Below the pieces are notes generated by a model. That model did not search any database. It had not been told where the DNA came from and worked only from the letters and a program-made list of their open reading frames with translations. Positions 1 to 64,000 of a DNA stretch of 64,000 nt are shown here, piece after piece (the first letter of the stretch is position 1; each line of letters opens with the position of its first letter). The DNA lies in the NCBI RefSeq assembly GCF_037975245.1, contig NC_092561.1, positions 9,731,001-9,795,000 on the forward strand. Reading direction: 5' to 3'. A program made the translations under genes and the position numbers. This DNA comes from Apostichopus japonicus. Taxonomy: Eukaryota; Echinodermata; Holothuroidea; Aspidochirotida; Stichopodidae.

Positions 1-129
1 CAGGAGAGTGTATGAGGGTGTAACAAAAGGTAAATAAACTGTTGATAACCAGGGAGAACCGGAACATATTAGTTATTCCTTGTGCTATTTTTATGTGCTA
101 TATCTCAAAAGATAGCCTAGGGTGCCCTG

Positions 130-960
130 ATGAAATCTGAAAGGGCTCACTCTCAAATGTTCACACAGCCCCACCCATGGGGGTGGAGAGGGGTAAAATT
201 GAGATTAGTATGGCATGGTGGGTATCAAATGAAAGGAAATGCTACTAGGAATTCGTATTTTACAATACTGAGAGGGGCATCCAAATGCTCTAATATTCAC
301 CATGAATTAGGGAACCCAGGGAAAGGTCAAAATGGTATTTCATATAATATATTAATTACATAGATATTAGATATGACTATCAAATGAAAGGAAAAAACCA
401 CAAGGAATATTAATCTACGTGTTACTATGCTGCAAGGGCGTAGGAACCGGGGGGCTGGGGGCGCCAGCCCCCCAGTGAAAAATATGGAGGGGCGGAAGTA
501 TCATTCCGCCCCCCCCCCCGCTTCGCAAGTTAGAAAACCCCTTTTTCATTTCCAAATGAGAAAAATATCTCATTTGGAGCACCAAAAGTTTTTTACAAAA
601 TGGAGTGGGTGTTGAAGTGTGCTACATTGCACCACATTGCATCTGAGGCCACCTGGAAATGCCAAAAAATTCCAAAGGGGAGGGGCACACCCCCTCTCCT
701 TAGACCCCTCCCCCAGGCCGGCCATCAGTCTTCAGCCCCCCACTCAAAAGTGCCTTCCTACGCCACTGCTATGCTGAAGAGCTAAACCTTTACCGAAAGT
801 ATTAATCTATACCCACTATTGGCTAGGTTGGGCAACGTGAGTGGGTGGGGATTGGAGGGGTATGAAAGGAAGGCATAATGGGTATCAAATAAAAGGACAT
901 AACATTAGGAATACATTCTCATAAGAATAAAAGTGATACTCCCAAACTTTGTCACATATG
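130..960. repeat. degenerate dispersed/tandem repeat interrupted by a MITE
   Basis: Similar blocks centred on 'TATCAAATGAAAGGA' followed by 'AGGAAT' or 'AGGAAT'-like sequence recur near 227-260, 378-410 and 876-915, each in or near a stretch with a G-rich 'GGGGTGG' context. They look like diverged copies of one short repeat, with the hAT MITE at 433-768 inserted among them. No coding signal is visible. Confidence 0.4.
433..768. mobile_element. hAT-like MITE with perfect 8-bp target-site duplication
   Basis: The ends are short imperfect inverted repeats: CAAGGGCGTAGGAA on the left and the complement of CAGTGGCGTAGGAA on the right. They are flanked by identical 8-bp direct repeats CTATGCTG at 425-432 and 769-776. 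An 8-bp duplication with a CA..GGCG terminus is typical of hAT transposons. At 336 bp with no transposase it is non-autonomous. Read on the minus strand, the interior (G-rich run, 'GTCTAAGG', 'CCCCTCCCC', 'TTTGGAA', then 'CAGATGCAA' and 'TGGTG') matches the interior of the hAT-like elements near 18.9 and 20.4 kb, so these are one family. Confidence 0.85.
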
Positions 961-1290
961 CTCACTTTTAGGATGCGGGTGGGGGGGGGGTGGTAGAAAA
1001 CTCAGCCAGTTTGCAGATATGTAGTCAAATTTTTTAAAATAAATGGGGTAAGGGAAGCCTGTGTCATTAGGAGAGCCTCCAATGAGAAGCATAGGTATAT
1101 TCAGACAAAATCGGACCCCACGTGAGAAAAGATGTTCAGGACAATGCCAATAAGACAATGTAGGTGAAATATGTGACTGTTTCTCTATGAAATACATGTT
1201 AATAAACCACACAATGGGTTTGCATCACTTTAAGTACATCACATTTGACTTCAGTTTACCTCTTATTTATTTTGCAATGTAGGTTTATCC
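770..1290. other. non-coding, no feature recognised
   Basis: AT-rich sequence with a poly-G tract near 976-991. I see no exon, RNA gene or clear repeat beyond the degenerate block noted at its start. Confidence 0.4.
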
Positions 1291-1294
1291 CTCT

Positions 1295-1790
1295 TTATAC
1301 TTCATTTTCATCCATGTATGCTAGCACATCAATATCGTCATCTACAACTATGTCCATCAAATCAAGTTCATCTATATCGGTGATATCACTTCCTTCATCT
1401 GAACTGTCTTCTTCCGACATATTTTCACTTCCGTCTTTCGAGTCATCAACAATCCTACTGCAGGTGTGCTGTTTTGCTTTGCATCCACACAGAACAGTAC
1501 ATGGTACATTAGCTGACCTACATTCGCATCTAGCCTTGCACTTACTTTTTGCACAACACAAAAGGTAATCCTTTGAGCTCGGACTGGGAAGGCTGGTTGT
1601 GTTGATGTTATAGGTTCCAGGACAGCATTTTCATTGATTTTCCAGCCCATGGTTTGAGCTGCAGGTAGTTCAGGCTGTGGTAGATGTGCATTCTTCATGA
1701 CCAATGAGGACAAAAGTGCTCTCTTTAAATGGTGCATAAAACTATCTTCAGTGGGCAACAGACCATGAATGTCCCTTTTGGTAGTTGTTG
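1295..1790 (-). pseudogene. decayed C-terminal part of a transposon-associated CXC-type cysteine-rich protein
   Basis: Read on the minus strand from about 1790, one frame gives GLLPTEDSFMHHLKRAL, then PELP, GWK and EPITST. After a frameshift near 1580-1600 another frame gives a cluster C-C-A-K-S-K-C-K-A-R-C-E-C ... P-C-T-x-L-C-G-C-K-A, followed by an acidic Asp/Glu/Ser-rich tail to a stop at 1295. From memory, this order (LPxTEDxFxHHLxRA, PELP, GW, then CxC-type cysteines) ends many high-copy uncharacterised proteins of marine invertebrates that are probably mobile-element derived. I cannot name the family. The frameshift and the lack of upstream sequence argue for a dead fragment, although a spliced gene is not excluded. 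Confidence 0.45.
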
Positions 1791-2047
1791 TGAATTGGTG
1801 AATTCGGTAGGTCCTCTAAGAATCAAACTTGCAACCCTCGGCTCCTTGACAAAGAAGTTGACGAGCTTCTTGAACCAATGTGTCTGTGATTTAACCAGCG
1901 ATTTAACCAGATTTAACCGCAACCTTGTTCTCCGTAACTTGCCAAGTGTGCTGCATTCTATGACCTTCCTAGCCTTTCAAAACTTCTTTCCCCCAACGTT
2001 TCGTATCTAACTGTACGGAAGCGTAGAAGGGACATTGCAATGACGAG

Positions 2048-2325
2048 TTACCAACTTGACAAAACAACAATTATCTGCAAATTGACGAGTTGACGAGATG
2101 GTAACGTGACAAAATTCAGAAAATTGACGTTTTGACGAGATAACGGATCTCGTCAATGCAACAATTTTCTGCAAATTGACGAGTTGCACACTTACTACCA
2201 TCTCGACAAGATGACAAAATTCAGAAAATTGACGAGTTGACGAGATAACGGATCTTGTCAATGCATCAATTTTCTGGAATTTTGTCATCTTGTCGAGATG
2301 GTATACGTAGTAAGTGCACAACTGC
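2048..2325. repeat. foldback (hairpin) repeat cluster
   Basis: The left arm (about 2182-2231, 'CATCTCGACAAGATGACA' core) is the reverse complement of the right arm (about 2269-2323), giving a stem of roughly 50 bp. The loop region contains a further dyad around 'GACGAGATAACGGATCTTGTC'. Diverged copies of the same 'AAATTGACGAGTTGACGAGAT' module lie at 2070-2186. It looks like a small foldback element or an expanded inverted repeat. No terminal duplication was identified. Confidence 0.6.
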
Positions 2326-2329
2326 TTCA

Positions 2330-4660
2330 CACAAGCATATGTAAAGTGATAATTATTTAGAAAGTTGTTAAATGTCATTGATAAAATCAAGTTTTGCTTA
2401 TGTCATTACTTTGCAATGTTTAATTATTGATATACCACTTTTATTTACAATTATTAAAGCTAGTTAACAACGTCATCAGATCGGATGACTAGTGAAGTAT
2501 ACCTGCCTGTGGTACCCTGGTGGTCATCAGCAATAACAGGACAGTGTTGCCAGATGCAAATCTGTACTAGATGCAAATTTGGTACAAACTTGGTTTTCTT
2601 AAAAGAAAACCACTGCGATAAATGTTTGCAATGGATTGCAATAAAAGTATACTCAGATGAAAGATAAATACTGAAATAGGGTAGAATTTTAATATCAAAG
2701 ATGTTGAAAATACAGTATTTGATAAATGAATGCAACCAAATACAGCATAAGGTTTATTTTCCCTATACCCCAGTACAAAATATGATGTTTGCGACCCTCT
2801 GGTGGGGACTGTGTGTAATTTTGGAAGTTAGCCCATATATAGAGAGCAGATGCCAGTTTTTACATAGTCTTCAAAAATGTGAGTGAGACAAAAATAGCAG
2901 GAACAACCAATTTTTCTGGTTGAATGATTTCGGTGTTTTCCTCAAACTTTCGACCTTTTACAGAAAGTTTTTAGGAAAAAGCCAAAACTTCCACGGACTT
3001 TCGTAGGCCTAAGATAAAACACAAAATGAAAATTTGACGGTTAGCTAGCTGTTAATTTCCTCGTAGAAATGAAACCGGGCATTGCTTTTACGTCGGTATA
3101 CCAATGTGCTATGCAGAGATATTTACGTGTTACGTTGACTCGAATTTTCAATGATTACAACAGCCTGGGTTGTTGCTATACATGTTTAGACATGGCACAA
3201 CAAAAAGTGACGGATAAATCCAAACCGCAGCTCCCCTTCTCCGTCGGACCTGTAGAAGGTAAATAACCGGCACGCGATTATAGTAGGCTTTATATAGAAT
3301 TGGTCAAACTCGTGCAGAAAAGTGTGCTGCAAAGTTATTACTATAAAACGGAAATCCTTCGAACGCTCGAGCTTTTGTGATTGTTTTTGTGACTGTTATG
3401 TTTTCATGTAACTTTGAACCTTCGTGGTTCACGATCCACACGCTAATGGTTGTCTGATTAATTCTTGCGTCACATCTTGGTTCATTCTCCTCCTTTAGTT
3501 TCGACCTCTAACGACTGTGTTTTAGTACATTGGCTCTATACAAATCGCCAGTACACACGCTTTGTCTTTATCATTGATTACTTGCAGTATGTTTTATAAA
3601 CCTTACACACACATGTATCATCGATGATAGATGCCATTCATTTTTATCCCCGACGATTTGAGCAAATAACACGTAGGCAGTGTCTGTCTACCCACCTCAT
3701 GTCTATAAACTTGATAAAAACAAATAAAAAACGCCGAGCTTTAATTCGATCTAATTCCATTGTATCTGCATTCTAGCTGAAGTAAAAAGATTAAAGATCA
3801 GGTTGTAAATGGTGTCAACTTTTGCCCTAAAAAAATCCCGAAAAGCCTGATTATATTAAATATTAGACGAGTATTTCGTACAAAAAGAAAACGTAGAGGC
3901 TCCGACACTATTCCGCAAATCTATAAATAGTATTGTAAGGGAGAAGAATCTGAGGGGTGGACAGCCTATATGAAATATCACAATCACAACTGCCTCAAAT
4001 GTTTGACCAATTAACATGGTGTCTATACAATTCAAATCAGTGGTTTAGAGGTAGTTTGCATCTAATATGTTTATTTATTTCATATTTGTTTAAAATCATT
4101 ATTGGCCTGGTTTATAGTTTTCTATATGTGATTGAACTTATTTTATATTTATTTGAGAAGAGGAGAAGGCAATAAATTAAACAAAATCAATTATTTTGTT
4201 TAGGTTTTTGTTATGTGATGGAAGTGGTGGTAATTTATATGTTAAGTATCCTCACAATTAACCAAACTATATGGCAAGTCCCATGTTCTTTATCCTCCCT
4301 GTATAGCAAGGATTGCCACATGTACCCTCCTCCCACCCTCCCCCTCCCTCATAGAAACTGTTGTGCCTCCCATCTGTCCCATCATCATGTACAACAATTC
4401 ACAGTTGATATTATTCTACCACTGCTTGAATTGTGCATGGCTGTCTCTCCTTGAAATGCTGCTTCCCATTAAACTCACAATTCTTGGCTACTGAGTCCCG
4501 TCCCGTCAAACGACAGTAACAAATTGGGGAAAACCACACTGGTTAAAAGTATGCTACCACTTCACGCAAATACGTAATTCTACCAAATCTACAATGCCAT
4601 TCCATGAGGCTCAAATAACAATTTTTGCATATGGCAAATGAAGTTTTATTAATTTTAGAG
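2330..4660. other. intergenic sequence with one weak candidate exon
   Basis: Mostly AT-rich sequence without recognisable domains. At 3192-3258 an ATG-started stretch (beginning MAQQKVTDKSK) runs into 'GAAG|GTAAAT', which could be a first coding exon of about 22 codons, but no partner exon was found before the lectin promoter. The open frame at 3957-4175 is Leu/Ile/Tyr-rich and typical of AT-rich noise. Confidence 0.3.
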
Positions 4661-4664
4661 ATTA

Positions 4665-4760
4665 TCCGCCCAGACGACCATCCACCTAGACGATCATCCA
4701 CCCAGATGACCACCCGCCCAGACGACCACCCGCCCAGACGACCACCCGCCCAGACGACCA
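4665..4760. repeat. 16-bp minisatellite, six units
   Basis: Six consecutive 16-bp units (consensus CCCGCCCAGACGACCA) fill exactly 96 bp. The first three units carry several substitutions and the last three are nearly identical, as expected for expansion from one end. Confidence 0.85.
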
Positions 4761-4952
4761 TGAAAGGGTTTTAGTGTCAGTGGTTGCAACCATCACTAAG
4801 TTAGCGCTGTACCAACGATGTGTATGTATACATATAGGCCCAGTAAATTAATCCGTCTTATGTTAATGTGGGTGAGGCTATGGTTTTTTCGAAGAGAGTT
4901 AGTCCAGACATGTCCTGGCAAAGTTTGTGAATATAAAACAAACCACGAAACG

Positions 4953-4974
4953 GACCATGGCACGTGCCATGGTC
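4953..4974. promoter_or_regulatory. 22-bp perfect palindrome centred on an E-box
   Basis: A perfect 22-bp dyad is centred on CACGTG, extended as GGCACGTGCC and flanked by CCATGG on each side. CACGTG is the established binding site of bHLH-zipper factors (Myc/Max, USF, MITF type). No promoter or gene start lies beside it, so a regulatory role is inference. Confidence 0.35.
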
Positions 4975-4979
4975 TCAAA

Positions 4980-7860
4980 AGAAACCGTACCTTCAATGTG
5001 ATTGGCTGATTAAATACTGGGATAGGCCTATATTCGATTTCATACGGGGAGATATACTTGGTTTTTATAATACTGGGATATATTTTATTTAAGAATGTGA
5101 TATGTTCGGTTTAGTACTGTGATATGTTCTATTTAGTACTGAGATGTATTAATGTTACTATAATTTGATTGAGTTAACACAAATATATATTAATACTGAT
5201 TTTGTCCCACGCGGCTTGCCATAGGCGAAAACAACGCCTGCCAGTGTCTCACACAAGTGTCGCCATGTCCGGATTTGTAATGCCACGGGGCTTGGCACGA
5301 GCACGTTCATTCTTTATTACGAACTTGTAAAGATTTGATTACGATATATAATACCTGGACAAAATTGATCATGGAACTGGTATGTAATCTGAGCAGCTAA
5401 AGAAATATAACTACAATAAATATATAAAGGTCAACTTCAAAAGATATTTCAACATATTACAAAGAAAAGCATGTAAATCACACCACCCTTCTCTGGCCCG
5501 CAACTATTACACAATTACTGAAGGTCATCCTATATTTGCCACAAAACTTTTAACTTGCCAAATATTGTCAACACGTTTTAAAACTATTTTCCTGAAACTT
5601 TCTGAACATTCAAATTTAGTGCGAAAGTTAGAGAGCCTGGCGTTTCGATTCTAGTAGGATATTGTTCAGAGGCTAGCTGAAACGAATTTAACCTAAGAAG
5701 ACGATAAGAATAGTGACGAGTGGGCGGTGGTGGGGGGTAGGGGTTGGTTTTTGACAAGTCTGATCGAGCTACAGGTGAGCAAAACATTAAAAATCAAAAT
5801 AAAATATGGCATATTAGTAATTTACAGAGGAGGATAGAGTCGTTGTGAAGAAGACAAGCTAATCAATTTTCAGACTGGAAGCGTAAACTAAATATAGAAT
5901 AAAGAACATCTGGTGTTAGCCAGAGGAGGAGAAAGCTGACTTCACTGGGAGGCTGGCCCAGCCTGGCTATACCACTCCCACCCCCTCCCAGGAGTACCGA
6001 GAGATTGACAGATACTTACGTTGGACAATTAAATGAGCCATGGATATAGCAAAAATAGATTCAACAAAGGAGAGGTAAGAATGATGAGAGGATAATGGGC
6101 TGTAAAAATGGTAGCGCTCCTCCCCTCTCTAGATGGGGGGGGGGGGGCTATTCAGGGGAAATATGTACTCTATACGGCACAGCAGTATAGGGCAATGTGG
6201 TCTTCGTATAACATGCTAGGTGTGTTTAAACAAGTCTTCGAAGACACTGATAAGCGTGTTGGCATCAAAGTATGGTTGTTGAAATTTGAGATTGGCGGTC
6301 ATATCGATTTACTTTCAAGGATTGACAAGAGTAGATTTCCTTTCAAGTGTCAATTACATTCAAGGTTGTTGCAAGGACAATAACCCCGAGGAAGATGTTG
6401 GGGGGGGGGCACCCACAATAAATATTATACAGAATGCCCTGTTTTAAGCACTGACGTGACGACCTTTTCTTCCACTGAACAACTTTGGTTCAACCATTGA
6501 AACGTTATATCCACAACATTTCAGCAAATTTGGACAAAAGCTCTGGGAGGAGTAGCATTTTATTACGTATTCCTTTCGTCAACTCCAATGACCTTCAAAT
6601 TTATAAAATATGATCCCGTGTATGAGAACTAACACAAACCTCTTAGGAAATATCAGCCAAATCGAATGAAAAATGACGAAGTTGCAGCCATTCAAACACG
6701 GTGCAAAAAAATGAAAGAATTTCGGGAAAATCGCATGATAACTATACCTCAGCTGAAATCTTTCAGCTGAGCTAAAATGTATAGTTTTTCCTTCATTTGT
6801 TATTTGTAGTGCGCTTGCGCTCTACAATACTGGGACTTATAACAGTCCTGTTCAATCATCTGCTTGGCTGATCGGTGAACTTTCAATGAAGCTTGGTATA
6901 CATTCTGAAGAAATTTCAATTGCACAGGTTCGTTACGCACTAAATCTGTAGCGGATCAGTGTTGACTCTATGCACGCAAAGAAAATATATATCTTTGAGA
7001 ACTGACATACTACTCCAAAACATTTAGCCTAATTAAATACTATGGTTCAACATTCTCGAATCAAAGCAAGATAGATAACATTTGAACAAACTCGAGTTGA
7101 CAAGCCCAATCACAAGAGGCAACTATCAATCATATTAATCCGGTTTTGATCAATTAATTTTATTTGGTGATCTCAGCCACGTCCACCTAGTCCGTAATGA
7201 CATGCATGGCATTATATGTAACACAGCTTGCTGCTCCGTACGTATATGGGGTTGGCCGTGTATGGCGTATTATATGTGCTTTGGGATGCTGAGAAACCAG
7301 CGCCTATTTTTATGCAAATACATTTTTTCTAGTTTGGAGGAGGGTGTTTGGTTGCTGAAAATGCCAAAGCTCGTAAGCAACTAGCATATCATTTGACTTC
7401 CTAGCCAACCGTAGGTGAATGTTGTTTAGCTTTCAAGTTGTTTACCAAAGAGCCTGTTCTGCTATGTCATAATCGTATAGTTTGCTTAAAATTAACATTT
7501 GATTACCCGAACAAGTTTCATACCAGTTGTGTACAAATTTAAAGGTCACCTGGAAAAATAAAAAGTTTCATTGTACTATTCAAATGGACCTTGACCTTCA
7601 GTTGTTATGGAATGTTAGAAAAAACTGATTGAAATCAAGTTATCATGATGCATTGAAAGTTTGGTCATGTTCTGTAGTTAACTTAATAATGACATTTAAA
7701 AATATATTGGTTCGATTTGAAAAGTATTTTAACAAAAAAGTTTTCATCACTTTATCTTCCTTATTACCAATCTGCCAGATTATTGCCAAACTGGCAGGCT
7801 CGAACGCTGGGACAGTGCCAATTTGTAAGGATATACACCCCTTAACTGTAGACGAGTTTG
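4980..7860. other. intergenic sequence, no gene recognised
   Basis: AT-rich sequence with poly-G tracts near 6126-6149 and 6400-6410 and a small hairpin near 6749-6772 (CTCAGCTGAAA / TTTCAGCTGAG) set within a wider dyad AACTATAC / GTATAGTT. No exon with a supportable splice partner was found. Confidence 0.4.
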
Positions 7861-7864
7861 ACCG

Positions 7865-7872
7865 TATATAAA
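7865..7872 (+). promoter_or_regulatory. TATA box of the C-type lectin gene
   Basis: TATATAAA lies 50 bp upstream of the lectin start codon, followed about 30 bp later by a pyrimidine-rich stretch suited to transcription start. It implies a very short 5' untranslated region of roughly 20-30 bases. Confidence 0.75.
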
Positions 7873-7921
7873 GGCATGACCGTCTGGATTTCAATCACTT
7901 TTTCTCCATCAATACTGAAAC

Positions 7922-8031
7922 ATGAAGACCAGTCTTGTCGTTGTTGTTCTGTTGGTTTCTGCGTTCGCAGAAACTTACGGTGAATTCCGATGTCCGAAGT
8001 TTTGGACGGAATTCAATGGACATTGCTACAG
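7922..8031 (+). CDS. C-type lectin exon 1
   Basis: It encodes the signal peptide and the first CTLD cysteines, ending 'TGCTACAG|GTGAGT' in phase 2. The ATG follows the TATA box by 50 bp and is the only start that gives a signal peptide. Confidence 0.9.
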
Positions 8032-8770
8032 GTGAGTTCATAAACTCTTTACTGAAAAACAGGCTAAAATATCAATTTTAATTAAAGTGTAAATCTCAAT
8101 CCAATATCGTCTCGCTGAAATATTTGTAAATTTCCAAATCTCTCATTTTAATACGTTATGTTCACTGTTAAAAAATATATATATATTATATAAAAAATTA
8201 AAGATGAAATGTTGACTTCATATTACTGTGGCTCACCGTTTGTATCAATAACAGAGTTTATGGCTAAAATAACATGTGCATTCGCCGTAAATTCACATTC
8301 ACTGCCCGTCCTGTTAAATGACAGGACGTTTTGGACGTAAAAGTACCATAATACCATATTAAATTAACATTCAACATTTGTCGTAGAATAACAGTGAGGA
8401 CGCACTTTTAATTAAATAACGTTAATTAAGAATAACTATCTTTATCGTGGATATAATGACTTGATACCTATGTTATTCAACCTTTATTTGTATGTAGCGT
8501 TATACTTCATTGCCGTTTTGTATGAATTAACACACACCGAGACACTGTTCAATTTGAATATATAGAATATATTCATATATAGTGAAGGTGTTACCCAAAT
8601 TTCGTTGCTTAATTATGCAGATAATTTGTCTAAATTAGGATTTAGGTTGTTAGAAATAATACATTTGATATGAAAGGATGTATGTCTATTGCTTGAAAAC
8701 TTGTTTGTGCTCAAACTAAAGTGAAAGTGTTCACTATTATCATAAAAACACAAAATCGGTATAGGCCTAA

Positions 8771-8848
<78 letters not shown>

Positions 8849-11800
8849 CTGACTTCGCTTAAAAGCAAATAAAACTTAAAAAACTGAAATTCATCCAAAC
8901 ATTATGTGTTACACGTTGAGCAGTTGTGGTATTCATTCGTATCTACACGAAATCAATTGCCGAATTAAGAAGTTAGTATACAATTAATCAGAAAGTTACC
9001 TGTTGACAGTAGGTAAAGTTCTTTTGACGGAATTCTAACGACGTAATTTTTCGTTTTCAATGTACCCGTTAGAAACCGTCCCACCGATTTTAACAAACTG
9101 CTGTTAAATAACATGGAGGCACATGCGTCCTCCTAGCTGCCGGTAGTTCACGTAAAATACAACTTCTTCTAATGGTGTAATTGTTGGATTACTCGGTAGT
9201 CAGAAGTTAATATCTTGCTCTTCAGCCCTCATTAACATCATAACAAGTAAATACAAGAATTAGGTATAGAAATGAAAACAATAGAAATACGCCAATAAGA
9301 AAGAAAGACATCCACTAAAAGACATGAAATTAAGAGCACGTGGTAAAGAGAAGTCGTAACAGTTGATAGTTCTTTGTAGCACTTGATTTGTTTGGAACAC
9401 CCAGGTATTTCAACCAGCCTCGCCTAAACTTTGACGCATCGCAGTCCTACTGCCAAAACTTCAGATTGGACCCTGACAACTGCTCCTGTAGGCGTGCTGG
9501 TCTTGTGACTGTCGACTCATCCGAGGAGAACACCTTTCTCCATGAATGGTGGAAGTCAGTAAGAGAACCAATTTCCGACAGACAGGTACGTCATCAATAT
9601 GTTAGAAAAATAGTTAACCCCGCTTTTACCAGGTTTATTTGTCTGGGGTATGAACGCTGTGTGGGGTGGGGTGGGTTGGGGTGTTGATGCTTACAATTTG
9701 AACGCAGTATATCAAACATATGCTTCAAGATGGTCTTATCTGTTCCACGTACTGAAAGCCTCAGTTGTGTAAACGTGTGAGACAATCTAGACACAATTTA
9801 TACATCATTTGAAAGGTGGATGAGTGGGGTGGCAGGATTACGATTCTGATTTCCCCTTCCGAGCTAAGGAAGTATTTCATGGCCATGCTGGATCATTAGC
9901 TATTCTTTGTTTTTTCAGATATATTTTTAAACGAGTATTTTATATCCTGAAGAACATGTCAAAGGGACCGCAAGACAGGGTGGTGATTTAGGTTGCTCCC
10001 CTCCCCCCCCCGTTTCTTACAATGCAAACAAACAATAAGTAAAAGAGAAAGATATACGAAAGAGTTAACCCATGCTATTCGTTTGACGTTGAGAAAGTTT
10101 ATTTGATCAATTATGATTGGCCTTCACCCTTTAATTCGCATATTTGCAAAGTATGCAACCTAAGTGTTTCTTATTCTTCTTATTGAATATCACTCCAGAG
10201 GAAAATTTATTTTATTGAATGATGAAAAAGGAGCACATTTTAAGAATGCAAGAGAGAAATTTGCATCCTATTGACAATCACTACATGTCGTTCTCAAGAT
10301 AATAATGGTAGAAACTGTCATAGTTCGTACCATCAATGGACTTGAAGCAAACAGGTGTGATGCCATAGTTGCACATTGACAGCAAAATATTTCGTTTCAA
10401 TTAATTTTTCACTCTATTGTTTTGAATTTGGATTGGGTAAGGATTCCAACTTTACTCAAGAGGGTGTGAAGTTAGTGTATAGCACCCCCAGTTTCAGTGT
10501 CTATAGTTTTGTTACTCTGTATGGCATACCTCCTCCTCTTCACATTTTTCCATTTCCTTGTTGTCCTCTACATCGTTATGTCTACAGAGGTCAGTGACTC
10601 TGTATCCGTATAAGCCCCATTTTTTGCTTGTTTCAATTCTGCTAAAGAGGAGCACATTCTTCCCTGTTGTAGTCACTGTTAGGTTTTACCACAAGCTAAT
10701 GTTACGCCTTGTCTATTAAGTGTCATATTTTACTCTTATATTAATTAATATTTATTTAATAAGTATTCTGTGGGAGACTGTGTAGTTAACCACAGTTTTC
10801 CGAGTCCATGTATTAATACGCCATGGCCTTGTTTTATTCTTCCCTGAAGAGTTAAGAGTAATTTCATGCTTTGTGTAATCTCTGTGTCTAATTCCTGGAT
10901 AATGAGTGGCCAAGTCTTAAGTAAAATCTTGTTTGGTAGAGTGGGATAACTCATTTCTTTCAAAGCTTCTCTTTGCTTTAATATTTCTTAAAACGCCTAA
11001 GTTTGCAAGCAAGACACTCCAAAATGTCATGCATCTGCAATCTAGAAATTTATAGAAATTAATAATATTAATTTCCAAACAGGTAAGAGTTCATCCTTTA
11101 ATATTGCCCAGACCTCTCAGGAGCCTAGTCTTTTTCATTGTGCATACCTTATATATATTATATAATAGTTTCTTGATGGCAATGAGCACACAGAATAGCA
11201 GCCCCTTACTAAGAGGGTATATGTCGCCCTCCTCTTTGAGAAATGTTTGTTATGTATCAGCTGGCTTATAGAAGCTTGGGAATTATCATTCTTTAGTAAA
11301 TTTATTGTGGGGGGGGGGCGGCGGCATGGCAACCCCTGACTGGAACCCGAAGAACCGCCCATAGCCCCCACCCCCACATCGTACGCCACTGTCTCTCTTT
11401 TCTCTTAATTCTAATGTCCTTTTCTCTTCCTTCTTTCTCTTCTTATCCTCTCTCCTTCACCTCGTTTTCCTCTTCCCTTCATTTTGCCGAGTGGTGCAGA
11501 ATTTGCCGCTCATGGGTGAATATGTTGTGGGGGGGGGGGGTCGGTTTAGCCCTGCTTGTAGTCATATTCTCGCAAAGGTATGTGACTCGTTGCACAAGTT
11601 GCCACCCTGCTTCCCTTGATCAACTGTATGTTGTAGTTGCATTACAAGCACGTGCCGGTTCTTGGGCTTTGTGCTCCATTAGCAAAACACCAATGATGAT
11701 AGCGTATCCATAGTGAGATGCAACTCAGTTTTGAAGCGCTTGTGATATTACACCTGCTTAATTAGCAAAACACCCATCTCTAGTGTATTCACAATGAGAT

Positions 11801-12262
11801 ACATGTCAATTTTGAAAATTGCAAAAGATAAAACATAGTTGTTAATGTGCTTCTATGACATTACGCCTGCTTACTTCAAGTTCACTTCTGTTGTAAAATG
11901 TTGTTAGAATCGGGAAAATGATACATAGGAATCGAATGCAAATTTCACCAGGATGCTTTTAATTATAATTCCTATCTCATCTGTAAATTGTAAAGTTTTC
12001 CTCTGGACTATCTTCTTAACAAGTTCTCGTTATAATATCTTTTAAAAAGCATGTCAGAATCGGTTACACTGACAAAGGTTCAGAGGGAAGATGGCGGTGG
12101 ATCGATGGAAGTACTAGCTCCTACACCAGATGGGATAGTGGTCAGCCGGACAATGCCGGAGGGGGTCAGCACTGTGCGGTGATTTGGAAAACATCTACTG
12201 ACTTCGGAAAATGGGATGATGAAGGCTGCGGCAGCAGCCGGGCATTCATCTGTGAATATTAG
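7922..12262 (+). CDS. secreted C-type lectin (single CTLD, QPD type), three exons
   Basis: Joining 7922-8031, 9405-9585 and 12050-12262 gives 167 aa with consistent phases (2, then 0) and GT..AG introns. Residues 1-20 are a signal peptide (MKTSLVVVVLLVSAFAETYG). The rest is one long-form CTLD starting C-P-x-x-W with G-H-C-Y-R. Residues 129-131 are QPD, the motif associated with galactose-type calcium-dependent binding. Residues 152-154 are WDD where WND is usual. Cysteines 139, 157 and 165 take the expected C-terminal positions. The usual WIG core reads R-I-G at 100-102. The product is probably secreted and binds carbohydrate, as in invertebrate immune lectins. The assignment to the CTLD family is firm; the sugar specificity is inference. 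Confidence 0.93.
8769..8845. repeat. (AT)n microsatellite in lectin intron 1
   Basis: An almost pure alternating TA tract of about 75 bp lies inside the first lectin intron. It is a simple repeat with no other visible content. Confidence 0.95.
9405..9585 (+). CDS. C-type lectin exon 2
   Basis: It opens after 'CACCCAG' and ends 'AGACAG|GTACGT'. The 181 bases encode the helix-rich first half of the CTLD, including 'QSYC', 'AGLVTVDS' and 'ENTFLHEW', all conventional CTLD landmarks. Confidence 0.92.
9590..12045. other. lectin intron 2, with a hAT-like terminus fragment
   Basis: This is mostly featureless AT-rich intron with poly-C near 10000-10011 and poly-G near 11309-11317 and 11528-11540. 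A GC-rich block at 11308-11391 ends GTACGCCACTG, the complement of a CAGTGGCGTAC hAT-like terminus like that of the MITE at 433-768. No matching left end was found, so I read it as a fragment. Confidence 0.4.
12050..12262 (+). CDS. C-type lectin exon 3 (CTLD ligand-binding half)
   Basis: The acceptor is taken as 'TTTTAAAAAG|CATGTCAG', which keeps phase 0 and reads HVRIGYTDKG into the canonical core. The alternative AG six bases later would give a frame with an early stop. It carries GRWRWIDGS, QPDN, WDDEGC and the terminal cysteine, ending in TAG. Confidence 0.9.
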   Translation, partial: HVRIGYTDKGSEGRWRWIDGSTSSYTRWDSGQPDNAGGGQHCAVIWKTSTDFGKWDDEGCGSSRAFICEY

Positions 12263-12344
12263 GATGATGATAATGAATACGTTCTAAAATTGAAATCCAA
12301 TCAGTGGTAGAGTAGTTTGGTGATTGGGAACTCTTTTCTTGGCT

Positions 12345-12350
12345 AATAAA
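12345..12350 (+). terminator. polyadenylation signal of the lectin gene
   Basis: AATAAA lies 83 bp after the lectin stop codon, giving a short 3' untranslated region. Confidence 0.8.
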
Positions 12351-12661
12351 ACGATCTCAGCAGTGAATTTGTTGTATCTCTGTTGTATCTCATTTTTAAG
12401 ACGCAATGCCGTGGACAAACAGTCCACCGGTTCCTCCGTCCGTCCCCTCGATTATTAATCTTTTATCTCAGATGAATTTCTTTTCACAATAGATCGGAAA
12501 ACTAAACTCCTCCTCACCGAAAATATCTCTTCTTATATATAGCGGGGGTTTAATCTCCCGAAAGTTCTTTTCCAGGAATCCTGACGGAGTAACATCGAGA
12601 ATCATCCATGTCTCGAAGATACGACTGACAGTTCAATGAACGTACAATGAATATAGTAGTT

Positions 12662-15332
12662 CGTGACACTAACCATTGTCCATATACTAACCATTGTCCA
12701 TATACTTACCATTGTCCATATACTAACCATTGTCCATATACTAACCATTGTCCATATACTTACCATTGTCCATATACTTACCATTGTCCATATACTTACC
12801 ATTGTCCATATATTTACCATTGTGCATATACTAACCATTGTCCATATACTTACCATTGTCCATATACTTACCACTGATGTGCATATACTAACCATTGTCC
12901 ATATACTAACCATTGTCCATATACTTACCATTGTCCATATACTTACCATTGTCCATATACTTACCATTGTCCATATACTAACCATTGTCCATATACTAAC
13001 CATTGTCCATATACTAACCATTGTCCATATACTTACCATTGTGCATATACTAACCATTGTCCATATACTTACCATTGTCCATATACTTACCACTGTCCAT
13101 ATACTTACCATTGTGCATATACTAACCATTGTCCATATACTAACCATTGTCCATATACTAACCATTGTCCATATACTTACCATTGTCCATATACTAACCA
13201 TTGTCCATATACTAACCATTGTCCATATACTTACCATTGTCCATATACTTACCATTGTGCATATACTTACCATTGTCCATATACTTACCATTGTGCATAT
13301 ACTAACCATTGTCCATATACTTACCATTGTCCATTTACTTACCACTGTCCATATACTTACCATTGTGCATATACTAACCATTGTCCATATACTAACCATT
13401 GTCCATATACTTACCATTGTCCATATACTTACCATTGTCCATATACTTACCATTGTCCATATACTAACCATTGTCCATATACTAACCATTGTCCATATAC
13501 TTACCATTGTCCATATACTTACCATTGTCCATATACTTACCATTGTCCATATACTAACCATTGTCCATATACTAACCATTGTCCATATACTTACCATTGT
13601 GCATATACTAACCATTGTCCATATACTTACCATTGTCCATATACTTACCATTGTCCATATACTAACCATTGTCCATATACTAACCATTGTCCATATACTT
13701 ACCATTGTGCATATACTAACCATTGTCCATATACTTATCATTGTCCATATACTTACCATTGTCCATATACTTACCATTGTGCATATACTAACCATTGTCC
13801 ATATACTTACCATTGTCCATATACTTACCACTGTCCATATACTTACCATTGTGCATATACTAACCATTGTCCATATACTAACCATTGTCCATATACTTAC
13901 CATTGTCCATATACTTACCATTGTCCATATACTTACCATTGTCCATATACTTAACATTGTCCATATACTTACCATTGTCCATATACTTAACATTGTCCAT
14001 ATACTCACCATTGTCCATATACTAACCATTGTCCATATACTAACCATTGTCCATATACTTACCATTGTCCATATACTTACCATTGTCCATATACTAACCA
14101 TTGTCCATATACTAACCATTGTCCATATACTAACCATTGTCCATATACTTACCATTGTGCATATACTAACCATTGTCCATATACTTACCATTGTCCATAT
14201 ACTTACCACTGTCCATATACTTACCATTGTGCATATACTAACCATTGTCCATATACTAACCATTGTCCATATACTAACCATTGTCCATATACTTACCATT
14301 GTCCATATACTAACCATTGTCCATATACTAACCATTGTCCATATACTTACCATTGTCCATATACTTACCATTGTCCATATACTTACCATTGTCCATATAC
14401 TTACCATTGTGCATATACTAACCATTGTCCATATACTTACCATTGTCCATATACTTACCACTGTCCATATACTTACCATTGTGCATATACTAACCATTGT
14501 CCATATACTAACCATTGTCCATATACTTACCATTGTCCATATACTTACCATTGTCCATATACTTACCATTGTCCATATACTAACCATTGTCCATATACTA
14601 ACCATTGTCCATATACTTACCATTGTCCATATACTTACCATTGTCCATATACTTACCATTGTCCATATACTAACCATTGTCCATATACTAACCATTGTCC
14701 ATATACTTACCATTGTGCATATACTAACCATTGTCCATATACTTACCATTGTCCATATACTTACCATTGTCCATATACTAACCATTGTCCATATACTAAC
14801 CATTGTCCATATACTTACCATTGTGCATATACTAACCATTGTCCATATACTTACCATTGTCCATATACTTACCATTGTCCATATACTTACCATTGTGCAT
14901 ATACTAACCATTGTCCATATACTTACCATTGTCCATATACTTACCACTGTCCATATACTTACCATTGTGCATATACTAACCATTGTCCATATACTAACCA
15001 TTGTCCATATACTTACCATTGTCCATATACTTACCATTGTCCATATACTTACCATTGTCCATATACTTAACATTGTCCATATACTTACCATTGTCCATAT
15101 ACTTACCATTGTCCATATACTCACCATTGTCCATATACTAACCATTGTCCATATACTTACCATTGTCCATATACTAACCATTGTCCATATACTAACCATT
15201 GTCCATATACTTACCATTGTGCATATACTTACCATTGTCCATATACTTACCATTTTCCATATACTTACCATTGTCCATATACTAACCATTGTCCATATAC
15301 TTACCATTGTCAATTTACTTACAATTCCTTTT
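12662..15332. repeat. 18-bp minisatellite, about 148 units, with higher-order structure
   Basis: The consensus is CCATATACTTACCATTGT, with variants TAACC, GCAT and CACTG. The unit length is a multiple of three and the common units lack stops in several frames, which creates false open frames of about 900 codons on both strands. A five-unit block (GCAT..., plain, CACTG, plain, GCAT...) occurs six times, its GCAT units 72 bp apart (starts 13043, 13295, 13781, 14159, 14411, 14897). Spacings of 252, 486 and 378 bp repeat with a period of 1,116 bp (62 units). The rare variants TTAACATTG (13951, 15067) and TCACC (14005, 15121) recur at exactly 1,116 bp too. Confidence 0.95.
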
Positions 15333-15339
15333 TATTTAC

Positions 15340-18300
15340 ATTGTGACAACCCAAGTCTTGAAAATAACTAAACAATTAGCAAAAGGCCAGCCAAATTTGC
15401 TCTAACCAAAACAACTGCTTTAACTGGAAGCTATAGTATCTCTCCCTTAATGTTTAATGATCATACCATAGATGTTAATAAGGTTAAAAGCTTAAATCAA
15501 ATTTTCTTCAAACCTAGCTGGCATGGATTTATCGCTACTGAAGTTTGGCATTGTACTCAGATATTTCCAAAATATTGGATTGCCACAAAATAATTGTTTA
15601 CATACAATGATGAAGCACATCATTTAAAGTACTCTTCCAATCAAACAAATGCTACAGCAGCATGTTGAGCAAGGAAGTCAAATCGATTAAAGAAGAAAAG
15701 ACAGAAATAAGATCTTGCAGATAAAAATAATACTGCATCAGCAACACAACAAATATAGCAGAAACATCACACCCTAGCCCTTAATCAAACCAATACCCAC
15801 CATTCCCCTACAGCCACAATTTCTTATACCTGCCCCCTCATATGCAATAGGAAAATGAGAACTGATAATAGATGAGATAAGACTGCTTCGTTGATACTTA
15901 CTGTAGATAAGCAAGACTTTTAAGATATTGTTTTATCCCAATCACCACTAGCAGCTACTTTGTTATGTTGTCCATACTTACCATTTATTCACAGTGGTAA
16001 TCAAATATGTCGCAAATAAAATCACACAACTACAAGAAATACCTCAAGGCAAGCCAAGTTTGTTTTGAGCAACAAAATCAAAATTGTGTTTCAGCTGTAC
16101 TCTTTGACTTGTAATTGTGTATTTTGGTTTGGGTTTTCACTGATCTGACTCTAAGATATGGCACATACTCAGTACATGGTGAGTTGGACTAGGCTTGGTT
16201 TTATACCAAGTGGACGTGCCCTGTTATATGTTACTCAAGACAATAAATATTGTATTAAAAGTAAAGTATATGAACATTGAAATGGTAGGTTGGAATATCT
16301 CCAAAGATGGCTTGCCTGCATGGAGGCAATGTTACTGAATTGTTTTGATAGCACTCCTCCAAACCAACCAATGTCACAGCATGTTAGGCAAGAAATGATA
16401 GCTAAATAGGAGAAGAACAGAGAATTTAAAAATAAATTACAGATAAAAACAACTATAACAGCAAGAACAATTGCAACAATATTAGAAAAACACGACAACA
16501 TATTAATTGCAACATATTAATAGCACCATACTAATCAAGTTAACTTTAAATGGCTAATTTACAAAGATAATTAACAGTTCAGTGAAAACTCTTCCTGCAT
16601 GATTTTCCTGAAATGGTACAAATGGAATATAGTATAATTGCCACCAAACCAGAAATTCCTCTTCGAATTCACAGCCACATGATTGGAGCAATGTCAGTCG
16701 GGATTAAATGCCATGATTGCTTGACTGCATGGACTATCCACGCGAATATCATTTCTATAGCATTTCTCCCTTACACAGATTACATGTGTAAATAAATAAG
16801 CATAAATGCTAGCCTTCACAAATCCATGCATATACCCACAACATTAATACCCTGATTCTTTGTAGAAGAATCATCGAACATGCGCATAAACCACAGGATG
16901 ATGTCTGTTAATATCAATCATATCATACAAAGTCCTTAATTAGTTGCAAAGTTGCTAGAACTTTTAAGTTAACTTATTTTTAAATTGTTTTGTTGAATAG
17001 GCAGCCAGTAGACTAGGGATTTCAAGGTATCACTAATGTGGCAAACTTTAGATGCGTGGAAATCAACTGAGAAGCACCTTCCATAAGTCTGCTACCTTTC
17101 CATGGGACACAGCAGCAAGACCTACAGTAGCTTACACCCATGTCATGAAAGTATTATTCTAACCGAGCTACTTCACCAGTTATTGAATGAACCACTTTGA
17201 TCATGCTGCAAGTCCCATTGGACATAGGAGTAATGTATATTGCCAGAATGCTGAGTCTGTAATTAAACTGTGAACAGGACATTACCCTGCTTTGTCAAGT
17301 CTAAATATTCTATTGGTTCTTGTGAGGCACAATCCATGGCTTGCACAATGGCAGACTGACATGAGAATAATCCATATTCACATTCTCAGCCTGGAACTGT
17401 CTGTATACAACTCCTTCACTCCGCCTGCCATCTCCGAGAGTTTCTTCATCTGCAAGACTTGGTTGGAGACAGTTTTCCTGGCAGATGTGCAAGCAAAGGT
17501 AGATGCTGGCCGGCCCTGTCAAATACCGAGTTTCCTGCAAAAAGCAAATCAATATGCGCGAATTATGCCAAAATCATGCAGAGAAAATGTAGGTAATGGT
17601 TCTAAAGTACAAATGTAATCTTGTAATAAACCGTAATGGCAGCAACATCATCTTTGTAGGTTACATTAGTATCCAATGTTAACCTTTTATTGTAGAGACT
17701 ACAAGTAAAATACTTAATAAACATTAATGCTTACTAAGAAGGGCAAAAACTTAATTACCTTCATATGTTATGCTTAATATTTCCTTGTTTATAGAAGAAG
17801 AAAAAATTCATACCAATGTTTTTTAGTAGATCATAAACTTTATAGTCATTTAGCTATAAAATAATCATTCTTTATCCCAATGAATTTGAGAATTTAAACC
17901 TTTGAAAATGAACCATTAAAATTTTTCGCCAAGACATCATCAACTATACTCTTTTAGCTCTTAAATAAATTTAAATCTCTCAGGACAGACTATGTTGGCT
18001 CTGCCCTATCGATCAACAGGCCCCTTCGTAGTAACCACCCTTTCATAATGTTTCCATGTCGATTACCTCAGTGCATATTTGGAACAACATTATTCACCAT
18101 TGATATGTACTTTTTCAGATTAATGAGACATATACATATTAATTATACAACACAACGTTACACTGACTTAACAAAGGCAATCTATGGACCATAATTGATG
18201 AATTACAGTTTGACTTGGCCATGGTGAAATGGCCATACCAATATTTAAATGGGTAGTCACAGCAAGAGACTACTGTATAAAAACGACAGCAAGGTGAATT

Positions 18301-18860
18301 GACATGGTGCAAATTGTCTTGTTGATGATAGAATCAATATGCCATACATTCCCTGGATAGTTTATAACATACTTCCATCTATTTCTGTCTTCGCAAGGGT
18401 TCCTCCCAGTGTATATCCATTATTGTTTGCATTAAGACACGGGTAAACATAGGACTTCCCCTCTGTGAAAATATTAGTAAATGTATACTATCTGAGACAC
18501 TTACATTATGCTGTGTTCAATAAATTATGTATCCCAATGTTGACATTTTGCTACAAAACATCATTTACAGAACTTAACAAAAGCACTTCGAAGAAATATA
18601 TATGACACAAAAAATAGTATTTGTATTGCATGTGTTACCAAGACAGCAAAGCCATTTTCTCTTTAATTGGTGTGTCGACAGTAAGGAATGGCCTGAACCT
18701 CCCTGCCATCTGATCACTTCACTTAATTACCATTTCACCAACCAAACAGGAATAAAGGGTTTCTGTAACTACTTCACCTGCCATTTAATATTCTATCAAG
18801 TCAGTAGGCCTATACCTATAACCAACACTATTACATTATTGTAAGTGTGGGATATGCTCA
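15340..18860. other. 3.5 kb without a convincing gene
   Basis: AT-rich sequence. One isolated, degenerate 18-bp-array unit lies near 15971-15988 (CCATACTTACCATT). On the minus strand around 17370-17520 one frame reads like coding sequence (a stretch with KKLSEMAGGVKELY), perhaps a pseudogene or lone exon, but I recognise no family and found no partner exons. Confidence 0.35.
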
Positions 18861-19264
18861 ACAGGGGCGGATCCAGGATTTTGAGAAAGGGGGGGGGGGC
18901 CGACATCCCGATGGTAGCACTTTAGTGATCTGCGTCCTAGGGGAGGGGTCAAAAAGGGAGGGGAGGGGGCCACAAATTTCCAAGGGGGAGGGGTTGTCCC
19001 CCTCCCCCTTGGAAATTTTTGGTTAATTGTGAGTGCTTAGATGCAAAATGGTGAAACATTTCGCCAAAAACTAGAAAAACCAGAAACGTTGCAGACACGC
19101 TTTTTTGTGCACATATTTTTTCTCGATAGACACATATTTAACAACGCTCAACAGTGCATGTACAATGGATACACTATTATTGCGTCGATTCGTTTTTTCT
19201 TCTCCGCGAAAATTATGACACCAGATTCACCCAAGAAAAAACATAAAACAAGATATATTCAATG

Positions 19265-19282
19265 AGATAATTATGATATACT
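19265..19282 (+). repeat. left 18-bp target-site duplication of the Penelope-like element
   Basis: AGATAATTATGATATACT here is repeated exactly at 21749-21766, immediately outside the inverted terminal repeats. Confidence 0.85.
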
Positions 19283-19369
19283 CATTAATGAAAGGGGGTG
19301 TAGGCGGTTTTACACTATCTAACGCAACGTTGTCGCCAAGAACCTGAAGTATTTTTAAGGGAGGGACCG

Positions 19370-19580
19370 ATAATAAGCGGAAACGGATCACCGACCGAAA
19401 AAATATCGGAATTTGTGGACTATTTCTTGCTTGCTATTGTATTAAAACAGAGCACCTATGTGAAAGACACAAATCACATTCTGAAAATTGTGGAAGCCAC
19501 CCCGTTACCAAAAGCAGTAGTACTTGCTACACTCGATGTCGTCGCCATGTATACCAATACTCCCAAGAGGAGGCATTAGA
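19370..19580 (+). pseudogene. Penelope-like reverse transcriptase, N-terminal block
   Basis: The frame reads through the palm motif T-L-D-V-V-A-M-Y-T-N-T-P and then hits TAG after a one-base loss. In the next frame the sequence resumes as E-E-A-L-D-V-C, which is what intact family members have at that point. This is a frameshifted remnant of the fragment at 19709-20140. Confidence 0.7.
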
Positions 19581-19708
19581 TGTATGTCAAGAAGTCTAAT
19601 GAAAAGGCGGAAAAAAGCGAATATGGAATAAATAAAATATCTTCCATATCCATGCCCATTCCCAATAATTCCCAATAACCAATTCTATCTACAAAGATCG
19701 GTTGCGCC

Positions 19709-20364
19709 ATGGGTAGCCAAGCCTCTCCGGAAATCTGTGATATCGTCATGCATAGACTGGAAAACCAGATTTTACCGACAGATAATAAAATCTTAAAATG
19801 GCTCCGCTCTAGAGATGAAATTCTATTGCTTTACGACGGTTCACCTCAGGAACTTGAACAACTAGTAAACAGGTTGAATGAAATTCACCGCTTCTTAAAG
19901 TTTACGGTAGAAATATTACACACCGAGGTAACATACCTAGATTTGAAAATCTTCAAAGGTCCAAGGTTTGAAACCAATGGGCTATTAGACACCAAAGTCT
20001 ACACCAAACCCACGGAAACCTTCCAATACCTCGACAGAAACTCTGCACACCCACTTGCCACTTTTAAAGGCTTCATTAAAGGGGAAGTCTTACGATACGC
20101 ACGTCTATGTAACAATGAGACTGATGTCTTACAGAAATAGAATGCGTTCACAGAGAAACTGGTACTCCGTAACTATAAGAAAGAGGATATTGCCTCAGCC
20201 ACGAAAGGTATAAAATTTGAAAACCGTGGGCAATACCTCACTACCAAACATTAACAAAAGGAACCACCAATGGTGTTCAAGCTTACCTATACACCCCATA
20301 TCAAAACCACGCATTTGAAAAATGAACTTTTGAAACATTGGCACTTAATCTCGCAACACGCGGA
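19709..20364 (+). pseudogene. Penelope-like reverse transcriptase, central block
   Basis: An open frame of 143 codons (19709-20140) contains M-G-S-Q-A-S-P-E-I-C-D, the R-D-E-I-L-L-L segment where family members usually have an RxxDDIF-type catalytic motif, L-N-E-I-H-R-F-L-K-F-T-x-E, Y-L-D-L-K and the Penelope hallmark Y-L-D-R-N-S-A-H-P. After a stop the homology continues in other phases to 20364, where the inner hAT-like element interrupts the codon for an Asp after H-L-I-S-Q-H-A. Confidence 0.8.
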
Positions 20365-21267
20365 CAGGGGCGTAGCGAAGGTTTTTTTTTGTTAGGGGGG
20401 GGGGGTGGGGGGTGCGGAGGATTTGATTTGCGGACGGATCTGGAAGTGGTGACTGAAATGGGGAAGGGTCTAAGGGGAGGGGGTGTCCCCCTCCCCCTTT
20501 GGAAAATTTTTAGTTTTGAAACGTCCTTAGATGCAGTCTGGTGCACATTTTAATTTTTTTTTTTTTTAAATTTGGCACCGTAGAATTTCCATTTCGATAT
20601 TATTTTTATGGCAGTCGGCAGAAGAAGAATTAATTGGGACCAATTATCGAACTGTGTTTTCTCTTTTACCGATCGTTGAAATAGTGAAACTTCGTGATGA
20701 AAAATGTTCAGAAAACTTCCCGGTAATGTGAAATAACTACATTCATTGATATACAAGCGAGAAACGTTAAATATTGTGTACAATTCGTGAGCCGTGTCCT
20801 TAAGTTTTCCACGGAGAACGAATGACATCTGCGATGACGTCATTCTGAACAGAGGATATTAACCACACGTTGTCACACGATAGCACGACTCATGGGCTGC
20901 GGCCTATACGGAAGCCTTTAATTCCATTTCTTTCACTGAGTTGCTGGCGATTCTGGCACTCGTCTAGCTGAGCCTGGCTACAGTAGCTATACTGACGGCC
21001 GTGACATTATCAGTTATTTGCCGAGAGGTTTTTAACTTGCAGGCGTCGGGTGAGTGGATTGGTGAATGAATTTATCAGATGAAGAACTGGAAAATCGAAA
21101 TAACCGATAAAGAAGCTCCCGTTCTCCTTTTCTCTATTCAGCTTTCCTTCTTCCATCCCCTTCCGCTCTCTTCACCTTTTCTCCTTTTGCCGACAGCGAC
21201 CAAATTATTGGGGGGGGGGGGTGACACGCCCACACCGCCCGCCCCCCACCCGCTCGCTACGCCCCTG
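20365..21267. mobile_element. inner hAT-like element inserted in the Penelope-like element
   Basis: The ends are CAGGGGCGTAGCGA and its complement. Flanking 8-mers CACGCGGA (20357-20364) and CATGCGGA (21268-21275) are target duplications differing at one base. The retroelement reading frame resumes exactly after the right flank (H-A-D-L-S-K-P-F), which independently confirms the boundaries. It is 903 bp with G-rich subterminal tracts, 'CTAAGGGGAGGGGG', 'TTGGAAAATTTTTAG' and 'TTAGATGCAGTCTGGTG' shared with the other family copies. No transposase was found. Confidence 0.88.
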
Positions 21268-21435
21268 CATGCGGATTTATCCAAACCGTTTCCAAAAGAA
21301 CCGATTCTAGCCTACAAAAGGGCCCAAAATCTTAAAGATTTACTTGTTAACTCAAGGTTTCATACTAACGAAGAATCAGCTGACTCTCAAGGTTCACACG
21401 AAGCTCTTTTACATGCTCTTATAGCTGCACTTTGA
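21268..21435 (+). pseudogene. Penelope-like element, C-terminal coding remnant
   Basis: This continues the interrupted frame with P-F-P-K-E-P-I-L-A-Y-K-R-A-Q-N-L-K-D-L-L-V, the conserved motif after the reverse-transcriptase thumb in Penelope elements, and stops at 21435 with no endonuclease domain. Confidence 0.75.
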
Positions 21436-21511
21436 GTCCATAAAAACTCGTGCACAGAAAATAGATGCATTTTGAGAACGAGACGCCCAGGCAGAATATA
21501 AAATATTCAAA

Positions 21512-21571
21512 GACTACTACTGATGAAGCTCCTCCTATAAAGTTTGAAAGCAGAAACCGGTCTAGTTGGTC
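21512..21571 (+). ncRNA. probable hammerhead ribozyme of the Penelope-like element
   Basis: The conserved core is present in order: CTGATGA (21520-21526), GAAA (21553-21556) and a cleavage triplet GTC (21560-21562). Stem III is the self-complementary ACCGGT (21556-21561), of the tiny type expected to act as a dimer. Stem I forms between GACTACTA (21512-21519) and TAGTTGGTC (21563-21571). Stem II is weak (GCT/AGC) with an A-A mismatch at its base, so activity may be low. Hammerheads are an established feature of Penelope-like elements. The fold was drawn by eye. Confidence 0.6.
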
Positions 21572-21748
21572 ATAAGAACCTACACTAGTCTCTCCTACAC
21601 ACAATTAAACTAATAGGTGCAATTACGTTTCACCACGAGGAGCATGCTATAAGTTCATGTTCCTCGGGCCCTCCCTTAAAAATACTTCAGGTTCTTGGCG
21701 ACTACGTTGCGTTAGATAGTGTAAAACCGCCTACACCCCCTTTCATTC

Positions 21749-21766
21749 AGATAATTATGATATACT
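21749..21766 (+). repeat. right 18-bp target-site duplication of the Penelope-like element
   Basis: Exact copy of the 18-mer at 19265-19282, directly outside the right inverted repeat. Confidence 0.85.
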
Positions 21767-22084
21767 TGCTAACTGTGCATTGATTTTCCCTGACAGTAAT
21801 AGTCAGCACTATAGTACTGAGCCGTATCTAATTAATACGTGATGTCGCGTTGGCCTGATAATTGCCTTAGTTTCAAATTTGAATAAAAACGATCGCGTTT
21901 CAGGGAAGAGCAGCTGGATATATATTAGGCTTTTCTTTCACCAAGTTATGCCTATTTTTGGAATTTGAAGTACTCCCACATAAAAAAACGCAACTGATTT
22001 CCAAAAAGGGGGGGGGGCCGGGGCCGGGTCGCCCCCCTGGATCCGCCCCTGGTCGTCCAACCTATAACAGTGACGTCATATGTT

Positions 22085-22440
22085 TATTGTTTATTCGTTA
22101 AGTATTACCTCTTTTAGCATCCAACAACTCTTCAAGTATTCTAGGGACATTTCTTTACAACATCCAACCAACAAACCTTGTTTCTAAATAGGTTTAGTAA
22201 CATTTAAAAACTATTATCATGTTGCTGTGAATAGTCGTTGCTGATTTTCAATGTAGCCCACCCTTCGTAGTGAGGTAATTTGTTGTTTACACGCAAGATA
22301 ACATCTTTCCAAGCATCCAACAACTCCTAAGATTATCTCAGGACATCCCTCTATACCTGTCAACAAAAATATCTTGGTTCTAATAAGTTCAAGACCATTT
22401 ACATGCCGTTTTCGTGTTGCTGTGACAAGGAACTGCTTTG
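22085..22440. repeat. two diverged tandem copies of about 170 bp
   Basis: The phrases 'AGCATCCAACAACTC', 'GGACAT', 'CTTGTTTCTAA' or 'CTTGGTTCTAA' and 'TGTTGCTGTGA' occur in the same order at about 22116-22230 and 22312-22430. No coding content is seen. Confidence 0.55.
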
Positions 22441-22458
22441 TTGTAATGGTCGTACACC

Positions 22459-22467
22459 GTATATATG

Positions 22468-22515
<48 letters not shown>

Positions 22516-22532
22516 CATATATATATATATAC
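22459..22532. repeat. (TA)n microsatellite at the left border of triplication unit 1
   Basis: An interrupted TA tract marks the point where homology to units 2 and 3 begins. The corresponding tracts are at about 28015-28041 and 33698-33770. Confidence 0.85.
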
Positions 22533-22602
22533 TGCTCATGCGCACAAGTGCAGTACCAGTAAACTTGTAAGGCGGTTTGGTTGTTGGTCACTGACGATCG
22601 AT

Positions 22603-22609
22603 TGTAAAG
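22603..22609 (+). promoter_or_regulatory. mutated TATA box of peptide gene copy 1
   Basis: The position that reads TATAAAG in copies 2 and 3 reads TGTAAAG here, preceded by a small insertion (GACGATCGATTG versus GACGATTA). The upstream inverted CCAAT motif is also changed (GTTGG instead of ATTGG). Confidence 0.6.
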
Positions 22610-22722
22610 AGCTATACAGGAATGCATCACATCATTGTATCTGAAAACATCGAACTGTCAACAAGAACAAAAGTATTTTCTATTTCACTCAACCCAATAT
22701 TTCGGGGAAAAAAAAGCTTACA

Positions 22723-24008
22723 ATGGCCGCTAAGTTTGTGCTGTATATTTTAACTACCTCTTATTGCTCATAAAAAAATCGAGTTTATCATTGTAGGTGA
22801 GTAAATATATTTATTTGTGTATGTAAAATCCTTCGTTTTGTTCAAAGCCACGACACTTGGAATTGGGGGAATCATGGCTACTAATGCTTTATAAAGCTTG
22901 ATATCCTGCGGGCGTGCATGGTGCAGCCATAGACGGCATTTCGTGCACGTGGTATGTCTTCTGCCCCAACCCCACCCCACCCATCTGAAACAAGTGTCGG
23001 AGACCATGGCCAAATTATGTCATACAATGACAATATGCCCGCAAGCTAATGTCATGTAATTTCACCCGTTTCTTGTTAATCGGCATTTAAAGGGGTATGC
23101 CGGTGGCTGAAGTAGATTGTTTAAATAGTTGCTGGAATTCTTGTTGTATTTTTTGGTCAAACATTATATCATCGTATATGGTTTTGGGGCAAAGTTATTG
23201 TTCAACTGTTGTGGTATATTGTAAATGCATTTAGCGACAGCATAGTCCACGTTGTCTTCATGGCACTTGCAGCTGTAAACGTTTTGGTTTTGTTTAAGAT
23301 ATATTTAACAGATTAGAGGGAAATGATAATTCTGTAGAGAAAGTTGCACTGTAATGAAATTCCGAATACTGCAGAGAAAATGAACAGAAAGGTAGACTTT
23401 CTAAAAAAGTTGATTTTAAGTCCTCTCAAACAGTACTTGAAGGTAGTCACCTAAGAACTACCCCGTATGTGTGAATTGTATGCAACAAGGCAAAGCTCTA
23501 CAGAGTTAGAACATAATAATATTTTGGATTCTCGGCACCAGCACATAATAATATTTTGGATTCTCGGCACCAGCACACAATCTGAGTAGAAGCTGTGATA
23601 TAAAAAAGCCTCAGTCCTGCCATTTTATGAAAAACTTCGGACGAAAACCTGCTATGTTTTACTTTCGGCCTTGGGAACAAATGGTTTACATGACGTTTTT
23701 CGACTGACAGTGGCGAATATTGATCTCTTTAGGAGAATTGTTGCCTTGTGTTTCTATGTAATATCGTTTTAATATGAACTTTTAATCCATCAAATGGAGC
23801 TATTATAACGTTGACATGAATATTACTTCTTTAAGGGCTCAACCTCCGTATTCTGTTCCTCCTGGTGGCATTACTGGTTGCTATGATGATGATCGGACTG
23901 GTCTCTTGCGAAGACGAAGACGAGGACAATTTTGAGATGTTCGCACGTAGAGGGAAGTGTTGTCCCGCAGACGATTGTCAGGAGTGGTGTGCCTGCTGCC
24001 GCGACTGA
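22723..24008 (+). pseudogene. cysteine-rich secreted peptide gene, copy 1 (intact exon 2, defective expression signals)
   Basis: Exon 1 would be 22723-22729 (seven bases from ATG) and exon 2 is 23836-24008, the same layout as copies 2 and 3. Exon 2 is intact and encodes the same peptide as copy 2: hydrophobic signal segment, acidic pro-region, Arg-Arg, then CC-x4-C-x3-C-x1-CC. The donor after exon 1 is CTAAGT instead of GTAAGT. A new strong donor TAG|GTGAGT appears at 22797 where the other copies have GATGAGT, but using it would leave an in-frame stop after the ATG. With the altered TATA box this points to a silenced copy. An in-frame TAA just before exon 2 shows splicing is required. Confidence 0.7.
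23836..24008 (+). CDS. cysteine-rich peptide copy 1, exon 2
   Basis: The acceptor is 'TTCTTTAAG|GG'. It carries 57 codons including TGA, encoding the rest of the signal peptide, Glu/Asp-rich spacer, dibasic site and six-cysteine peptide. It differs from copy 2 by one synonymous base only. Confidence 0.75.
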
Positions 24009-24114
24009 TTTCCAAGATTGCAATGGTAAAATTGCACCTTAATGTTTCACCATTTCGTAATATAGCGTTTGAATATTTTGCACCATTTTCGTATTTTTTA
24101 CAAGCTTTTTAGTT

Positions 24115-24120
24115 AATAAA
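24115..24120 (+). terminator. polyadenylation signal, peptide copy 1
   Basis: AATAAA lies 107 bp after the stop codon and is conserved in all three copies. Confidence 0.75.
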
Positions 24121-24436
24121 CAAAAAAGCGGGCATATATGGCGTAGACGTGTATATATAGTACGAGTGTAACAGCATGACTACGAGTACAAGTAGAAGTT
24201 TCTTTTGATTACAGTACAAACATACGACCCCCAAGCACAGATATTAATACATATATAGAAGCATACATATCAAAGCTGCTGACAAACAACGGGCTTTGCA
24301 GCGGATTTGAAGGTCACTCGCGCCATGAACAGCGGATAGGGTTACTTCGTCGTAGTAACGAGGTTGATATGAAATCCTGATCTTATCGTCACAATATCTT
24401 TCATTTCACCCGATACACACAGAGAACACAGTAAAC

Positions 24437-24682
24437 ATCTTTTTAAGTTTTGTACCAGCGTAAAAACTGGATCGTGCTATAAATCAGTACCAAGTGCTAT
24501 TAGGATGACAGTCAAAATATGATATACGATATGTGTAATCCCAACAAATCCAGTTTGATTGATTTGTCGGCATCAAATATAATCCTCGGTTTTTACATAT
24601 TAACCTAACAGCACTTGCTAACGATTTATCGTATTTATCAGCACGATCCAGTTTTTACTGTGGTACCATTTTTTTAAAAGAT
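24437..24682. mobile_element. foldback MITE-like element in unit 1
   Basis: The outer ~75 bp on each side are inverted copies: left 'GTACCAGCGTAAAAACTGG..CGTGCT', right the complement of 'GTACCACAGTAAAAACTGG..CGTGCTGATAAAT', continuing to 'CAAGTGCT[AG]TTAGG'. The ~246-bp element recurs at the same place in units 2 and 3, so it predates the triplication. The target duplication is unresolved. Confidence 0.7.
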
Positions 24683-24949
24683 TTACGGTAGTTATTGTAA
24701 TTTCTCTGTGAATCGGTTGTCCATTTTCACATATAGAAACACTTGATACACCAGACTAGCTCGAATGTTTTGAGCAAAATTTACATTAGTTGAAATGAAT
24801 TACAACTCACGAATATTTAGACGCTGCTTACACTGTTGTTCTTACTTTTTGAAAATTAAGTATCCTTGCATGTTCTCAGATGTAATTACAATCTTACGTT
24901 AGGCCCTTAACTAGATACAAAACCCAGCCATCTATAGATTGCTCACCAT

Positions 24950-25215
24950 GATAATTTTGAATAGACCGAAATGTAGGGGAGACGGATAAACATAAATGTT
25001 TGGGCCCCTGGGGAGCAGGTACTCCAAGGTGGAGGGGCACCAACAATTATATATACAGGGGCACTAATAATTAAAAGAGGGGCACAATACTCACGTAGTG
25101 TTATACTTGTGAAGTTTTTGTCCACAGGATGGTGGAAAAAATTAAGGGTGTGATGGGGTGGAAGAAAAATATTCTAAAAGTGGAGGAGGCAAGCCCCTGG
25201 GCCCAGCCTGGCTAC
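24950..25215. repeat. GC-rich transposon-like block, present in all three units
   Basis: This block has 'GGGCCCCTGGGGAGCAGG', repeats of 'GAGGGGCAC' and ends 'CCCAGCCTGGCTACAGGACT'. It recurs near 30610-30877 and 36370-36615. It resembles a decayed non-autonomous element but the ends are not clear. Confidence 0.4.
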
Positions 25216-26486
25216 AGGACTATACTGGGAAGGGTTTAATATTCAAATGGAGCCTAATAACCACCTTAAGCAAATACTCACTAATTGACACAGACTGATA
25301 TACACTGCACAGTCATTTTGAAGTAAAACGTTTCTTGGCAATGTCAGTCTCAAAAGCGAGTGAAGCTCAGCGAAAGATTTTCGAAAATTGCTGCATTTTT
25401 TTTTAACTGAAAGGTACCTCACAGTAATAAAACAGCCAAGATGCCATTAGAAAATAGATTAAAACACACTCATATACCATCTGCAAAACGATATTGGATA
25501 GAACTTCCCAAAATAACTTCTCTGTACTTTCTGACTAATTTCATTGGAAGTTATCAGACTGTCCAAATGAAAACTGGTATACATACTTGCAAAATAAAGT
25601 CAGAGTGGAAAAAGTCTCTAAAATATCCAACCTCCCCCATCCCCCAATTAAATGGTTATAGACTTTATTTTAAAAATATGTCGCATAACAAGGATTGACA
25701 TGCTGTTTCTATATTTTGTTTACAATGTGCATGCCTTTATTGAAGAATATAAAAGTTACAATGGAACAAAAGGCACCATCATAGATGAAAAGCCTCTAAA
25801 CGTGTATTGCAGCATTTTAGTAGTCTGCCACGATACATTAGTTTAGATAACCATTACTCAAGTTGATTTCTACTTTCCTATCCTAGCAATTGGATATTGC
25901 CTAGGCCTATAGGTGCTACTGTAATTTTAATATATACTAGCAGTACATATCGAGTAGCAAAAAACAAAGTTTGTTTTTTTTAAATAAAGAACATATTAAA
26001 GATTCCTTTTCGTTTTCCATGACGCATACATATACCCTTAGAAGTGGCTCACAGTTCTGTGTATTCAATAAGTTTATTGTTTTAAGAATTTCTCACAATC
26101 TGGAAAATCAACCGCGCACTTCATTGCCTAACGTTTAGTTTCTAGGTAAAATAGTGTGTAGGTTGATGCTTTTGGGTGAGCTGTTCGTCTTCAAATTGCT
26201 GCAAGCGACAAGCCAGAAGTAGCTTCTATGTGTTCAAGTTCTGTGGTCTTAAGCAGTAATGATCCGCTGGAGAGCGATCTTGTTTCTCCGCGTGAATGGC
26301 AAGGCCAACGTGACAATAAATGATGTCTACTCCAAGAAAACAATCAGTGCATCATTTTCATAGATGTGATATACGTTACAAGGTATTTAGCGCACTCTGC
26401 TTTAACATCTGTGGTTACGCATTATCGAACTACGACAAGCCGAGGACAAACGTATCACATGAGCTTTAACGCTGCACAGATGATTG

Positions 26487-26552
26487 CTTCGAGCACGCAT
26501 ATCGAGCACGCATATCGAGCACGCATATCGAGCACGCATATCGAGCACGCAT
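26487..26552. repeat. 13-bp VNTR in unit 1 (5 units)
   Basis: Five copies of CGAGCACGCATAT. The same locus has 7 copies in unit 2 and 11 in unit 3. Confidence 0.9.
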
Positions 26553-28091
26553 ATAGTAGACAGCCGTTACAGCCCCGCTGGTTTGCCGATACGCGTGACA
26601 TTAATTTCTTAGAATGTTTTTTTACCCAACTAATTTTTTTCACCTCTCAACAGATTTTGTCTTTTTCAACCCACAGTCGCAAGTTTCCTGGACTTTCTCT
26701 CGCGCCAGTAAGAAGCTTCTCCAACAAACCACAATCGTTAGCAGCCGGCTAGTTGCATGTTATGCTAGAAAAACACCATCGACGTAAATTGAAATATCAT
26801 ATTAATTAATAAAATAGTATTTCCTTTTCTGTTCTCATGCAGAATCTGATGTATAGAGTAAACCTTGTTTTCCATGTTGTATGTTATCCGTAAATATGCA
26901 TGTTAACAACGGGTATTTTACAAATAAGATGGTTTTGTCAATCGTAAAGAACTGGTGAACATGTTTAACTTCTTGTAGATTTATTAAGTCACTATGCAAA
27001 TTTCGTCTTAGAAATTTAAACCACTACTGATAGGTGGAGGGAAAACAATATCATAATTCTCTTTGCTAATTTTACAATTAGTGAAAAATAGAATTTGAAA
27101 TAAACAAGCAAATCTCTTTAATTTTATTATTTTCCTTTTCTGAATCCCTAGTCATTTTATTTCCTTCTGTGCCACCCTTCCTCCTTCCCAGTTATTGAAA
27201 ACGTCAACAGTGCCTCCTTACGACAATAATATTTCAAAGTTCCACTTTTTGTTTATGGAAATTACCCTTTTCATAATTTACAAATGTGACGTTTTTTTGT
27301 GAAATTAAAAGAAAATATTAAAACGTTTAGGTGTTGAAGAAAAAAAATCAAATACTGGATTTACGGTGACCAGAATGATGAGAGGGTTCAATTTTTCGCG
27401 ACTTGTTGAGGTTATTTATCGGTTTGCTTTTCCAAATCAAAGTAAAATATCCCACTCACTTTTGAAGCTCCCCCCCACCACCCACCTTTCCTCAGACTGA
27501 ACCCTCTTCCGCCGACTCACTATCGAATTTTTATTTTATTTTCCTGGGCATTTTCTCAAACCAATATACAGAATTTTAGCAGATTTGAGGCAATTTTTAA
27601 CTTATAAGTTACACAACAAATGGGAGCTGAAAATGGTTCAGTCCCCCCAAAGAACATCGATTTCAACCATTTCATGTTGTTCAGTCCGATGCAATGTTGC
27701 ATGCTAGCCTACGTTTCTATCAAAATCAAAATGTAAATTTTACCATGTTTTACTCCATAATGGTTCAGCGATGAGATCACAGTTGCAACCAATTGCGACC
27801 ACACACACTTCTAACCCACTGAAAGGATCAGCTGTCATAAAGAAGTAACAACAGTAAATCTGCACTTTGTGGATTGCTCATATATGGGCATAAACATATG
27901 CATCATTTTGGCCGGTTGCGTCACAGAAACACGTTGGTTGATTGGCTATGATATTACAGTAGCCAATCAGCAATACATAGGCTATACAATACATCGTCTA
28001 CCTCTATCTCTCCCTATATATATATATATATATATATATATTGATCATGCGCACAAGTGCAGTACCAGCAAACTTGTATGGCGATTTGGTT

Positions 28092-28114
28092 ATTGGTCAC
28101 TGACGATTATAAAG
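28092..28114 (+). promoter_or_regulatory. core promoter of peptide gene copy 2 (ATTGG and TATAAAG)
   Basis: ATTGG, an inverted CCAAT box, at 28092-28096 and TATAAAG at 28108-28114 lie 113-135 bp before the ATG. The arrangement is identical in copy 3 and altered in copy 1. Confidence 0.65.
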
Positions 28115-28226
28115 AGCTATACGGGAATGCATCACATCATTGGATCTGAAAACATCGAACTGTCAACAAGAACAAAAATATTTTCTATTTCACTCAACCC
28201 AATATTTCGGGGGAAAAAAGCTAACA

Positions 28227-29669
28227 ATGGCCGGTAAGTTTGTGCTGTATATTTTAACTATTCTCTCCTTGCTCATAAAAAAAAATCAAATTTATCATTG
28301 TAGATGAGTAAATATATGTATTTCTGTATGTAAAATCCTTCGTTTTGTTCAAAGCCACGACACTTTGAAATGGGGAATCATAGCTACTAATGCTTGATAA
28401 AGCTATCATTTTCCTGCGGGCGTGCATGGTGCAGCCATAGACGGCATTTCGTGCATGTGGTATGTCTTCTGACCCAACCCCACCTCTGCCATCTAAAACA
28501 AATGTCGGAGGCCATAGCCAAATTATGACTTTAAAGTCATACAATGACAATATGCCCGCAAGCTAATGTCATGTAATTTCACCCGTTTCTTGTTAATCGG
28601 CATTTAAAGGGTCATTCCGGTGGCTGAAGTAGATTGTTTAAATAGTTGCTGGAATTCTTGTTGTATTTTTTGGTCAAACATTATATCATCGTATATGGTT
28701 TTGGGGCAAAGTTATTGTTCAACTGTTGTGGTATATGGTAAATGCATTTAGCGACAGCAGAGTCCACAATGTCTGCATGGAAATTGCAGCTGAAAACGTT
28801 TTGGTTTTGTCTAAGATATATTTAACAGATTAGAGGGAAATGATAGTTCTGTAGAGAAAGTTGCACTATAATGAAATTCCGAATACTGCAAATAAAATGA
28901 ACAGAAAGGTAGACTTTCTAAATTTTTATCACATTTAAATGATAATTATCATAATGATTATGATTGAAAGGCATCGCTTTTGAAGAATATTTCGTTACAT
29001 TTCAGTTTAACATATGTCGACTTAGGTCAAAGAAAGAAAAAACATCCCTCGTCCCCTCTTTCATCTTTTTCTCTCTCTCTCTGTTTTGCAAAACGCTTTA
29101 AAGTTAATTTTTAGTCCTCTCAAACATTACTTGAAGGTAGTCACCTAAGAACTACCCCGTATGTGTGGATTGTATGCAACAAGGCAAAGCTCTACAGAGT
29201 TAGAAAATAATAATATTTTGGATTCTCGGCGCCAGCACACAATCTGAGTAGAGACCTTGATATAAAAGAGCCTCAGTCCAACCATTTTATGAAGACTTCG
29301 GACGAAAACCTGCTATGTTTTACTTTCGGCCTTGGGAACAAATGATTTACATGACGTTTTTCAACTGACAGTGGCAAATATTGATCTCTTTAGGAGAATT
29401 GTTGCCTTGTGTTTCTATGTAATATCGTTTTAATATGAACTTTTAATCCATCAAATGGAGCTATTATAACGTTGACATGAATATTACTTCTTTAAGGGCT
29501 CAACCTCCGTATTCTTTTCCTCCTGGTGGCATTACTGGTTGCTATGATGATGATCGGACTGGTCTCTTGCGAAGACGAAGACGAGGACAATTTTGAGATG
29601 TTCGCACGTAGAGGGAAGTGTTGTCCCGCAGACGATTGTCAGGAGTGGTGTGCCTGCTGCCGCGACTGA
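28227..29669 (+). CDS. cysteine-rich secreted peptide precursor, copy 2 (two exons)
   Basis: Exon 1 coding is 28227-28233 ('AACAATGGCCG|GTAAGT', phase 1) and exon 2 is 29497-29669, giving 59 aa. The order is a start with strong context, a hydrophobic signal segment at about residues 5-25 ending Ser-Cys, an alternating Glu/Asp pro-region, Arg-Arg, then an 18-residue peptide with six cysteines spaced CC-x4-C-x3-C-x1-CC. This spacing and precursor plan match the short (M-1) branch of framework III conopeptides; homology is not implied, and antimicrobial or hormone-like peptides are alternatives. Mature residues between cysteines are acidic. The product should be secreted and disulfide-bonded. 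No known echinoderm family is recognised. Confidence 0.75.
29497..29669 (+). CDS. cysteine-rich peptide copy 2, exon 2
   Basis: The acceptor 'ACTTCTTTAAG|GG' completes a Gly codon split by the intron. The intron is 1,263 bp, the same length as in copy 3. The stop TGA follows two residues after the last cysteine pair. Confidence 0.75.
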
Positions 29670-29775
29670 TTTCCAAGATTGCAATGGTAAAGTTGCACCT
29701 TAATGTTTCACCATTTCGTAATATAGCGTTTGAATATTTTGCACAATTTTCATATTTTTTAGAAGCTTTTTAGTT

Positions 29776-29781
29776 AATAAA
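29776..29781 (+). terminator. polyadenylation signal, peptide copy 2
   Basis: AATAAA is 107 bp after the stop codon, in a conserved context. Confidence 0.75.
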
Positions 29782-30097
29782 CAAAAAAGCGGGCATATAT
29801 GACGTAGACGTGTATATATAGTACGAGTGTAACAGCATGACTACGAGTACAAGTAGAAGTTTCTTTTGATTACAGTACAAACATACGACCCCCAAGCACA
29901 GAAATTAATACATACCTAAAAGGATACATATCAAAGCTACTGACAAACAACAGGCTTTGCAGCGGATTTGAAGGTTACTCGCGCCATGAACAGCGGATAG
30001 GGTTACTTCGTCGTAGTAACGAGGTTGATACGAAATCCTGATCTTATCGTCACAATATCTTTCATTTCACCCGATACACACAGAGAACACAATATAC

Positions 30098-30342
30098 ATC
30101 TTTTAAGTTTTGTACCAGCGTAAAAACTGGATCGTGCTATAAATCAGTACCAAGTGCTATTAGGATGACAGTCAAAATATGATATTCGATATGTGTCATC
30201 CCAACAAATCCAGTTTGATTGATTTATCGGCATCAAATATAATCCTCGGTTTTTACATATTAACCTAACAGCACTTGCTAACGATTTATCGTATTTATCA
30301 GCACGATCCAGTTTTTACTGTGGTACCATTTTTTTAAAAGAT
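30098..30342. mobile_element. foldback MITE-like element in unit 2
   Basis: Same inverted-repeat element and position as 24437-24682 in unit 1. Confidence 0.7.
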
Positions 30343-32143
30343 TTACGGTAGTTATTGTAATTTCTCTGTGAATCGGTTGTCCATTTTCACATATAGAAAC
30401 ACTTGATACACCAGACTAGCTCGAATGTTTTGAGCAAAATTTACATTAGTTGAAATGAATTACAACTCACGAATATTTAGACGCTGCTTACACTGTTGTT
30501 CTTACTTTTTGAAAAATTAAGTATCCTTGCATGTTCTCAGATGTAATTACAATCTTACGTTAGGCCCTTAACTAGATACAAAACCCAGCCATCTATAGAT
30601 TGCTCACCATGATAATTTTGAATAGACCGAAATGTAGGGGAGACGGATATACAGAAATGTTTGGGCCCCTGGGGAGCAGGTACTCCAAGTTGGAGGGGCA
30701 CCAACAATTATATATACAGGGGCACTAATAATTAAAAGAGGGGCACAATACTCACGTACTGTTATATTTGTGAAGTTTTTGTCCACAGGATGGTGGAAAA
30801 AATTAAGGGTGTGATGGGGTGGAAGAAAAATATTCTAAAAGTGGAGGAGGCAAGCCCCTGTGCCCAGCCTGGCTACAGGACTATACTGGGAAGGGATTAA
30901 TATTCAAATGGAGCCTAATAACCACCTTAAGCAAATACTCACTAATTGACACAGACTGATATACACTGCACAGTCATTTTGAAGTAAAACGTTTCTTGGC
31001 AATGTCAGTCTCAAAAGCGAGTGAAGCTCAGCGAAAGATTTTCGAAAATTGCTGCATTTTTTTTTAACTGAAAGGTACCTCACAGTAATAAAACAGCCAA
31101 GATGCCATTAGAAAATAGGTTAAAACACACTCATATACCATCTGCAAAACGATATTGGATAGAACTTCCCAAAATAACTTCTCTGTACTTTCTGACTAAT
31201 TTCATTGGAAGTTATCAGACTGTCCAAGTGAAAACTGGTATACATACTTGCAAAATAAAGTCAGAGTGGAAAAAGTCTCTAAAATATCCAACCTCCCCCA
31301 TCCCCCAATTAAATGGTTATAGACTTTATTTTAAAAATATGTCGCATAACAAGGATTGACATGCTGTTTCTATATTTTGTTTACAATGTGCATGCCTTTA
31401 TTGAAGAATATAAAAGTTACAATGGAACAAAAGGCACCATCATAGATGAAAAGCCTCTAAACGTGTATTGCAGCATTTTAGTAGTCTGCCACGATACATT
31501 AGTTTAGATAACCATTACTCAAGTTGATTTCTACTTTCCTATCCTAGCAATTGGATATTGCCTAGGCCTATAGGTGCTACTGTAATTTTAATATATACTA
31601 GCAGTACATATCGAGTAGCAAAAAACAAAGTTTGTTTTTTAAATAAAGAACATATTAAAGATTCCTTTTCGTTTTCCATGACGCATACATATACCCTTAG
31701 AAGTGGCTCACAGTTCTGTGTATTCAATAAGTTTGTTTTAAGAATTTCTCACAATCTTTAAAATCAACCGCGCACTTCATTGCCTAACGTTTAGATTCTA
31801 GGTAAAATAGTGTGTAGGTTGATGCTTTTGGGTGAGCTGTTCGTCTTCAAATTGCTGCAAGCGACAAGCCAGAAGTAGCTTCTATGTGTTCAAGTTCAGT
31901 GGTCTTAAGCAGTAATGATCCGCTGGAGAGCGATCTTGTTTCTCCGCGTGAATGGCAAGGCCAACGTGACAATAAATGATGTCTACTCCAAGAAAACAAC
32001 CAGTGCATCATTTTCATAGATGTGATATACGTTACAAGGTATTTAGCGCACTCTGCATTAACATCTGTGGTTACGCATCATCGAACTACGACAAGCCGAG
32101 GACAAACGTATCACATGAGCTTTAACGCTGCACAGATGATTGC

Positions 32144-32235
32144 TTCGAGCACGCATATCGAGCACGCATATCGAGCACGCATATCGAGCACGCATATCGA
32201 GCACGCATATCGAGCACGCATATCGAGCACGCATA
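32144..32235. repeat. 13-bp VNTR in unit 2 (7 units)
   Basis: Seven copies of CGAGCACGCATAT at the locus that has five copies in unit 1. Confidence 0.9.
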
Positions 32236-33712
32236 TAGTAGACAGCCGTTACAGCCCCGCTGGTTTGCCGATACGCGTGACATTAATTTCTTAGAATGTT
32301 TTTTTACCCAACTAATTTTTTTCACCTCTCAACAGATTTTGTCTTTTTCAACCCACAGTCGCAAGTTTCCTGGACTTTCTCTCGCGCCAGTAAGAAGCTT
32401 CTCCAACAAACCACAATCGTTAGCAGCCGGCTAGTTGCATGTTATGCTAGAAAAACACCATCGACGTAAATTGAAATATCACATTAATTAATAAAAAAGT
32501 ATTTCTTTTTCTGTTCTCATGCAGAATCTGATGTATAGAGTAAACCTTGTTTTCCATATTGTATGTTATCCGTAAATATGCATGTTAACAACGGGTATTT
32601 TACAAATAAGATGGTTTTGTCAATCGTAAAGAACTGGTGAACATGTTTAACTGGTTGTAGATGTATTAAGTCACTATGCAAATTTCGTCTTAGAAATTTA
32701 AACCACTACAGATATGTGGAGGGAAAACAATATCATAATTCTCTTTGCTAATTTTACAATTAGTGAAAAATAGAATTTGAAATAAACATGCAAATCTCTT
32801 TAATTTTATTATTTTTCTTTTCTGAATTCCTAGTCATTTTATTTCCTTCTGTGCCACCCTTCCTCCTTCCCAGTTATTGAAAACGTCAACAGTGCCTCCT
32901 TACGGCAATAATATTTCAAAGTTCCACTTTTTGTTTATGGAAATTACCCTTTTCATAATTTACAAATGTGACGTTTTTTGTGAAATTAAAAGAAACTATT
33001 AAAACGTTTAAGTGTTGAAGAAAAAAAAAATCAAATACTGGATTTACGGTGACCAGAATGATGAGAGGGTCCAATTTTTCGCGACTTGTTGAGGTTATTT
33101 ATCGGTTTGCTTTTCCAAATCAAAGTAAAATATCCCACTAACTTTTGAAGCTCCCCCCCACCACCCCCACCTTTCCTCAGACTGAACCCTCTTCCGCCGA
33201 CTCACTATCGAATTTTTATTTTATTTTCCTGGGCATTTTCTCAAACCAATATACAGAATTTTAGCAGATTTGAGGCAATTTTTAACTTATAAGTTACACA
33301 ACAAATGGGAGCTGAAAATGGTTCAGTCCCCCCAAAGAACATCGATTTCAACCATTTCATGTTGTTCAGTCCGATGCAAGGTTGCATGCTAGCCTACGTT
33401 TCTATCAAAATCCAAATGTAAATTTTACCATGTTTTACTCCATAATGGTTCAGCGAAGAGATCACAGTTGCAACCAGTTGCGAACCCACACGATTCCAAC
33501 CAACTAACAGGATCAGTTGTCATAAAAAATAATATCAGTAGATCTGTACTTTGCGGATTGCCCATATATGGGCATAAACATATGCATCATTTTGGCCGGT
33601 TGCGTCACAGAAACACGTTGGTTGATTGGCTATGATATTACAGTAGCCAATCAGCAATACATAGGCTATATAATACATCGTCTACCTTTACCTCTCCCTA
33701 TCTATCTATATA

Positions 33713-33771
<59 letters not shown>

Positions 33772-33840
33772 TGCTCATGCGCACTAGTGCAGTCAGACCA
33801 GCAAACTTGTATGGCGATTTGGTTATTGGTCACTGACGAT

Positions 33841-33847
33841 TATAAAG
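33841..33847 (+). promoter_or_regulatory. TATA box of peptide gene copy 3
   Basis: TATAAAG in the same context as copy 2, with ATTGG 16 bp upstream and the ATG 112 bp downstream of its end. Confidence 0.65.
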
Positions 33848-33958
33848 AGCTATACGGGAATGCATCACATCATTGTATCTGAAAACATCGAACTGTCAAC
33901 AAGAACAAAAATATTTTCTATTTCACTCAACCCAATATTTCGGGAAAAAAAGCTAACA

Positions 33959-35404
33959 ATGGCCGGTAAGTTTGTGCTGTATATTTTAACTATTCTCATA
34001 TTGTTCATAAAAATATTCAAGTTTATTATTGTAGATGAGTAAATATATTTATTTCTGTATGTAAAATCCTTCGTTTTGTTCAAAGCCACGACACTTTGAA
34101 TTGGGGGAAATCATAGCTACTAATGCTTTATAAAGCTATCATATTCCTGCGGGCGTGCATGGTGCAGCCATAGACGGCATTTCATGCACGTTGGTATGAC
34201 TTCTGCCCCAAACCCACCCCACCCATCTAAAACAAGTGTCGGAGTCCATGGCCAAATGGTGACTTTAAAGTCATACAATGACAAACATGCCTGTAAGCTA
34301 ATGTCAAAACATCCGTTTCTTGTTAATCGACATTTAAAGGGGTATTCCGGCGGCTGAAGTAGATTGCTTAATGAGTTGCTGGAATTCTTTTTGCATTTTT
34401 TGTCAAACATTACATCATCATATATGGTTTTGTGGCGAAGTTATTGTTCAACTGTTGTGGTATATCGTAAATGCATCTAACAACAGCATAGTCCACGATG
34501 TCATCATGGCACTTGCAGCTGTAAACGTTTGGTTTTGTTAGAAATATATTTAACAGATTAGAGGGAAATGATAATTCTGTAGAGAAAGTTGCACTATAAT
34601 GAAATTCCGAATGCTGCAGCGAAAATGAACAGCTGGGTAGACTTTCTAAATTTTATCACATTTAAATGATAATTATCATAATGATTATGATAGAAAGGTG
34701 TAGCTTTTGAAGAACATTTTGTTACATTTCAGTTTAACATATCTCGACTTAGGCCAAAGAAAAAAAACATCCCTCGTCCCCTCTCTCACCCTTCTCTCTC
34801 TCTGTGTTTTTTGTAAAACGTTTCAAAGGTGATTTTAAGTCCTCTCAAACATTACTTGAAGGGAATCACCTAAGAACTACCCCGTATGTGTGGATTGTAT
34901 GCAACAAGGCAAAGCTCTACAGAGTAAGAACATAATAATATTTTGGATTCTCGGCACCAGCACACAATCTGAGTAAAAAATGTGATATAAAATAGCCTCA
35001 GTCCTCCCATTTTATGAAAGACTTCGGACGAAAACCTGCTATGTTTTACTTTCGGCCTTGGGAACAAATTATTATCATGACGTTTTTCAACTGACAGTGG
35101 CAAATATCGATTTCGTTAAGATAATTGTTGCCTTGTGTTTCTATGTAATATCGTTTCAATATGAAATTTGAATATGATCCATCAAATGGAGCTATTATAA
35201 CGTTGACATGAATATTGCTTTCTTTAAGGGCTCAACCTCCGTATTCTGTTCCTCCTGGTGGCATTGCTGGTTGCTATGACGATGATCGGACTGGTCTCTT
35301 GCGAAGACGAAGACGAGGACAATTTTGAGATGTTCGCACGTAGAGGGTATTGTTGTCCAGCAAGACGTTGTTTCTCTTCGTGTCCCTGCTGCCTCTCCGC
35401 CTGA
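33959..35404 (+). CDS. cysteine-rich secreted peptide precursor, copy 3 (diverged mature peptide)
   Basis: Exon 1 coding is 33959-33965 and exon 2 is 35229-35404, giving 60 aa. The signal/pro-region differs from copy 2 by few bases (one Met to Thr, otherwise silent). The mature part keeps all six cysteines in CC-x4-C-x3-C-x1-CC with the same codon at each cysteine (TGT TGT, TGT, TGT, TGC TGC), yet about ten of the twelve other residues differ. Acidic residues in the first loop become two arginines and Gln-Glu-Trp in the second becomes Phe-Ser-Ser. Donor, acceptor, TATA box and poly(A) signal are intact, so it is probably expressed. Rapid change restricted to the mature peptide is typical of venom and antimicrobial peptide families. 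Confidence 0.75.
35229..35404 (+). CDS. cysteine-rich peptide copy 3, exon 2
   Basis: The acceptor is 'TTTCTTTAAG|GG'. It is one codon longer than in copies 1 and 2, at the C-terminus before TGA. Confidence 0.75.
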
Positions 35405-35510
35405 TTTCCAAGATCGCGAGGGTAAAATTGCACCTTAATGTTTCACCATTTCGTAATATAGCGTTTGAATATTTTGCACAATTTTCATATTTTTTAGAAG
35501 CTTTTTAGTT

Positions 35511-35516
35511 AATAAA
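35511..35516 (+). terminator. polyadenylation signal, peptide copy 3
   Basis: AATAAA is 107 bp after the stop codon, at the same distance as in the other two copies. Confidence 0.75.
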
Positions 35517-35841
35517 CAAAATGGCGGGCATATATGACGCAGACGTGTATATATAGTACGAGTGTAACAGCATGAGTACGAGTACAAGTAGAATTTTCTT
35601 TTGATTACAGTACAAACATACGACCCCCAAGCACAGAATTAATACATATATAGAAGCATACATATCAAAGCTACTGACAAACAACATGCTTTGAAGCGGA
35701 TTTGAATTGGTTACTCGGGCCATGAATCGCGGAAAGGGTTCCTTCGTTATAGTAACGAGGTTAAGACGAATTCCTGATCTAATCGTCACAATTTCTTTCA
35801 TTTCACCCGATACACACAGAGAACACATAAACAATTGTATA

Positions 35842-36089
35842 CATCTTTCAAGTTTTGTACCAGCTTAAAAACTGGATCGTGCTATAAATCAGTACCAAGT
35901 GCATGCTATTAGGATGACAGAAAAAATATGACGATATGTGTAATCCCAACAAATCCAGTTTGATTGATTTGTCGGCATCAAACATAATCTTCGGTTTTTA
36001 CATATAAACCTAACAGCACTTGCTAACGATTTATCATATTTATCAGCACGATCAAGTTTTTACTGTGGTGCAATTTTTTTTAAAAAGAT
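35842..36089. mobile_element. foldback MITE-like element in unit 3
   Basis: A diverged copy of the inverted-repeat element at 24437-24682, at the equivalent position. Confidence 0.65.
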
Positions 36090-36796
36090 TTACGGTAGTT
36101 ATTGTAATTTCTCTGTGAATCGGTTGTTCATTTTTACATATAGAAAGACTTGATACACCAGACTAGCTCGAATGTTGTGAGCAAAATTAACATTAGCTGA
36201 AATGAATTACAACTCACGAATATTTAGAAGTTGCTTACATTGTTGTTCTTACTTTTTGAAAAAAAAAGTATCCTCGCATGTTCCCAGATGTTTTGCAATC
36301 TTACGTTAGGCCCCTTAACTAGATACAAAACCCAGCCCATCTAGATTGCTTACCATGTTAATTTGAATAGACCGAAATTTAGGGGAGACGGCTATACAGA
36401 AATGTGTGGGCCCTGAGGAGCAGGTACTCCGAGTTGGTAGGGCACCAACAATTATGGCGGGGCAATAATAATTAAAAGAGGGGCACAATACTCACGTAAT
36501 GTTATACTTGTGAAGTTTTTGTGCACAGGATGGTGGGAAAAATTAAGAGTGGGGTGGAAGAACAATATTCTAATTGTGGAGGGGGCAAGCCCCTGGGTCC
36601 AGCCTGGCTACAGGACTACTGGAAAGGGATTAAACTGGAGCCTAATGACCACCTTAGACAAATGCTCACTATAACTGACAAATACTGATTTACACTGCAA
36701 ACTCACGTTGAGGTTTAACGTTTCTTGGCAATATAAGCGAAAGATCTTCGAAAATTGGTGCATACTTTTTATTAACTGAAAGGTACATCACAGTAA

Positions 36797-37117
36797 TGTA
36801 TGTATGTATGTATGTATGTATGTATGTATGTATGTATGTATGTATGTATGTATGTATGTATGTATGTATGTATGTATGTATGTATGTATGTATGTATGTA
36901 TGTATGTATGTATGTATGTATGTATGTATGTATGTATGTATGTATGTATGTATGTATGTATGTATGTATGTATGTATGTATGTATGTATGTATGTATGTA
37001 TGTATGTATGTATGTATGTATGTATGTATGTATGTATGTATGTATGTATGTATGTATGTATGTATGTATGTATGTATGTATGTATGTATGTATGTATGTA
37101 TGTATGTATGTATGTAT
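36797..37117. repeat. (TGTA)n microsatellite, about 80 units, SINE tail expansion
   Basis: An essentially perfect tetranucleotide tract of about 320 bp lies directly at the 3' tail of the adjoining minus-strand SINE. All three frames of both strands are open, which produces false open frames made of Met-Tyr-Val-Cys or Ile-His-Thr-Tyr repeats. Confidence 0.97.
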
Positions 37118-37355
37118 ATGTGATCTTCCCGCAAGCAGGAACTCGCGAAAGAAGCCATGGAGGCTTGTAGACTCGCAAGCTGACCGAAGCCAATCTCTCG
37201 GCACACATCCATTTAACGTCCATGTCGGGAAGTTGTTATTGAACAACACCCTTGCCAGACGACACACATTGCTGTCGGCGGGGAATCGAACCGGGGATCT
37301 CATGACTGGGAGACGCCGGCGTTAACCACTAGGCTATACACACCGCCTATACACT
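37118..37355 (-). mobile_element. tRNA-derived SINE inserted in triplication unit 3
   Basis: On the minus strand the head contains an RNA polymerase III A box TAGCCTAGTGG (37326-37336) and a B box GGTTCGATTCC (37282-37292) at tRNA spacing, followed by a body and a TACA-repeat tail. Units 1 and 2 lack it and read 'CACAGTAATAAAACAGCC', so the empty site is known. 'GTAAT' is present on both sides of the insertion as a short target duplication. A second copy is at 45236-45475. Confidence 0.85.
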
Positions 37356-38365
37356 CCGCCTCCGTAATGAAAACAGCCAAGCTGCCATTAGAAAATAGGT
37401 TAAAACACACTCATATACCATCTGCAAAACGATTTTGGATAGAACTTCCCAAAATAATTTCTCTGTACTTCCTGACTAATTTCAATGGAAGTTATCAGAC
37501 TGTCCAAGTGAAAACTGGTATACATACTTGCAAAATAAAGTCAGAGTGGAAAAAGTCTCTAAAATATCCAACCTCTCCCCATCCCCCAATTAAATGGTTA
37601 GAGACTTAACTTTAAAAATATGTCGCTTAACAATTATTGACATGCTGTTTCTATTTTTGTTTACAATGTGCATGCCTTTATTGAAGAATATAAAATTAAC
37701 AATGGAACGAGGCACCATCATAGATGTAAGGTGATCTTAACGTGTATTGCAGCATTTTAGTAGTCTACCACGGTACATTAGTTTAGATAATCATGTTTTA
37801 ATCACCATTACTCAAGTTAAATTTCTAATTCCCTATCCTAGCAAGTTGATATTGCATAGACAAAGGTGTCACTGTAGTTTTAACACAATTAACGATTACT
37901 TATATACTATAGCAGTACAGATCGAATAGCAAAAACAAAGTTCGTTTCTTAAGTAAAGAACATGTTAAAGTTTCCTTTTCGTTTTCGTTCTCACAATCTG
38001 AAAAATCAACTGGGCACTACATTGCCTAACGTTTAGATTCTACATAAAAAAGCAGTGTAGGTTGATGCTTTTAGGTGAGCTGTTCGTCTTCAAATTGCTG
38101 CAAGCGACAAGCCAGACGTAGCTTCTATATGATCAAGTTCTGTGGTCTCAAGCAGTAATTTTCCCGAATGATTGAATCCCTACCGGAGAGCGATCTCGTT
38201 CCTCCGCGTGAATGGCAAGGCCAACGTGCATCATTTTCATAGATGTGATATACGTTACAAGGTATTTAGCGCACTCTGCATTAACATCTGTTTACGCATT
38301 ATCGAACTACGACAAGGCGAGGACAAACGTATCACATAAGCGTTAACTCTGCACTGATAATTACT

Positions 38366-38516
38366 TCTAGCACGCATATCGAGCACGCCTATCGAGCACG
38401 CATATCGAGCATGCATATCGAGCACGCATATCGAGCACGCATATTGAGCACGCATATCGAGCACGCATATCGAGCACGCATATCGAGCACGCATATTGAG
38501 CACGCTTATAATAGAC
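38366..38516. repeat. 13-bp VNTR in unit 3 (11 units)
   Basis: Eleven copies of the CGAGCACGCATAT-type unit, several with substitutions (CGCCTAT, CATGCAT, TGAGCAC). Confidence 0.9.
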
Positions 38517-39430
38517 AGCTGTTACAACCTCGCTAGTTTGCCGATACGCGTGACATTAATTTTTTAGAATGTTTTTTGACCCAACTAATTTTTTCCCCTC
38601 TCATCAGATTTTGTCTTTTTCAACCCACAGTCGCAAGTTTCCTGGACTTTCTCTCTCGCCAGTAAGAAGCTTCTCCAACAAACCACAGTCGTTAGAAGCC
38701 GGCTAGTTGCATGTTATGCTAGAAAAACACACTCGAAGTAAATTGAAATATCATATTAATTAATAACAAAAGTATTTCTTTTTCTGTTCTCATGCAGAAT
38801 CTGATGTGTAGAGTAAACCGTGTTTTCCATATTGTATGTTATCCGTAAATATGCATGTTAACAACGGGTATTTTACAAATAAGATGGTTTTGTCAATCGT
38901 ACAGAACTGGTGAACATGTTTAAATGTTTGTAGATTTGTTAAGTCACTATGCAAATTTCGTCTTAGAAATTTAAACCACTACAGATAGGTGGAGGAAAAA
39001 CAATATCATAATTCTCTTTGCTAATTTTACAAGTAATGTAAAAAAGAATTTGAAATAAACAAGCAAATCTCTTTATTTTTTTTTATATACTTTTCTGAAT
39101 TCCTAGTCATTTTGTTTCCTTCTGTGCCACCCCTCCTCCTTCACAGTAAGTGAAAACGTCAACAGTGCCTCTCTACGTCAATAATATTTCAAAGTTCATT
39201 GAAATAACCTTCTCATAATTTACAAATGTGTAGTTTTTTTGTGAAATTAAAAGAAAATATTAAAAGGTTTAAGTGTTGATAAATTTTTGAGGTTATTTAT
39301 CGGTTTGCTTTTCCAAATCAAAGTAAAATATCCCACTCACTGTTGAAGTTCTCCCCCCCCCCCTCTCACTGAACCCTCCTCCGACTCACTATCGATTTTT
39401 ATTTGCCTGGGCATTTTCTCAAACCAATAT

Positions 39431-40640
39431 ATTTCTCCAATATATTTTCATATTCTACCACTACCACAAATTAAGTACTCACTGCTATATTGTATCGTCT
39501 AATTTGACCCTTTTCTGTTTATCTTAAAGTTATTTTAAGGAAAAATGAACTGAACAGGAAGAAACACACAAGCAAAGAAACAAATAAATGCAAACATATT
39601 CCATTATACAATATAAATTATCTATATCAAAAATATACAAATCGTATTTCATCTGTATTCTCTGTTAGTTACAATAATCAAATGTCGCCACGAACGACCG
39701 TCGGACAATATATATATATATATATATTGATATATATATATATATATATATTGATATGTATGTATGTAAGCAAACAACAGATTTACAGATCACATATTAG
39801 ATATTAGTTTAAAAGTTGACTTGTTCTAAAACAAATACTGTATTACAGCTGTTATCCCAACCTAGGTATTCCCTTTGAATTCTTTAGTTTTTGCTAGTGT
39901 TAATAATATATTTGTTGAATCTATTTCCCATTATCACATAATGCGGCAGTGGCGTGAGAAAAATATCGAGGAATGTGTGCGTGTAGAGAGGCACTGTCTC
40001 ACTACCTATCGTCAGTTGAGGTGGGGGGAGGGGAGGGGGTGAGGGGGCACGGCTCAGTCGGGGATTTTGTATTTGCAGCCAGGGAAAAAATTTGCTACTG
40101 GTGTTCATCCCACTCTTTTCAACTTCGCATATAAAAACAAGAGTATTTGCCAGTCCAACCTTCAAATTATAGACCTAATTTATAATCGAAGCATGAGGCA
40201 GATTGTACCATTTCCCGTCCTTTTTTCCGAGAGAGGACCCCTATACATATAACCGTACACTGAATTCGGCTTCAATGACCCAGGGCTTACACCCTTCTCT
40301 TATGAAATCCTTCATTTGCCTCTGACCCTTCCATAAAGGTTCATAGCCATACCTACATCGGTACGAATCAGCACGAATACTATACGGCAATAGTTATATT
40401 CTACTAAGTTAACAACTGGAATCATACCTCATCTTCATTTGCCTCGAAGACTTTAATGTACACATCCACTGTGACAAGGAAAACAACATATACCAAACAA
40501 ATATTGGTTGCTATTAGAGGACTAACACGTAATGTTACCACATTCGAATATTGGAATACGATCTATAAAACCTTAACTAAATAAGCCTATAGATACTAAT
40601 CTAAAACTTAAAGTCATAAAACGAATACGTATAAGAAGAC
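39431..40640. other. intergenic spacer before the CLCA gene
   Basis: AT-rich sequence with interrupted TA repeats at 39707-39766 and a G-rich tract at 40021-40050. No exon or named repeat was recognised. Confidence 0.5.
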
Positions 40641-40650
40641 TATAGGTAAA

Positions 40651-40657
40651 TATAAAA
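40651..40657 (+). promoter_or_regulatory. TATA box of the CLCA gene
   Basis: TATAAAA is followed about 30-35 bp later by 'CTCGTCAGTTC', an initiator-like TCAGT. The preferred start codon is 155 bp downstream of the end of the TATA box. Confidence 0.6.
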
Positions 40658-40811
40658 CACGCCAAAGATTCACATGGTGTTCACTCGTCAGTTCAGATTT
40701 ATTCATACCAGGTGTAAAACCAAAAAGTGAATTTTTATGATTCAAAACTCGCGATTCGCTGCTGTGTTAGTAATAGAGGTTATAAGGCAACCCTTAAAAA
40801 AAAATACAAGA

Positions 40812-40994
40812 ATGGAATTTCTAAGAAAACATCTGTTTCTTGTATTCCTCTGTTTAGGATTTTTACTTTTCCATAGTTGTAATTCATTGACCAAACGTAC
40901 CTCGGTCAAGTTGGAGAATAACGGATACACTGGATTGGTTATTGCGGTACACCCGTACGAAACGGAGGATCAGAATCTGATTGACGCCATTAAA
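40812..40994 (+). CDS. CLCA: CLCA exon 1
   Basis: It encodes a signal peptide (H-L-F-L-V-F-L-C-L-G-F-L-L-F core) and the conserved N-terminal strand V-K-L-E-N-N-G-Y-T-G-L-V-I-A-V. It ends 'ATTAAA|GTAAGT' in phase 0. Confidence 0.9.
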
Positions 40995-43900
40995 GTAAGT
41001 CTGACGTAGCAACCCCGCAGTGATGTAGAAGGGAAAACCATCTTATAGAGGCAGGGAGTGAATGGAGGGGTGGGTGTGTTGGGGGGGGGAAACAACCGTC
41101 GGGATTTGCGGAACTTCCCCAGGCGAATGTTTGTTTTATATATCCTACATATACAGTGGCTCAGATGGAACACTGGAAATTTCGACATTTTTGTACTCGA
41201 AATTTCTATTGATTTGTCAATTTTTTGTCTGTCGCCAAATTTCCTTTAATTTCGCTTCAAAATCTGTCACTTTTTTCTCGGAGTCCAGCGTTGTTTTAAT
41301 CAACCGTCATTTCGATTTTTTTTGTTCCGTCTTAAAACTTCGATAAAACTGGACGAATTATTTGGTAAGTGGAACTGTATAAAAAATTGATCATTTAATA
41401 TTTGCCTGAGAATGTTATTGCTAATGAATAAGATTCAGTTGAATTGCTACGTTGCCGTGGATTAAACAATGGGGGGGGGGGGGCAGGAAAAACTGGTGTC
41501 CACAATGTGGAAAGGAGAGGTGTAAATGGGATGGGGATGGGTGTGTCCATTTAGCCATTATAATTACCGTCACCATCATTTTGCAATCTGCCAAATTTAG
41601 TCTTATTTATTAAATTTCAGTGTAAACAATGTGATATCAAAACATCATTTGTTGATGAAGTTAAAAAAAAAAATCGTATGTTACTAAATTCTTTTTCTTC
41701 GGAACAATAAATATTGGAAAGAGCCTATATTGTCAGACATTGCTTGGACGTCAAGTAAACGGGGAACGCAGTCTTCCTATGAAGCACATGATATGCGTTA
41801 CACGCGATTTCTTCATAGCACCCGTGCAGTAAGCCTTTTACACATATTTTAGGTTAATTATTAAAAGCAGCTTGATGCTTTTTTTTATTTTATTAAATCG
41901 ATCACAACAGAAAGGCACATTTAAGAGACAACAAGAAGGAATCTCAACACAAATAATTCAGATTATTTGATGAATTCAACCTTTTATTTCATCCTGTGCA
42001 TCTACAATCATGCATGAATAGTGAACTACAGCCATGATGTTTTAATTGTTGTTGCCAGTTATGCATGACAGTTTGCATGAGATACATTAGGCGGCCGCAA
42101 CCACATTGGTTTCATACTTTCACGGTTGAAATTTTTCAGCAAAGTAAATCTCACTTTTTACCTATAATAAAAAACACTACAATAACGATAACATAAACAA
42201 AAGGTAATTAAAAAAAAAACACGAACAAAAGGTACTATCTCTTTAAGGTGCATGCTTACGAAATTTAAATGATTTACTTTTTTAGTTTCTGAGATGCATG
42301 TACAAAAAGCATTTGGTCGACTTAGGAATTTTCACCAAACTTCCTCAACATGTAAAGATATTTGAAAGCTCCCAAAAATTAATATAATCAAATGTCTGAT
42401 TGCAAAATTTGTCAAAGATATAATTCTACCCTCGTAAAATGATCTGTTCATATTCACTTTAGTTTCGATAACAAATCATCAACCCTTGAACGTTACAAGA
42501 AAAATATAATCTTCGATGTCATGTGAGCTTTGCAACTTAAAACATGCTGGTATGATTATACCTATAGTATTAAGTCAAATATATATAGATTTTGTAGATT
42601 TTGTGTTTACATGATAATACCAGAAAAACTATCATTTGGCCCCGCCAATCATCAATATTTAATTAGCAAACCCAACATGGCAGTGAAAACATAGTGATGA
42701 TGGACCAACGCTCCACACCAAATATTAAGTAAATGTATTAAGGTAATATTTTGATCATGCAAATGAGAGAAATTCATCATTTGCTTTTAATTTTTTTAAA
42801 TGTTTGATACTCTCTTGTCAGTATTGCTCGCATAAGAGTTTGTATCGAAATTTTGAGCCAACAGATCACAACTGCCAGTCCATAGGTTTGCCTGAATAAG
42901 AATGAGTATACCAACAAACTGAATGCCTTAGTTTAGTCTATTTTATTTCAATAACAAATTAAGTTGCCCATGCATGAAGCTTAATGCTTCATCATTTATT
43001 GTAATTCATAATAATACGGCTTTCGAAGTCAAGTGCAGTTCAAGTGAACTAAAGAGTCCCATTAATCACGCATGAACCGGGCTCTGGAACGCTATATACG
43101 CCACATAACAGCCTAAATACGGATTTGTATTGCGACAGTATGTAAAATATATGTTTAATCAATACTGGCATTGGCCTATAGCTTTATCAAATTGAAAAAA
43201 AACCCTACAAAGATGGAAACAAAACCTAACATTTATTGATTTGAAAGGACTAAGGCATTATGGTTGTTCAAACATATTCTAACCGGGGTATACAATACTA
43301 ATCATGCATGTTAACTTAATATGCAAACATTGAGCCCATAGATCGTTAAAAAAGTACATTCCTGATGCACTGATTATAATATAGTGTTAAAAAATTGCAT
43401 ATAAAGGTCCATGCGTGTGTTGTTATGATGGTCGGGTGTACATGCAGTTTACTCTCTTACTGTATGTATGATTGCAACCGTGATGCGAAAGAAAATATTT
43501 GCTTAATTGTGAAAAAGAAATGCATTTGTTAATATAAACGGTAAACACATGCACATCTGCATAACAATGTATCTTTATTTCATAGTGAAATACAGTTTAA
43601 CGCTCAGCTATTATTTTGAGGTCATTTAAATTATTTTCTTCGATAATTTTCGATACTAAAATCTCATAATAAATTGGAAGCTTGATGAATTCCTTTTCAA
43701 AATACGGATATATCTATTTCGTAATTTCTATTTCTTTTATGTTATTAAACTAATTTTGTAGAAAAAAAAAACGTATAGGGATACGGGAATGTGAGAACTC
43801 AGTGATAACATCACGTACTTGATCAGTTGATACGTACTTGATTGTTACTCAGATAGATTACGTCTTAGCTCGAGAGGTAGTTTGCTAATTGACGACCGAA

Positions 43901-46900
43901 CGCAGAAAAGAAAAGAAAAGAAAGGAAAAATGCAAAAAAAGCTAACTCAGAAACCCACAAGTTTACAGAACCCTTGCATAATTACTTGCTTTAACATTGC
44001 CTGTGGAACTCACTTCCAGAACATGTAAAAATGTGCAATACTGTGAACGGTTTCAAATCAGCTCTCAAAACGTATCTTTTCACCAAAGCATATATGTTAT
44101 AATTGTTAGTATTATGTTAAGCGCTACGAGAATTATTTCATAGTTTGTTTGGCGCTATATAAAAATTATGTATTAATCTTATTCTTCTTATTCTTATTCT
44201 TATTATTATTATTATTATTAAACCTTATATACTCCGTATAGACCATGGTGCGTGATGCGTCATCTTATCTGTACCAAGCGACCAAGAAGCGCGCATATTT
44301 TAAAAACGTCACCATCTTGATTCCTGATACCTGGCAAGACAAACCAGAATACGAATCTCCGAAGAATGCCACGTTTGAAGGTGCTGACGTCATCATTGCT
44401 CCGAGAAACCCCAGATACGTCCCTGATGCCAATGTACCACCCACACCTTACACTAAGCATTACGAGGGATGCGGAAAGCAAGCCGTGCACATACATTTGA
44501 CGCAACAATTTCTACTTGAACCGTTTTCAGAGACATTATATGGGAACAGAGGTTAGTGTTGTCATTATAAATGACGTAATCAGTGCTAAATGGAACATAC
44601 ATAGGGAAATAAAGATTGAAGATGTTACCAAAATGTCATTTGTTTTTGAGCGGGAAAATTTGAAACAAACAATCGATATTTTGAGACAGTCATAATTATC
44701 TCGAATGTTGTCTTTATAGATTTAATTTAACTGGCCAAATATATCCACAAGGGAATTTTAAGAAGTGTTTTAATTGGGCATCTCTTTACCCATAATTAAT
44801 TGTATGTTAACATTACATGTCTTGCGTATAGAGTCTGCTATATATATACTGCAGTCAAAGTTCCTCAAACACTCACCATGTTACAAATACATTTTTTTTG
44901 GTGATTTTTTTGCCATCCGTAGGGAGAGCTTTCGTCCACGAGTGGGCTCACTTACGTTGGGGACTGTTCAACGAATATTCAGATGAAATCACCGATACTG
45001 ACAATGCTCAAAATTTTTACTATTCTCTTGAAGAACAAGTCTGGAAGTCTACAAGGTATAATAGAAGGCTTACAATTCATATTATGCATGTCTAACGCCC
45101 ATAACCTTCCCACACCCCCAAACCACCCCACCCCAAAAAGAGGAAAACAGAATTAGGAAGAAAGATTAAGTAGGCACATGAGAAGAAAAACGAAAAATGC
45201 CACCTATTGAAAAATATTAGGTTATCGAAATATGTATGTATTTATTTTTAGGTCCTCCTGCAAGCAGGTACTCGCAAAGAAGCCATCATTGGCTTATCAA
45301 AGCCGCAAGCTGACCGAAGTCAGTCTCTTAGATTCATATTTAACGTCCATGATTATGAATTGTCAATTGTCAACAACTCTGTAACTGTACGACATACATT
45401 AATCTTGGAGTGACTCGAACTCTGGACCTTATGATTGAAAGGCACCGGCGTTAACCACTGAGCTAACACTCCTATATGCCTCTAACCTCTAAATGGTGGT
45501 ACAAAGACGGGTTTGAGGGACTTCCCCCTTCTTCTCCCACATACAGAGGAAAACAAAAGGGGCAGAGGACGTGTACCACCTCACACATTCTGTTTTTTAT
45601 CACGATTATGAATATAATATTGTACTGCTAACACCCAGTAAAATAAATACTATAATAAAACTTGATAAGATGTAAATACGTAAATCGTTTCAGGTAGGTA
45701 TTCAAAGGAGAAAATGCCTCTTACTTGAATATGGTGTAAAGTAATCGAAGGAATCACCCCCCCCCCACTCCCTCGAGCATGTAAGGATAACATTTGACTC
45801 CACCTAATTTGATATATCTTGTACCGTATTTTCATAGTTCTTTATCACAAACATGATAATGTTATGCTAACACCCAGCACATGTGAATATTATAATACAA
45901 CTGTATGATAACACGTATACAACATACAACCAGTACACTGATGTACTGCTAATTACTCAGAGAATAAATATGATTGTAATATGAATGTGAATGAAATGTA
46001 CTTGAAAGGACTCATTCCCCCACCCCGTCTCCGACCTACCCCGGGACGTACAGGCTAAACACTTAGTACACTGTTATATATGTATTGTTCCGTTTCTCAT
46101 ATTCTGTTTGTTTCCACAAATATGATAGGCGCAGTAAATATGCTGTAATAAAAATTGATAAGACTTAATTTACATACCATCAGTAAACCCGTTCTGCTAT
46201 ATTTGCTCAAAGCATAAATATGAATGTGATGAAATGAATAGTTGAAGGGACTCCCCCTTCTCCAGCCCGAAGATATAGACCAAACATTTATTACATTTCA
46301 TTTTATAATATATGCATTGTTCCGCTATACTCATATTCTTTTTTGTTTTTACAAGCGTGATCATGTAATGCTAAAATCCCTGCGCAGTAAATTCTGTCGT
46401 AAAACTTGATAAGACTTAACGTACAATCAGTCCATTTGTTCTGCTTATTGTTCAAAGTAGAAGTATGCGTGTAGCATGAACGTGATGTAATGTGGTTGAC
46501 GGGACTCCCCTTTCTCTCCCCCTGCAACATTCTTAAAGAAACAATGCCTTTATCTAACGTGTTGACTATTGTTCGTTCCTATAGACTACGTGTCCTTTCC
46601 ATTGGACACTGTATAATCTGCAAACAGAGAGTGTTATCGTGGTCAGGCCTGACCAAAGGGGTGGGGGGGGGGGGGGGTCAGAGGACCTATATTTCCCTGG
46701 GGCCCGAAACATATAAGAGAATACATATATTTTCATTTTTAAAGTAAACTTAAGGAAAAAATCAAGACTTCAATAATGGGACCCGGTTTAATTTTCCGCC
46801 GCCCCGGGATTCCGACCTAACCATCGATGCAAACCGAATTGGTCAATGATATAACAATATAATTATTATTAAAATAGCATTGTGTGTTTACGTTGTTTAC

Positions 46901-49900
46901 TTCGTGTCAGTCTGACCAAGCTATGCATGTAATAGTCACATATAAATGGAAACCAATCAATCTAATTGAGAGTTTTCACTCACATCAATAATTTGGCTGT
47001 TTGTTATAATGCTGCGACTCACTAACTGTTAAAATCCAATACAAAACAAAATTGTCCTAGAAATTCAAATGAAATTTATGATATTGTTTTATAAACAGAT
47101 TAGAAAACCTCTGACGTTATATCTGAGTTCATTATTAATGGTGTGATATTTCGGCGAAGGTGGAAGAGGGTTTATAGTAATTTGATGCTTTCGAGCACAT
47201 TATAACCCTTCGGCACGGCATGATATTGAAAAACTTAAACGAAAAATATATAACTTGGGGGTAGTTCTATTATTGTTATTTTCATCTCTTTCCTACCCCG
47301 CTCATCCAGCTAACATCCACGGAGGAAAGAAAGAAACAAGAAGCAAGCAAGCAAACAAACAAACAAACAAACAACAAGCAGACTAAAAGAAACAAGCAAA
47401 CAAGCAAACAAAACAAACAAACAAACAAACAAACAAAACAAACAAGCAAACAAACAAACAAACAAACAAACAAACAAAACAAACAAGCAGACAAAGAAGG
47501 AAACAAGCAAACAAGCAAAAAAATAAACAAGCAAACAAACAAACAAAACAAACAAGCAGACAAAGAAGGAAACAAGCAAACAAGCAAAAAAATAAACAAG
47601 CAAACAAACAAACAAACAAAACAAACAAGCAGACAAAGAAGGAAACAAGCAAACAAGCAAAAAAATAAACAAGCAAACAAACAAACAAACAAAACAAACA
47701 AGCAGACAAAGAAGGAAACAAGCAAACAAGCAAAAAAATAAACAAGCAAACAAACAAACAAAACAAACAAGCAGACAAAGAAGGAAACAAGCAAACAAGC
47801 AAAAAAATAAACAAGCAAACAAACAAACAAAACAAACAAGCAGACAAAGAAGGAAACAAGCAAACAAGCAAAAAAATAAACAAGCAAACAAACAAACAAA
47901 CAAAACAAACAAGCAGACAAAGAAGGAAACAAGCAAACAAGCAAAAAAATAAACAAGCAAACAAACAAACAAACAAAACAAACAAGCAGACAAAGAAGGA
48001 AACAAGCAAACAAGCAAAAAAATAAACAAGCAAACAAACAAACAAACAAAACAAACAAGCAGACAAAGAAGGAAACAAGCAAACAAGCAAAAAAATAAAC
48101 AAGCAAACAAACAAACAAACAAAACAAACAAGCAAACAAACAAACAAACAAAACAAACAAGCAGACAAAGAAGGAAACAAGCAAGCAAACAAAACAAAAC
48201 AAACAAACAAACAAACAAACAAACAACAAGCAGACTAAAAGAAACAAGCAAACAAGCAAACAAAACAAACAAACAAACAAGCAAACAAACAAACAAACAA
48301 AACAAACAAGCAGACAAAGAAGGAAACAAGCAAACAAGCAAAAAAATAAACAAGCAAACAAACAAACAAACAAAACAAACAAGCAGACAAAGAAGGAAAC
48401 AAGCAAGCAAACAAAACAAAACAAACAAGCAAACAAACAAAAAAGCAAGCAAGCAAACAAGCAGACAAAGAAAAAACAAACAAGCAAACAAAGAAGGAAA
48501 CAAGAAAACAAACAAACAAACAGAAAAACAAACAAACAAACAAGCAAACAAGTTAACAAACAAACAAACAAAGAAAGAAACAAGCAAACAAGAAAAAAAA
48601 CCCAAAACAGGCAAACAAACAAACAAGCAAACAAGCAAGCAAACAAACAAGCAAGCAAACAATGAAAGAAACAATCAAACAAACAAACAAAATAAACACG
48701 CAAACATGCCTTGGATTTGATCACAATTTTGAAACGTCCCATTCTACCTCTTTGTCTTCTAAACAAAATGTACGGGCAAAATAAAAACTCATTTTTCCTA
48801 CTCAATTTTAACTGTAAAGACGTATATAAAAATCTCTTTAAGAGTGTCCAATATGATATCGCTCTCTTGGAATGAGTTCATTCTTTTCCTGATAGTGATA
48901 TTCTTATAAGTGTATCAATTAATTGATTGATTGATTGTGTATAGAATAATAATCTCCTGATTCGCCCGAAAAAAATCACTCTTTTCTTAGAATGAAATGC
49001 AGTCCTCCAATGATTTATCAATCCGGACACTTTCAGAGAGTGAATTTCAACTCTTTGGATCTAAGAGTGTTGAAAAAGGATGAATACATTTATTTCAAAA
49101 TGAATGTAAAATATCAACGTTAGGTATTACGTAGTTCCCAACTATACCCGTATCCTATACAGTGGATATAATACCTACCCTTATATACTCTGCAAAAGTT
49201 GGGCAAACATTTTACCAAACACTGGAATACGTTTGTATCCAACCGAATTTTGGAAATGGTTTGCCCAAAAGCAAGTAAAATTACGACAGTTTTACCATGG
49301 TAATTGGCAATTAACAAAATGTTATATATTGGTCAAAATTGTCTGCATTTTACCTTATTTGTTATAGAAACAACGTTACCAAAGTTTGTTTGGATATCAA
49401 TACGTACCCACCAGTGTTGAGAAAATTATTTGACAGACGTTTCTAGATTGTATACCCTGAAAGAGAAAGGTTACGTGTAACGTCTGCTGAAGGGGGCTTC
49501 CCATTTTCATCCCGAAATTTCGATAAGAAATCAATGGAAACAAGAATAATAGAGATGATTGATATCATAAAGTTATCAGTCATATTTACTTTGTTCTTGA
49601 CCTTCATAGATATGTACATATATACTTCAGATTTCAATACCGCAGTAAGCTGAAGGAATTTAGAAGTTCTTTCAAAAGAAGGGAGTGCTGGTATGATTTA
49701 TTTAATAGTCTGTTGTCCACAAAAAAAATGCTAAACTTCAGGAGCCGTGCTTTACATGGCTCGATCAGGCTTGTACCCCTGACACTATGATATATCTAAT
49801 GGTATTACATAGCTCATAATACGTGTACGCAGACACCTGTTGGGTCCTGATCAATATGATAGTTCAAATCTTGAGCTGAATATAAATTCTAACTTCAAAT

Positions 49901-52900
49901 TTTATAGATCGTCTATATTGCATCCAAAGTTCAGTTCGAAAATTTAAGAGTGCAAGTTTTATGACTGATTGATCGATATTGAAAGGTAAATCATTTTCTT
50001 TGCCTGGAATTGTTTTCAGAGGTCATTGGTGGCCATTGGCATAGGCGTAGGAGCCTAATTTGATTGGAGGGGGGGGGGCTGTCACGACTTGCCCGAAAAA
50101 TATAACCAAAATTTTTCGCGCGCTCCTCGCGCGTTCAACATCTTTAAGTGCTATCATATAGGCATTCATCGGTTATTACATCACATGCCGTTAACCGATG
50201 AATGCCTATATGACATGCACATGAAGATGTTGAACGCGCGCGGAGCGCGCGAAAAATTTTGGTCATACTTTCCGTGTTATTACCCTTCTATATTGGTTAT
50301 AGTTATTGGGGAAGTCGTTACAATAATAACGATAATAAAAATATCAGTTGAATCATTGAAAAACACATTGCAAATTCTTCTTCTTTCAGTAGGTGCCCGA
50401 AAAATTCTCAACATATTGCCCGAATTTTCACCAAAAATTTTAGTTGGGGGGGGGGCTGCAGCCCCCCAGCCCCCGCCTCCTACGCCTATGGCCATTGGTC
50501 TTGCCACATCTGCCTATAAGAGGGGTGGGGAAGGGGAGGGGAGGGGAGGGGCGGGTGAGGACAAGCAAGAGGAAGAAGAGATTTGTATTCGATATTGATA
50601 CTTAACCGTACAGTTCTCACGACCAAAACTTCTATTAAACATGTGGGTTGTGATTCCTTATGGTGATCCAAGCACATGTAATTTTCTCTTTAACCCCAAA
50701 ACCTTAGGGCTTTGCGCAAAGTTGTGCGTCGTGGGAAGAGGCGGGGGGGGCGGTTAAAAAAGAGCTACATGGGAAATACTGATACCACACAAACACAGAG
50801 GTGTGAAGGTTTAACGTTTTGAGGATTATAGTAAGTTCATTGGTTGGTATGTATTTGGATACTCATCCTCTTCCACAGAAAACCAAATGGAACTTTTCTG
50901 CTTCGGAGGAACAACGTGCATGTTACATCTTCATCTCTGGATCAACCTTTTTTGCCTTACTCTTAGCTTTTCCCGTTAAATTATAACAATTCTCAGTGAG
51001 TTCGTGGAATAGGTATGTTAAGATTCAACAATAATGTAACTAGTAAACAAGATCGTAACGTGTCCATTAAATCTAAACATTCCTTCTTCATATTCTTTTC
51101 TTTCTTAGATGCGCCAGTGGCTATAAATCCCAAAACTTCATTTTTGACAATGGCAGGTATCGAAATTGTTACGGCGATGAACTGATAGGCTATGAAGACG
51201 GCTGTGTGAGTATACCAGACCCTATCCAGGACGAAGTTACGTCATCTATCATGTCAGGGTATACACATATCGATCAGGTACGTATGTCTCTATGCGTGTA
51301 TGTATGTATGTATGTGTGTATGTATGTATGCGTGTGTGCATGTGTGGGTGTACGTGTGCAGCTGCGTGTGTGTATGTAGATCGTTATCTTTTTACTAATC
51401 CTCTTGTGCTTTTACTCGTACGCGATCTAATGGAATTGTACTCGACGTCCTTAGTTTGCACTCGACCTCTTGGATTTGTACTGGAATTGTACTCGAGCTC
51501 CTGGAATTGTACTCGACCTCGTACATTTGTACTCGACCTCCTAGATTTGTACTCGACCTCCTACATTTGTACTCGGCCTCCTAGATTTGCACTCGACCTC
51601 CTGGAATTGTGCTCGACCTCCTAGACTTGTACTCGACCTTATGGATTTGTACTCGACCTCCTAGACTTGTACTCGACCTTATGGATTTGTACTCGACCTT
51701 ATGGATTTGTACTCGACCTCCTAGATTTGTACTCGACCTCCTGGATTTACTCGACCTCCTGGAATTGTACTCGACCTCCTAGATTTGTACTGGAATTGTA
51801 TTCGACCTCCTGGAATTGTACTCTACCTCCTAGATTTGTACTCGACCTCCTTGATTTGTTCTCGACCTCCTAGATTTGTACTCGGCTTCCTAGATTTGCA
51901 CTCGACCTCCTGGAATTGTGCTCGACCTCCTAGACTTGTACTCGACCTTATGGATTTGTACTCGACCTCCTAGATTTGTACTCGACCTTATGGATTTGTA
52001 CTCTACCTTATGGATTTGTACTCGACCTCCTAGATTTGTACTCGACCTCCTGGATTTGTACTCGACCTCCTAGATTTGTACTGGAATTGTATTCGAGCTC
52101 CTGGAATTGTGCTCGACCTCCTAGATTTGTACTCGACCTCCTGGATTTGTACTCGACCTCCTGGATTTGTACTCGACCTCCTGGATTTGTACTCGACCTC
52201 CTGGATTTGTACTCGACCTCCTGGATTTGTACTCGACCTCCTGGGTTCGTACTCGACCTCCTGGGTTGTACTTGACCTCCTGGGTTTGTACTCGACCTCC
52301 TGGGTTTGTACTCGACCTCATGGATTTGTACTCGACCTCCTGGATTTGTACTCGACCGCCTAGATTTGTACTGGAATTGTATTCTACCTCCTGGAATTGT
52401 GCTCGACCTCCTAGATTTGTACTCGACCTCCTGGATTTGTACTCGACCTCCTGGGTTTGTACTCGACCTCCTGGATTTGTACTCGACCTCTTAGATTTGT
52501 ACTCGACCTCCTGGGTTTGTAATCGACCTCCTGGGTTTGTACTCGACCTCCTAGATTTGTACTCGACCTCCTGGATTTGTACTCGACCTCCTGGATTTTT
52601 ACTCGACCTCCTGGAATTGTGCTCGACCTCCTGGATTTGTGCACGACCTCCTGGATTTGTACTCGACCTCCTTGATTTGTACTCGACCTCCTGGGTTTGT
52701 ACTCGACCTCCTGCACTCATGCTCGACCTACTGGGTTTGTACTCGACCTCTTGGATTTGTATTCCACCTTATAATCGATTTTTTTCTAAGCTAATAAGCT
52801 AGTGCAAAATAACATATGCATGTGTACTCGTAGCAAGAGTCTTGAATTCGTAGCAACATCATGGTGGTGGTGGGTTGGGGGGGGGGCATTGTAATCGTAT

Positions 52901-55900
52901 ACGTAGCAAGGAATATTTGTAATCACGGTGCTCGGTACTCATTCTTTAGTACTCGTTTGCATCCAGCTCATACAACTCATGAAGAATCGCTATAGGGTTT
53001 TTCCACCGTCGCTTTGGAAGAATATCAAAGAATGCCAACGTTTTCTGAACATGACATCACAGCCATGAGGCAATATGATAGTGCTTTAAGTTGTTAATAT
53101 GTTTCTTTCCTCTCCATTTACTCATTTCTGTCCTATTCCTTTATCATGAAAGCCATTTTCCCAGTATATATATAATCACTGAAGTTTAATACCACGACAT
53201 TACATTTACCAACAGGAAAGTTTACTTTCTCTATCACGTGGACCAAAAAAGCAAAAAAAATAAGCTAACAAATGGAAAATAAAGAAATTCATACCTCATG
53301 AAAAGTGTGACATCATGGAAAAAAAAAATGAGCAGCGAGTATTCAGCCATGAGGTTTATCGTTCGTGATGTTACACACAACATGTACAGGGCCTGCTTGT
53401 TTTATGTTACATTTAACATCGTATTGACTATTACGTAATCCATTCCAGCCAGTCATCCTGTCCTATTTTGCTTTTGTATTTTATGTTAATTGTAAATATC
53501 TCGTACGTCCGTCATCTTTGTTTGTTGTATTAGAACCTTGGGCGTGTTTGGGTGATGGGGGGGGGGGTATTGAGGCTGAAGGGGTGGGGTAGGGGCGGCT
53601 GAAGGGGTGGGGTGGGTATGCGTAGCGTAAGGTTGCACGGTTGGTAAAGAATATTGTTCTTGTTTTTATAACCGAACAGTAGACAGCACACCAACCTTGA
53701 AACTGATACTGTGTAGTATCTTTTCCCTTTCCCAAGGGTCTCTGGATACTTACTTGACACGGCTACAGTCTCTATGTAAGCGGACTGGGGATTGATAATG
53801 GATCAAGTTGTTTATGTGCCCAGGTTTAATCTTTCAATGTAGCCCTCTACACAAAAGTATACATTTTCGGAATTTCCGACTCGGAATATGTCATTGTAAA
53901 CACAACACAAGAAAACACACAGGACAACAAAAGTTTCGTGACCTCATCTTGGTGATAACATGGTAGCTGTTTGGTTGTGTGTGGGATGGGTTGAGAAGAT
54001 ATCAGTACAGTAAACATACTTTACTTGTTGTGCTTATGCAGGTTCAAAATCTTTGATGCTCGTGTATCCCCATTTAAAAATAAAAATAAAGCGCCCTTCA
54101 TTAGATCCAATTTTAATTTAAAAATGCAAGCGTGTGTGATAGTAGAGGGCAGTATGTTTAAATAGCTTTGATATGGTATTGGCTAAATCCTCTTATCGGT
54201 TTAAGTATCTATGAAGAACTTTAGCAATTATTCTTAGAATATTTCTGAGCCTTCTAAGAATGCCTTCCAGCTCTGCTATTACTCCAACTAAGACGATAGC
54301 TGTTGGTATGCCTGTGTGTATCGGATTTTACCGGCTATACATTAACATTGTACGGTGACTAAAATCATATATAGGCGTACACATGTTGGTAGTATACGTA
54401 AGGTAGGCCAGTAACATAAACCAGTCCTGCGTGGCATACGCTGCGTAAATAATACATACAACACAGTTATTGTAAATCAGTACCGCAAAACACTTTATCA
54501 TGTTCTATAGGTAGCTGCTTGAGTTCTAGTTTTAATATCCACAATCTATGTCTCATCACATTCTCTCATATTGCAGTTACGGTACTGTATATTTTGAACC
54601 ATATGTAACTGTTTCCAACCATATGTAACTGTTCCTAGCCACATGTCATGTAACTGTTTCCAGTCATATGTAACTGTTTCCAGCCATAGGTACTGTTTCC
54701 AGCTATATGTAACTGTATCCAACCATGTGTAACTGTTTCCAAACACATGTAATTGTTTACAACCACATTTAACTGTTTCCAGCCATATGTAACTGTTTAC
54801 AGCCATATGTAACTGTTTCCAACCATATGTAACTGTTTCCAGTCTTATATAACTGTATCCAACCATGTGTAACTGTTTGCAACCACATGTAACTGTTTCC
54901 AACCATATATAACTGTATCCAACCACGTGTAACTGTTTCCAACCATATGTAACTGTTTACCATATGTAACTGTTTCCAACCATATGTAACCGTTTCCAAC
55001 CATATGTATCTGTTTCCAACCATATGTAACTGTTTCGAACCACATGTAACTGTTTCCAACCATATGTAACTGTTTCCAGCCTTATATAACTGTATCCAAC
55101 CATGTGTAACTGTTTCCAACCACATGTAACTGTTTCCAACCATATATAGCTGTATTCAACCACGTGTAACTGTTTCGAACCACATGTAACTGTTTCCAAC
55201 CATATGTAACCGTTTCCAACCATATGTATCTGTTTCCAACCATATGTAACTGTTTCCAACCATTTGTAACTGTTTCCAACCATATGTAACTGTTTCCAAC
55301 CATATGTGACTGTTTCCAACCATATGTAACTGTTTCCAACCATATGTAACTGTTTCCAGCCATATGTAACTGTTTCCAGCCATATGTAACTGTTTCCAAC
55401 CATATGCAACTGTTTCCAGCCATATGTAACTGTATCCAACCATGTGTAACTGTTTCGAACCAAATGTAATTGTTTCTAACCACATTTAACTGTTTCCAGC
55501 CATATGTAACTGTTTACAGCCATATGTAACTGTTTCCAACCATATGTAACTGTTTCCAGCCTTATATAACTGTATCCAACCATGTGTAACTGTTTCCAAC
55601 CGCACTTAACTGTTTCCAACCATATGTAACTGTCTCCAACCACGTGTAACTGTTTCCAACCATATGTAACTGTTTCCAACCATATGTAAATGTTTACCAT
55701 ATGTAACTGTTTCCAACCATATGTAACTGTTTCCAACCATATGTAATTCTGTTTCCAACCATAATATAACTGTTTCCAACCATATGTATCTGTTTCCAAC
55801 CATATGTAACTGTTTCCAGCCATATGCAACTGTTTCCAGCCATATGTGACTGTTTCCAACGATATGTAATTCTGTTTCAAGCCATATGTAACTGTATCCA

Positions 55901-58900
55901 ACCATGTGTAACTGTTTCGAACCACATGTAACTGTTTCTAACCACATGTAACTGTTTCCAGCCATATGTAGCGGTTTCCAGCCATATGTGACTGTTTCCA
56001 ACCATATGTAATTCTGTTTCAAGCCATATGTAACTGTTTCTAACCACATGTAACTGTTTCCAGCCTTATGTAATTGTTTACAACTATATGTAACTGTTTC
56101 CTTCTCAAAACATTACAAGGATAGCTGGTAGAAATATCAGCCTCAACAGTTATTTAAAAATGAACTCAGTATAGATTCTTATATTCAAATTAGGCTAGGC
56201 TATGTTTACCTACTTTGAAAGTGTAGTATAGTCTTATTATCAGTGTTGGCATTTGTTTCAAATGACTAATTGCTTTTGCAAAAATTATGACCATCCAGTC
56301 TCTTATGACATTCATGCAAACAACCAAACAAGCAATAATTTGTGTTCAAGCATGTTAAATACAAAGGTAAAACACTTTTTTTGTATTACCTATGATATTT
56401 GACGTATTCTTCTTTTTGTTTCATTTGTAATATATTTTTTAAGATTGTCGATTTTTGTGATGAAGATGTCGCTAGGTCAGAACGACACGATCGGGAGGCT
56501 CCGAACAAACACAATCGACTTTGTGATTCCAGAAGTAATTGGGAAATTATGCGAGAGCATCCCGATTTTAATGGTAAGGGTAAATGATCTCATCTAGAGA
56601 GGGGGGAGGGGGTTAAAATTTAAAACTCTACTCCACCCCAAAATAAATGAAAAGAAAGTAAAAACAGAGAGAAATAGACATAAATACTCAAAATCATCCT
56701 TCTTTGTGAAAGAGATTTTATCTATAGACACGCTAAAACGGAAAGAACCCACATGGCATGACATACTTCATCTGACTCCACAAAACAAAGCAAAACCAGT
56801 TAAAATCTTCTCATCTTTTGAAAATATGTTATGAAACTAGTTATTTTATTCCATTATATAGTTTCTCTACCTTTTCTTAGCGATAACACTGTTACTGTTT
56901 CCTCGACATTTAAGGTAATGCTAACCCACCACGAGTCATATCTGACGTGATCCCAACCATCAGGGTTGTCAGGACTAAACCAGTACGAGTGGTACTAGTT
57001 CTGGATACATCGGGTAGTATGAAGGTAAGTTAATACCACTTCTATTTTCCGATAAAACTCTTCTCGTTTTAATGATATTGCAGAAGTTCAATATTTTCAA
57101 ATATTTTGGTGCATTATACAAAATTAAGAACAAAATGAGGTTCTTAAATCAAATTTTGACGGAGGCTTTAATGAAGAATGACGTATCAAGTTATATATTC
57201 AAAATAAAACTTATATAGGTAAATGGAAAACAATATGACCCTTAAAATATTTGATTTGCTAATGATATCAATCACATTTGATATGCGGAACAGTGGTACT
57301 TATTCTGGAAAGTCACGATCTTTCATATCGATGCAACAAGTTATTTGTTCACGCTAGTTATGTTCAAATCTATGTGAGTGGACAGATACACGAAGTGGCT
57401 GAGGACAAGAAACTGTTACAATGAACTAGCATACCGCCACCATATTTGACATAGTTTGTAAAGCGCCATTCACTTCTTAATCCGTAATGGTATCCTATCA
57501 TATTTGTATTATGAAATTTACCAAACATTTGTACTGATTTTAGCTCATCAAAAAGCAGCAACATACGTTTTCACCAGGACGGTGTAAGAAGATTCAATCT
57601 GGCCGACGGAGGTTGGGCGGGGTGGTGGGGGGGGGGAGTGGTGGTCAGAGGGAACACAGATTTCGAGGGGAATTGGGTCATGCAACAGTGATTTTATGGG
57701 CAAAACCACAAAGTTACCTCGAAATTTCCCACAAAAATGGAGCCTATTTTCACATTCCGTACTAAAAATTTCACGAATACTTTCCGAGCATAACGACGCT
57801 TTTTAAGTAACAATAGGACATGTGCCCTCGGTTTCTATCCGGGTCCGCCGCCCTTGGTATTGACATTTTGTAGAGACTGCTCTGGACGTTTCATTATTAT
57901 ACTCAAATCTCTTTCTATAACTAAATCGACAGGATTTGAATCGGATTTCAAAACTGGCCTCATCTGCTCGAACCTTCATAAGCTCAGTCGCTATCGACGG
58001 TAGTTACGTAGGGATTGTCACCTTCTCCTCATACGGTAGAAATATCAAGAGTTTGACCCTGATTGACTCGGATGAAACACGACGGCAACTGGCGGAGCTG
58101 ATACCGACGACGGCGAGTGGGGGAACGTGCATAGGATGTGGGCTAGAAATCGCACTACAGGTACACTCGACGAAAATGCATTTTCATTATTTGTTGATAT
58201 GTATATGTATATATATATACATGTGTGCGCAGTTTGCCCAATGCTAGGTCACATGTCAGTTTCGCAATTTTGACACCGCAGTTCTCAATGAAGCTATCAA
58301 TATAAACCACGATTTCAAGTACTGGAGGATTGGGTGACCCACCATTATTGCATTATTCATGGGACTGACTTATTATATACAAACCTAGTTAGCTAGACAT
58401 CCCATGTTGCATATAACTGATTTTTACTTAAACATGGTTTTGAATAATGATAATAATAATGAATAATGATAATAATAAAAAAATTGATAGTGATGACGAT
58501 GACGCCGAATTGACGATGAACGATGACGGAGGCAACAATGAGGATGACGATGACAATGAAACAATGAGGATGACGATGACGATAACGATGACGATGAGGA
58601 AGGCAACAATGAGGATGACGATGACAATGAAACAATGAGGATGACGATGACGATAACGATGACGATGAGGAAGGCAACAATGAGGATGACGATGACAATG
58701 ACGATGACGAAGGCAACAATGAGGATGACGATGACAATGACGATGACGAAGGCAACAATGAGGATGACAATGACAATGACGATGACGATGACGAAGGCAA
58801 AAATGAGGATGACGGAGGGCATTAATGAGAATGACGATAACAATGACACAACGAGGATGACGATGACAATGACGAAGGCAACAATTGGGATGAAGATGAC

Positions 58901-61900
58901 GATGCAATATACGAAGATAAAAATAATACTAATCATAATTTTGTATGTCTAGATTTTATCCGAGGAGGGAAATTCCCCAGCTGGTGCGAGAGTACTTCTA
59001 ATTACTGACGGCCAGGACAACGACCCTCCGTTGACAGAACCTTACAAAGACATATATGTGGCAAATAATGTTGTCATTGATGCAGTGGCCTTTAGTAACA
59101 CCGCTGAGGAAAATTTAATCGATCTCCAAGAGGCAACAGGTTAGCTTAAGACAGTCGCCTGTTATTTGTCAGTAAAAGAATGTTAATGAGATAATCACCG
59201 ATACAATTGATATCTTTTTAAGTTATTACTACGCATACTTATCTTTATTTCTGCAAAAGAAAAACAAAAAACAAAAAAGGCTATAACTGGTTCTCTCTGT
59301 ATGAATCATCACTTGAGACTTTGCTGGCCTCAAAATGTGATATAGCTAAAACAAAGAATACAAGAGTAGAAGTTCTTGATTCAATAAATATGCTTTTTAA
59401 AGTAATTTCCTGATGTTTCCCAATTTTTCAGGTGGCAGGTTTTATCTTCAAACCGATGATCCTGGTTCTACAGGCCTACACGAGGCGTTTCTAGCAACCA
59501 TGCAATCTGGAGTTAAAGAATACGATCGCCGAATAGAGGTTAGTTTGGAGTTAGTCCCCGTATTTACAGATGACAAAGTTCACATGAAGAGAAGTAGGAG
59601 GTTTATGTTGTAAAAACAACACTTCTGTTCAGTCTAATACCGTGGAAGTCCTTCTCAACAAATATTTCTTTCTAACCAGGAGTTTAAAATTTTAGGAAAA
59701 GCTTTAACTGCAGTATCATAATATCATTTTCTTTTTAATATTTAAGAAATTGTTACCTTTGAAAAAAATGGTCACTTTCGAATTGTAATTCTTTCAGCTC
59801 TTTGCGGACTCAGCTGTATACGGAGTTAGTGAATCGAAACGTCATGGAGTCTACCTAGATCCAACTGTCGGTGTCAAAACCTCATTTGACTTTTCTTACC
59901 TGGTTGAAACCGCATTTTCTGGTTTGTATCCATGCTTATTTCTTCGTAACATTTGTACATATTTACTTGTAAGAGTTTCGTTCGCTGATAAAAAGTTTGT
60001 CAAAGCAGTGTGAGACGATATTATGAAATCATCAAATGTAAATAACATATCATAATAACATAAACATTTTCAATAAATTTAAAGGTCATCAGTATTGTCC
60101 TCAAATATGCTAGATAGTCAAATCATGGTCACTGATGCTTAAATTTCAACAAGATCTGTTTTAAGTCTAATTCCCTTGACAGGCAGATTTGTGGGAGGGC
60201 GCCCTCAGCTAGTGTTATACTTCGACGATTATTTATTTCAAGACCGAACGTCTTGACCAAGACTACACCAAACCACCTCGAAATAGAACCAAACAAAGTG
60301 AATCGTTAATAATTGATCAATTATTTTAGCACTTTATTGTCGCCCTCAAAGCGTTAAATGACTAACTACATCCTGAACCTCTGAACCCTCCTCTATGTCC
60401 AATTAAAAAAAAAAACAATATGGAGGATCAGAGCCTCGAGGAAAAGATCATTGAAAACTTCTAGCCAATTTGACCGTGCTCATGTTTTTGGTCAACATAC
60501 TGTCGACCTTTAAACGACATGCCATTCAAGAAATATTTTTGCTGCGTCTCCTAGGAAATCCTGAAGTTAAAATTGCCACAATGTCATTTTCGAGACACAA
60601 TATAAGTCAGCCGTAAAAGTTCTCGAAATCCATTGTATAGAACAAATATTTAGTTTTTTGTTGTTTTCTCACCAGCAATCGACGTCATTATTAAGTCACC
60701 ATCTGGAAGGGTTTTCACCAATGACTCATACGAAGGATACGGCGTGGATTTAACATTTAAAGTTGTATCGGTGAAGTTTGAGTTCGCAGAGGTGAGATGT
60801 AAAAAACTGACCCAATATTATTTCTGTGGCGTAAGAGGTTACAAAATTGCGCAGTTTCTACTTATAGTTTCTACTTTCTGCACGATAAGTGCAATGTCTC
60901 ATAAATTGCTAAGACCTCAGACATGTTAGTACCGATACACTATCCTAATGGATGATTGCTGTTGAGAGTGCAAATTGAATGATTTCAACTCCTGACTGTC
61001 AAAAGCTTGGTGACCTTTTGCTTGAATCGCGTCCCATATGTCTTATACATATTTGTTAAAGGAATAACGAAGGCAGGAATCAAAGGCAGTTTATATTATT
61101 CAGTCACCTCAAAACTATCTAATATTCGATTTCTGAGTAAACCGCTTTCTGTTGGACTGAATACGCTCGCTTTGAAAAGGCCTAACCACAATGCACAATA
61201 AGCCACCATTTATTATCCAATTCGCCTGAAATTCCATATTGATGACGTCAGTGAGGATCAACTCTCGTAACAAAGTCTTTTACCGTGTGGTAAAGACTCT
61301 CCGTGGAAAATATTTAGCTGTTGTTGCTAGGGCTAGAACTTTTGAAGGGCTTTCAAGTTCCTATAAGCACAACGCAGTTTAAAATATTTAAAGATGCACC
61401 TGAAGGTCATAGTAACGATAAAATCAAGTGTTCTCTTTTTAAATAATTCGTTAAAAGGATGGCGTAGTCTACGCTAAACGAGCACACTTAAGCTAGGCCT
61501 AGTGTATGCTAAAGTAACAGTAACAATGTAGGCTGACTGTAACGTTAAGCATACAGTATTCCTTGCAAGACTTAGGCTTACTTCGTATCCAATTCAAATG
61601 GAATGTTCCTTGCGTGGCCACGGATGTCGTTCCTCATCACTAAGGTATAGCTCTTAGTACCGCTTTATTTTGGCAAACGGTTTCAAAGTCTGTATTTACT
61701 GTTAAACAGCCTTCTGGGGATAAAAGAAGCTTCGCAAAGTTATCCACTTCGTGGCAACAAACACACTCCACCTCCGTATAGGTATCCGTATATCATACTG
61801 TTCCCTGTTTACCTTTATGTTTTCCCTTGCCTGTAATTCCTCTGCTGTGATAATCGGATCAAAATCACAAGGCTGCCGCCTTGTTGAGAAATTCTAATGG

Positions 61901-63202
61901 AATTGTTGTTTACTGACTGTGCATTAGTACAGCACTTGTACGGAGAAAGCGCTAATACTCGATTGAGTTGTTCCTCCGTGACGTCTTCAAGGTGGAATTT
62001 GCGTAATGAATGGCGGCTTACCGTGCATTATGGTTAGGCCTTAGAAGACAATTTTCAAAGCGAGCGTATACAGTCCAACAGAAAGCGGTTAATTTTAAAT
62101 CGAATATTAGATAGTTTTGAGGTTACTGAAAAATATAAATTGTCTTTGATCCCTGCCTTCGTTATTCTTTTAACGCAAGGAGCATCAGGATCATGTTTTT
62201 CCCGAAGAGGAAATAAAGGCTGAACCCGGATGCATCCACATTTGAGAACGAAAGGGGGCTCAACGACAAACACAGAACATTTACACAATCACCAAAAGGT
62301 CATAATGATTGCTAGCAATTCACTGACATGAGGGCTTGCAGTTCTGTGTGCTCGTATATGTGTAACTTCTGAAGTGACAAGGCCAAGTAACATGAGATCT
62401 CAGGTAACTTGATCCCCTGGGCGTCCCACACTTCAGTCTTGATCGCCCTGAGAGGGGGAGAGATCTGGATCCTCTCCTAAAGGGAGATCACGATTGCGGG
62501 GTCTGATCTTGAATATGCGAGCGTCCACCCTAGGATCCGGATCGGCTTTGCGGTGTAAGATCCTCCTTGCGTTCTCAAATGTGAACAACGCTGTAGGTTG
62601 GGAAGCGTGGCTGTAGAGAGTGAAAGTTGCTTTGGTGTATGCCACACACTTTTCATTATGTTACTGCACGTGAAACACCTTTTGGACGGGAGTTGGGTGG
62701 CTGAATAGATGGACAGTGGCCTTCATAAGACATAAGTAGGTTCATTTGAAAGGGAATAATAACACATGTATTACACATGCACACATGCAAACTGAAAGGG
62801 TAGAATGGCCGGCCTCTCCGGCTACGAGATGACTAAGACCCCGTAGAAAGCTCGCTGGTTTGATGTGACCATTCCATCTTGACGGTGCCGTTGTTTATAT
62901 CCTTCTGCAGACTGGATTTTGGTCCTATGAAGTATTCAACCGTCATACTTCCGAACACGAGGTTTTCGTTTCCATATCAACCTACGCCTCCCAAGAGGGT
63001 GTCGACCCTATCATAGCAACGTCCGAGCTAAGTGGCTCAATCACAGATTTCGCTAACGGACAACCATTGATCGCTTTTTCCGAAGTTCGCCAAGGATTCA
63101 ACCCCGTCATCAGAGCTAACGTAACTGCTACGATTGAAAGACCTGATGCCAACGGAAATCGCTATGAATCCATTATGCTACAATTATTGGATAACGGTGC
63201 TG
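40812..63202 (+). CDS. CLCA: CLCA-family protein (calcium-activated chloride channel regulator), 12 exons, 3' end outside window
   Basis: Exons 40812-40994, 44242-44551, 44923-45055, 51109-51277, 56444-56573, 56915-57024, 57933-58160, 58953-59139, 59432-59538, 59798-59921, 60676-60791 and 62911-63202 join with every phase matching into 2,089 coding bases (696 codons) of an expected ~900. Order: signal peptide, CLCA N-terminal domain (N-N-G-Y-T-G-L-V-I-A), metallopeptidase motif HEWAH with downstream Glu, cysteine-rich linker, VWA domain with complete MIDAS (DTSGS, GGT, TDG), then a beta-rich region. Known CLCA proteins are secreted or membrane-tethered, cleave themselves through HExxH and modulate TMEM16A-type chloride channels and mucus. 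Family assignment is firm; the channel-modulating role here is inferred. An alternative in-frame ATG at 40737 has poorer context and would bury the signal peptide. Confidence 0.95.
40995..44000. other. CLCA intron 1, mostly featureless
   Basis: About 3 kb of AT-rich sequence with poly-G tracts at 41083-41090 and 41471-41482. No exon was found. The LINE tail described separately occupies its last 240 bp. Confidence 0.5.
44001..44220 (+). mobile_element. 3' end of a non-LTR retrotransposon (CR1/L2-like)
   Basis: The frame 44001-44102 reads L-W-N-S-L-P-E-H-V-K, then F-K-S-A-L-K-T-Y-L-F and a stop. This is the characteristic end of many CR1/L2/jockey-type reverse-transcriptase ORFs. It is followed by 'GTTAAGCGCTACGAGAA', 'TTTGGCGCTATATAAA' and a TTC/TTATT-rich simple tail, the usual 3' untranslated signature. 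The 5' part is absent, as in a truncated insertion. Confidence 0.8.
44242..44551 (+). CDS. CLCA: CLCA exon 2
   Basis: It encodes the core of the N-terminal domain: A-S-S-Y-L-Y-Q-A-T-K-K-R-A-Y-F, V-T-I-L-I-P-x-T-W, A-D-V-I-I-A, G-C-G-K and I-H-L-T, all CLCA hallmarks. It ends 'AACAGAG|GTTAGT' in phase 1. Confidence 0.93.
44923..45055 (+). CDS. CLCA: CLCA exon 3 (HExxH metallopeptidase motif)
   Basis: It begins G-R-A-F-V-H-E-W-A-H-L-R-W-G-L-F-N-E-Y. The two His, the catalytic Glu and a downstream Glu ligand are present, so autoproteolytic capacity looks intact. It ends in phase 2. Confidence 0.93.
45236..45475 (-). mobile_element. tRNA-derived SINE, second copy, in CLCA intron 3
   Basis: On the minus strand an A box TAGCTCAGTGG with GGTTAA (around 45451-45465) and a degenerate B box GTTCGAGTCAC (around 45410-45420) precede the same body as the SINE at 37118-37355 ('CTTCGGTCAGCTTGCGG', 'GAGTACCTGCTTGCAGGA'). 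Its tail is a short TACATAC tract, the same sequence type that is hugely expanded beside the first copy. Confidence 0.8.
46630..46830. repeat. GC-rich block with poly-G tract in CLCA intron 3
   Basis: It contains the dyad GTCAGGCCTGAC, a 15-base poly-G-type tract and 'CCGCCGCCCCGGG'. It resembles the remnant of a non-autonomous DNA element, without identifiable ends. Confidence 0.3.
47320..48705. repeat. AAAC/AAGC-rich minisatellite, 68-73-bp higher-order unit
   Basis: Short CAAA/CAAG motifs are organised into units marked by 'GCAGACAAAGAAGGAAACAA' that recur every 68-73 bp (for example 47487, 47556, 47629). The minus strand is T/C-rich and gives false Cys/Leu/Phe-rich frames up to 507 codons. 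It lies within CLCA intron 3. Confidence 0.95.
48730..50030. other. CLCA intron 3, no feature recognised
   Basis: AT-rich intronic sequence. No exon, RNA gene or named repeat was seen. Confidence 0.5.
50040..50490. mobile_element. hAT-like MITE with perfect 8-bp target duplication and internal long hairpin
   Basis: The ends are CATAGGCGTAGGAG and its exact complement, flanked by GCCATTGG at 50032-50039 and 50491-50498. Inside, 50106-50143 pairs with 50224-50262 and 50152-50175 pairs with 50192-50215, giving a near-continuous hairpin of about 157 bases. G- and C-rich tracts sit just inside the ends. No transposase is present. Confidence 0.88.
51109..51277 (+). CDS. CLCA: CLCA exon 4 (cysteine-rich linker)
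   Basis: It follows 'TTTCTTAG' and completes the Arg codon of exon 3. It encodes a Cys-containing linker (C-A-S-G-Y, N-C-Y-G, G-C-V-S) ending S-S-I-M-S-G-Y, at the position of the vertebrate S-I-M-F segment. It ends in phase 0. Confidence 0.88.
51285..51385. repeat. TG/TATG simple repeat in CLCA intron 4
   Basis: Mixed GTAT, GTGT and GCGTGT motifs immediately follow the exon 4 donor. Confidence 0.8.
51425..52775. repeat. 20-bp minisatellite A in CLCA intron 4, about 67 units
   Basis: The consensus is GTACTCGACCTCCTGGATTT, with common variants (GGAATT, AGATTT, GGGTTT, TTATGG) and occasional short units. It creates false frames on both strands (S-T-S-W-I-C-T-R-P-P type). Degenerate single units continue to about 52960. 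Confidence 0.95.
52960..54580. other. CLCA intron 4 between the two minisatellites
   Basis: AT-rich intron with a G-rich stretch at 53560-53630. No exon was found. Confidence 0.5.
54590..56105. repeat. 20-bp minisatellite B in CLCA intron 4, about 75 units
   Basis: The consensus is CATATGTAACTGTTTCCAAC, with variants CAGC, ACATG, TTAC and GTGTAAC. It is unrelated in sequence to minisatellite A although the unit length is the same. False Trp/Tyr/Glu-rich frames appear on the minus strand. Confidence 0.95.
56444..56573 (+). CDS. CLCA: CLCA exon 5
   Basis: It reads I-V-D-F-C ... E-A-P-N-K-H-N-R-L-C-D-x-R-S-N-W-E-I-M, matching the conserved CLCA segment V-x-F-C...A-P-N-x-x-N-x-x-C-x-x-R-S-x-W. 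It ends 'AATG|GTAAGG' in phase 1. Confidence 0.92.
56915..57024 (+). CDS. CLCA: CLCA exon 6 (start of VWA domain, MIDAS DxSxS)
   Basis: It ends with V-V-L-V-L-D-T-S-G-S-M-K, the first metal-ion-dependent adhesion site motif. The donor is 'GAAG|GTAAGT', phase 0. Confidence 0.93.
57933..58160 (+). CDS. CLCA: CLCA exon 7 (VWA domain, MIDAS Thr)
   Basis: Exactly 76 codons. It begins D-L-N-R-I-S-K-L, contains V-G-I-V-T-F-S and S-G-G-T-C-I-G-C-G-L, where the Thr of GGT is the second MIDAS ligand. Confidence 0.93.
58447..58925. repeat. GAT/GAC-rich minisatellite in CLCA intron 7
   Basis: Repeats of ATGACGATGACAATGAGG type with longer units marked by 'GAAGGCAACAATGAGGATGA'. It is purine-rich on the plus strand and ends about 28 bp before the exon 8 acceptor. 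Confidence 0.92.
58953..59139 (+). CDS. CLCA: CLCA exon 8 (VWA domain, MIDAS Asp)
   Basis: It encodes A-R-V-L-L-I-T-D-G-Q-D-N, the third MIDAS motif, and V-V-I-D-A-V-A-F. It ends in phase 1 before 'GTTAGC'. Confidence 0.92.
59432..59538 (+). CDS. CLCA: CLCA exon 9
   Basis: It completes G-G-R-F-Y-L-Q-T-D at the end of the VWA domain, the usual 'TGG' transition in CLCA proteins. It ends 'ATAGAG|GTTAGT' in phase 0. Confidence 0.9.
59798..59921 (+). CDS. CLCA: CLCA exon 10
   Basis: It starts after 'CTTTCAG' and encodes L-F-A-D-S-A ... V-Y-L-D-P-T-V-G, a beta-strand region after the VWA domain. It ends in phase 1. Confidence 0.85.
60676..60791 (+). CDS. CLCA: CLCA exon 11
   Basis: It starts after 'TCACCAG' and encodes I-I-K-S-P-S-G-R-V-F, corresponding to the V-x-S-P-x-G strand in the family. 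It ends 'GCAGAG|GTGAGA' in phase 0. Confidence 0.85.
61055..62174. mobile_element. 1.1-kb element with ~210-bp terminal inverted repeats in CLCA intron 11
   Basis: The left end (61055 to about 61268) starts GTTAAAGGAATAACGAAGG. The right end (about 61963 to 62174) is its reverse complement with scattered differences, including shared 'CAAAACTATCTAATATTCGA', 'GGCCTAACCA' and 'GACGTCA' blocks. The middle (~700 bp) has no transposase. It looks like a foldback or long-TIR MITE. The target duplication is not obvious. Confidence 0.8.
62911..63202 (+). CDS. CLCA: CLCA exon 12 (last exon in window)
   Basis: It follows 'CCTTCTGCAG' and encodes T-G-F-W-S-Y-E-V, then a strand-rich region ending L-L-D-N-G-A-G, the CLCA segment (D-N-G-A-G-A-D) that continues into the fibronectin-III-like part. 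It ends in phase 1 at 'GCTG|GTAAGC', so the gene runs past the window. Confidence 0.9.
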
Positions 63203-64000
63203 GTAAGCGAACCATAAATGAAAACAAAGTACATGCTGGAAACAAACAAGTGTAACATAAATCAACACATCAACTCTCTAAATAAAAAAGTGATTTGATT
63301 ACTGTAAAATCACCGTATATCATTCTATGTTTTCTTTTCTAAACGTTGTTTTAAGTTGAGAGTAGGAAAGCATCATAACTTTACTTAATGGGAGGGTGGA
63401 GCCGTCATAAGACATATGGTGGAGAGGAGGGAGTAGGGGGTAGGGGGTGGCAGCAGCACACACACAAATGGTTCGAAAGGAGTATATCTTGTTTGTTTTT
63501 TTGATCGGATGACCACAACTCACCATTTCTCTCTAATTGAGCTTTAGTTGAGTTTAGTATGGTAAAAGACGAGCCAAAAAGCACTTTTCACTTTTTGTGT
63601 GAGAACGAAGGCATTACTTTATAAAAGGGAAGATGTTGTGATATACCACCTTAACGAAATGACCTTTACGTATACGTAACGACGCCGGATCACTGTTCAA
63701 TTAAGGCCCCAATATGCATTCTATTATAAACACTAACTATCTGATCCCGAGTCTAGTATTATTGTATTGTACATAGTCACACATTTATGACGATGTACTC
63801 CCCCCCCCCAAAAAAAAAAAACAACTTTTGGCCCCTCGCAGACATCAAGCGAATCAGAAATTGAAACCAAAAGAAAGTGGTCCCGTTCTTTGTTATTGCT
63901 TTGGTCGAGATGAAAACATGATTCCCATTAATGTTTTCATCTCTATGATTTGAAAGTAGATCGTATTGATTAATTGATTATTTACTTTACAAAAAGAAGA
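63203..64000. other. CLCA intron 12, partial
   Basis: Intronic AT-rich sequence with a G-rich tract at 63424-63452 and a C9A11 tract near 63800-63820. No exon was seen before the right edge. Confidence 0.6.

Follow-up and report, generated by a model that had tools for sequence, protein, structure and literature searches.

A five-copy locus for predicted cysteine-rich peptides with a conotoxin-like framework in the sea cucumber Apostichopus japonicus

How does a sea cucumber come to carry genes laid out like those of cone-snail venom peptides, and what might their products do? The initial annotation of a 64-kb stretch of Apostichopus japonicus DNA (C1:9731001-9795000; hereafter the window) described a tandemly triplicated family of tiny secreted peptides with the cysteine arrangement CC-x4-C-x3-C-x1-CC. 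In the reading that we favour, to which we give a probability of roughly 0.5, this would be a single five-gene locus for lineage-restricted, secreted, disulfide-rich defence peptides, whose mature part has been selectively diversified and whose cysteine pattern is convergent with framework III.

Gene anatomy and extent of the cluster

A blastn self-comparison resolved three tandem units at 22457-39431, as the initial annotation had it, but the count of three falls short for the genome as a whole: searches of the 671.58-Mb A. japonicus sequence found five copies in a single cluster (three of a type designated A, two of a type B). The two further copies precede unit 1 by approximately 32 and 38 kb and lie outside the window. 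Contamination with mollusc DNA was ruled out, since all five copies sit close together on a 21.65-Mb contig and a separate A. japonicus database protein exists (see below). The features of the three units are listed here in window coordinates; borders between units were set by hand for the unit alignment.

22457-28000, + strand: tandem unit 1, type A, probably silent (blastn self-comparison)
22468-22511, no strand assigned: unit 1, (TA)n array at its upstream edge
22603-22609, + strand: unit 1, TGTAAAG instead of a TATA box, 120 nt 5' of the ATG
22723-22729, + strand: unit 1, exon 1 coding part (ATG plus 4 nt); next dinucleotide not GT
23836-24008, + strand: unit 1, exon 2, from the remainder of the signal peptide through acidic pro-region, RR and mature A to the stop
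23952-24005, + strand: unit 1, mature peptide A, CC-x4-C-x3-C-x1-CC
24115-24120, + strand: unit 1, AATAAA
28001-33690, + strand: tandem unit 2, type A (blastn self-comparison, alignment)
28108-28114, + strand: unit 2, TATAAAG, 119 nt 5' of the ATG
28227-28233, + strand: unit 2, exon 1 coding part, then donor GTAAGT
28234-29496, + strand: unit 2, predicted intron, 1263 nt, phase 1, GT-AG
29497-29669, + strand: unit 2, exon 2 coding part including stop; whole precursor 59 aa
29613-29666, + strand: unit 2, mature peptide A, 18 aa, net charge -2
29776-29781, + strand: unit 2, AATAAA
33691-39431, + strand: tandem unit 3, type B (blastn self-comparison, alignment)
33841-33847, + strand: unit 3, TATAAAG, 118 nt 5' of the ATG
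33959-33965, + strand: unit 3, exon 1 coding part, then donor GTAAGT
33966-35228, + strand: unit 3, predicted intron, 1263 nt, phase 1, GT-AG
35229-35404, + strand: unit 3, exon 2 coding part including stop; whole precursor 60 aa
35345-35401, + strand: unit 3, mature peptide B, 19 aa, net charge +2
35511-35516, + strand: unit 3, AATAAA

Arrays of (TA)n similar to that of unit 1 also occur at 28015-28040 and 33715-33770.

The layout of the two-exon plan first proposed was recovered in all three units. Exon 1 contributes an ATG (22723, 28227 and 33959) plus four nucleotides, the predicted introns measure 1106, 1263 and 1263 nt, and exon 2, with 57, 57 and 58 open codons, encodes the signal peptide, the acidic pro-region (EDEDEDNFEMFARR), Arg-Arg and the CC-x4-C-x3-C-x1-CC motif. 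All five copies possess the hydrophobic N-terminus (mean hydropathy over 11 residues reaching 3.1, in unit 2), the acidic stretch, the RR and the six Cys, with signal, pro and mature parts on one exon and the predicted intron after codon 2. The DNA pattern for the cysteine motif was recovered, as annotated, in 3/3 units, nowhere else in the 64-kb window, and in 0 of 100 shuffles. Among 1430 open frames of at least 35 residues in a 94-kb region, 10 combined a hydrophobic 12-mer with six Cys following within 25 residues, namely the five copies and five low-complexity frames; together with the shuffles this survey rules out a chance open frame.

AATAAA is present in 5/5 copies, those of the three units (24115, 29776 and 35511) having been annotated correctly. 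A GT donor and TATAAAG are kept in 4/5 copies, along with frame, stop and AATAAA. Splice junctions and a TATA box had been claimed for every unit, which holds for units 2 and 3 but not for unit 1, where TGTAAAG stands in the place of TATAAAG and GT is absent both from the donor position and, in the needed phase, from anywhere before the stop of the first frame. Since it is without GT donor and TATAAAG, unit 1 is probably a silent, non-functional copy.

A deposited hypothetical protein of A. japonicus, BSL78_29574 (P0001; 59 aa), begins with MAG, in agreement with the predicted exon 1-exon 2 join, and is identical to units 1 and 2 at 58 of 59 residues, differing at residue 20. Judged by its sequence it is a member of the same gene family. 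Its name carries no function and its gene tag was not found in the literature searched. This uncharacterised protein was also the sole relative in our protein searches (which need shared 5-residue words), and none was found in them outside A. japonicus. A Pfam scan, whose filters drop most matches above E 0.1, gave only two sub-threshold matches, DUF4972 (residues 9-34) and DUF6476 (residues 5-25), and no toxin family. Homology to solved structures was rejected, with chance matches only for precursor A (best E 0.72) and its pro+mature piece (best E 0.51); the corresponding piece of B matched nothing with an E of 10 or less. An AlphaFold model of the precursor from a three-row alignment (mean pLDDT 64.7) predicts a signal helix and is of low confidence from residue 21 on (pLDDT 53-61 by tens). 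No description of the family was found among the matches listed for sea cucumber or echinoderm cysteine-rich, antimicrobial or conotoxin-like peptides, in titles and the beginnings of abstracts.

Divergence of two mature peptides on one scaffold

A division that the initial annotation had not drawn is that the mature peptide falls into two types, A (net -2) and B (net +2), each of approximately 2.0 kDa as computed. With three disulfides, and provided that cleavage falls directly behind Arg-Arg and no further modification occurs, the predicted [M+H]+ is 1999.63 for A and 2020.74 for B. When units 2 and 3 are aligned, no 57-nt interval diverges more than the mature domain, where 18/57 sites differ versus 381/4925 over the remainder of the unit (Fisher 2e-7); the next most divergent separate interval has 13 differences. 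For the mature part dN is 0.547 and dS 0.237, whereas for signal plus pro-region they are 0.011 and 0.076 (dN/dS of about 0.14, resting on one nonsynonymous and two synonymous changes only); A-B identity of signal plus pro-region is 95.7-98.3%. All six Cys codons are identical between the two units, with 0/18 of their nucleotides changed versus 18/36 of the other coding nucleotides in the mature part (p 1.3e-4), although identical Cys codons may need no cause beyond amino-acid constraint and common ancestry, an argument made for conotoxins (PMC3823881). The D-D/R-R change between A and B is readable as two offsetting one-base indels, in which case the substitution count is inflated. Within types the mature DNA is identical, at 57/57 positions in all three A pairs and 60/60 in the single B pair, though for the latter this may reflect only a recent copy, since the B introns are also alike (99.1%). 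As the peptide is invariant within each type and the A/B split is a single evolutionary event seen in six pairwise comparisons, continuing arms-race change is unsupported.

Could this pattern reflect nothing more than youth? The cluster might be a recently expanded, non-functional or unexpressed locus whose seeming constraint comes from the short time since duplication. Noncoding identity among the five copies is 87.6-100% by segment and pair, so open frames could persist through youth alone, and both the degraded unit 1 and the confinement of detected relatives to A. japonicus fit such an origin. It is nevertheless an improbable account: four of five copies retain every signal listed above, the low dN/dS of signal plus pro-region (three changes only) points to constraint, and 18/57 mature sites have changed with no Cys-codon site among them and no early stop.

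A possible, though rather doubtful, explanation that is compatible with the other readings is that the mature divergence is old or arose by replacement, and that gene conversion homogenised the flanks without any accelerated substitution. Four informative sites within 33 nt of the signal region back four different groupings of the five copies, and P0001 joins mature A to a residue-20 variant otherwise found, among the five copies, only with B. Mature dS is raised as well (2.2/10.7 sites, small numbers), and an old split with conversion of the flanks can therefore mimic positive selection. Against this, 41 of the 58 sites informative in the intron group the copies as A versus B, so the flanks have not been freely shuffled, and the six Cys codons match one by one, so the mature tract is homologous.

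Proposed pathway and role

Under the favoured defence-peptide reading, a two-codon first exon would be spliced to the single exon holding the remainder, the signal peptide would direct the precursor into the secretory pathway, and the acidic pro-region might shield the peptide or aid its folding. A dibasic-cutting protease could then free an 18-19-residue peptide with three disulfides. Tandem duplication would have given A and B on one cysteine scaffold, selection altering the loops while the remainder of the genes stayed alike. Host defence, by an antimicrobial, otherwise anti-microbe or deterrent peptide, appears the likeliest role on sequence grounds. The anionic charge of A, unlike the cationic sea-urchin peptides, counts against it.

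Alternatively, the locus might encode a secreted neuropeptide- or hormone-like signal in two isoforms cut at Arg-Arg. The dibasic site and short mature peptide suit such a ligand, and two types each DNA-identical between copies would be expected of one under constraint. We consider it unlikely, given six cysteines in 14 residues, a C-terminus without amidation signal, one peptide per precursor, and two types opposite in net charge whose loops differ more strongly than one would expect if both bound one receptor.

A. japonicus is described as the sea cucumber of highest economic value (PMC10344927), and according to a 2025 review holothuroidins are the only characterised sea cucumber antimicrobial peptides (PMC11767717). 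If expressed, the cluster peptides would enlarge this small set by a new kind, and would offer a natural case for asking whether conotoxin-style evolution, in which loops change on a fixed scaffold, occurs in the absence of venom. Both A and B are short enough for direct synthesis and testing.

Comparison with cone-snail and echinoderm peptide systems

The family has the type III framework CC-C-C-CC with one residue between Cys 4 and 5, by which the M1 group of the conotoxin M superfamily is defined (PMC4278219, PMC8230863); the short-branch assignment made at the outset agrees with PMC4278219, in which the M1 peptide mr3e is shown with the same 4-3-1 loops. Also shared are the layout of signal, pro-region, basic site and short Cys-rich mature part, and the conotoxin pattern in which precursor and Cys codons are conserved and the mature loops diverge (PMC3823881, PMC3862624). 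M1 disulfides connect 1-5, 2-4 and 3-6 (PMC8230863). The common loop lengths and precursor pattern would suit a predator-deterrent or toxin-like peptide that targets ion channels as an M1 conopeptide does. There are, however, only two variants, and the mature part is without a usable structure model. We also know of no venom gland in A. japonicus, which counts against such an activity, and we consider it improbable.

The view that the family is lineage-specific and convergent with conopeptides rather than homologous stood up as far as tested: the sole relative returned by the protein searches is from A. japonicus, and the Mu-conotoxin profile PF05374 had 0 matches over its curated cut-off in the genome, the single match below it lying on C11, away from the cluster. 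The protein searches, which need shared 5-residue words, and the filtered Pfam scan gave no M-superfamily signal or profile similarity, which points away from a shared M signal peptide. According to PMC3862624, M-superfamily genes are interrupted by two introns, both longer than 3 kb, and their three exons correspond roughly to the signal, pro and mature regions; in the sea cucumber copies a single intron, of 1.1-1.3 kb, is predicted and follows codon 2. This contrast is specific to the M superfamily, the A and F superfamilies having one intron and B1 and J none (PMC7551347). The host differs too, being an echinoderm with five copies and two mature variants. Although speculative, it is tempting to see here a holothurian arsenal evolving in conotoxin style, with conserved precursor, fixed scaffold and a selection-built pair of opposite charge, of independent origin and different gene architecture.

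Among echinoderms, the sequence anatomy follows the antimicrobial plan of predicted secreted precursor, cleavable pro-region and Cys-rich mature part, while only B (+2), and not A (-2), is cationic. Strongylocins likewise combine signal peptide, short prosequence and six-Cys mature peptide, the sea-urchin peptide EeStrongylocin 2 having a 16-aa prosequence (PMC4805251). Mature strongylocins are cationic and of 5.6-5.8 kDa (PMC4805251), versus approximately 2.0 kDa and one anionic type here, and none was returned by protein searches needing shared 5-residue words. The Patiria peptide PpCrAMP, also considered, is a beta-hairpin according to the review PMC11767717. At the level of the locus, the cluster recalls SpTransformer (Sp185/333), which shares clustered small two-exon genes and segmental duplications edged by simple-repeat arrays (PMC8634487). 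The repeats are GA there versus (TA)n here, where the main diversity lies within 57-60 nt. SpTransformer proteins are of a different, larger type than the cluster peptides. For families of the SpTransformer kind, PMC8634487 includes unequal crossing over and gene conversion in the processes that shape them.

Tandem units and predicted genes

Self-comparison of the window revealed three tandem units spanning 22457-39431, in agreement with the initial annotation, and for alignment their edges were set at 22457-28000, 28001-33690 and 33691-39431. The gene order within each unit is a (TA)n array, a TATA-like site 118-120 nt upstream of the ATG, a first exon with 7 coding bases, a predicted intron (1106, 1263 and 1263 nt in units 1, 2 and 3, respectively), exon 2, and an AATAAA that begins 107 nt past the final stop-codon base.

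22468-22511: (TA)n array, unit 1
23836-24008: exon 2, unit 1
28015-28040: (TA)n array, unit 2
29497-29669: exon 2, unit 2
33715-33770: (TA)n array, unit 3
35229-35404: exon 2, unit 3

The predicted joined products of 59, 59 and 60 residues possess a hydrophobic N-terminus, followed by the acidic stretch EDEDEDNFEMFARR and a mature part of type A (GKCCPADDCQEWCACCRD; units 1 and 2) or type B (GYCCPARRCFSSCPCCLSA; unit 3). The CC-x4-C-x3-C-x1-CC framework was confirmed in all three units, its DNA pattern occurring 3 times in the window and in 0 of 100 shuffles. The splice junctions and TATA site previously claimed for every unit hold for units 2 and 3 (donor GTAAGT, TATAAAG), but not for unit 1, which lacks GT at the donor position and reads TGTAAAG. 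Up to the stop of its first frame, unit 1 offers one GC and no alternative GT in the needed phase, and its intron is 157 nt shorter with one rearranged place. In the genome examined, this copy is probably silent.

With the intron retained, exon 1 of units 2 and 3 continues as a hydrophobic frame of 26-27 residues (28227-28307 and 33959-34042), probably by chance. Further observations in the window were as follows.

26412-26580, 32068-32236 and 38289-38457: short tandem arrays of 13-nt period (ATCGAGCACGCAT in unit 1) at equivalent positions of the three units, apparently with unequal copy number
36788-37110: long run of (ATGT)n where an insertion makes unit 3 longer; units 1 and 2 have no such array at the equivalent position
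12602-15371: ~2.7 kb of short tandem repeats with frames open on both strands, which looks like a minisatellite and not a gene
47265-48877 and 51196-56112: additional blocks resembling minisatellites, in which long open frames of low complexity occur
19679-20140: fragment that weakly resembles reverse transcriptase (RVT_1, E 0.0041, short of the cut-off)
62869-63255: open frame of 128 aa, unremarkable in composition, for which no Pfam family exceeded its cut-off; it may be a coding exon belonging to a neighbouring gene

Copies across the genome

When the genome (671,581,487 bases, 35 contigs) was searched with proteins A and B, both queries found the same five places, all on contig C1, of which the window covers 9731001-9795000, and B additionally hit C19 once at chance level (E 0.89). 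A query combining the promoter with exon 1 and half of the intron (E cut-off 1e-5) returned the same five copies over its full length, together with three further matches of 65-218 bases to an intron stretch only. 'Triplicated' thus describes the window, but genome-wide there are at least five copies, such counts being lower bounds. Two lie outside the window, ~32 and ~38 kb upstream of unit 1, and both carry the GT donor, TATAAAG and AATAAA.

Exon 2 starts on C1
9717268: type A
9722913: type B
(gap)
9754836: type A
9760497: type A
9766229: type B

Divergence of types A and B

In the five-copy alignment mature DNA is identical within type A (57/57, 3 of 3 pairs) and within type B (60/60, the one pair), whereas all six A-B pairs agree at 39 of 57 positions and in addition differ by a 3-nt gap; the same six pairs are 95.7-98.3% identical in signal and pro-region and 90.9-93.3% in the intron. 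Units 2 and 3 differ at 399 of 4982 ungapped columns, and no 57-column window diverges more than the mature part with its stop, at 18 differences; the next separate window has 13. In tests that assume independent sites and all trace back to a single evolutionary event, the A/B split, 18/57 mature columns differ versus 381/4925 elsewhere (Fisher p 2e-7), Nei-Gojobori estimates (codon alignment, gap placed after the last Cys) are dN 0.547 and dS 0.237 for the mature part versus 0.011 and 0.076 for signal plus pro-region, and the six Cys codons differ at 0/18 nt versus 18/36 for other coding nt (p 1.3e-4). Computed net charge is -2 for A and +2 for B.

We prefer to read these comparisons as diversifying selection that acted on the loops while the cysteine scaffold was held, a pattern described for conotoxins in passages of PMC3823881 and PMC3862624. 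The former passage attributes Cys-codon preservation to amino-acid constraint and descent, so the preserved codons are no separate proof of selection. Against a pure rate difference, mature dS is raised as well as dN, part of the mature change is explicable as two offsetting indels, and exchange between copies is likely. Within 33 nt of the signal region, four informative sites each favour a different grouping of the copies, whereas in the intron 41 of the 58 informative sites agree with the A/B split; the deposited A. japonicus hypothetical protein BSL78_29574 (59 aa) pairs the residue-20 variant found here with B with mature A. Gene conversion between copies may thus have kept the flanks young. 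As for diversifying selection, there is no sign of continuing hypervariability, because each type is invariant among the copies examined and the two B copies are also 99.1% alike in the intron.

Predicted function and relation to conotoxins

Most likely, the locus encodes a predicted pair of secreted, Arg-Arg-processed, three-disulfide peptides for defence, a role suggested by the precursor plan, the tandem copies, the A/B divergence and a layout like that of a sea-urchin strongylocin (in passages of PMC4805251). A hormone-like role appears improbable, as does a locus without function, and a deterrent role is a slightly longer shot. No family reached the cut-off in a Pfam scan, no solved structure was related in a sequence search, and a Mu-conotoxin model gave no match over cut-off. 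Among 5.8 billion proteins, the only relative found by a search needing shared 5-residue words was from A. japonicus, consistent with the proposed lineage-specific family.

M-superfamily genes are described in an excerpt of PMC3862624 as having three exons parted by two introns, each longer than 3 kb, whereas here a single short predicted intron follows codon 2, and the predicted genes fail the gene-structure test for that superfamily. Other conotoxin superfamilies vary in intron number, A and F having a single intron and B1 and J lacking introns (in an extract of PMC7551347), so this test applies to the M superfamily alone. The proposed short-branch spacing is nonetheless exact, the cysteines being spaced identically to those of mr3e, a peptide of the M1 group, as printed in an excerpt of PMC4278219. 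The sea cucumber peptides may act like this M1 peptide, yet their predicted genes are built differently from those of the M superfamily.
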